In this document: positions 1 through 41,830 of the stretch, piece by piece
How the letters are laid out: every line of letters begins with the position of its first letter
How positions within the stretch are numbered: the first letter of the stretch is position 1
NCBI GenBank assembly: GCA_001247695.2
Contig: LGRX02010069.1
Span: 1-41,830 of the forward strand
DNA: 41,830 nucleotides
Source of the DNA: Cymbomonas tetramitiformis
Lineage: Eukaryota > Chlorophyta > Pyramimonadophyceae > Pyramimonadales > Pyramimonadaceae
Reading direction: 5' to 3'
Made by a program: the position numbers and the translations under genes
The notes under the pieces: generated by a model
What the model was told of the DNA's origin: nothing
Seen by the model: the letters and a program-made list of their open reading frames with translations, nothing else
The model's database searches: none

Positions 1-2
1 CA

Positions 3-284
3 ACGGGGGAACAACTTATCTTTTTCCCGTTTGTCTCCTTTGACTCTGACTGTTGCCGGGTTCAGAAGATGGCGAGCACCCTCAATGCCCTTTATCGGGT
101 GGAAAGGCACTGCTCCAATGACGGACTTAAGGCGGCTGCTGTGGTCGATGTTCTTCGGGAGCTCTACTGGCAGTACCCCCGTGGTTGGCTCTTTGAGGCT
201 TTGGAGAAAATGGTGGCTAGAACCCCTCCTGGCTTCTGGCACCGGCTTTTCAGGAATCTGGAGAGGCTCGGTCTTCGGCTATGA
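3..284 (+). CDS. 3' end of an unrecognised gene, open at the left edge
   Basis: A frame is open from the first bases and stops at TGA 282-284, giving about 93 codons. An in-frame ATG lies at 69, just after a possible splice acceptor (GTTCAG at about 60-65), so this could be a terminal exon or a short ORF. The protein is amphipathic, with Trp and Leu-rich helices (LRELYWQYPRGWLFEALEKM), and has no signal peptide or membrane segment. I do not recognise the family. Two TGTAA poly(A) signals follow within 25 bp of the stop, which supports a true gene end. The +1 frame (31-294) is also open but looks like a shadow. Confidence 0.4.
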   Translation, partial: TGEQLIFFPFVSFDSDCCRVQKMASTLNALYRVERHCSNDGLKAAAVVDVLRELYWQYPRGWLFEALEKMVARTPPGFWHRLFRNLERLGLRL

Positions 285-295
285 TCCACTATAAG

Positions 296-306
296 TGTAA
301 ATGTAA
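296..306 (+). terminator. Two TGTAA poly(A) signals
   Basis: TGTAA occurs at 296-300 and 302-306, 12 to 22 bp after the upstream stop codon. TGTAA is the characteristic poly(A) signal of chlorophyte nuclear genes, so this suggests both a transcript end and the lineage. Confidence 0.4.
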
Positions 307-1427
307 GAGATGGGAAGGGGGGCAAGCAATGGGTCGGGTGGGATGCAACACGGTGTTCGGTGGGGCCGTGCTGGGCTTGCCACTAGCGGTGGTGGGGAAT
401 GAGGGGCCTTCGGGCCAGTGCACTGGGGTTATCTGTGTAGAATCGGTTTCTGTGTAGCAGTTGATCCAGCTTATGACTTTATGTCTATGGCAGCCGAGGC
501 CTTCGCAGGGTCAAGTATTCACGTGCTTGCCAGGCTGAAGAAACCTTGCCCTATCTTTCTGGGGCGCCATATTTATGTTGTCACAAACTTGGAAAACTGC
601 TTATCAGAATCTGTTTCAGTGTTTCACGTATCTATTTTTTGGCAGTATTACGTAAGACAGTGTGGACTGAAATTTTCGACTTGTATTACGTGCTCGTGGG
701 AACTTTTGAGACACTTTTTACGTGAGACAATGTGTGGGCTGAATTTCGATTTGTATTACGTGCTCGTGGGAACTTTTCAGAACCTTTTACGTGAGACAGT
801 GAGCCTATTTTGACAGTTTTTATACCCCTCAGTTGCTTACTGCCTATTGCTATGGTACTAGAGTATTATAATTATGACGGCCCGTGGCTCGAGACAGCGT
901 ATTATTACTCTAGGGAAACTGGGGTATATGCCAGCTGTGCGACAGTTGGTCCCCCGTACCATAAGACATAGACAGTTGACTTTTTTTATTAGTTTCTGCA
1001 AGCCTACTGACGAGGACTCTGGCGAGGTCCGAAAAGCTTCTAGGCAGCCAAGCAAAAACTCCGGTATATTCCGTTATAAGTAACAGCAGTATTTGTTTAT
1101 AAGAAAGATTATCAGTGCTGAAAAAACAAAGAGTACAACCTGCCTATCTTTATCATCTGGCATTATTTTTGTTCGAGCCGGCACTCGGTCGTATTCCCTA
1201 TCACACTTATTACTGTGCTTATCTCAGCACATACCGTACGTTTAAAGCGAAAGTTTTAATTAAGAACTTTTATTTTCAGCAGTCACTGGGACATATTTCG
1301 TATTATCCCCACGGCGCTGTATATCGATCCAGCGGGCTATTTTTATAGGTACCTGATCAAACAACTTTTTGGATTTATTTACTCTTACACTTTACACTTT
1401 ATACTCTTTTGGATTTTGTTTTCAACA
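307..1427. other. Non-coding stretch with leader of the 1428 gene
   Basis: No convincing gene is seen. It holds a ~70-bp tandem repeat (650-805), an AT-rich segment (about 1080-1420), and a pyrimidine-rich run with repeated TTTACACTTTA-like words at 1380-1425 immediately before the ATG at 1428. That last part is plausibly the promoter or leader of the Pro/Gln-rich gene, or an intron 3' end. Confidence 0.4.
650..805 (+). repeat. ~70-bp tandem repeat, 2.2 copies
   Basis: Units begin at about 650, 720 and 789 (partial). Each contains ACGTRAGACARTGTG, then GTATTACGTGCTCGTGGG and AACTTTTSAGA. Copies 1 and 2 are roughly 85-90% identical by eye. No coding potential is evident. Confidence 0.7.
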
Positions 1428-1641
1428 ATGGCACAGCAACAACAGCAGAATGTGGCCCCCGGTCTACCGGCGGGATTGGGTACCCCAGGACAGCCGTTAG
1501 CCCCTCAACAGAATCCTGTGACCCCAGTGGCGGCGGCAACGAATTTAACACCTGGTGTCCCTCAGCACGCCGTCGGCCAGTATACCCCTGCCTCGTTTGC
1601 GACCTACAATGCATATACCACCCCCACCCAGTCAGCCCCTA
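1428..1641 (+). pseudogene. 5' part of Pro/Gln-rich coiled-coil gene, interrupted by hAT element
   Basis: ATG at 1428 follows a pyrimidine-rich leader with the context ACAATGG. The protein starts MAQQQQQNVAPG and is low-complexity, rich in Pro, Gln, Thr and Ala. The reading frame reaches ACC CAG TCA GCC CCT at 1640, then enters the transposon, where it continues only as junk. The same 11 bases recur at 7778-7788, where the sequence resumes in the same reading frame (SAP-TTGGLQY), so the two halves were one exon before the insertion. The Gln/Pro-rich head followed by a coiled coil resembles the gag-like protein of some retroelements or a structural protein. I cannot assign a family. Confidence 0.6.
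1631..1641 (+). repeat. Left target-site duplication of hAT-like element
   Basis: GTCAGCCCCTA here is repeated exactly at 7778-7788. hAT insertions normally duplicate 8 bp, so the true duplication may be a subset of these 11 bases, with the remaining bases belonging to element ends or chance. Confidence 0.7.
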
Positions 1642-2233
1642 GCTGCCAAAGTTGTCACCCGGCGTCAACCTTGTTGTCGCGCGAGAAACGTGGGCTCGTC
1701 GCGCGAGAAACTTTCTCGTAAGCCCGCGCGGGGCAAAATCGCGTGTTGACCCCCATTATCACGCCCGCCCCCTTCCGCTTTCCCCCTCCACAGTCCACAC
1801 GCCCCCCCCCCCCCCTTGTGCGCTTTTGCACTCTCCTCGCGCTGTTGCAGTTGGCGGAACGAAAAACTGCTGTTTTTCGCTGGGGGAAAATACTTAGTAC
1901 AGTATCAGAGCGTGACACGAGTACTCGCGTCTGCTCGCGTCAATTGTTATCTCGCCCTCACTTGTCACTCGCGTGGTGCCGCGAGTTGACGCGCATCACA
2001 CTGTGAGCTACACTGTGGGTTGTCGCGCGTGTCACTCGCGCCTCAGATGTGTCACAGTTTGGCATGCACTTGTACACTCCGACTGCTGAACTGCACTGTT
2101 CTTCAAGAAAGGTGAACCGACGATAAGCATTCATAATCATGCACACAGCAACCTCGTCTTCGACATGAATTAACGTTGCCGCAGCATATTGCAGACAGGT
2201 GTCCAGGGAGAGGGACGTTGTTGTTGGATAAGA

Positions 2234-2452
2234 ATGCCGTATAATCCTAGGGAACTATTGCAGTGCACCAAATGCCCACTGAAAATTCGCAGGGATGGTA
2301 TGGCCACGCATTTGAAGCGACACCAAAAAAAAGATCAGGAAGCTGGCAGCGTGGAGACTTTGTTTCGCCGGCATCAAGAGGCGCAAGTCACTCAAGCCCA
2401 AGACCATGAACAAGCCACTTCGGAGGCAGAAGTTGGTGACCAAGGTTTTCAG
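2234..2452 (+). CDS. hAT transposase exon 1, BED-like zinc finger
   Basis: The start is the ATG at 2234 (MPYNPRELLQC). The 73 codons hold a zinc-finger pattern CTKC-x11-H-x3-H, matching the BED/C2H2-type DNA-binding finger at the N terminus of many hAT transposases. It would bind the subterminal repeats. The exon ends with TTTTCAG, followed by donor GTGCGTGAG at 2453. The reading frame continues past the donor only to a nearby stop, and the exon ends on a codon boundary. That matches exon 2, which starts in phase 0 at 4711. An acidic, Gln-rich linker follows the finger. Confidence 0.7.
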
Positions 2453-4710
2453 GTGCGTGAGCTCACAAACGTAGATCTAGTAACCGACTCAACTTGAAGT
2501 CTCGGTCAAGTTTTCTTTTCGTCTGTTGGGTCGGAGTAAAAGTCGAAGAAAGCCATTGCGTTCTGTAACCGAAGGCAGGTTTGAATACTGCTTAAGTTGT
2601 CCCTAAAACCCAAGGTCGCCTTGGTTGTTTGCGTTCCGAGTTCTGTATGCGACAGTGGCATACACGCATGCCACGCATGCGTGTGCCCGATAAGTAGCGT
2701 CTAGAAAGCGTTTTCCGTGTACCTTTTCAACATGATTCAGTACCAGAAATTACGTATCGTTTTTCGTTGTAAGCTTTCTCTAAAGGTTGTTTCATTAAGG
2801 TCAATAGCGTTTCTTGCAAACGCTGGAAATTCCGTGGGACTGTCCGCTCATTCGCCTAGCAGCGACCGGTATGCGTTTGATGCAGCATTAGACAAGCTTA
2901 CTTACAACTTGGGACGCAATCATGCGCCAAGCTCTTCCACCTTAATGCGCGTTGAAATATCTTTTTGTTATTGTTGCGAACGTGTGCTGGTGCATGCTCC
3001 CCAGGACCCGGAACTAAGCCTCGGGTTGCGTCGCTGTTTTGTTCAAGTAGCATAGAAAAGGCTCATTGAGATATTGAAGTCGGACATCGTTGCAACTAGT
3101 TAAAGACGGTTTTCGTAGAATAGTGTTACTATATTGTTGCGTGCGCACATATAACAGCTTAGTTTATTGGAATGCTAGATGCAGCCCCTCCCACCCGCCG
3201 AACTAAGTCTACGGTGCTATGAGGAATGGTTTCAGTGTTTAGCGTTTTGATCTTAAAAGCATTGCTTTTACAACTAACAGTGAACAAGGTGTTCAACTTC
3301 GCACTTAGGGGTGAGCTTGAGGCATCTGGATGGCTCGCTCGCTTAGGGTGTGAGGGGGGAATGGCGTTCTCCCCGCCACACCCAGTCTGCAATCTGCTGT
3401 GACACTAGGATTGGGTTCAGTGCTTGGGATGGCCATACAGCATGCATGTGTGATGCATTCCATTGTAAAGCCCTTGTTCTAAGCTTTACAACCGTATATA
3501 GCACTTAGGGGTGAGCTTGAGGCATCTGGAAGGCTCGCTCGCATAGGGTATGAGGGGGGAATGGCGTTCTCCCCGCCACACCCAATCTGCAATCTGCTGT
3601 GACATTAGGATTGGGTTCAGTGCTTGGGATGGCCATACAGCATGCATGTGTGATGCATTCCATTGTGAAGCCCTTGATAGAAGCTTTACAACCATATATG
3701 GCACTTAGGGGTGAGCTTGAGGCATCTGGATGGCTCGCTCGCTTAGGGTATGAGGGGGAAATGGCGTTCTCCCCGCCACACCCAATCTGCAATCTGCTGT
3801 GACATTAGGATTGGGTTCAGTGCTTGGGATGGCCATACAGCATGCATGTGTGATGCATTCCATTGTGAAGCCCTTGATCTAAGCTTTACAACCATATATG
3901 GCACTTAGGGGTGAGCTTGAGACATCTGGAAGGCTCGCTCGCTTAGGGTATGAGGGGGAAATGGCGTTCTCCCCGCCACACCCAATCTGCAATCTGTTGT
4001 GACATTAGGATTGGGTTCAGTGCTTGGGATGGCCATACAGCATGCATGTGTGATGCATTCCATTGTGAAGCCCTTGATCTAAGCTTTACAACCATATATG
4101 GCACTTAGGGGTGAGCTTGAGGCATCTGGATGGCTCGCTCGCTTAGGGTATGAGGGGGAAATGGCGTTCTCCCCGCCACACCCAATCTGCAATCTGCTGT
4201 GACATTAGGATTGGGTTCAGTGCTTGGGATGGCCATACAGCATGCATGTGTGATGCATTCCATTGTGAAGCCCTTGATCTAAGCTTTACAACCATATATG
4301 GCACTTAGGGGTGAGCTTGAGGCATCTGGATGGCTCGCTCGCTTAGGGTATGAGGGGGAAATGGCGTTCTCCCCGCCACACCCAATCTGCAATCTGCTGT
4401 GACATTAGGATTGGGTTCATTGCTTGGGATGGCCATACAGCATGCATGTGTGATGCATTCCATTGTGAAGCCCTTGATCTAAGCTTTACAACCATATATG
4501 GCACTTAGGGGTGAGCTTGAGGCATCTGGAAGGCTCGCTCGCTTAGGGTATGAGGGGGAAATGGCGTTCTCCCCGCCACACCCAGTCTGCAATCTGTTGT
4601 GACATTAGGATTGGGTTCAGTGCTTGGGATGGCCATACAACATGCGTTTGTTTCATCTTCGGTTCGACTTTCTTGGCTGACCAAGCTATACTTTGATTTG
4701 TTTGTGACAG
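2453..4710 (+). other. Transposase intron, 2258 bp
   Basis: It begins GTGCGT and ends TTTGTGACAG with a T-rich tract. Both flanking exons are phase 0 and in compatible frames. About 60% of the intron is the 200-bp tandem array at 3301-4649. The rest (2453-3300) is unique AT-rich sequence without credible coding. Confidence 0.65.
3301..4649 (+). repeat. Tandem array, exact 200-bp period, 6.7 copies
   Basis: Unit starts (GCACTTAGGGGTGAGCTTGA) fall at 3301, 3501, 3701, 3901, 4101, 4301 and 4501, so the spacing is exactly 200 bp each time with no indels. Copies differ at only a few positions. The last copy is cut at about 4649. The 200-bp period is not a multiple of three, so long ORFs across it are shadows. 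Confidence 0.95.
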
Positions 4711-7275
4711 CGTGATGAGGCGACAACTGAAGATGACAGGCGAGGCGAAGCGAACTCTGGTGGGAGCGGTTTGGGTTTTACGATCTTGAACAAAGTGGGA
4801 AGTATGTATCGCTTGATACAGTCCTTAAAGACGGCTATCTTGCTCATTCAAACTCTTTGTCAAGGAACGTTGCCCGACTTGCCCAATGCCGTCGCGCAAA
4901 GAGTGGTGGAACTTCAAGCACAAGAAGCATTGTCAAACCACCAGCAACGTGCAGCTCTTCTGGAAATGAACCTGGGGCGTTGTCACACCGTCTCAAGCAT
5001 AGCGGATGTCGCTCATTGCATGTATGAGGATTGGGATCCCGATAGTCCTCGGCTCATATGCAGAACATGCTTGCATCAAAAAACTTCCGGTGGCCCTCAT
5101 GGAAAAGGAGTTCCTGCTAACCTGGTCAGTGGTGGAAACCGAGACAAACTTGGTGTTTTTGATGCACGTCAATCTGTGAAAGCCATCCGGAATGCGGTGG
5201 TAAAGCATAGACATTCCGCTGCTCACGAGTGGTGTGAGACGGAAGAGCAGCGGGAAGATCAACAAGCGTGTAAGCGCCGGAAGACCGGGATCACTCTTGG
5301 CCGGATGGCTTATGAGTGCATCCGCGAGGGCGATAGCTACTTGAGATATGAAAGGCGATGTGTAGAGCAACATTTGCTCGGAAGCGACATCGGGCAATAC
5401 CACCATAGCCGCCATTTTGTCTCCGACATGCTTCCTATCTTTCACGAGATTTTATTGCGACGCTTGTGTGAGTTCTTGAACAAGATAGATCTAGTGACAC
5501 AACAACGACCGGTATTCGGGCTTGCGGCGGACAAAATGACAGAACTGCGCCGCACAGGACAAGCGATCGGCATCGTGTTCATGGTCAACGGTGAATTTGT
5601 AGCGGCTTTCCTGGCAGATCCACCTGTAGTTGATGGGCATGATGGCGAGGGTGTGACCGAGAATATCTGGAAGGTGCTGCAAACGCAGTACTCGTTCGCC
5701 AATGATTTTCTGAAGCAGTCCCTCACGAGTATCGCATTCGATGGAGCTTACTTTGGTTTAAAGGTGCCGGAGGTTCTCGCCACGCGCTTGCAGCACTCTC
5801 TTGCATGGTTGATGCCAGCTTGGGATGGAGCGCATAAATTGGAGTTGGTGATGAGCGACATCAGGAAGGATGAGCGGTTGGTGTGGTATAAGGAGGCGTC
5901 GGATTTCACTGCAGAGATTCTTTCAAAGTTTTCGCATGGGAAAAACTTTGAGGCGGTTATGAAGATCGCAAGTGACCTAGGTGTACGGCTTCTAGCTCCA
6001 AACTCGCATTGTGACACACGGTTTGCACAAGCCGAGAGAAAGGTGTACAAGAACTTTGTGCGGAACTGGCGAGTGATTGTCCAGCACAAGAGGGAGGTGA
6101 TAGCAAACCCCAACACCAAATCCGACACTCGTCAACAAAGTGAGCGACACTTGGCGAAGGTGTTAGAATTTTTGTTCACATGCTTACTCATCGCATTAAC
6201 CGACCTCCTCGAGAAGGTGAAGGATGTTTCCTTAATCCAACAAACTGTGAACACTGTTCCGTGGGAGGTTATGTGGGCGGTTTTGAATCTCAAAGCTATG
6301 ATGGATGGATTGCCTGCTAGATTGGAGAGGGGGCAAGTTGAGGAATGGGTGTTTCCCACTCTCAGCCGCACGAGAGCTGAGTTAGAGGCGGGAACATTCC
6401 ACGGGGAGCGTTTGACCATGACGGGAGTTCAAGCTCAATACAAGAGTAATCCGAAGAAGGCATTCAAGTATATGTTGAAGCACAAGTTGGGGAAGTGGTG
6501 TGACCTGGTCTTCCAATATGTGGGGGAACGTTTCGTCGAGGAGCATGCGGAGGAGAGGTTGCAAGAGGTGACGCGCTTTGAGCGCTTGAAGCAGCTTGAG
6601 CGGGTGTTCAGCCTCCGCAAATTATGTTTGGGTACAGATGATGCGGAAGGCTGGCCCGAGATCTATGCATGGATGGCACATGCTATCCAAATCGCACCAT
6701 TGGAGAGCTTACGACAGCAACATGCAGTGTTGCGTGAGCGCTTGCAAAGGTATGCACAAGAGGAGCCATACCGGCAACGATGGAAGGCCGCCTTGGATAT
6801 CGACATGACTCATTTTGGGGTACGGGCCCCAAAGGATTCAGATGGCAACGAGCTTAAGTTCAAGGAGTGCAGTGAGACGGTGATCATGCGCGACGTCTTC
6901 ACAATGCCAGAAATTTATGAGGGAGTGCATGATTGGTTGTATGCTTTCACGCACGCGGCTCTCAAGTTTCAAAATGAAGCTGTGATCGAAGGTCAAGGCT
7001 CTACGATCGACCGTCACGCAGACAAGACCCGAGGGTTGACTCAAGAGAAGTATGTGATGGAGAGCTTTGTGGATTACAACGGTCCCGTCAGCCATGAGGC
7101 TGAAGAGTTCATCATCAAGGCACTTGACAAGCGCTTTGAGAAGAGCAGAGATGGTGCATGGCACTTTACTTCGGCCGATGAGAGAGGGCGTGCCAAGCCT
7201 TGGGGCGTGTCTCAAGTGGTGGACAGGCATATGAAGAAGCGGAGTAGGCTGCCATTCATGGAGTGTAAGGATTGA
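4711..7275 (+). CDS. hAT transposase exon 2, catalytic part
   Basis: The reading frame is open from the acceptor at 4711 to TGA at 7273-7275, giving 854 aa. Joined to exon 1 the transposase is 927 aa, within the range of large hAT enzymes. Features include an N-terminal CxxC region (LICRTCLHQK); a segment FGLAADKMTE that fits the first catalytic Asp; FDGAYFGLK with WDGAHKLELV, which fits the hAT second Asp and the (C/D)xxH motif; and CDTRFAQAERKVYKNFVRNW, which resembles the hAT motif NTRW. The C-terminal half is helical, as in the hAT insertion domain. I see no internal stop or frameshift, so the element may be autonomous. Assignment to hAT is by motif order, and I could not test it by alignment. 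Confidence 0.7.
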   Translation, partial: RDEATTEDDRRGEANSGGSGLGFTILNKVGSMYRLIQSLKTAILLIQTLCQGTLPDLPNAVAQRVVELQAQEALSNHQQRAALLEMNLGRCHTVSSIADVAHCMYEDWDPDSPRLICRTCLHQKTSGGPHGKGVPANLVSGGNRDKLGVFDARQSVKAIRNAVVKHRHSAAHEWCETEEQREDQQACKRRKTGITLGRMAYECIREGDSYLRYERRCVEQHLLGSDIGQYHHSRHFVSDMLPIFHEILLRRLCEFLNKIDLVTQQRPVFGLAADKMTELRRTGQAIGIVFMVNGEFVAAFLADPPVVDGHDGEGVTENIWKVLQTQYSFANDFLKQSLTSIAFDGAYFGLKVPEVLATRLQHSLAWLMPAWDGAHKLELVMSDIRKDERLVWYKEASDFTAEILSKFSHGKNFEAVMKIASDLGVRLLAPNSHCDTRFAQAERKVYKNFVRNWRVIVQHKREVIANPNTKSDTRQQSERHLAKVLEFLFTCLLIALTDLLEKVKDVSLIQQTVNTVPWEVMWAVLNLKAMMDGLPARLERGQVEEWVFPTLSRTRAELEAGTFHGERLTMTGVQAQYKSNPKKAFKYMLKHKLGKWCDLVFQYVGERFVEEHAEERLQEVTRFERLKQLERVFSLRKLCLGTDDAEGWPEIYAWMAHAIQIAPLESLRQQHAVLRERLQRYAQEEPYRQRWKAALDIDMTHFGVRAPKDSDGNELKFKECSETVIMRDVFTMPEIYEGVHDWLYAFTHAALKFQNEAVIEGQGSTIDRHADKTRGLTQEKYVMESFVDYNGPVSHEAEEFIIKALDKRFEKSRDGAWHFTSADERGRAKPWGVSQVVDRHMKKRSRLPFMECKD

Positions 7276-7386
7276 TGCCTTTGGATCGTTGCATCGTTTG
7301 TTCTAAGCCGTTCATGATATTCAGCATGCAATAATCAAAGTATTCTAGCTACCTTGAATTCCGCTAGTCGCTCAAACTCTTACATA

Positions 7387-7433
7387 TGTAACAGATGGTA
7401 CCCATGTTTGCTGTTGGTTACAACCAAATGTAA
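7387..7433 (+). terminator. TGTAA poly(A) signals of the transposase
   Basis: TGTAA lies at 7387-7391 and 7429-7433, 110-160 bp beyond the transposase stop. The rest of 7276-7660 is AT-rich 3' sequence. 7660-7777 is the GC-rich subterminal end. Confidence 0.45.
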
Positions 7434-7777
7434 ATGCTTGGTGCATGATGATGTTGCGATGCCATACTTGTTGATTTATCTCACATGAATATTCATGATG
7501 GTCATCAACCGCAAAATATCGTGTAAACATTGATGCATATGCACGCATACAACACTTCATAAATGTGCATCGTACCAATGGAATATTCCTTGTTTAACAT
7601 GATCGTTAATTATTTCATTAAGGAATCGATGGTTTTTTCAAAAAGAATATTCCTTTTTTTTCGGAGCGGCGCCTCGCGGCGGGCGGGTTTTGCTCGCTCC
7701 GCTCGCGCTCCACTACGCTCGCGCTCGCTCCGCTCGCTCCGCCGGTGGCCACCGGCGTTGCCAACTATTACAACTAG

Positions 7778-7788
7778 GTCAGCCCCTA
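7778..7788 (+). repeat. Right target-site duplication of hAT-like element
   Basis: GTCAGCCCCTA is identical to 1631-1641. Downstream, the interrupted ORF resumes in frame as ACC ACC GGT GGA. Confidence 0.7.
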
Positions 7789-8182
7789 CCACCGGTGGAT
7801 TACAGTACACGCTTCCTCTTGCCCCACCAGCCGCACCGCAGCAGAATGCGGCGGGTTTTCAAACTAACAACGGTCCACCAATCAACCCTCTCACAGGACA
7901 GCCCTACGTCTCTCGTTACAAAAGAGACTTCGAAGAGGAAAAACAACGCAACTTAGCGCTGGAGGCACGGCTCCAGGAGATGCAAAACTCAATGGGGGAG
8001 ATGCACAACAAACTGATTCAGGCCCAAGCTGAGACGGCTGAGGCAATGAGGGAGGCGGCTTTCGAGAAACGCGTTTCAGAGGCTAGACTGGTGATGAGCA
8101 AAACTGACAGCGATTTGCAGAAGATGGGTGGAGCACTGGCAGGTGCAGCAGCGACGGCTGTCAAGGAGCGGGGTGGAAAATC
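7779..8182 (+). pseudogene. 3' part of the interrupted Pro/Gln-rich coiled-coil gene
   Basis: Continuing from the target duplication the frame reads SAPTTGGLQYTLPLAPPAAP, then a linker (INPLTGQPYVSRYKRDFEEE) and about 75 residues of strong heptad pattern (LEARLQEMQNSMGEM and on), a coiled coil. It then runs without a clear end into a duplicated repeat at 8184, where coding character stops (the frame ends at 8342). The true C terminus may have been lost to that repeat insertion or lie across an intron. No enzymatic motif is visible. The head and coiled coil look like an oligomerising structural protein, and a gag-like origin is possible but unproven. Confidence 0.5.
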
Positions 8183-8183
8183 G

Positions 8184-8579
8184 GTCCACAGACCTAGTGG
8201 TCCTGTTCGTAAACTGTCATTCTGCCATTCTGTCATTATGTCATTCTGTCAATCTGTCAATCAGCAGCAGCAGCAAAGCGCGAATCCCAACGGACGGGGA
8301 AATCGCACGCGATCGCAGCCCTCCATTTTTTTCGTGAATTGACTCGTTTGCGCCACAACCGACACGCTGAAGATGATGAATGATGACGGACCCTAGGTCC
8401 ACAGACCTAGTGGTCCTGTTCGTAAACTGTCATTCATTCATTCATACTGTCATTCATACTGTCAATCAGCAGCAGCAGCAGCAAAGCGCGAATCCCAACG
8501 GACGGGGAAACCGCACGCGATCGCAGCCCTCCATTTCCCCCCGTGAATTGACTCGTTTGCGCCACGACCGACACGCTTT
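8184..8579 (+). repeat. Direct duplication of ~185 bp with CAG run
   Basis: Copies lie at 8184-8370 and 8397-8579. Both start GTCCACAGACCTAGTGG, pass through GTCATT-type short repeats, a (CAG)4-5 run, AAAGCGCGAATCCCAACGG, and end at GACACGCT. The CAG-AAAGCNCGAATCCCAACG core is shared with the satellite field at 31227-33258, so this is the same repeat family. Confidence 0.85.
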
Positions 8580-9044
8580 GGCATTTTGATTTTAAATGGA
8601 CGTCGATTGGGACCCGCGCGCGATCGCAGCCCTTCATCGCCTGCGCCGCGCTGACCAAACTGCTTCCATGGCGCTTCATTCGCGTTCTGGCGCAGAAGCG
8701 AAGCGCGTCTTTCAGAAATGCGAGCATCGCGGTGCGCCACGTCGGAACATAAATTGATCGCGCCGCGCCGTCCGTCGGATTTTTGTTTTCTCCGGTGGCA
8801 GCTCGCGCGGGACGCTGGCATTGAATGAATGACGATGACGTGGCATGCGCTGCTCGAGGTGCTCGCCGCATCATATGTTAAAATCTACGATGGATACCAT
8901 AGTTAGGCAGTTCTACTAATATACATCGCGATCGTATTGGAAATTGGATTGATAGCTCGCAATTGAGCGAGCACGTCAGCCTGGCATATCAATTTGCATG
9001 GCGATTACCATCCGCCATACGTATGATGATGTTCTTACTTACTC
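8580..9044. other. No gene seen; diverged satellite-family DNA
   Basis: GC-rich at first (8600-8870), then AT-rich. GTGCGCCACGTCGG at 8732-8745 recurs in the long satellite units near 32323 and in the related unit near 33095, so part of this stretch is an old relative of that family. Open frames on the minus strand here lack protein character. Confidence 0.4.
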
Positions 9045-9610
9045 CGCGCGTGTGAGGCTGTGTGATGCAGGTGTTTTACGACGGAGGACAATCGCAGGAC
9101 GACAGCGAGGTGCGTGATGCGTTATCGTCGTGCTCCGGTTTACAATGTCGCAAACGATACTGTATGCATGGATGCGAGTCGACCCAGCATGTGTGCAGCA
9201 CCCATCGATCCATGTGAGGGCGCGCGGCTCGTCTCAATTCCGCGGTATGTTGCATGAAGAACTGCATCGAGGGACGCGACGACAAATGTAGATGGACGTG
9301 CGCCATGCGCAGATGGTGCAATATCAGATGGAGCGCTGGCGCTGCGACACCGTCCGCGTCGAATGATGTGCGCGCGTGTGAGGCTGATGCAGGTCTTTTG
9401 CAACGGAGGACAATCGCAGGACGACAGCGAGGTGCGTGATGCGTTATCGTCGTGCTCCGGTTTACAATGTCGCAAACGATACCGCATGCATGGATGCGAG
9501 TCGCCCCAGCATATGTGCAGCACCCATCGATCCATGTGAGGGCGCGCGGCTCGTCTCAATTCCGCGATGTTGCATGAAGAATTGCATTGAGGGACGCGAC
9601 GACAAATGTA
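9045..9610 (+). repeat. Two ~243-bp direct repeats, 326 bp apart
   Basis: Copies lie at 9045-9290 and 9371-9610. Both run from CGCGCGTGTGAGGCTG to GACGACAAATGTA with few differences (for example a missing TGTG near the start of copy 2). The 80-bp spacer is unrelated. No coding function is seen. Confidence 0.85.
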
Positions 9611-10121
9611 TAGTAATGCTCATAAATTAAGGGGCAACGAAAAGCGGGCGTGGTGTCGCCAAGACCGCCCGAACCTGTCGCTCGCGCATGCGCGCATGTC
9701 ACCTCGGTTCCATAGAAGGTGTGGCAGTGCGCGAGGCAGCTCGGCTGCTCCCATAAGATGGTGAGTAGACCGGTTTCAATAAAGTGAGACATTCACTGGG
9801 TAGGGATTCTCAAGGGCTCAAGGTCTCAAGCAGCTCAAGTAGTCAAGTAGACTAGTGACACAATAGCGGTGTCACCTGCGACCAGACCGGCCCAGTGACC
9901 AGTTCTCCTTTTGCCTACCTCATGGACCCTGCGTTGATGAAGTGGGGCGCCCGAAAGTCGCGCGTTAAGGTGACTCCCGAATTTTTCCAAAACCGCCTTA
10001 TTTTTAATTCTGAAAAATCGGAATTAATTTTACCCAATATGCGTCGAAATTGGGAAAATGCCGTGGAGGTCAGAATAGGGGTGTTTCTGGGGGGTGATCG
10101 ATGCCTATCGACTAACCATTA
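9611..10121. other. No supported gene
   Basis: Contains a perfect 7-bp stem (GTGACAC/GTGTCAC) at 9855-9875 and an AT-rich patch at 9980-10030. An open frame at 9895-10191 runs into the mariner-type element and shows no family resemblance. Confidence 0.3.
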
Positions 10122-11099
10122 CAGTAAGAACCGGGTTATAAGAAAGTCGGCCTATAAGAAAGCAGCCGCTGGGTTTTTGCCAAAATTTTAAGAACAAGAA
10201 AGTAAGCCAGCCGCTGGCGAAGTGACGGAGACCTACTCAAAAATGTCCATATTAAGAAAGTACACACGCTGGGAAAATGAAATATTATGCATAAATTATA
10301 GCAAAAAACATTGATTTAAGAAAGTACCCGCTAGATTTCTGGAAGTAAATAATGTAAGTAGATTATACTATAACGAATATGCAGGAGTGGGCAACCTATT
10401 GTGTTAGTAATTTAAGAGCTTTAAAACCTACATGATAACAGGTTTCAAGACTAATTAAATTGTGTCAATGAGGAGCGCACGGGCAATATATCATAAATCA
10501 CAAATCCTGTTACCACGGCTAATAGGGAACTTAATTAATCCATTTATCTCATGCAATACGATACCGGCTGTATAACATAAACCCACACTGCATTTACAAG
10601 CAGTGGCTACAAGCCTATTACTCCACAGGTGCAAACATAAGCCAAGATCCATCCACAGCCTTTGCGAGCTGTGCCTCTGTGAGGTTGCCTACATATGTGC
10701 TTGTAGTCAAGCCGCGCTTTGCGACCCTCCCCTCACAAGGGTAGAACACCTGGAAGGTGAAACCCTCTTTGTTTGTGGGCAACTTCTTGCGTACACGCCC
10801 GAGCTGCCAACCCACTTACAGTACCCCCATTACAGTACAGTTCCAACGAACGTTTGCACACTCGATTGTTTTAAGAAAACATTAAGAAAGCAGCCGCTGG
10901 GTTGCATCGCCCAAGGGGCGTCGATTAAGAATGTGTCACGCTAGCGATCCCGAAAAACGGACGAATGCTATCAATCCAAGGCGGCCAGGGGGGCATTTTA
11001 AGAAAGCCCCCCACGCTGGCTGTCGCACGATGGCCCTCAGATTAAGAAAGCCAGCCGCTAGATTTTTGGGCCTGCTTTCTTATATACCGGTTCTTACTG
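10122..11099. mobile_element. 978-bp mariner-type non-autonomous element
   Basis: The left end reads CAGTAAGAACCGG and the right end is its inverse, CCGGTTCTTACTG, extending with one gap through TATAAGAAAG to about 25 bp. Both ends are flanked by TA (10120-10121 and 11100-11101), the Tc1/mariner target duplication. The interior has no transposase. It carries about ten scattered copies of a TTAAGAAAG word followed by AGCCGCTGG-like sequence, mostly near the two ends. These may be subterminal transposase sites. Confidence 0.75.
10618..10815 (-). pseudogene. Small Tudor/chromo-like protein fragment inside the mariner-type element
   Basis: A minus-strand frame of 65 codons ends at TAA. It reads GWQLGRVRKK, then EGFTFQVFYP and GSWLMFAPVE. 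The spacing of GW-x-x-G-x-V, F-x-V-x-F and the terminal SW resembles small SH3-like (Tudor-type) barrels seen at the ends of some transposon proteins. There is no ATG, and a possible acceptor precedes it, so it would be an exon or captured fragment. This is a weak assignment made by pattern only. Confidence 0.3.
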
Positions 11100-11616
11100 T
11101 ATATGTCCCCAATATTCCAATTCCAAATGCTACCTGGGGACGACTTTCTGATTTTTTAAAAAATCGGCATTCAGCCCCCTCGGCACAACCCCTTAAAAAT
11201 GGGCATTTGTGCTTGACGCGTGGTCGGCGTGGCAGGCTTGGTCAGGCATGACTCGACCCCCCCCCTTGTGCGATTTGACTTTATAGTCGTCATTGGTATA
11301 CATCCTGCATATTCTGATTTCGTGGCAGCCGCATGTAAGCAAGATCCGTGTGGGTAGGGGGTACATTTTCGAAAAGTGTGTTCGAAATCGCAAAAAAGTG
11401 CCCCTTGATTTATGAGCATGACTATGGGCTTCTTGGGGAAATGGCGATATCGGTGGGCAAACTTGTGTGTTAAGGTCATTTGTGTTGTTTGAATGCTACC
11501 CATGTGAGTTGTGCACATGGCGATATGTTGTATGCCTACCTCAGATCATGTAGATAGCCGAAATCTAGCGAGTTTTGTCCAAGGGGGTAGGGTGTAAAAT
11601 TGCGCGATTTGGGGGT

Positions 11617-12528
11617 ATGCTTTTTCAGGTGGTCCCAACGGTGTCTTCCACTCCTCTGCCTCAAGTTTCGCCGCCAACACCTCCTCCATCCACCACTCCA
11701 CGACACAAGAAGCGGTGGGAGTGTGTTCTGAGGTGGGAGGCGATGAAGAAGGCTGGCGAAGCGCCCAATATATCCGCCATCGCCCGACAATTCAAGGTGA
11801 AGCGCGCCTTTGTGACCAAGTGGGTGGACTGTTACCAGAGTACTGGGGGCGTCAGTGACGGTGTTGTAGGTCGACCTAGTGGGCTTGGCACCCAGAAACT
11901 GGGGACGGTAGGCTGTAAGCGAGCTCGTGAACTTGCACAAGGCAAAGATGGTGACGATTTGGACACCAAACGTGTGAAGAAAGCCTTACAACATGAAGGC
12001 TATCACCATGTCAGCCGACACACCGTGAGCCGGGCGTTGAGGTCATCCATGCGAGGCACGGTTATTCCACTGAAGTACAAAGCCCCCAAAGTGGTCATCG
12101 GAATCAACGCGCTGCAACGACAGAAGCGTGTCATATTTGCTCGACGAAATCGTGACCGGACTTGGAAGAATGTGCTCTGGACAGACAGCAAGTACTTCGT
12201 GGTGGGCGGTAAAGCCGGGGGGACACTTGCCAAATTCAGATGGGTACCACAAAACGAGGCCAATACATGCGAGACCAACAAGAATGCGATCCAAGGTCAC
12301 GTGTACGCAGGCTTTGGTTGGCATGGAAAGACTGACCTCGTCTTCGTCAGTGGGACCACTGACAAGAAACGCCCTGCTGAATATGGCCGGGGCAAAGGTG
12401 TCAATGCCAAAGAGTACATGGCGGTGCTGCAGGAAACGCTCATCCCAGGGGCGAAGAAGATATTCGCAGCTCGTGAACCGAACTCGTGGGTGTTCAACGC
12501 ATATGTAAATCCCGGAATGAGGCCGTGA
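11617..12528 (+). pseudogene. Tc1/mariner-like transposase, truncated
   Basis: The frame is open from an ATG at 11617 to TGA 12526-12528, about 303 aa. A good acceptor (TTTTTCAG, ending 11628) just after the ATG may mean the real start lies in an upstream exon. The N-terminal half has a helix-turn-helix region (ISAIARQFKVKRAFVTKWVD) and a second DNA-binding segment (HHVSRHTVSRAL). The catalytic part begins normally with NVLWTDSKYF, the first Asp at about residue 190. The protein ends at NSWVF, exactly where the second catalytic Asp motif (WVFQQD-type) should follow, and is replaced by a 10-residue unrelated tail. The second Asp and the last acidic residue are absent, so it is inactive as read. 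It lies 0.5 kb from the mariner-type element but is outside its inverted repeats. Confidence 0.65.
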
Positions 12529-12967
12529 ATGCAATGTACGAAAAATAAAAGTTCTGGCTGTCTGGTTGTCTACTTATCTGCGTGCATTTTATTAAAAACT
12601 TCTGGCGCACAGGTTACGCCGACTGACAGCACTCGTCCCGTGGTGATACTGAATCAGTAAGCTTCTGTGAGCGCTTGCGCCAAGCTTGCGCGAACGCTTC
12701 AAAATTCATTGTCGGCAGCAGCGCGTGCGAATAACCGAATTGATCAATAACATTGTGCATAGACGCCACAGATTAGTTGCCGATTCGCCCTTCCGCGCGT
12801 AATGGATGCGACAAAGCCTATAAGCAAGGCGTGCGCACGTATGCGTAAAAACCGCAAACGTAAAACAGATGTAGAAAATATAACCAAGAGAGCGAGAGAG
12901 GGACGCCACAAAAAAACGTCAACGGTACTGGAATGATGAAATTCACCGAAATAGGAAACTCGTAGAG
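12529..12967. other. No gene seen
   Basis: Intergenic. A short TACGAAAAATAAAAG tract follows the transposase stop. No promoter elements can be named with confidence before the ATG at 12968. Confidence 0.3.
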
Positions 12968-13612
12968 ATGAAAGTACGCGACTTTAACGTGGCTAGGCGT
13001 TCAGAAAGCCTTGTTGGAATGTGTTTGATAGAGCGAGTGAAAACCGCAAAATGCTTCAACAAACTTGCTATTCAATTGTCGACATTGGAGGATACCAAAA
13101 TCGATGACCACGCAAAAGCAGCACATCTACATAAACAAGCATGGAATTGGCTTTTGCCAGATTCAAACGATATGCACAAAGACAATGAGTTCAAAGATTT
13201 TGATTATTTGTACAAAACGAGCATGGCGGTAGGATGTGCACATTTTCATGCTCAAGAGTTTAAGCTTGCGCTAGAATGGTTCAATACTGCTCTTGAACAG
13301 TCTAAAAAAGTGGCGGACTCTCTCATATATCGGTGTGAAACATACGAAGCCCTCCATTCATGTGAAATATACGAAGGCATCCGTGCACGTGAACAAGATC
13401 TTTCGCCAGAAATCATACATCATCGAGCAGGACTCGCAACATATTGGCAGTGCCATAGCAATTGTGTTGACGAATATAATCGGAAACGTCGTCAATCACA
13501 CAAGCGAGAGAATAAAACTGGCGACCTCTCTAATTGCGTACAATACATCTCTATACGGCCGGCTTGGAGAAAGTTGAAAAGTAGTTTCGTTGGAGCGCTT
13601 GCAGATTATTGA
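12968..13612 (+). CDS. TPR-like protein, possibly frameshifted at the 3' end
   Basis: ATG at 12968 opens a 214-aa frame. The central part has helix pairs of TPR type: LYKTSMAVGCAHFHAQEF and KLALEWFNTALEQSK, with the conserved small-residue and aromatic spacing. The last third is less protein-like. In the +1 frame the same DNA reads SERIKLATSLIAYNTSLYGR, a TGA, then LERLQIIDTDCMRIKG, running to an excellent splice donor (AAAG/GTAAGT at 13636). The real coding path may therefore change frame through an unrecognised small intron, or the gene may be decaying. TPR proteins act as scaffolds. No specific role can be read. Confidence 0.45.
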   Translation: MKVRDFNVARRSESLVGMCLIERVKTAKCFNKLAIQLSTLEDTKIDDHAKAAHLHKQAWNWLLPDSNDMHKDNEFKDFDYLYKTSMAVGCAHFHAQEFKLALEWFNTALEQSKKVADSLIYRCETYEALHSCEIYEGIRAREQDLSPEIIHHRAGLATYWQCHSNCVDEYNRKRRQSHKRENKTGDLSNCVQYISIRPAWRKLKSSFVGALADY

Positions 13613-13641
13613 CACCGACTGCATGCGCATCAAAGGTAAGT

Positions 13642-13722
13642 TGCGCGTGTGCGTGCGTGTGTGCGTGAGTGCGTGCGTGCATGCTTTGTGTGCATGTGTG
13701 TGTGTGCGCGCGCGCGCGCGCG
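13642..13722 (+). repeat. GT/GC alternating microsatellite
   Basis: About 80 bp of alternating purine/pyrimidine, first (GTGC)n-like and then pure (GC)n at about 13707-13721. It starts right after the candidate splice donor at 13636. Sequence of this kind favours Z-DNA. Confidence 0.9.
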
Positions 13723-14102
13723 ATGTGATATATAAGGTCAGGCAAATACACGTGCGCGCGCGTGCCCCCGCACCCACCGTAGTGACATATATGCTGAAAC
13801 CTGAAAGGAGTGACATCCACGCTATGTGCAATCACTTGCTTTGTGTGGGGAGCACCTCGGTGTGTGCATTTTTGTTATTTAGCTTCCATTCATAATTCAT
13901 GTTGGTAATATTTGCGGTGTTATATACGTGATGTGTACGTGATGTGGTGAGCCGTCGTGGAGCATGCCACACTCTCTCCTTGACCCGATTATTTATACAC
14001 GATGTTGTGAATTAAAATGCCCTACATCGATGATTCATGCTTGTGAGTCTTGATGTAATGCATGATGATTTATTTACGATGTGTGTGAGTGGAATCTAGG
14101 CA
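13723..14102. other. No gene seen
   Basis: AT-rich, with several ACGTGATGTG-type words near 13920-14090. No coding signal is seen until the Helitron fragment. Confidence 0.3.
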
Positions 14103-14494
14103 ATGGAGAATGGTTTCATCGAACTCAAACGGCGAATCGGTGCTCAGATACGATCAAACTGGACTGCTGGGGACGAATTCATTGTGCCATACAACCCGTG
14201 GATGTTGTTCAAATACCGCACGCACGTGAATGTGGAGATCGCAGCCAAAGTGTCCGTGATCGCTTACTTGTACAAATATTTGTTCAAAGGAGGTGATCGT
14301 GCCCGGTATGAGGTACGCAAGACTGCGGATGGTGTCGAAATCGTAGACGAGATCGCCGACTGGAAGCAAGGGATGTACACCTCAGCTTCAGAAGCTTCTT
14401 GGCTCACAGCAGGCTACGACAAATTCAACAGTTCGCCGTGCGTAGATGTGTTAGATGTGCACATCATCAACCCGCACTCCAAGGAACAGCACAA
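14103..14494 (+). pseudogene. Helitron Rep/helicase protein fragment
   Basis: About 130 residues match the segment just after the catalytic histidines of Helitron rolling-circle proteins: VPYNPWMLFKYRTHVNVEI, VIAYLYKYLFKGGDRAR with the paired tyrosines of the Rep active site, then DEIADWKQGMYTSASEASW and SSPCVDVLDVH. No helicase motifs follow, because the frame passes at about 14495 into retrotransposon-derived sequence. No HUH motif is found upstream within the window. It is therefore an internal scrap of a larger element rather than a working gene. Confidence 0.75.
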
Positions 14495-14548
14495 CCCGCA
14501 AGGGAGAACCGCTCCGGCGAGGCGTTCGGTGGGCTGCATTCCGAGGGT

Positions 14549-15180
14549 TTGGAGGTCAACCTTGCGCAGATGCCCGAGCACCAGACGATCGGCGACATCT
14601 TGGGTTCACCCACAGGTTCCGTCTGCACGCGAGAGACTGAAGCTTTACCTCCAGCTGCACAGGACCATGAGGTCACCTCAGTCGTGCCATCACCGACCCT
14701 TGGCTCCACAGCGCCCAACAGCCCCGATCGGCCCTGTGGTCGCGTCGCGAGCACCGATGTCCAGCATGACGGTCATCGTGAGGTGCGCCGACCTGACTTG
14801 ACCGCAGGGCTCGCACACCAACGCTCTCCGCGGAGTGGCCAGCGCAGGAGAAGATCTCCGAGCCCCAGGAGGGAGACCCGGCGTCCTGGGGCCGCTCGCA
14901 TTGGGCACGCAGGCGGGAGCGCGCCGCGTGCGTCAGGCGTGCCGCTGAGTTACGATGAAATATGGGAGGAGCGGAGGAGAGATGCTGCACTGGGACCTTT
15001 TCAGTGGGGCGCCGGGCCCGCTGCAGCCCGGCGCGCCCGCTACTGAGAAGCAGCCCCGGCATGGAGCCGGGTGCACAGCCTGCCGCCAAGCGGTGGGCGA
15101 GGCACGCTCAGACGTGCTTCCTACTCGTGGGGGTGTTCGCGCGCTTGCAATGGCCGCAGCTGCCTCATTTTGCGGTGATG
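14549..15180 (+). pseudogene. Relic of a second retrotransposon related to the 15.5-kb element
   Basis: The frame 14549-15046 aligns along its length with the C terminus of ORF2 of the large retrotransposon. Shared stretches include LAQMPEHQTIGDIL against [25 protein letters not shown], and the tail [12 protein letters not shown]4-LGPF ending in [14 protein letters not shown]. Downstream, 15114-15180 matches the start of Pol ([22 protein letters not shown]). The relic stops abruptly at about 15180, where satellite sequence begins. Similarity is high but clearly lower than between the two A repeats of the large element, so it comes from a different family member and not from that insertion. 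Confidence 0.75.
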
Positions 15181-15454
15181 GTCAACGGGCGACGTAGTCG
15201 AATTTTCGATCTCACGATCGCCAGACGCCTACGATGACAGTGCCACAACAGTCGCGTGTATGTACCGCGACGCCACCCACGCGTTATGGCATGGCATGCT
15301 GGGAAGCAAAAAGCGAAGCACTGTCGCGCACATGATCCTGCGGTCATATGATGTAATGGCGATATCCATGTTAACATCGCATGGTAATTAACCGTGCTGT
15401 CCAAAAGGATCGACGCCTAGTGGAGATCGCATATTTGTGATCGACAACGCTTAG
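15181..15454 (+). repeat. Satellite unit left of the retrotransposon, 5' end missing
   Basis: Starts inside CAACGGGCGACG and runs through CACGATCGCCAGACGC, CACGCGTTATGGCATGGCATG and GATCGACGCCTAGTGGAG to TTAG. It is nearly identical to the short satellite units at 31231, 31566 and 32405 but lacks their CAG run. It shows that the field at 31227-33258 once continued to this side. Confidence 0.9.
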
Positions 15455-15566
15455 CCCTCTGACCTTTATAATCTTCACCCAAACCAAATTACCTACCTCT
15501 GACCTTTATAATCTTCACCCAAACCAAATTACCTTACTTACCTTACCTACCTCTGACCTTTATAAT
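15455..15566 (+). repeat. Minisatellite, left part (target of the retrotransposon)
   Basis: Three units of about 38-55 bp share CCTCTGACCTTTATAATC and TTCACCCAAACCAAATTACC, separated by variable TTACC tetramers. The third unit is cut after CTTTATAAT by the retrotransposon, and the same word continues as TAATCTTCACCC at 31090. Confidence 0.9.
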
Positions 15567-15950
15567 TGTCACAAACCACGGCTTATCGTGTACCTCAGCC
15601 GGGTTGTGACACTTGCTGTAGCAGTCTCTGTGACGAACGTATGACGCGCGCAGTACGATACGCGCGAGGAGTTATGACAGTGACGAGATACGGAAATACG
15701 GATGGGTGTTACACTTGTTTGGAGATAACGAGAATAAGTAGGGCGGCGTAGTGAGAGTGAGCAGACGCTCATTTTTGTTTTGCCTTCGTAACAGTGATTC
15801 CGAGAATAACCAGGACTCGCTTGAGACCGCGAAAACAGCAGTGTCATGAGATAATTAATAAGATACAGTATTCTTATGCTTGTAAAGATATACATTTGTG
15901 GACTTGCCCTTGTGCGACTGCGTCAGAACTGTAATTAACAGTCTTTTTCA
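15567..15950 (+). repeat. Repeat A1, left terminus of the retrotransposon
   Basis: 384 bp from TGTCACAAACC to GTCTTTTTCA, repeated as A2 at 30482-30865 with three substitutions by eye. It contains TGTAA near its end. It is immediately followed by the leader (AAACAAAAATG) and lacks the B segment that follows A2. Confidence 0.95.
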
Positions 15951-16696
15951 AAACAAAAATGTGCCTTATTACAGACATGTCGTCTGTAATGCTGAGAGTT
16001 CAACAGCAGTCCTGAAGAACGAGACCTCTGAATGGTGATGCCAGGGACGGATATATCCGTACTGGTAAGCCTTGGAAGAGGTTGAGTGAAGCAGGCTGTT
16101 GCGACACTCGAAGTTCACCAGTCTTGCGAAGTACAGCGACAGCGGTCACAGCAGAGCCAGTTGCTAATTTTACGAACATGATTGCAGCGTTGAGAATTAT
16201 GTACTGGGCTATTTCGGGAAGTGACATCCTGCTGGAGCAAAGCACCAGACGGTAAAGCCAGGGACGGATTCATCCGTACTGGTACACCTGAAGGCGTGGA
16301 GCGAAACAGGACTGTCAGTGGGCATCTTCACGACAGCATTCTTTGTGGTCACCTGACTCATGCTGGCGTTCTACTGACATACTGCGTGGACCAGAGACAC
16401 TAAGTGCAGAGGCAACCCTGCTGGACATCTGGGAGAGCCAATATAAGACCGGGTCACAGATGGAACCTTGCTCACCAGTCGTGGACGAGATTATGCTGGC
16501 AGTGATTGCTACTTAGAGCAAAGCACTGAAAGGTGAGGCCAGGGACGGATTCATCCGTACTGGTAAGCTGGAAAGTGTGGAGTGAAAAGAGCCTTCACAC
16601 CAGTATTTCTTCTTCACCAGAAAGGTAGCAACGGAATCCAAGGCTGACCGCGAGGAACAGCAACGGGCAGAGAGGCGTGCTCAGAGGGCGATACGA
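15951..16696 (+). promoter_or_regulatory. 5' leader with three palindromic repeats
   Basis: The motif GCCAGGGACGGATNNATCCGTACTGGT occurs at about 16040-16066, 16257-16283 and 16538-16564. The core of copy 1, ACGGATATATCCGT, is a perfect palindrome, and copies 2 and 3 have ACGGAT-TC-ATCCGT. GAGCAAAGCAC precedes copies 2 and 3. Copies 1 and 3 are followed by GTAAG. Packaging or dimerisation hairpins, or splice-linked elements, are possible roles. The Gag frame is open from 16586, so the last copy lies just before it. Confidence 0.5.
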
Positions 16697-19600
16697 GTGA
16701 GCCAGCATTTCTCAGAGCTGGAGGGAGAGGAAGGGGCTGCCGGTGGCCAGCCTGAGGCACAAGCACTAGTACAGCCTGAGGCACAAGCACCAGTCCAACT
16801 GCAAGCCCAAGCTCAGGAGCCATTAGTAATCTTTGAAGAAGACATGGAGTATACTGACTACGCTCGTGTCAACCTTGGGACGCTGCCCAACTACACGGGC
16901 ACCAAGGAAGAAGATCGGCCCAAGTTCCTGAGGGAGTTCGCCGACATGTGCGAGAATTTCGTACGGCAGCACAACGCCAACGTCAGGAAGAGGCTCAGGT
17001 CCGGGGCTGGCACTCTCACTGAAGCTCAGCTGAAGACCCTGAGAGAGACTCCCCCTGATTTTGAATATCTGTGGGACATGATCCCTGCGTGTCTGGCTGG
17101 AGAGAACTCACAAGCTCTCAGCTGGTGGCGCGAGAACTATGAAAGAGGGGGGGTAGTGACCTCCAACATGGACCGAGTCCTGAAGGACACTAGCGAGCAT
17201 GGCCCACTCGAGGGTACTATTCCATGCGCTAGGCCCCCTTTCAATGAGATGAACACTGGCGCCACGTGGGTGATAGCGAGGCCGGTGACGAACCAAGACA
17301 CCCAAGGGGAGGTTTCCGACGAATACCTGACTGATGGAACCTCCCTGAAAGGCTTGACGGGACGTGATGGCACCCGTGATACCCAGTACTTCTACGCGCT
17401 CAGGGGCTTCATCGCTGCCCTTGACAAGAAGTTCATGATGAAAGGGACTCAAGAGAAAGTGGATCTGTTGACACAGAAGCCACAGGAGGTGGGGCAGGAT
17501 GGGCTGACCTACATGAAGATGTGCCAACGCAGGGAAATGCAGCTCAACACTGGGAAGGTGTTGAGCGATGAAGAGCTGCGTACCTTCATCGAGGACTGCG
17601 TAGACAACCTGCGCATCAAGATCTTCCAGACGCGGGTGAAGGAGCAGTTGAGGGCACAGTTCCCGCCACCCAATCGGGTGACCTGGAAGGACCTGGAGGC
17701 CATCATCGAGGTTCAAGACAAGCTCAAGGGCGATGCAGAGTCTTGGATCCTCACCTTCCTCCAGGAGATCACCAGACGATGTGGCTGCCAGTACTCCACC
17801 TGGGAGGCGCGACAGCATGGCCTTGACCTCAAGGCCATAAAGAACTCGATCAAGAAGATTGAATCCTCTGAGGTGGCGCAGTCAGGCGAACCGGAGAACA
17901 GCAAGAAGGTAGATGCATCACCTTCTAAAAAGATGAAGAAGGAGGTGAATGTGGCCGAAAGGGCTAAGAAGGCCTCCTACAACAAGACACCACCGCCAGC
18001 AGAGGGCGTGCGTACGAACGACAAGCCCAAGTGCTTGCGCTGCTTTGGAGGGGGCTGGCATGAGTCCGATCCCGAGCAGTGCAGGAGTGGTTATAAACAC
18101 GTCAAGATGCCTGCTGGATTCCACGAAAGCAGGCTTGGTTCCAGCAAGTGGTGGGACGCGGAGAACGCCGCTCTGCGCATGTATAATCTGAAGAACCGCT
18201 TCAAGAACTCTGACTGGGGCATCCTGGTGACGGACTGGCAGCAGCTGTCCAACGAAGAGAAGGACAAGTACAGAGCCAAACAGCCACCAGAGGACAAGCA
18301 GAAGAGCGCCACTGGCAATCCCGAGGCGTTGAAAGCAGAGTACCAGGGCATGGTGGCTGCTAGGAAGACGGCCAGTCGTGCGGGCAGCGTGAAGTCGCAG
18401 GTGCTGTCCGAGGATGAGGGCTCCGACGGGGAACCAGTCGCAGCGCACGTCGCGGAGAGGGAGACGCACACCGTCGACACATGCGCGCACCACCATGGCA
18501 GCGCAGGGGTAGGAGTGTCGTCTGGCCCTCCAACCGAGTTACTCACAGCCATGGCCGAGGAGATGGGCGAAGAGGAGCTCTCGAGCGCCCTCAACACCTT
18601 GGGTCTGGGGGCACTCCCCGAGACGCTGTGCAAGAGTGTGGAGTCTGAACTCACGGCGGCTCCAGCAGTAGCCCTGGGAAGTACCCAGCGCATGAGGGGC
18701 TTCCCAGTGAAGACACCCGAGGAGTACGAGGCAGACGCACAGGTGCCCATGGCGCCTGCGGCGGACGAGATGCAGAGGAAGGTGCAGCTCATGGCCTCCG
18801 TGATCAAGAGCCTGGGAGCAGCTTTCCGCAAGCTAGCTGCTGGACTCGTAGCAGAAGGTCGCATATCAGCTCCAAGGGGTGTGGAGACCTTGGTGGAACT
18901 GGCTGAGAACGACCAGCTCCCCGTGCCGACAGCCTCAGCAGCAGACTGCCAGGACACCAGCGACGAGGATGATGACTGCCCGGGCATGGAGTCGGGCGAC
19001 GACAGTGACGAAGAAGAGATTCCTCTGGATGAGATGCCGGAGGACATGGTGGAGCAGCCCAGGAAGGAGAGGACGACGGTGCGTGTAACAGCTGCAGCGG
19101 CCACCGTCCAGGAGAGCTACGGGGTGAGAGACTTCAGCGAGAGGGGTGAGCTGCACGCAGGGACCATGGACGCTAAGGCGTACGAGCTATTGAAGAAGAA
19201 GATGCTCAGTGGCCTTACAGAGGAACAGCTCACTGCCATGGCGCAGGTCCAGCCTGTATGCAAGCTCCTGAACGATTCTCTGGCACAAGGGATGGCGCTG
19301 ATGGCCTCTGGAGGCTTGCTTATGTTGTACAAAGCGCTTCTCCTGGACACGGGGGCCAACTGCAACATTATCCCAATCAGGACAGCCAACAGGCTGGGCT
19401 TGACCATCTTTGATGCAGAGACAGGGGCCAGGGTGGCGAGATGTGATGGCAGCCCTGCGGAATTCACGAAGTACTGCTACGTGGATGTGGTTCTCGCTGC
19501 GGGCACGCCGTACATGACTCTGCATCGGCTCCACGCCTTCGTCACCTACACCAATGACACGACGTGGGACTTCTTGGTGGGCACTGGACCCCTGAAGAAC

Positions 19601-20386
19601 GCCCTCAAGTTGACCATCGACCTCTACAGAGGCATTGCTACTTCTGAGGCCGCGGTGTCACTGGGTATGAAGGAGAAGGTCACGTTGCCATTGATCGAGT
19701 TGACGCCGCCCGTCGATGCAAGGAGCAAGCGGAATGAAGACCCGAGAGTGTGCCTGGCGACCGAGATCTTCGACGTTGAGGCCGCGACAGCGCGCACTCT
19801 TGCCCCCGCTTTTGATGATTGCGAGCTACCACCACGTGAAGCAGTGTCCCTGGACACGAGGGGAGAGGACCGTCTGGCCCTCGCAGGGGAAAGGTGTTCG
19901 CCTGCACCTTGTGCATTCTCGCGAAACCACCCCGAGCTGATGGAGAGCCTGGCGTCATGGCTAGAGGAGATGAGGCTGAGAAGGTTCAACTCGGATGAGA
20001 GGGAGAGGCTCGAGGCGCGCTGCCAGTCCATGGTGGAGGCAGGCTTCTTGAAACCCAGCTCAATGATGCAAGTCGAGCTCACTGGGCGGGTCAGCTTACA
20101 CGCCGAGAACGCAACGTACGAACCTCCTCCGCCTGGTACGTCCTTGACAGACCAGATGCTGGGCATGCTACAAGCATCATCACGCAGCCAGCGGGAAGCC
20201 AATGTGGCGACCAGGGGTGAGTGGTCCAGTGCTGAAGAGCCAGATGCGAGGGAGTCCCGCACTCAAGCCAGCCTGACCACAACTCAGTCAGACCCTCGCT
20301 ATCCAGACCTCACGCTGAGGCAGGAGGCCGAGAGCGAAGCTGCCTTCAAGCTGGCCAGCGTACAGCCATGGGGGGCATGGCAGTGA
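16697..20386 (+). CDS. Gag-protease polyprotein of the retrotransposon (ORF1)
   Basis: The frame is open from 16586. The position given begins at a GTG codon, and the first ATG in frame is at 16844 (codon 50, MEYTDYARVN), so the true start is either that ATG or an upstream spliced exon. About residues 60-360 form a helical Gag core. A zinc-knuckle-like site follows at C446-x2-C-x5-H-x6-C462, then a Lys-rich helix (about 496-532, WQQLSNEEKDKYRAKQP) that loosely resembles the end of an HMG box, and an acidic stretch (about 755-790). A retropepsin-type aspartic protease has LLLDTGANCN with the catalytic Asp at residue 884, and DFLVGTG behind it. Gag would build the particle, and the protease would process it. 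The stop TGA (20384-20386) overlaps the ORF2 start. Confidence 0.8.
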   Translation: MSQHFSELEGEEGAAGGQPEAQALVQPEAQAPVQLQAQAQEPLVIFEEDMEYTDYARVNLGTLPNYTGTKEEDRPKFLREFADMCENFVRQHNANVRKRLRSGAGTLTEAQLKTLRETPPDFEYLWDMIPACLAGENSQALSWWRENYERGGVVTSNMDRVLKDTSEHGPLEGTIPCARPPFNEMNTGATWVIARPVTNQDTQGEVSDEYLTDGTSLKGLTGRDGTRDTQYFYALRGFIAALDKKFMMKGTQEKVDLLTQKPQEVGQDGLTYMKMCQRREMQLNTGKVLSDEELRTFIEDCVDNLRIKIFQTRVKEQLRAQFPPPNRVTWKDLEAIIEVQDKLKGDAESWILTFLQEITRRCGCQYSTWEARQHGLDLKAIKNSIKKIESSEVAQSGEPENSKKVDASPSKKMKKEVNVAERAKKASYNKTPPPAEGVRTNDKPKCLRCFGGGWHESDPEQCRSGYKHVKMPAGFHESRLGSSKWWDAENAALRMYNLKNRFKNSDWGILVTDWQQLSNEEKDKYRAKQPPEDKQKSATGNPEALKAEYQGMVAARKTASRAGSVKSQVLSEDEGSDGEPVAAHVAERETHTVDTCAHHHGSAGVGVSSGPPTELLTAMAEEMGEEELSSALNTLGLGALPETLCKSVESELTAAPAVALGSTQRMRGFPVKTPEEYEADAQVPMAPAADEMQRKVQLMASVIKSLGAAFRKLAAGLVAEGRISAPRGVETLVELAENDQLPVPTASAADCQDTSDEDDDCPGMESGDDSDEEEIPLDEMPEDMVEQPRKERTTVRVTAAAATVQESYGVRDFSERGELHAGTMDAKAYELLKKKMLSGLTEEQLTAMAQVQPVCKLLNDSLAQGMALMASGGLLMLYKALLLDTGANCNIIPIRTANRLGLTIFDAETGARVARCDGSPAEFTKYCYVDVVLAAGTPYMTLHRLHAFVTYTNDTTWDFLVGTGPLKNALKLTIDLYRGIATSEAAVSLGMKEKVTLPLIELTPPVDARSKRNEDPRVCLATEIFDVEAATARTLAPAFDDCELPPREAVSLDTRGEDRLALAGERCSPAPCAFSRNHPELMESLASWLEEMRLRRFNSDERERLEARCQSMVEAGFLKPSSMMQVELTGRVSLHAENATYEPPPPGTSLTDQMLGMLQASSRSQREANVATRGEWSSAEEPDARESRTQASLTTTQSDPRYPDLTLRQEAESEAAFKLASVQPWGAWQ

Positions 20387-23112
20387 ACCCGTGGGACTAC
20401 CAAGACAAGGAGAGTAGCTGGTCTCAGCAGCGCTTGTACATCGACCGCACGGGCTATGCTCGTCTGTGCACACTCTGCGAAGAGGTCGATGGAGGTGGTG
20501 TAGACACAGGATTTGTGCAGGTCAAGTTCCCGCGATGTGGAGAATACAAGACCATCCTGGAGACGGAGCTACTGTGGCCCGACTTTACGTTGGTGGACCA
20601 GAAGGTTGACAAGGAGACGAAGATACCCTCAGAAACCTGGACCACGAGGCCGAGCGGCAAGAAGGACAACGACCAGGTCCCACTCCCTGACTGTGGTGCC
20701 CATCGGGAGGCAGGAAGGTACACGATGGCGAGTGTTCAGGAGGTCCTCAACACCCATCAGACGTACCCAGGAGTCGTGACGGGCAAGCTCATGTGGGACA
20801 AGGTGGCGCGCCAGTTCTGCGTACTCAGCGAGCACACTCGCGCCCAATGGGATCTCATGGAGCGCATGGTACGTCACACCATGGAAGGCGTCACCATCAT
20901 GAACCCCATGGGCAAGATGACTGGCGAGTTCCAGCTGCCTTTTTACTATGAGAAGGACCAGCGCTGGCAGTACCAGCATCTAAAGTACGTACAGCGAGTG
21001 GACATCGCTGACCTTCGAGCTCGTCTGAAGGTGAGGTACGATATGGAGGTGGCGAGCGAGGTGAATGTGATCCCGCAGCTCACGCTGTCAGACGCAGCGG
21101 ACAAGGTGGGGAAGTTCTACCCGGTGACAGATGGGGAAGGAGGCAATGGCGAGGTGTTTAGCACGAACGCTGCCGCCGTGGAGTACCTGCATCTTGGGGA
21201 CAACCCGAGAGTGATGCTCGGAGCATGCAAGACAGAGGAGCAAGCACAGGACGCGCTGGACACTTATGGGGCCAGAAGAAACCCTCCAGTGCGCACATCC
21301 AAGACTCTCAGGACGTCGAGGACGGTCAGGGGGGATGAGGCAGGGCCATCTGGCTCCGCACCGCCACCATCTTCAGCACCGCTTCGTTTACGGCATCAAA
21401 CCTGGCCCAACGGCGTCTTCGACCCTGCCATGTTGGATTACCACGCTGCAGTGTTCCAGGGCACCTACGAGCCGGAGTCGCCCACTCGCAGCGAGAACAC
21501 AGCTGGAGAAGCCAACTGGCTGGACCTGGGAGAGATCTCGGAGTTCATGGCGCTGCAGGGACAGACGGTCTTCCTCATCCAGTACCGTTGCTTCATGGGC
21601 AAGATCGAGTTCCAGCTCGGGAAGCCCTTCGCGCAGCGAGGAAGGGGGGTGCACACGCAGCAACTCAGCAACCAGACCCTGCACCGGTACGCTTCCTCCG
21701 CAGGAGTGGGACAAAGGGAAGAGTTTCTGCCTCTGGGTGGGCAGTCGAAAGGCTGCACGGGAGGACTCCTCGGCACCTTGCAGAAACATATGACACATCT
21801 GGTTGATCGCACTCAGCTCTTGGAGATCGCCAGAAGCCATTTGAGCGATGGCCCACGGCAGGGCACCCTACGGGTTTTCAAGACCCGTGCCAACGCCCGG
21901 TCCAAGGCAGTGTATTACCTCTTTGAGGACAATCGCTACTACAGTGAGCAGGGGCCCAGCAGCATGGCGTTCACCTTGGAGTACCTCTCCTCAGTCACGC
22001 GCAAGTTTGACTGCTGCAGCTGGGAGACCTGGAACAAGGTGGCGGTGATGCACCGAGAACCATTGTCTGCGTTCACGTCCTCGGTGGGCCCGGCGTTGCT
22101 GGCTGAGGCACGTCGGGCAGAGGTGCAGGAGCGTCTTCGAAACGACTTCATGAGGAACCTGGACCCAATCGAGGGAGAGGATGCAGGAAGTGAGGAGGGA
22201 GACGACAGCATCTCAGGATACTCTTCCGACCCCGCAGCTGTTGAGGGTGTGAGCACTCACACGGGTCGCACCAGGACACCGTCGCCGCTGACAGAAGATG
22301 AAGTGGAGGTCATCGGTGAAAGACTGGTTGGGCTGTCTGCCAGTTTGGCGCGGAGGGAGGCCGAGGTCGCAGCAAACCACCTCGCCATGGCGGCTCTCTC
22401 GGAATCGATACAGGCGCGTCAGGCGATCATCAGAGGACATGAAGAACGACCTCGCACTGCCCACGCAACTGCGAGGATTGGGGCGAGAACGTCCACGCCG
22501 GCGCCCTACACTGGCCGAGTTCTCGGCGGGATATCAACCATGGGCACGCAGGCCACGTCCACGCCGACACCCTACTCTGGCCGAGTCCTCGGCGGGATAT
22601 CGACCATGGGCTTGGAGTGCAACATGGCACAGAGGCCTGAGCACCATTCAATCCACGACATCCTGAGATCCCCTGCACATTCCGTCTGCACGCAGCAGAC
22701 TGAAGCCGTGCCTCCGGCTGTCCCAGGACAAGAGCCGGACTCCGTTTCATACGTGCCATCAACCCCGAGCTCTACAGCACCCAGCAGCCCGGAGCGCTCC
22801 AGTGGCTTCGTTGCGCATGTCGACACTCGACCTTCAGGCCAACCTGCAGCGCGCCCGCAGAGTCCAACTGGGGGTGCCGCACAGCAGAGTTCACCACGGG
22901 CTGGTCAGCGCAGGAGGAGATCTCCTAGCCCCGAGGAAGGCGCTCATCGTCAGGACGCGTCTCGCGGTCGGCATGCCGGCATGGGCGCGTCGCGGGCTCC
23001 CCAGAGACACCAAAGTTATGATGAGATCTGGGAGGAGAGGAGAAGGGAGAGCGCACTGGGGCCTTTTCAAGGGGGCACCGGGCCAGCTGCAGCCCGGCGC
23101 GCCCGTTACTGA
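20368..23112 (+). CDS. ORF2, 914-aa protein of unknown function in the retrotransposon
   Basis: ATG at 20368 overlaps the last 19 bp of ORF1 in the -1 frame, within CCATGGGGGGCATGG. Translation could be by reinitiation or by slippage on the G run. The first 600 residues are mixed alpha/beta with no domain I recognise. The middle is Ser/Pro-rich. A 22-aa unit ([18 protein letters not shown] and its copy) is duplicated at about residues 709-749. The C terminus is Arg/Ser-rich (QRRRRSPSP), then [11 protein letters not shown], and ends [10 protein letters not shown]. That tail is kept in the relic at 14549, which suggests selection. It is Arg-rich and could bind RNA or direct nuclear import. It is not a typical envelope protein, since I see no signal peptide. 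Confidence 0.75.
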
Positions 23113-23177
23113 GAAGCAGCCCCGGCGAAAAGCCGGGCACGCAGCCCGCCAATGATAGGCGGGCGAAGCGCATTCAG

Positions 23178-26100
23178 GTGTGCTTCCTGCTCGTGGGGGT
23201 GGTCGTGCGCTTGCGTTGGCCGCAGCTGCCTCATTTTGCAGTAATGGCAGTGTGGATGGCTATGGAGGTATTCAGGTTTCTTGGTGAGGTCGTCGCCTGC
23301 TGGGCATTCCACGCTGAGGCGCCCCGCAGAGCCATGGCACGCGCGTTGTGGGCCGTGCGCGCAACGCCACTCGAGCCATGGGCACATCAACAGGCGCCTC
23401 TCCGAGTGCTGTTGGCACTGGCCAGGCACCTACTGCTGTTGACCAAGGGCGCTCTTGAGGTAGCTGGGCTCCATCACGCTCGGCGTGGGCTGTGGTACGT
23501 GCCGTTGATACGGTTCTGCCTCGTCATGCTCGCCATGCGCTTCACACACATGGTCGGCACTCTGGGGTGCGTCTTGACGGTTGGCGCCCACATTGTCCAC
23601 CATGGGTTGCCATGCTCCGGCTCAGTTCAAGATGGTGGCACATTCGCCGCGCTGGAGACTCAGGTGGGTCGCGCGCTGGCGGTCGCCCAGCGGATCTTGG
23701 CCGCCGGGCCGGCTACGCTGGCCGCTGTTCCGCGGCGCATGCAGAAGCCGCGCTTTGCCGCTCGACTGCAGCGCCTGCAGTTCACTGCCGCTTGCTACCG
23801 AGTGGCGCACTGTGTCTATGTGATATCAGTCTTGGCGCTGGTGGTCTACGTGTCTGCAGGAGGAGGCCTGGGCCGTATGCAAGGGGGGTGGAAGATGTTG
23901 ACTTGCATACTGACCCTTCACCCTCCAGTTAAACCAGTGGGTACCGGCAGAATTTTAAAACTTTTGCTGCTGCTAGCGGTGGCTGCTTGGGTGGCCGTCG
24001 TGGCCCCTGGGGAGCCTCAGGGCGCGCTGACGATGGACACGTGCTCGAGCTCGCCGATCAGATCTACCAGGACCGCCTGGGAAGACCAGAGGTCTTCGCG
24101 CCAATGGGACACCGGATGGGAGGCTATGGTGGCAGAGCAGGACGAGGTGCTTCCGCACACGGTGCTGGACACGTTACAGCCAGGGGGCACAACCAGGGTC
24201 ACCAAGGACGAGGCCGCGTGGCTGGACACCGAGCTCAATGCCACCTTTGGAGGACATCCCGAGTTCACCGAGGAGAATTGGGAGGAGATGCGCAACGTGG
24301 TAAGGAGGTGCAGCTACTGCTTCGCCAACAAGCCGCAGGACATCAAAGGCTACCATGGGGGCGCGACACATGCGACCTTCGCCATCCCTTTCAAGGACGA
24401 GACTAAGGTAGCCTACCAACGACCGAGGAAGTACAGCCCGGGAGAGCAGGAGATCATCGACCTGCACTGCAAGGAACTGCTGGAATATGGCTTCATCGAG
24501 CCGGCTTCGCAGCACTGCAGGCACGCCAGCAACGTGGTGGTTGCAGGGAAGAAGGATCACGACACTGGACAGTGGACCTCGACGAGATTCTGCGTCGACC
24601 TCCGATCTACGAATCGGTTGTCGCTGAAGGATAATACGTTACCACACCGTCCAGAAGAGCTCTACCAGCGCGTGGCCAAGGCCAAGTTCAAGACTACCCT
24701 GGACGCGACCAAGGCGTTCCACCAGATTCCCATGACCACTGAGGAGGACAGGGACAAGACAGCGTTCTGGTGGGGCAACCAGCTTTATCGCTACACATCC
24801 ATGCCGTTTGGAGCAGCTGGAGCAACCGCAGCCTTCATCAGGATCATGGACTACGAGCTACGTCATCTGCAACACTGCACGGTGGCGTACGTCGATGACG
24901 TGTGCATATACTCAGACACCGCTGAGCAGCACATCAAGGATGTGGAAGCCGTGCTTCGCACTTTGGGGGATGCAGGGATACGTCTGCATTCGGGCAAGTC
25001 AACCTTCGGGTCAGCCACGGTGGACTTCTTGGGCTACCGCATCGGCTATAACACCATTGGCGCGCAGGACATCAAGTGCAAGGCCATCCAAGAGCTGCCC
25101 AAGCCCGAGGACAAAACTGGAGTACGCTCCATCCTTGGACTCATGAACTACTACAAAGGTCTGGTGGGGGAACCCATGGGACCCAACTACTCAGAGATGG
25201 CACGACCATTGAACGACCTGCTCAGAAAGGAAGTGTTGGATGTCAAGGGAGCTTGGGGGAAGGATCAGGACCAGGCATTACAAGCATTGAAGGATGCCCT
25301 GTGTTCGGGGAGATGTCTGAAGCCCATTGATTACAGCAAGCCTATCTTCCTCTACACAGACTGGAGCAACCATGGCATTGGCGCAGTGCTGGGGCAGAAG
25401 GACGAGAATGGCGTAGAACACATCTGTGTGGTCATCAGCCGCTCGCTGTCGAAAACCGAGAGACAGTACGCGAGCTTCCAGGGTGAGATGCTGGCAGTGG
25501 TGTGGGCCATCCGCACATTACGACAGTACCTGCACGGGGTCCACTTCACGCTGATCACCGACCATTCGCCGCTCACAACACTCATGGAGAAGGGTGACCT
25601 ACAAGGTCAACACCTACGCTGGGCCATCAGCCTCCAGGAGTTTGAGTTCACGGTCCAGTACCGACCAGGTCCGAAGAATGAGAACGCGGATGTGCCATCC
25701 AGGTATCCACTGCCCAGCACCGCAGACGAGACTGGTGCCCGTTTGGACCGTGAAGGGGACCGAGCCAGGGAAGCGGGGCGTGCCGAGAGGCCAACGCGCT
25801 GCTTCACAGACGCCATTTGCTGGGAAGTGACCAGGGAGCCACCACTTGGCCCCGAAGTAAGCCCAGAAGCTCAGGTGGCCAACTACTGCGAGAACATGGT
25901 CAGGGAGCAGCTGGGGACCAGTGCAGTCCATCGACTGTTTGATGTACACTACCAAGAAGAGCTGGAGTGTAACAAGGGGGTCATGTTTGACACTGACCAC
26001 CCGGAAGTGGCCAGGTGCTCGGGCAGGTTGACTCGGGTCGCCTGGGATGCCCTCAGCCAGGTACGGCCGATCAGGGGTATGCATTCCGGAGGCTCACCAG

Positions 26101-29100
26101 CGATATACGGCGACGAGACCATGGAGGGTGGTAAGCTCAAAGTGCCGAAGAAGATCGACACGAGAGTGATTGACAAGAGCTTCTTCCAGGAAGCCAGAGA
26201 AGAGGGCGTGGTCTGCTATGAGCCGTGTGGGGGCCTGTGTGCTGGACTAGAGATGCTCTTGCGCTGCGGAGTTAAGGTTAACAAGTACCTCTACCAGGAC
26301 ATCTCGAAGTCCAGCCAGACGGTAGCCAGGGCCAGGTGCATGGCGCTCAGTCGCCGTCATCCTGACTTGTTCCGTGCCGAGGCAGCCCACTTGGAGCAAC
26401 TGCCCAGCAACATCGAAGACACCAGCCTCATTGACCTTGTACATGCAGGGGCATTGAGTGGAGAGCAGTGGGTCATGGTGTGTGGATATCCATGCCAGGA
26501 CCTGTCACCAGCTGGCAAGCTGGCTGGTCTGGAGGGCAGGCACAGCAGACTGTTCTACCAGGCAGTGCGAGTCCTCTCCACGCTGCAACAGCTGCAGCCT
26601 CAGAGACCGCCAGCATATGTGCTGGAAAACGTTTCTCCGCTGTCACACAAGGAGAACTCAAAGATCAGGAAGGAGGTGTTCCCCATCATCAACAGCGTGG
26701 TGGGCCAGCCGGTGTCCTTTGACGCGGCGCGCGCGGGATCATACGCGCATCGTCTACGAGCATATTGGAGCAATCTGTTCCAGAATCAGCAGTTCAATCT
26801 GGTGATGGAGCGGGTGGACAGACCACCAGACAGATACGTGCGCGATATTCTGCAGCGAGGCTGGAAGCCACGCAGGGTCGTCACAGGAGACAGGAAGCCT
26901 CACTACACCGCCAACGTTGTAGGGGAGCCCATGAGAGTATTGCCAACCATCTTGGCGACGCAAAACTCTCGTGCTTTTCGCGCGCCTCGCGCAGGCACAG
27001 TGGTGAGGGAGGGAGATGATGATGAAGTGGGGGAGACCAGAGAGGTTAACCTGGACGAGAAGGCAGTGGCCATGGGGTACAGCGCAGGTGAGCTGCGCGC
27101 GGCACATGGCATGAAAGACGAAGAATTGGCAGGAGTGCTTGGCCTTGCTATGGACCGAAGAGCAATGGAGCTATTGTATGCGATTGCCGAGGTCAGCACG
27201 ACCAAACTGCCGATGAGTGAGGAGAGTGAGGAGAAGGAACATGGCACGTTAGTTGCCATCCCCATCGTGAAAGCCACCAAGGTGGCTGCCACCTCCGAGG
27301 GCACGGCTGAGCCGGTGCGAGCCCAACTAGCAGAGTGGATCACCAGTTCCAACGGCTACACCCAGCAAGTCGCGCGACGCCTCAGCCATCAGGACTGGGA
27401 AGAACGACTGCAACGCATGTGCAGCCAAGGACAGAAAGGTACACAGGGGCTAGGCACCGCCGACGCTGTTCCACGCCGCAGGCAGTGGAAGATGGCCTCC
27501 ATGAAGCTCGCGGGCTACGAGGCACGTCACCGGCAGGCCTTTTCAGGACCTGGAGACAAGCCAGCAGAGACAAGTTCAGCCCCAGAATGGGCACCAGTGA
27601 CAAAGGAGAAAGAGATGAGGCTGCCTAAGCTGCCCGACACGACGAGGATGGTTGCCATGCTAGCCAGCGTAACCAACCAGGAGTCATTCCGAGAAAGACA
27701 CCCCGACATACACGAGGACGAGCTATGCCTCGCGTGGATCAAGACAGGAGGAAGAGTGGAAGTGCCCAAGGAGGAATATCACAGGGTAAGGAAGAGGGCA
27801 GCGCGTCACCGTTGGGACGAGCTCATGGGCGAGTTATACATGGTCACTGTCAGTGGTAAGGAGCTGCTGGTGCCCAAGCCCTGTGACAGGATTCAGTTGG
27901 TGCGTGAGTACCATGAGAGGACTGGCCATTGGGGCATCAGGCGGACATTGAACCTGTTGTGGCAGCGCCATTACTGGGCAGGCATCAAACAGGATGTGCA
28001 AGCAGTGGTCACTCAGTGCCAGACTTGCCAGAGGGTGAAGACGCACTATGCACGGGAGGAGGCGAATCTCACGCCGCTGGAGATCAAGTCCTTCATGTAT
28101 CGCTGGTCCCTGGATTTAGCGTGGCCCACGAAACGCGTCACGAAGGCTGGGAACCAACGCGTCTTGGTCATGATTGAGCACTACACGCGATTCGTTGTGT
28201 GCGTTCCAATCCCCGACAAGGAGGCCGCCACCATCGCCAACGCATTTCGCTATCATGTCCTATCCGTGTTTGGGGCGCCTGCAGAATGTTTGGTGGATGG
28301 GGGCACAGAGTTTGAAGGTGAGTTCTCTGCTCTATGCGAGCAGTGTCTCATTGACCGAAGAGTGACTTCACCGAGTTCCCCAGAGAGCAATGGCTTGACT
28401 GAACGGGTGGTACGCACCCTCAAGTTTTGCTTCAAGAAGATGGCCCTCGACAAGGGCCTGGACTTCGAGTGGGATGAGATGCTCTGGTCACTCGTACTCA
28501 GCTACAACGCAGCTAGGCAGCAGTCCACTGGAGTGGCGCCATTCACCTTGCTGTTCGCTCAGGAAGCCACGGTGCCACCGGATCTTCGTGCTCGACCCGA
28601 GTTGGACTTTGGGAAGCAGGAGGAGAAGACACTGGCTGATGATCTGTTGCAGCGAGCCGCCATCGTGAAGAGGCTCATGGTACATGCAGGGTGCAACCTG
28701 GAGATCGCTCAGCACCGCGACACTTTACGGTACGAGCACAGGAGGAGTGGCAGTTACGAGCCGAAGCCGCACCAGTTCAAGGCAGGCGATTTCGTATATA
28801 TACGACAACAACCGCGCTCTGGCATGGAGGTGGCCACCAAGTCAGCCATCCTGAAGATAGTCAAGGTGCAAAGAGATGGAGTGGTAGTGTTGGAGGACAG
28901 CACGAAGCTGCGGGAGAAGAGCACAGTGCAAAGTATTGCGCCATGTCACTTACAAGTGAAAGACCAGTACGACTGCAGTGCAGCCATTCCCAGCAAGCAT
29001 CTCGCGTGTGAGGTGTGTATGCGGACAGATGGGGAGGCAGCCATGTTGCTGTGTGACACCTGTAACCGTGGTTATCACACGTGGTGTCTGAATCCGGCGC

Positions 29101-30221
29101 TGGATGGAGTACCTGAAGGGGACTGGCAATGTCCCAAGTGCTTAGGTGGGACTGTGGTGGCAGCTGCCGCCGAGGTGAGCGCGTCAATCGTTGACAAGAT
29201 GGCGGCCATGGAGTTGCAGTTGAGAGAGAAGCTGGGATCAGATGTGGTATTGTTGCCTGCAGACGTGGGTCCGCATCGTGCAGTGAGGCCGGGACGTGAA
29301 GACCCATGGCAGGCGCTGAGCTCGCGGCAGATGCTCAGCAGAGAAGGGAGCATGGGGGATCTTCCTGACAGAGTGGCCTGGGGAAGCCAGGAGGAGCTCA
29401 GCAGGGTGATCACAGAAGTGATGCCAGGATTCTGGCATGAGGGCCATCGTACCATCTTGAGCAGGAAGTGTGCAGAACAGCACGCTCGCGCGAGAAGTCT
29501 CCGCAAGACGTCCACGGTGCAGGCCATGAGCCCCGAGGAAGTTCAGAAGAGAGGAGATGTCACACAACTGAGCAGAGCTCAGGTGAAGATTGCCAGTCAA
29601 CTGGATTGGGGCTTAGAGTTGGTGATGACAGTTCCTCAGGAGGTCAGGCGTTTGGCGCACGAGGTGACTTGGGAGAAGATCACACAGGTATGGGATCCTT
29701 GGGCTGGCACAGGTGTCATTGGCAAGGTTATGTCACTGGAGTGGCCTCATCTGAAGGTCATGAATAATGATTGGAATCCGCAGTTGAAGTGGCACGAAGC
29801 CCTTAATGCTTTACAACCGGGCAATTATCGAGCCTGGAAGGAGAAGTATGGGGTGTGTGACGCAGTGGTAACTTCACCCTGGTTCGCAGTGCTGGATATT
29901 GCGTTGCCGTTGGCAGTACTGGCCAGCCGAGTGGTGGCTTGTATTCATGTGCCATCGCACTACATGACAGATATGACAGAGAGCAGGGCACAATACTTTC
30001 GTAAGCTGTGTCACGCTGGACGTTTACATGTGATTGGGCATTTGGAGCATGGACCTATTGGCAGAAGATGCATGTGGGTCATGGTGTTTCGCAACCCTTT
30101 GACAAGAGCCAGGATGTTGCGAGGAGGAGAAGCTTCTGGAGTGGGTATGTTTACCTTCAGCATGGGCAAGTTCGCAATGGATGGCGTTACAACAGAAGAT
30201 GCTGAGCAAGCTCTTGTCTAA
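23178..30221 (+). CDS. Pol polyprotein with RT, RNase H, DNMT, integrase, PHD and MTase-like domains (ORF3)
   Basis: The position given is a GTG. The frame is open further left, at least to 23040 and so overlapping ORF2 in -1, and the first ATG is at 23244. Residues 1-280 hold several hydrophobic stretches ([42 protein letters not shown]). RT spans about 395-660, with [22 protein letters not shown] and the catalytic YVDD at 571-574. RNase H has D728, E770 and D795 ([24 protein letters not shown]). A DNMT3-like C5 methyltransferase follows (about 1005-1350). The integrase has the HHCC zinc site (about 1575-1621) and D1646, D1707, E1742 with D-34-E spacing. A PHD finger lies at 1944-1988, and a second methyltransferase-like fold at about 2145-2320. 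At 2347 aa it is far longer than usual gypsy Pol. Confidence 0.9.
26190..27225 (+). other. DNMT3-like cytosine-C5 methyltransferase domain within Pol
   Basis: Motif I is [16 protein letters not shown], motif IV is [11 protein letters not shown] with catalytic Cys1106, and motif VI is YVLENVSPL (Glu1150-Asn1151). Motif VIII is [10 protein letters not shown]. The terminal motif is [25 protein letters not shown] followed by [12 protein letters not shown], and RxRAYWSNL, are closer to DNMT3 (PCNDLS, RYFWGNL) than to DNMT1 or CMT enzymes. All catalytic residues I can check are present, so activity is plausible. It sits between RNase H and integrase. Confidence 0.85.
29007..29141 (+). other. PHD finger within Pol
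   Basis: Cys4-His-Cys3 pattern: CEVC, then MLLCDTC, then GYHTWCL, then GDWQCPKC, residues about 1944-1988, with usual PHD spacing and the conserved Trp before the last CxxC. PHD fingers commonly bind histone H3 tails, so a chromatin-reading role after the integrase is likely. Confidence 0.85.
29610..30140 (+). other. Second methyltransferase-like domain at the Pol C terminus
   Basis: [15 protein letters not shown] (residues 2171-2185) fits the SAM-binding motif DPxxGxG of DNA amino-methyltransferases. NNDWNP, about 20 residues later, could be the acidic motif II position. [11 protein letters not shown] (TSPWF at 2232-2236) fits the (D/N/S)PP(Y/F/W) catalytic motif with the second Pro replaced by Trp. 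The order I-II-IV fits N6-adenine or N4-cytosine enzymes. Catalysis is uncertain because of the altered motif IV. Confidence 0.6.
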
Positions 30222-30247
30222 TGTCTGTGCTACCGGTGGCAGCTACA

Positions 30248-30256
30248 GATGGGGGA
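30248..30256 (+). promoter_or_regulatory. Candidate polypurine tract
   Basis: GATGGGGGA ends directly before the TGTTGAG start of B1 and 27 bp after the Pol stop. In LTR elements this is where plus-strand priming occurs and where the 3' LTR begins, which makes B1 the start of U3. Confidence 0.5.
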
Positions 30257-30479
30257 TGTTGAGAAAAAGAGCTTGCACAAGTGGTGAGAAGAGATAAAGA
30301 GATATCAAAAATTTTGAGATTTTGTATAGTACAGTAGCAAGATAACTGTGCAGTCATATAAGGAAACATATGCAAAGTCGAGCTAGTGTTGTATAGGCAC
30401 TGACAATAAGTAAGACTGTCTAGTAGTAGGGCTAGAGGGTTGTGCTTTGTGTGGACGCTTCGTGCATAAGTTCGCGACA
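30257..30479 (+). repeat. Repeat B1 (internal copy)
   Basis: 223 bp from TGTTGAGAAAAAG to TTCGCGACA. It is repeated as B2 at 30866-31089 with three substitutions and one 1-bp indel. It is followed by GC and A2, and the junction GACAGCTGTC is a perfect 10-bp palindrome. Confidence 0.95.
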
Positions 30480-30481
30480 GC

Positions 30482-30865
30482 TGTCACAAACCACGGCTTA
30501 TCGTGTACCTCAGCCGGGTTGTGACACTTGCTGTAGCAGTCTCTGTGACGAACGTATGACACGCGCAGTACGATACGCGCGAGGAGTTATGACAGTGACG
30601 AGATACGGAAATACGGATGGGTGTTACACTTGTTTGGAGATAGCGAGAATAAGTAGGGCGGCGTAGTGAGAGTGAGCAGACGCTCATTTTTGTTTTGCCT
30701 TCGTAACAGTGATTCCGAGAATAACCAGGACTCGCTTGAGACCGCGAAAACAGCAGTGTTATGAGATAATTAATAAGATACAGTATTCTTATGCTTGTAA
30801 AGATATACATTTGTGGACTTGCCCTTGTGCGACTGCGTCAGAACTGTAATTAACAGTCTTTTTCA
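30482..30865 (+). repeat. Repeat A2 (internal copy)
   Basis: 384-bp copy of A1, ending TTTTTCA and directly abutting B2. Confidence 0.95.
30796..30849 (+). terminator. TGTAA poly(A) signals in A2
   Basis: TGTAA at 30796-30800 and 30845-30849. Transcripts starting in A1 and ending near the end of A2 would have A-derived sequence at both ends, as LTR elements need for strand transfer. Confidence 0.4.
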
Positions 30866-31089
30866 TGTTGAGAAAAAGAGCTTGCACAAGTGGTGAGAAG
30901 AGATAAAGAGATATCAAAAATTTTGAGATTTTGTATAGTCACAGTAGCAAGATAACTGTGCAGGCATATAAGGAAACATATGCAAAGTCGAGCTTGTGTT
31001 GTATAGGCACTGACAATAAGTAAGACTGTCTAGTAGTAGGGCTAGAGGGTTGTGCTTGGTGTGGACGCTTCGTGCATAAGTTCGCGACA
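30866..31089 (+). repeat. Repeat B2, right terminus of the retrotransposon
   Basis: 224-bp copy of B1, ending GCGACA and followed at once by the TAAT target duplication and the resumed minisatellite. Confidence 0.95.
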
Positions 31090-31226
31090 TAATCTTCACC
31101 CAAACCAAATTACCTTACCTTACCTACCTTTGACCTTTATAATCTTCACCCAAACCAAATTACCTTACTTACCTACCTCTGACCTTTATAATCTTGGCAC
31201 CAAGTAAATTACCTTACTTACTTACA
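31090..31226 (+). repeat. Minisatellite, right part
   Basis: Continues the unit cut at 15566: TAATCTTCACCCAAACC, then two more copies of CTTTATAATCTT with AAATTACC and TTAC tetramers. One variant has GGCACCAAGTAAATT in place of CACCCAAACCAAATT. Confidence 0.9.
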
Positions 31227-31234
31227 TAGTCAAT

Positions 31235-31279
<45 letters not shown>

Positions 31280-31943
31280 AGCTCGAATCCCAACGAACGA
31301 CGCAGTCGAATTAACGATCTGACGATCGACAGACGCTAGCGATGACAGTGCCACAACAGTCGCGTGTATGTACCACGACGCCACCCACGCGTTATGGCAT
31401 GGCATGCTGGGAAGCAAAAAGCGAAGCACTGTCGCACACATGATCCTGCGGTCATATGATGTAATGGCGATATCCATGTTAACATCGCATGGTAATTAAT
31501 GGTGCTGTCCAAATAGATCGACGCCTAGTGGAGATCGCATATTTGTGATCGACAGCGCCTAGTACCTTAATCAGCAGCAGCAGCAGCAGCAGCAGCAAAG
31601 CTCGAATCCCAACGGGCGCGGACGCAGTCGAATTTTCGATCTCACGATCGCCAGACGCCTACGATGACAGTGCACTGCAGTCGCGTACATTTATCGCGAC
31701 GCCACCCACGCGTTATGGCATGGCATGCTGGGAAGCAAAAGGCAAAGCCCTGTCGCGCACATGATCCTGCGGTCAGATGATGTAATGGCGATATCCATAT
31801 TAACATCGCATGGTAATCAATCGCGCTGTCCAAAAAGATCGACGCCTAGTGGAGATCGCATATTTGTGATCGACAGCGCCTAGACCTCTGACCTTTATCG
31901 TCTTGGCATCAAGTAAATTACCTTACTTACTTACTTAGTCAAT

Positions 31944-31979
<36 letters not shown>

Positions 31980-32410
31980 AGCGCGAATCCCAACGGGCGA
32001 CGCAGTCGAATTTTCGATCTCACGATCGCCAGGCGCCAACGATGACAGTGCCACTGCAGTCGCGTACATTTATCGCGACGCCACCCACGCGTTATGGCAT
32101 GGCATGCTGGGAAGCAAAAGGCAAAGCACTGTCGCGCACATGATCCTGCGGTCAGATGATGTAATGGCGAAAATGATTTAAACATCGCATGGCCGACGCG
32201 ATGTTCGGAAATCAGATAGATTCGCTTTTACATTGCATAGCAGACGCGAGGATCGAGAAATGTCAAATCATTAATGGAATGGCAGACTCGATGTTCATGT
32301 TCGGATCTCTCGAGTGCGCCACGTCGGCAAGATAAATAATTCCATCGACCGTCAGATGCGCCTAGTGGAGATCTTAATTTAAGATCGACCGGGCCTAGTA
32401 CTTAGTCAAT

Positions 32411-32443
<33 letters not shown>

Positions 32444-33258
32444 AGCTCGAATCCCAACGGGCGATACAGTCGAATGTTCCATCTCACGATCGCCAGACGC
32501 TAACGATGACAGTGCCACAACAGTCGCGTGTATGTACCGCGACGCCACCCACGCGTTATGGCATGGCATGCTGGGAAGCAAAAAGCGAAGCACTGTCGCG
32601 CACATGATCCTGCGGTCATATGATGTAATGGCGATATCCATGTTAACATCGCATGGTAATTAACCGTGCTGTCCAAAAGGATCGACGCCTAGTGGAGATC
32701 GCATACTTGTGATCGACAGCGCCTAGTACCTTACCTTAGTCAGCAGCAGCAGCAGCAGCAAAGCTCGAATCCCAACGGGCGACGCAGTCGAATTTTCGAT
32801 CTCACGATCGCCAGACGCCAACGATGACAGTGCCACTGCAGTCGCGTACATTTATCGCGACGCCACCCACGCGTTATGGCATGGCATGCTGGGAAGCAAA
32901 AAGCAAAGCACTGTCGCGCACATGATCCTGCGGTCAGATGATGTAATGGCGAAAATGATTTAAACATCGCATGGCCGACGCGATGTTCGGAAATCAGATA
33001 GATGCGCTTTTACATTGCATAGCAGACGCGAGGTTCGAGAAATGTCAAATCATTAATGGAATGGCAGACTCGATGTTCATGTTCGGATCTCTCGAGTGCG
33101 CCACGTCGGCAAGATAAATAATCCCATCGACCGTCAGATGCGCCTAGTGGAGATCTTAATTTAAGATCGACCCGGCCTAGACCTCTGACCTTTACAATCT
33201 TCACCCAAACCAAATTACCTTACTTACCTTAATCAGCAGCAGCAGCAGCAGCAAATCA
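31227..33258 (+). repeat. Composite satellite field with CAG microsatellites, long and short units
   Basis: Five full units and one stub begin with AATCAGCAG runs at about 31231, 31566, 31941, 32405, 32740 and 33231. The CAG runs vary from about 6 to 15 repeats. Each unit continues AAAGCNCGAATCCCAACG, CACGATCGCCAG, CACGCGTTATGGCATGGCATG and GATGTAATGGCGA. Units then take one of two ends: short (31231, 31566, 32405), with TATCCATNTTAACATCGCATGG, or long (31941, 32740), with AAAATGATTTAAACATCG and about 130 extra bp containing GTGCGCCACGTCGG. All end in a CTAG...CCTAG hairpin and TTAC tetramers. Minus-strand Leu-rich frames through the CAG runs are artefacts of the repeat. Confidence 0.9.
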
Positions 33259-33282
33259 CTCCTTTTCACATGCACATTACAG

Positions 33283-33453
33283 TCCACACTACTATATGTC
33301 ATGCAACTTTTAGAAGGCTGCGGCGTGCACCGCGCGTGGATTGTCGACGAGCACAAACGACCAATCGGACTGATTGGTCTAGATGATATAATTCACTTTG
33401 CAAGGTCTGACGGTGGCATATGCCTGCCTGCCGGCATAGCAATATGTACCTAA
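33283..33453 (+). CDS. Last exon of a CBS-domain protein
   Basis: A pyrimidine-rich acceptor ending CACATTACAG at 33282 opens a frame that stops at TAA 33451-33453, 56 residues. It reads TLLYVMQLLEGCGVHRAWIV, then DEHKRPIGLIGLDDIIHF. This is the second half of a CBS domain (H-R-x-x-V-V-D, G-x-I-x-x-x-D-I), as in AMPK/SNF1 gamma-type and plant CBS proteins that bind adenine nucleotides. Earlier exons are not visible in the window. They may lie beyond the repeat field, which would then be intronic, or this may be a captured fragment. A GT at 33404 (GCAAG/GTCTGA) could be an alternative donor. Confidence 0.55.
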   Translation, partial: STLLYVMQLLEGCGVHRAWIVDEHKRPIGLIGLDDIIHFARSDGGICLPAGIAICT

Positions 33454-34560
33454 CAGACTGTTAGGTGTGGTCGGGGCACCAGGGCAATACCGTATGTATG
33501 TATCTGTATGTATCCTTTATGATATTATGCGTAATGAATTCACGCTAAAAGTCATAATTAACTGATGCAATAATATGTATCAATATAAGTGTACATAGCA
33601 GTACCATATTACATATGCGCGCACTGACCAATGCTGCTTCGAGTGGAGAAGTCATTAGCACATGGCAACGCACGTAGTATGTTGCCCATCATCGTTCACG
33701 ACATCAGCATTGCATAATGATCACTGCCATTGATTGCTGTACATCATAGATGGAAACACTAAACAAAAATCATAGTCGCTGTACATGAACAGGTATCAGA
33801 GAGCTAAGACAATACAGTATACACGTACCGTACACCTTACAGTAATCACCAATGAACGAATTTTGCTATAATTGGATAAATGCAGGAGTCCTGTAACTCT
33901 GAAAGGTTGATAACGTGATAATCAAATATTTCAATAGTTGATGTATATGGGGTCTGTTTGCTATTGATTATCCTAGCTACCGGAAACATACAACAGCCAC
34001 GGCATCGCACGCTCATAGAGGCAGCGATGCCACTTTCAAGCAACACAGGCATGTTATCGATCGCTATTATCTGGCCCAGTAATTCTAAAAGTTATTACGG
34101 CTGCAACACTACATGCTGTTACTTAAACCCGATACTTCCTAGAGGTGACTGTGATCTATTCTTTAAAAAACTCTATCACGATCTCCTCTTAAAATTTACT
34201 GATCACTACTTGATATTACCCGTGCTTTCACAACGTGATTCTAAGCTACGCCAAACCGCTACCTTTTAACGATGCTCACTTCTGCTTTGTCACGAGTGGC
34301 GCGTGATGTCTGCACACATCAAAGCAAAACCTCGTCAGTAACGGATGCAAAAGAGTTTACAGACTTTGTAAAAAACGGGAGGGAACAGATTTGCCACACA
34401 AGACCACGCACCTTGAAATGAAGAGTTCCGCGAATCCCACAGGACACTCCGATTCTACGGTTGCTTGAGTCACAATAAGCAGACGTTCAACCTGCAAATC
34501 ATGCACAGTTCAGCGAACTAAATAAGCTCCAGACCCCTTACAAACAGCACCTCTCCTTTC
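33454..34560. other. AT-rich DNA, no gene seen
   Basis: No ORF with protein character. Some TATGTATGTATCTGTATGTATC short repeats occur near 33490-33515. Confidence 0.35.
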
Positions 34561-34564
34561 CATA

Positions 34565-36262
34565 GCATGGTCGGCAAAACCCGATGAAAGATCCTGCCAG
34601 GGACAAGCCCCAGTCACGCTACTACTTTTTGGATGAATAAGCAAAACCAACAGCATGGTTGGCAAAGATCGAAGAAAGCGGTCCCGCTAGGGACAAGTCT
34701 CGGTCGCGCTGGTATTTAATCATAATTAGCACTGCTGTGTTTGAAACATGTGCATGCGGGTGAGGTGAAGGGGGGAATGCTCAATGATGCGGGTTAGACA
34801 GCCACCCACCGGCGCACTTTCACCGAAATTGAAACCCAGCGCTTGCGCCGCTGCTGATGGTAACTAAGCACCACCGCGGGTAAATAGCCGGAGCATAAAG
34901 TGCTTATCAAGCAAAATTAATCAAAGTTAGTCTCAAGTCTGAAAGTTACTGAACAGCACGCAAAGCGACCGCCACAATCAGCTACTGCCGCAAGAAACTT
35001 TGGCGAATGAATGAATTTGAAGCTTGGTGTTCGTATTTGAAAATTCTCGTCGAGTGAGCGAAACTTCCAATATCAGCCAATCATATGCCAAACGCAGCAT
35101 CGCACACCCAGACCGAGACCCACAACAAATCGGGATCTGAGTCATATCGCGAGTCCACGCTCGACACTCGCTCGACTGTGACACGGAATGCGCATCGTCA
35201 CGTGACACGACTACAACTATTGTATGCCACACAGACCAGAAGTCATCACTCGTCGCAATTACTGGTACGAACATAATTTATGTAATCAAATATTAATTCC
35301 GAAAACGGGGATAAAGCTCACACAAATCATTTTTGGTAGCTTTCGCACAAGTCACATCAAACTCAATCCATCCATATCAAACCATTCTCAATCCCAACAC
35401 ATTTTTTTGAACAAATAGCCCCAAAGTTTGGGTATCCCTTCAATAATGTGTGAGACCTCATGTAAAATTGAATAATGCACATTAAACAATGAACGTATGC
35501 CATGTATATTTGCTATTGCTTAATGCAGGAGTCGTCTAATTTGGCCTGATAACTTGACAATCATTACTTTATAAATCGATGTACGTAACGCCTAGAAAAT
35601 TTTACTTTGTGCGATTTTTACCACTGCTGAAAGAACTTTAACAGCCTTAGGCTATGCTTTATGCACGACTCCTCAAAGTTTTCAATATTATGAATGTAAC
35701 TATACTGCACAATTAACAACTAGCAATGAACAAACAAGCAGTTGATACTTTCATTTGACTTGCGTACAGGCACTTTCAACTTAGTAGTTTGGTTTCTCAA
35801 CAGCTAAGCCTACACGCATCCTATGAACTACGCAAGCCAGGCTACACGTGCTTTTAAGCATCCTATGAACTACGCAGGCCGGGCTACAACTCTCGGTTGT
35901 TTCATGTGCATACGAATGTTGAAAGCACTTGAAAGAAGCATCACACTACCTGCACGCATAGTCAAGCCATTGTTAGGATGGTGGAGACACACGCACCTAA
36001 AATTTCAACCGACAAGCAGACTCGAACGAGCACGGATTCGCTACAAAAAGATACATGGCACAACAAACTCTATGTCATAGCATGGTCTGCAAAGACCGGG
36101 AAAAGATCCCGCCGCGGACAGTCCCCAGTCGCGCTGCTACCATTCGAAACAGCTTTCATTCAAACTGCAGGAAAGAAGCGCTTCCAGCACGTTACAGCAC
36201 GAACGCAACTCTGAGCGGCAAAAGATCCCGCAAGGACCAGTCCTCGATCGCGCTGCTACTCA
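34565..36262 (+). repeat. Dispersed ~60-bp motif, four copies
   Basis: A motif of type GCATGGTCGGCAAAGACCG, then AAAGATCCCGC, AGGGACAAGTC and CAGTCGCGCTGCTAC appears at about 34565-34625, 34650-34712, 36080-36142 and 36210-36262 with clear divergence. A further small repeat of CATCCTATGAACTACGCA lies at 35816 and 35858. Confidence 0.6.
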
Positions 36263-37055
36263 GCCAACACCGCAAACAGCGACATGCGGGTTTAACATGC
36301 GCTTTAGACGCATGCGGCCAGTAGCGAAAAAGCCGCCGTCCTGCGTACGATTCGAAGAACTTATACGCCGTACCGCTGGAGCCCGGCCGCCGTAGATCCG
36401 TTAACACGACCAGGGGAACAAAAACAATCCTGAGCGAATGAGAATTCTGAGTGAACAAATGTAGATATAATGTTGACGGGAACGCAGGAGCAACACAAAA
36501 CAAGAAAACACGTTTAACCAACAATGCCAAAACAACCCCAAAGTAATGAACGCAGTGAACTACTAATAGCGCCGCCAAAATCAGCTGCTGCTGCTGCGAG
36601 AAGGTTGAGAAAATGAAGGGTTGTACCGCGAAGCTTGCTGTTCAAACTCGCGTTTGAAAGTTCTCGTCGAGTGAGCGCACGCTGCCTATATCAGCCAATC
36701 ATAATATGCCGACGCAACGCAGCACCACCCCGGTCCCTGGACCCGCAAATCTGGATCGGCCGAATTCTTTGTCCTCGCTCGACTGCGACACAAATAATGC
36801 TCATCGTCACGTGACACGACTGCAACTATTGCATGCGACACAGACTAGAAGTCATCATTTACCGTAATTACTGGTTCGAAAATAATTTATGCTATCAAAT
36901 ATTCATTCAAAAAACGCGCATAAAGCTCACACATTTTTTTTTTCGAATTTCGTTTTTGCATAAATTTAAGTTACATCAAACTCAATACATCCATAACGTA
37001 ACATTCACTTACCCAAAACATTTTTTGAAAAATATCGCCAAATTTTGGGTGTCCT
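34960..37055 (+). repeat. Diverged direct duplication, ~480-bp blocks 1.6 kb apart
   Basis: 34960-35440 and 36570-37055 align in order: ATCAGCTRCTGC, TTCTCGTCGAGTGAGCG, ATATCAGCCAATCAT, CATCGTCACGTGACACGACT, AAGTCATCA, ATAAAGCTCACACA, ACATCAAACTCAAT and CCAAANTTTGGGT. Identity is roughly 70%. No coding frame is conserved between the copies. Confidence 0.75.
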
Positions 37056-37765
37056 TACAATTATCCCTTTTTGTAACCCTTTAAAATACGGTACGTGCTA
37101 TCGAATCATTGATCTACAATTAGTAATCATCCAGTGCAGCTTGAGCATGACTGCATTCATTCTCCAAGCTGAGGACCTCACGTCACAAATCTGCTCTATA
37201 TCACGGTTTGACATAGGAGGGATGCATTTCCCACCTTATCCGGCTGGATATTTGTTATCATTACGTATTGATTACAGTTCTACATTATGCATTCACGTGC
37301 ACATTGACTTGGGAACAGATATCTATGGAGACTGCAGGATGGTATCCGGCATATAACATTAAAAAGGAACTAATATACTATAAATACACCCCCACATGCT
37401 GCACACTTACACTGTATCTGAAAAGCTTCTCATTCAAATGGCACGGAGTGCACTTACTGCACCGAAACGATGCGAGATCTATGTGATTGGGAGGCTCGTG
37501 TAGCCCACACCGTGGATTTCTTGTTTGCTACTGATCTTGCTAGGATCTACCTACGCATGCTAGGAATTTATATACACCAACCACGGCTGCCCCGACAAAT
37601 TTCCCACTTTGCTGCACGATCATCTTCTTGACCAAAGGGATAAACTATGGCTCCATACCAAACAGCTGCCGAGGGCTTACTATTTATGCGCTTCAATCCC
37701 GCATACAAACAACATACCTGTACACCTACATACACACTAACACACCTCTATGCAAACTGACGCTC
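37056..37765. other. No gene seen; 3' side of the PPR gene
   Basis: AT-rich and non-coding by eye. The 3' untranslated region of the minus-strand PPR gene should lie directly left of 37766. I found no clear TGTAA (TTACA on this strand) in the first 60 bp. Confidence 0.3.
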
Positions 37766-40700
37766 TCAATTGTTTCCCCGAAGCATCTCCTCCATGTGGT
37801 CCAACTCCTCTGGGAAGATCGGTTCTGCCTGGATGTTGCCATCCATCCCCCAATCAAACCCCAATCAAAGCATGGCATTCACCTGGGATGCCAAATGTAG
37901 CGCATCCACCACATGAAATCAAAGCATGGCATTTTTGAGCAGCTAAATTCTGGCCATGGTGTGACCCCTCATACGGGCGTGGGCATCCCTTGTGCGCTCT
38001 TTCTGGACGTTGTGGTCAAGGCATGCCCCATGTCGGCCAAGTGCCACTTCCATGCACCTTCACGACGGAGCGCGTGGCAAGCACATTTGAGGAAGCAGCC
38101 ATGCAGCTGGATTCCCTTTGATGGACTAAACTGTACACCCCCTGAGATCGGCACATAACTAGCACAGATGAGTGTGCATACCTCACCCCACCAGCTGCAC
38201 TCCTCGGAGTCATTGCCACTTGCTCTGCAAAAGGAGTACATGGCAGCCTCGGAGCTCTCCTTGGTCCTGTTCCGGATGTCCCTTTCTTTACCTGCCATGC
38301 AAACCCACCAAGCAGCATACTCTCAGCAACCTGGCATTGGAGGTTGCTGCTGGCCACCTTGTGCTGTCGGCCACCAGGCACAGGAACACGCTATTTTACA
38401 ATTGACCACCTTTGGTACTGGAGCACGCTATCAGTGAAATTTGTTGACTACAGTAAGTGTATACACAGAGGTCGTCACCCGAAGATCCATTCCCTGACTC
38501 ATGCCGTGAGAGATCACACGTCGCAACCTTCTTCCTGATGCATGAGCCGGGGAAGAAATGCAATTTCATATAGAGAGCAAACGGTAAATGGGTTTGGTGA
38601 AGGGTTGAGATGGCAGTGGCGCGAGGAAAAGGAGGGTTGACCAAGAGGCTTAGTAGGGCAAGGAGAGAGGGGGTTTGCTCTAGGAGTCGAGTAGCAGCAC
38701 TGGAAAGAGCGAGTAGGATTCCAGGAGGGGTAAAGGGTGCAGAGCAAGGTACAAGTACGCCTTGTTGGGTTGAAATGGCGTGGGCATTTGCCTGTAGCAT
38801 CGCACGCCCGTAGAAATACACTATATGCTATCTCATCCATCTCAACACCGGCAGCCTTCATCTCCACATAGAGCTCCTGCGTGTGGGCAAGGGCACACAG
38901 GAGGGAGGTCGAGGTGTTGCTGGGTCAGTTGCTGCATGCGACGAGCCTCTGGAGTGTTTGTGGGGGCGCCATGCATACAGTCAACGGCCTCAGGGTACTG
39001 CCCAGGACTGCTTAAGTGGGTCAAATACGAAGATACAGGTCCGAGGCACTCCCCAGGTGGCTCAAGAGGGGTGGGGGTATGAGCGTACAAAACCTCAAGC
39101 CCCTTACATGTTCCCCACAAGGGTGCATCAGTGGATACAGGCTGAAATCCTCCCCTACACAGCCCGAGATGGGTACCCTTTGCTTAAAAGGACAAAGCGC
39201 CAGGTGTACACAGAGGAGTGGAGGCATCCACGACGGCACCCCTTCATAGAAGCAGCCGAGAGTGCGGTGTAGTGCATTGGACCCTATGCAATGACAAGAT
39301 GGGCGATTGGACCCCTCTTTTGGCCCCTGGAGAGGATGAGGGACCCTAAGAGGGGTTCTTTGACTGTCACATGTTCCCAGCTCACTGGGAAGACACGCCT
39401 TCACAGGGCCCCGTCCACTTGGCATGAGCTGCACTCCGAGGTATAGGGTATTACAGAGAGCAATAGGGCAGGGGGTAGATGAGGGGGTGAGCCTACCTTT
39501 GCCCTCTCCCATTGCTTACCCTTCTCACACGCTGTCATCAGTGCGGTGTATGTGATCAGATTTGGCTTGAGGCTGAGCAGACACCCCTCCATCCAACATC
39601 CTGCCGTGAGATTGGCCTGCCCTGTTCAACTATGGACAACTGAGCGGTCCAGCTGTTGGACTCTGCAGGCCTGGGGACACAACTCGCACACAGGGGATCG
39701 CAGCATTCAAGCTACGCGCAGGACCGGGCCAGAGTGCAGCAAAAAAGACACCGCAGTGACACAGGACGACAATTGCGCTGTAAAAACTCGGACAGGCAGT
39801 TGACTGTCCTGCGCCTTATCAGTCTGCTCGCGGGCCGAGGATGAACCCACTGCCTGAGCATACTGTCTCTGCCTTATCCAGACGAGGCTCCAAACAGCAG
39901 GGCCCTGAGCACGTCCCGCGCGGCATCGACGGGAGCATGACCCAGGGCAGAAGGCTCGAGCTTACCCGATGGACTGCATGCTCTTGTACGCCAGCAGAGC
40001 CCGCTCCCACTCGCCCTTCTTGGCGTATGCACTGATCAGAGTGCTGAAGGCGAAGAGGTTTGGCCGGTGCCCCGCTGTCTTCATCTCTTTGAACACCTCC
40101 TCCGCCCTCTCCCAATCCCCATTCCTGCATGCCGTGGGGCACCGCGCACCTCACCAATCAATCAGCTGCCACCACTGGGCATAGCCCCCATATCGGCGGC
40201 GGGTCCTTTGAGGTCTCCACCACCTCCAGGGCCCATGGTGTCCCCCTACACGTACGAATCTAAAGCAGCAATTGCCGGCCCCTGGCGGGTGCCTCGGTGA
40301 ATCTAAAGCAAGCTTCCTCAGGCCTCGGCAGCTTCCCTAGGACAGGGGCGCTGTGGTCAGACCAGGAATAGATCATACGCCTGAGGGAAGTCAGATCGAC
40401 GCGCCACGCCAGCTATTGAGGGCATGTTACATGGAGCGCGCAAGGGTCACAGGCATCGACGGGGCACTCACCGGGAGTACACACTCATCAGGGTTGTGTA
40501 TGTGACACCATCTGCTGGCACTCCTGCCTTCTGCATCTCCTGGAAGACGCGGAGGGTTTCTTCTCGCCGCCCTGCCCTGGCACATGCGCTTAACGCCGCG
40601 CTGTACGTTATCATGTTCGGCTTTGCCTCTGCTCCGCATCCCCCAATTTCCCCGGCCCTCTCCGTCTCACCTCTCAGCTGCCAACTAGCCCCCACACTAA

Positions 40701-41627
40701 GCGATTAGCACACACAAATACCAAGCGTCTGGCAAACACGACGACCAAGCGAGGCTCGGACGGCCAACCAAATCGGTTTACCAAGCGTCTCCCGGGCGGA
40801 GGCAGAGGGAAGGACCGAGCCGCAAGTTGCCAGGAGCTCAAATACTCAACACTAACTTTGCGTGACAGACAGGCCTTCCCTTGCGTACAACTGCGCTAAG
40901 CGACCACTCCAGCAGGTTTCCCATGCAAGACGAATTCTTTGAGCTACGATTTCGACATCTCCCCTCCGGGCAGCAAGCAGTGGAAGCACTCATGGCTGCA
41001 GTAGGGCTCTCACTCTGCGCCTTCATCTCCTCGTAGATGGCCAGTGCAATCTCCCATTCACCAGCCTGCACGCCCCGGGCATGCACCACTTTAGACACGG
41101 AGCAGCCCACACCCCGGGCATGCGCCACCTTATGTGTTAAAGTAAAAAGGCAGACTGCACTACACTACAGCTAAAATAATAGGGAACAGAGGCCGCACAA
41201 CTGTTCACGTGCAGTGAAAAGGGAGCGACATCTGCCTGGACGTCACGCCGCCTCAGGGGGACAATACCTTCCCCAGAGCTGCGAGGAGAGCGCTGTATGT
41301 GAACTGGTCGGGAGCGATTCCTGCCTCGCCCATCTTCTTGAACACCTGAAGGGCCTTCTGCAGGTTGCCCGCTTTGGTGTGGCCGCCGATGAGCGTCGTG
41401 TATGTGAACTTGTCCAAGGGGACACGCAGTGACCGCATCTCTGTTAATAAGCTGGACACTGCATCCCACTTCCCCTCCTGTTGTGCACCACCCCAGCACA
41501 CATACACCGTCATGCCCTCATCCCGTGCACCAACTTGACGCTCGAGGCCAAACTCTGCTACAGCGTCCATCACCGTGGAGTCGGAGCCCGGATGCGCGAG
41601 CTTCCCTTGTGCAGCACGAGCCCCACC
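37766..41627 (-). CDS. Pentatricopeptide repeat (PPR) protein, eight exons, 5' end beyond or near the window edge
   Basis: Exons on the minus strand, from 5' to 3': 41627-41268, 41065-41014, 40628-40472, 40124-39966, 39572-39497, 38876-38792, 38291-38182 and 37828-37766. Phases chain without a break, giving 353 codons plus TGA. Splicing yields six exact 35-residue P-type PPRs in register (DKFTYTTLIGG, DQFTYSALLAA, NMITYSAALSA, DGVTYTTLMSV, NLFAFSTLISA, NLITYTALMTA), a partial seventh (DEIAYSVFLRA) and a degenerate one before them. Four of the junctions fall inside repeats, which strongly supports those exons. The 38876-38792 exon needs a GC donor. The last two exons (no PPR, ending LDHMEEMLRGNN) fit by phase only. 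PPR proteins bind organelle RNA. I see no start or transit peptide, so the gene continues upstream. Confidence 0.8.
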
Positions 41628-41753
41628 CTAGTGGAAGGCAGAGCAGCAAGAGAACAGCCCACGGGTTTCGATGAGCCAGGCAGCAAGAAAAACTAAGACG
41701 CGGATGGATCGGCAGGCGCAGGACACTTGTGGTCCCCAAGATATAAACCAGCA

Positions 41754-41830
41754 GTGTGTCTGTTCCCTCCCTTCAAGGCTTGCCGGGGGGGTATAGCTGT
41801 TCCTCGGTGTGTTTGTTCCCTCCCTTCAAG
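41754..41830 (+). repeat. Direct repeat of 24 bp, 53 bp apart, at the right edge
   Basis: GTGTGTYTGTTCCCTCCCTTCAAG at 41754-41777 and 41807-41830, one mismatch. The second copy touches the window end, so a longer tandem array may continue. 41628-41753 contains the pyrimidine tract and TAG acceptor of the first PPR exon and nothing else recognisable. Confidence 0.75.

Follow-up and report, generated by a model that had tools for sequence, protein, structure and literature searches.

Coding capacity of the element

The window, the whole stretch of 41,830 bp that was analysed, contained an element of about 15.5 kb from Cymbomonas tetramitiformis, with repeats in the order A-genes-B-A-B (Table 1). 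In ORF1, residues 881-924 gave a weak aspartyl-protease match. Ty3 Gag-Pol was the best solved relative of the reverse transcriptase and RNase H region of Pol, while DNMT3A and DNMT3B were the best solved relatives of the cytosine methylase core (E 1.6e-05; ranked without a tree). A preliminary description had attributed a full HHCC-DDE integrase to Pol and this was borne out, since both the HHCC and the DDE residues were found; the catalytic D, D and E codons lie at 28113, 28296 and 28401, and all three residues were among the invariant columns in an alignment of 20 proteins. The C-terminal piece of Pol found no match in a PHROGs search. The domain order, reverse transcriptase-RNase H-integrase, is of Gypsy type and, judged from its sequence, the Pol of this split-repeat element is Ty3/Gypsy-like. 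At E 0.01, none of the three ORFs gave a Pfam match to a tyrosine recombinase, and a recombinase hidden in ORF1 or ORF2 was rejected as a candidate, no match appearing even at E 10. Neither an Rfam scan nor a tRNA scan with the bacterial code gave a match in the window.

Table 1. Features of the Cymbomonas tetramitiformis element, in positions of the window
Feature	Positions	Strand	Remarks
Left target duplication copy	15563..15566	.	TAAT
A1, left repeat	15567..15950	+	begins TGTCACA
Predicted RNA 5' end and self-primer	15770..15782	+	complementary to 15949-15961
Predicted primer-binding site	15949..15961	+	final 11 nt start immediately 3' of A1
ORF1	16697..20386	+	1229 aa counted from first GTG; Gag-like position
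ORF2	20368..23112	+	914 aa; no Pfam match
Pol ORF	23178..30221	+	2347 aa
Reverse transcriptase and RNase H	24438..25754	+	Pol residues 421-859, E 2.8e-81
C5-cytosine methylase core	26463..26678	+	PF00145
HHCC-DDE integrase	27864..28646	+	foamy virus integrase match, 5.3e-09
PHD finger	29004..29147	+	
C-terminal Pol domain	29562..30218	+	predicted SAM-methyltransferase-like fold
Polypurine-tract-like sequence	30247..30256	+	AGATGGGGGA
B1	30257..30479	+	GACA at its end
Palindrome at B1/A2 junction	30476..30485	.	GACAGCTGTC; predicted integrase cleavage site
A2	30482..30865	+	
A2/B2 joint	30865..30866	.	TTTTTCA/TGTTGAG; predicted joined reverse-transcript ends
B2, right repeat	30866..31089	+	GCGACA at its end
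Right target duplication copy	31090..31093	.	TAAT

Repeats, termini and target site

The coordinates previously given for the four repeats and for the flanking TAAT were exact to the base. A1 and A2 are 384 bp each and differ by three mismatches; B1 (223 bp) and B2 (224 bp) differ by three mismatches and one indel. The two pairs were alike in divergence (3/384 versus 3/223, Fisher p 0.67, a test with little power here), as expected if one round had copied both. Further copies of A or B were not found by BLAST within the window. The element starts with TGTCACAAACC on the left and ends with GTTCGCGACA on the right. A 4-bp duplication had also been proposed, and TAAT was indeed present on both sides of the element; one A is common to the element end and the flank, making a 5-bp duplication also possible, but 4 bp is favoured because the TGTC/GACA ends are symmetric. 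The target itself is a tandem repeat, whose uninterrupted form, CTTTATAATCTT, was present at 15464, 15504, 31135 and 31184 (n=4) and represents the empty site.

B1 and A2 are separated by the spacer GC (30480-30481), so that the B/A junction reads GACA-GC-TGTC and the outer ends of the element plus GC give the B1/A2 junction sequence. The palindrome announced for this junction was located there, and the polypurine tract announced before B1 was recovered as a GGGGGA tract directly adjoining the B1 start. The A2/B2 joint is the end of A fused to the start of B.

A predicted self-primer at the end of A1

The end of A1 shows a 13-nt self-complementarity with an internal A1 segment. Among 897 start positions, no independent self-complementary match exceeded 8 nt; the 11-mer was present in 13 of 20000 Markov sequences, and none of 60 simulated regions reached a pairing of 13 nt. 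The primer helix closed both the MFE and the centroid RNA folds (z -2.75, 0/200 shuffles). Complementarity and fold were found at a predicted primer site of possible Tf1 type, the RNA start being itself a prediction. Among the relatives described below, the pair was weak in L003 (12 nt, reached in 2/60 simulations) and absent from L004, whose longest pair of 9 nt was reached in 33/60 simulations. Self-priming was for this reason not treated as a feature of the lineage.

Distribution of the junction palindrome

One scan of genome contigs returned 188 pattern stretches, from which four loci of distant relatives were obtained; these four look like eukaryotic retroelement contamination in MAGs. 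The palindrome GACAGCTGTC was found in two of the four, L003 (4611) and L004 (2785), which are the two that extend well beyond Pol. Their Pols were 38-41% identical to that of the element over the best segment and 53% identical to each other. In both loci the palindrome lies 52-53 bp downstream of a six-G run, and the sole BLAST match between them beyond Pol consisted of 17 exact bases on the palindrome. Owing to this recurrence in the relatives that reach past Pol, the B/A palindrome looks like a lineage feature, as far as can be read from sequences in which the ends of an integrated copy are absent. L003 has no C5-methylase match and yet carries the palindrome; the split layout is therefore probably not bound to the methylase.

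At the protein level only, other copies were represented in Cymbomonas, the Pol sharing about 96% identity with P0004 (1965 residues compared) and 94% with P0005 (2373 residues). Among viral contigs, the 20-protein alignment query returned 16 pattern stretches and no relative, a metagenome homologue query found nothing, and none of the 23 stretches obtained with the pattern GTGACAGCTGTCACG matched the proteins of the element by tblastn; these were discarded as chance hits. A phage collection searched with the Pol DNA gave no match.

Comparison with known retroelements

The preliminary description knew of no DDE element with split repeats. This has to be corrected, since KnitGypsy-Dnmt3 elements of Klebsormidium nitens are Gypsy elements that carry DIRS-type repeats according to the legend of Fig. 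4 in de Mendoza 2018 (PMC5890265), and thus provide a precedent. By that description they share with the present element the Gypsy domain composition, a Dnmt3-type methylase within Pol and DIRS-type repeats, but they belong to a different green lineage. The main text of PMC5890265 contains neither 'target site' nor 'circular', and no integration model was found there.

The order A1-internal-B1-A2-B2 is that of PAT and Ngaro elements as presented in PMC4157794. PAT, Ngaro and DIRS elements carry a tyrosine recombinase, lack a DDE integrase and leave the target unduplicated; our element has instead a DDE integrase and is flanked by a duplicated TAAT. It resembles Ty3/Gypsy elements in the order of reverse transcriptase, RNase H and integrase, in its TG...CA ends and in the short target duplication, but it differs from them in that its left end consists of A only, without a complete LTR, and in that the ends used for integration lie inside the LTR used for reverse transcription. 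A possible parallel with Tf1 and Tj1 (described in PMC4600332) is the pairing of the predicted primer site with the predicted start of the RNA; Tj1, however, has an ordinary LTR layout, and for our element both RNA start and priming are predictions. The palindromic joint recalls the circle junction of foamy virus, whose integrase was reported to cleave its own circle palindrome in vitro, each strand being cut 3' of CA so that a 2-nt 5' overhang results (PMC1180852). In foamy virus the palindrome arises where the two ends of the reverse transcript are joined, whereas that of the element is situated within the predicted LTR, off those ends.

A predicted integration cycle

On balance, we lean slightly towards a cycle in which the DDE integrase of this element, with its Ty3/Gypsy-type Pol, split repeats and TAAT duplication, inserts it by way of a two-LTR circle cut at GACAGCTGTC. 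Transcription would start within A1 near 15770 and end within A2. The RNA 5' end would fold back onto the site at the A1 end and prime the minus strand, and the G-rich tract preceding B1 would prime the plus strand. Self-primer and G-rich tract together predict a linear product BA-internal-BA, in which BA (609 bp) would be the LTR for reverse transcription. With such a product, A2/B2 would be the exact fusion of its two ends, produced by their joining, and B/A a ready-made integrase site. The integrase would then cleave each strand of one B/A palindrome 3' of CA, so that GC would remain as a 5' overhang; the resulting TGTC...GACA ends would be already processed for ordinary strand transfer, and the circle opened at the cut LTR would regenerate A-internal-B-A-B. 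The TAAT duplication with its empty-site copies, the DDE integrase and the lack of a tyrosine-recombinase match in the ORFs speak for this model, as do the sequences at the outer ends and at the two joints, the palindrome in L003 and L004, the self-complementarity at the end of A1, the similar divergence of the A and B pairs, the in vitro cleavage by foamy virus integrase and the Klebsormidium precedent.

Several reports on retroviruses argue against it. Two-LTR circles are regarded as dead ends in PMC11054761, where the circle claim of 1984 is presented as superseded by linear-DNA evidence; circle junctions were poor substrates in murine virus, to judge from titles cited in PMC1180852; and HIV-1 integrase acting on its own palindrome left mostly 4-nt overhangs (PMC1905944).

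Only one integrated copy was seen, which also weighs against circle opening, as do the weak primer pair of L003, its absence from L004, and the fact that these two loci show the palindrome but not the ends of an integrated copy. Joining of ends would be expected to give some variation at A2/B2, and a single copy cannot display any.

Alternative explanations

Because a single integrated copy was read, it could be a one-off, formed in a family with ordinary B-A LTRs through cleavage of a stray two-LTR circle at a palindrome present by chance. B-A does resemble an ordinary LTR: it has TG...CA ends and is preceded by a polypurine-like tract and followed by a primer site. Such an accident is nevertheless unlikely, given the Klebsormidium Gypsy-Dnmt3 elements reported with the same layout (PMC5890265) and the palindrome of the two distant relatives. 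The same two observations support the earlier suggestion that the family has evolved split repeats together with a DDE integrase. The other earlier reading, a reopened two-LTR circle, fits as regards circle chemistry, but opening of the circle is likely to be the normal route in every round and not a single accident. Misassembly of a repetitive region is very unlikely: the element comes from a multi-copy group, but the members of each repeat pair, A1/A2 and B1/B2, are not identical, which speaks against an assembler-made duplication, TAAT of one tandem target meets both outer ends, and the junction palindrome recurs in contigs of other organisms.

Replication of PAT type, rather improbable in our opinion, would proceed from an RNA running from A1 into B2, with B1-A2 as the template that joins the ends and with A2/B2 simply inherited; the integrase would still open the molecule at B/A. 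The repeat order is that of PAT and Ngaro (PMC4157794), and end joining would become unnecessary. However, from the primer pair and the G-rich tract one would already predict reverse transcription of the ordinary kind, B-A being the LTR. If the TGTAA motifs near the end of A (15881, 15930) act as the algal poly(A) signal, they could end the RNA inside A2. That a DIRS-type element of the host supplies a tyrosine recombinase in trans is suggested by the repeat order only and is extremely unlikely, since the element itself encodes a DDE integrase, whose catalytic residues are conserved, and shows a target duplication, which such recombinases do not make (PMC4157794).

Implications

Split repeats are taken as a sign of tyrosine recombinases. 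The present element indicates that they can also belong to a DDE integrase, and repeat order alone would misclassify elements of this kind. Beyond the Klebsormidium precedent, the new observations are the B/A palindrome in relatives, the self-primer pair at the end of A1, and the reading of A2/B2 as a fusion of ends and of B/A as the integrase site. There is about an even chance that, in a lineage of Gypsy-type elements, the integrase site has shifted away from the reverse-transcript ends to a position within the LTR, where it forms a ready-made circle junction, with the two-LTR circle as true integration precursor and A-internal-B-A-B rebuilt in each round. If true, this would be a natural working form of circle-junction integration, a mechanism claimed in 1984 for a retrovirus but since given up. 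The anatomy of the element makes an old question directly testable, namely whether a DDE integrase can have a two-LTR circle as its normal substrate.

Repeat layout and target site

The boundaries assigned to the four repeats in the preliminary description were reproduced by repeat search and direct comparison (see table). The A copies show 3 differences over 384 bp, and the B copies 3 differences and one indel. The TAAT noted at both outer ends is a target duplication, since four uninterrupted CTTTATAATCTT copies, distributed over both flanks, show the empty site. As one A is common to element end and flank, a duplication of 5 bp instead of 4 is possible.

Features of the split-repeat retrotransposon and its junctions (slashes mark boundaries)
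Feature	Position	Length or sequence	Basis or remark
A1	15567-15950	384 bp	repeat search, direct comparison
B1	30257-30479		repeat search, direct comparison
A2	30482-30865	384 bp	repeat search, direct comparison
B2	30866-31089		repeat search, direct comparison
Left flank junction		...CTTTATAAT/TGTCACAAACC	
A1/internal junction		...CTTTTTCA/AAACAAAAATG	
Internal/B1 junction		...GATGGGGGA/TGTTGAG	
B1/GC/A2 junction		...GCGACA/GC/TGTCACA	
A2/B2 junction		...CTTTTTCA/TGTTGAG	
Right flank junction		...GCGACA/TAATCTTCACC	
Putative second methyltransferase-like domain	29562-30218	DPWAGTG...TSPWF	Pol C-terminal end

The insertion lies within a tandem-repeat region that extends on both sides (15183-15566 and 31094-33253); its units measure 49 bp and about 321 bp and carry CAG runs. 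In the left flank, a fragment at 14545-15181 is ~76-77% identical to element positions 22608-23247 (ORF2 end and Pol frame start) and is probably the remnant of a related element. Elsewhere, a 200-bp unit forms a 6.7-copy array with 97% matches (3301-4645), and an ORF at 11575-12528 gave weak helix-turn-helix matches, a Tc3-type transposase family among them.

Coding content and relatives

Three long ORFs of 1229, 914 and 2347 aa (Pol) were found in the element. The first has a weak aspartyl-protease match, and the second, located at 20368-23112 between the Gag-like and Pol ORFs, has no Pfam match. The RT and RNase H of Pol are Ty3-type, with Ty3 Gag-Pol as the best solved relative (2.8e-81). 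Pol also has a PHD finger and a C5-cytosine methylase, for which DNMT3A/3B are the best solved relatives (1.6e-05). The full HHCC-DDE integrase previously recognized in Pol matches foamy virus integrase (5.3e-09); candidate catalytic D, D and E residues and zinc ligands were among the invariant columns of 20 aligned proteins, and no tyrosine recombinase was found in the element.

The C-terminal 219 residues of Pol matched no Pfam family above its cut-off, but five of 13 members gave weak D12-class adenine methylase matches (best E 0.004). Many metagenome relatives match this domain at their own C-termini. A structure model built from 13 sequences (mean pLDDT 77.3, pTM 0.76) gave 146 PDB matches at E <=0.001; among the best 50 of these, SAM methyltransferases head the list, METTL5 being first (E 9.0e-06, TM 0.47). 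Since the predicted fold retrieves such enzymes, Pol probably carries two methyltransferase domains, one Dnmt3-like and one C-terminal.

RT residues 420-900 share 99% identity with two proteins of Cymbomonas tetramitiformis and, among the 120 matches listed, 55-86% with at least 12 more proteins named from it, and this species is most likely the source of the window. Cymbomonas is classified as a pyramimonadophyte green alga, and its published hybrid long-read assembly is described with LTR elements at 15.3% (PMC10675990). Gypsy-Dnmt3 elements with DIRS-type repeats have been reported from Klebsormidium (de Mendoza 2018, PMC5890265, figure legend): the split layout, together with Gypsy domains and a methylase of the Dnmt3 kind, had already been seen in another green lineage, and this published case answers the initial remark that no described DDE element with the layout was known to its author. 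By title and abstract start, no other such DDE element appeared among the open-licence literature matches listed. The terms 'target site' and 'circular' are both absent from the available main text of PMC5890265.

Predicted self-priming and a proposed circular integration substrate

Positions 15770-15782 of A1 recur as their reverse complement at 15949-15961, a stretch of 13 nt whose last 11 begin immediately after A1. No independent match longer than 8 nt was present at the 897 start positions between 15800 and 16696; the 11-mer was present in 13 of 20000 order-1 Markov sequences and the 13-nt pairing was reached in none of 60 simulated regions. In RNA folded from 15770, the paired segments close the structure in both MFE and centroid (z -2.75; 0/200 shuffles fold as well). 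This arrangement, similar to that of self-primed Tf1 and Tj1 (PMC4600332), predicts a transcript start at 15770 and a U5 end at 15950. In two distant relatives, the longest such pair was 9 nt (L004, attained by 33/60 simulations) and a weak 12 nt (L003, 2/60), which counts against the generality of self-priming.

We infer all steps of the proposed round, from transcription onward. Given a predicted primer site where A1 ends and the polypurine-like tract upstream of B1, reverse transcription of the kind established for LTR elements would yield a linear BA-internal-BA product, BA being the predicted LTR; joining of its ends would form a two-LTR circle, which a single integrase cut at the B/A junction would open for strand transfer. 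The A2/B2 joint is the exact fusion of the predicted product ends, and the B/A palindrome, once GC is taken out, splits into two halves that correspond exactly to the element's outer ends. At GACAGCTGTC the two 3'-processing dinucleotides would coincide, and a cut after CA on both strands would leave a 2-nt 5' overhang. Foamy virus integrase cuts its own circle palindrome this way in vitro, with an AT spacer, and one such cut was proposed to yield both processed ends (PMC1180852); HIV-1 integrase also cleaves its own palindrome, mostly with a 4-nt overhang (PMC1905944). We therefore propose a circle opened at B/A. For retroviruses, the circle model that had been claimed in 1984 later gave way to evidence for linear DNA (PMC11054761), and from one integrated copy the circle is only slightly favoured as the integration substrate. 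Opening the other B/A would produce A-B-A-internal-B, and opening a one-LTR circle A-internal-B; since neither would have A on both sides of the gene block in an order fit for replication, only the A-internal-B-A-B form would be expected to propagate.

Distribution of the palindrome

A scan of MAG contigs gave four loci (L001-L004), 38-43% identical to the element in their best segment. These retrotransposons, with PHD fingers or closely related to such elements, are filed under bacterial or archaeal MAGs (Halanaerobiaceae, Mollicutes, Halorubrum); the contigs are likely eukaryotic contamination. The C5-methylase match is absent from L003 at E 1. In L001 and L002, similarity to the window is confined to the stretches flanking that domain.

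Only L003 and L004 among these loci reach well past Pol, and both contain GACAGCTGTC, 52-53 bp downstream of a six-G run. The L001 contig terminates 63 bp past its Pol ORF, and L002, apparently almost identical to L001, likewise lacks a palindrome of this kind. Pol of L003 and L004 is 53% identical over the shared part; downstream, the sole stretch shared by BLAST is 17 exact bases on the palindrome. Since 69 perfect 10-bp palindromes occur among the 41821 positions of the window, a chance origin exactly at B/A is unlikely, and that of an identical palindrome in both L003 and L004 is less likely still. Downstream of its palindrome, L003 has a Gag-like frame that resembles the beginning of L001 (34%, 2.5e-32), and this Pol-palindrome-Gag order is what one would expect if the contig were a circle, a tandem or a repeat that had been collapsed. 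The split layout is probably a trait of the lineage.
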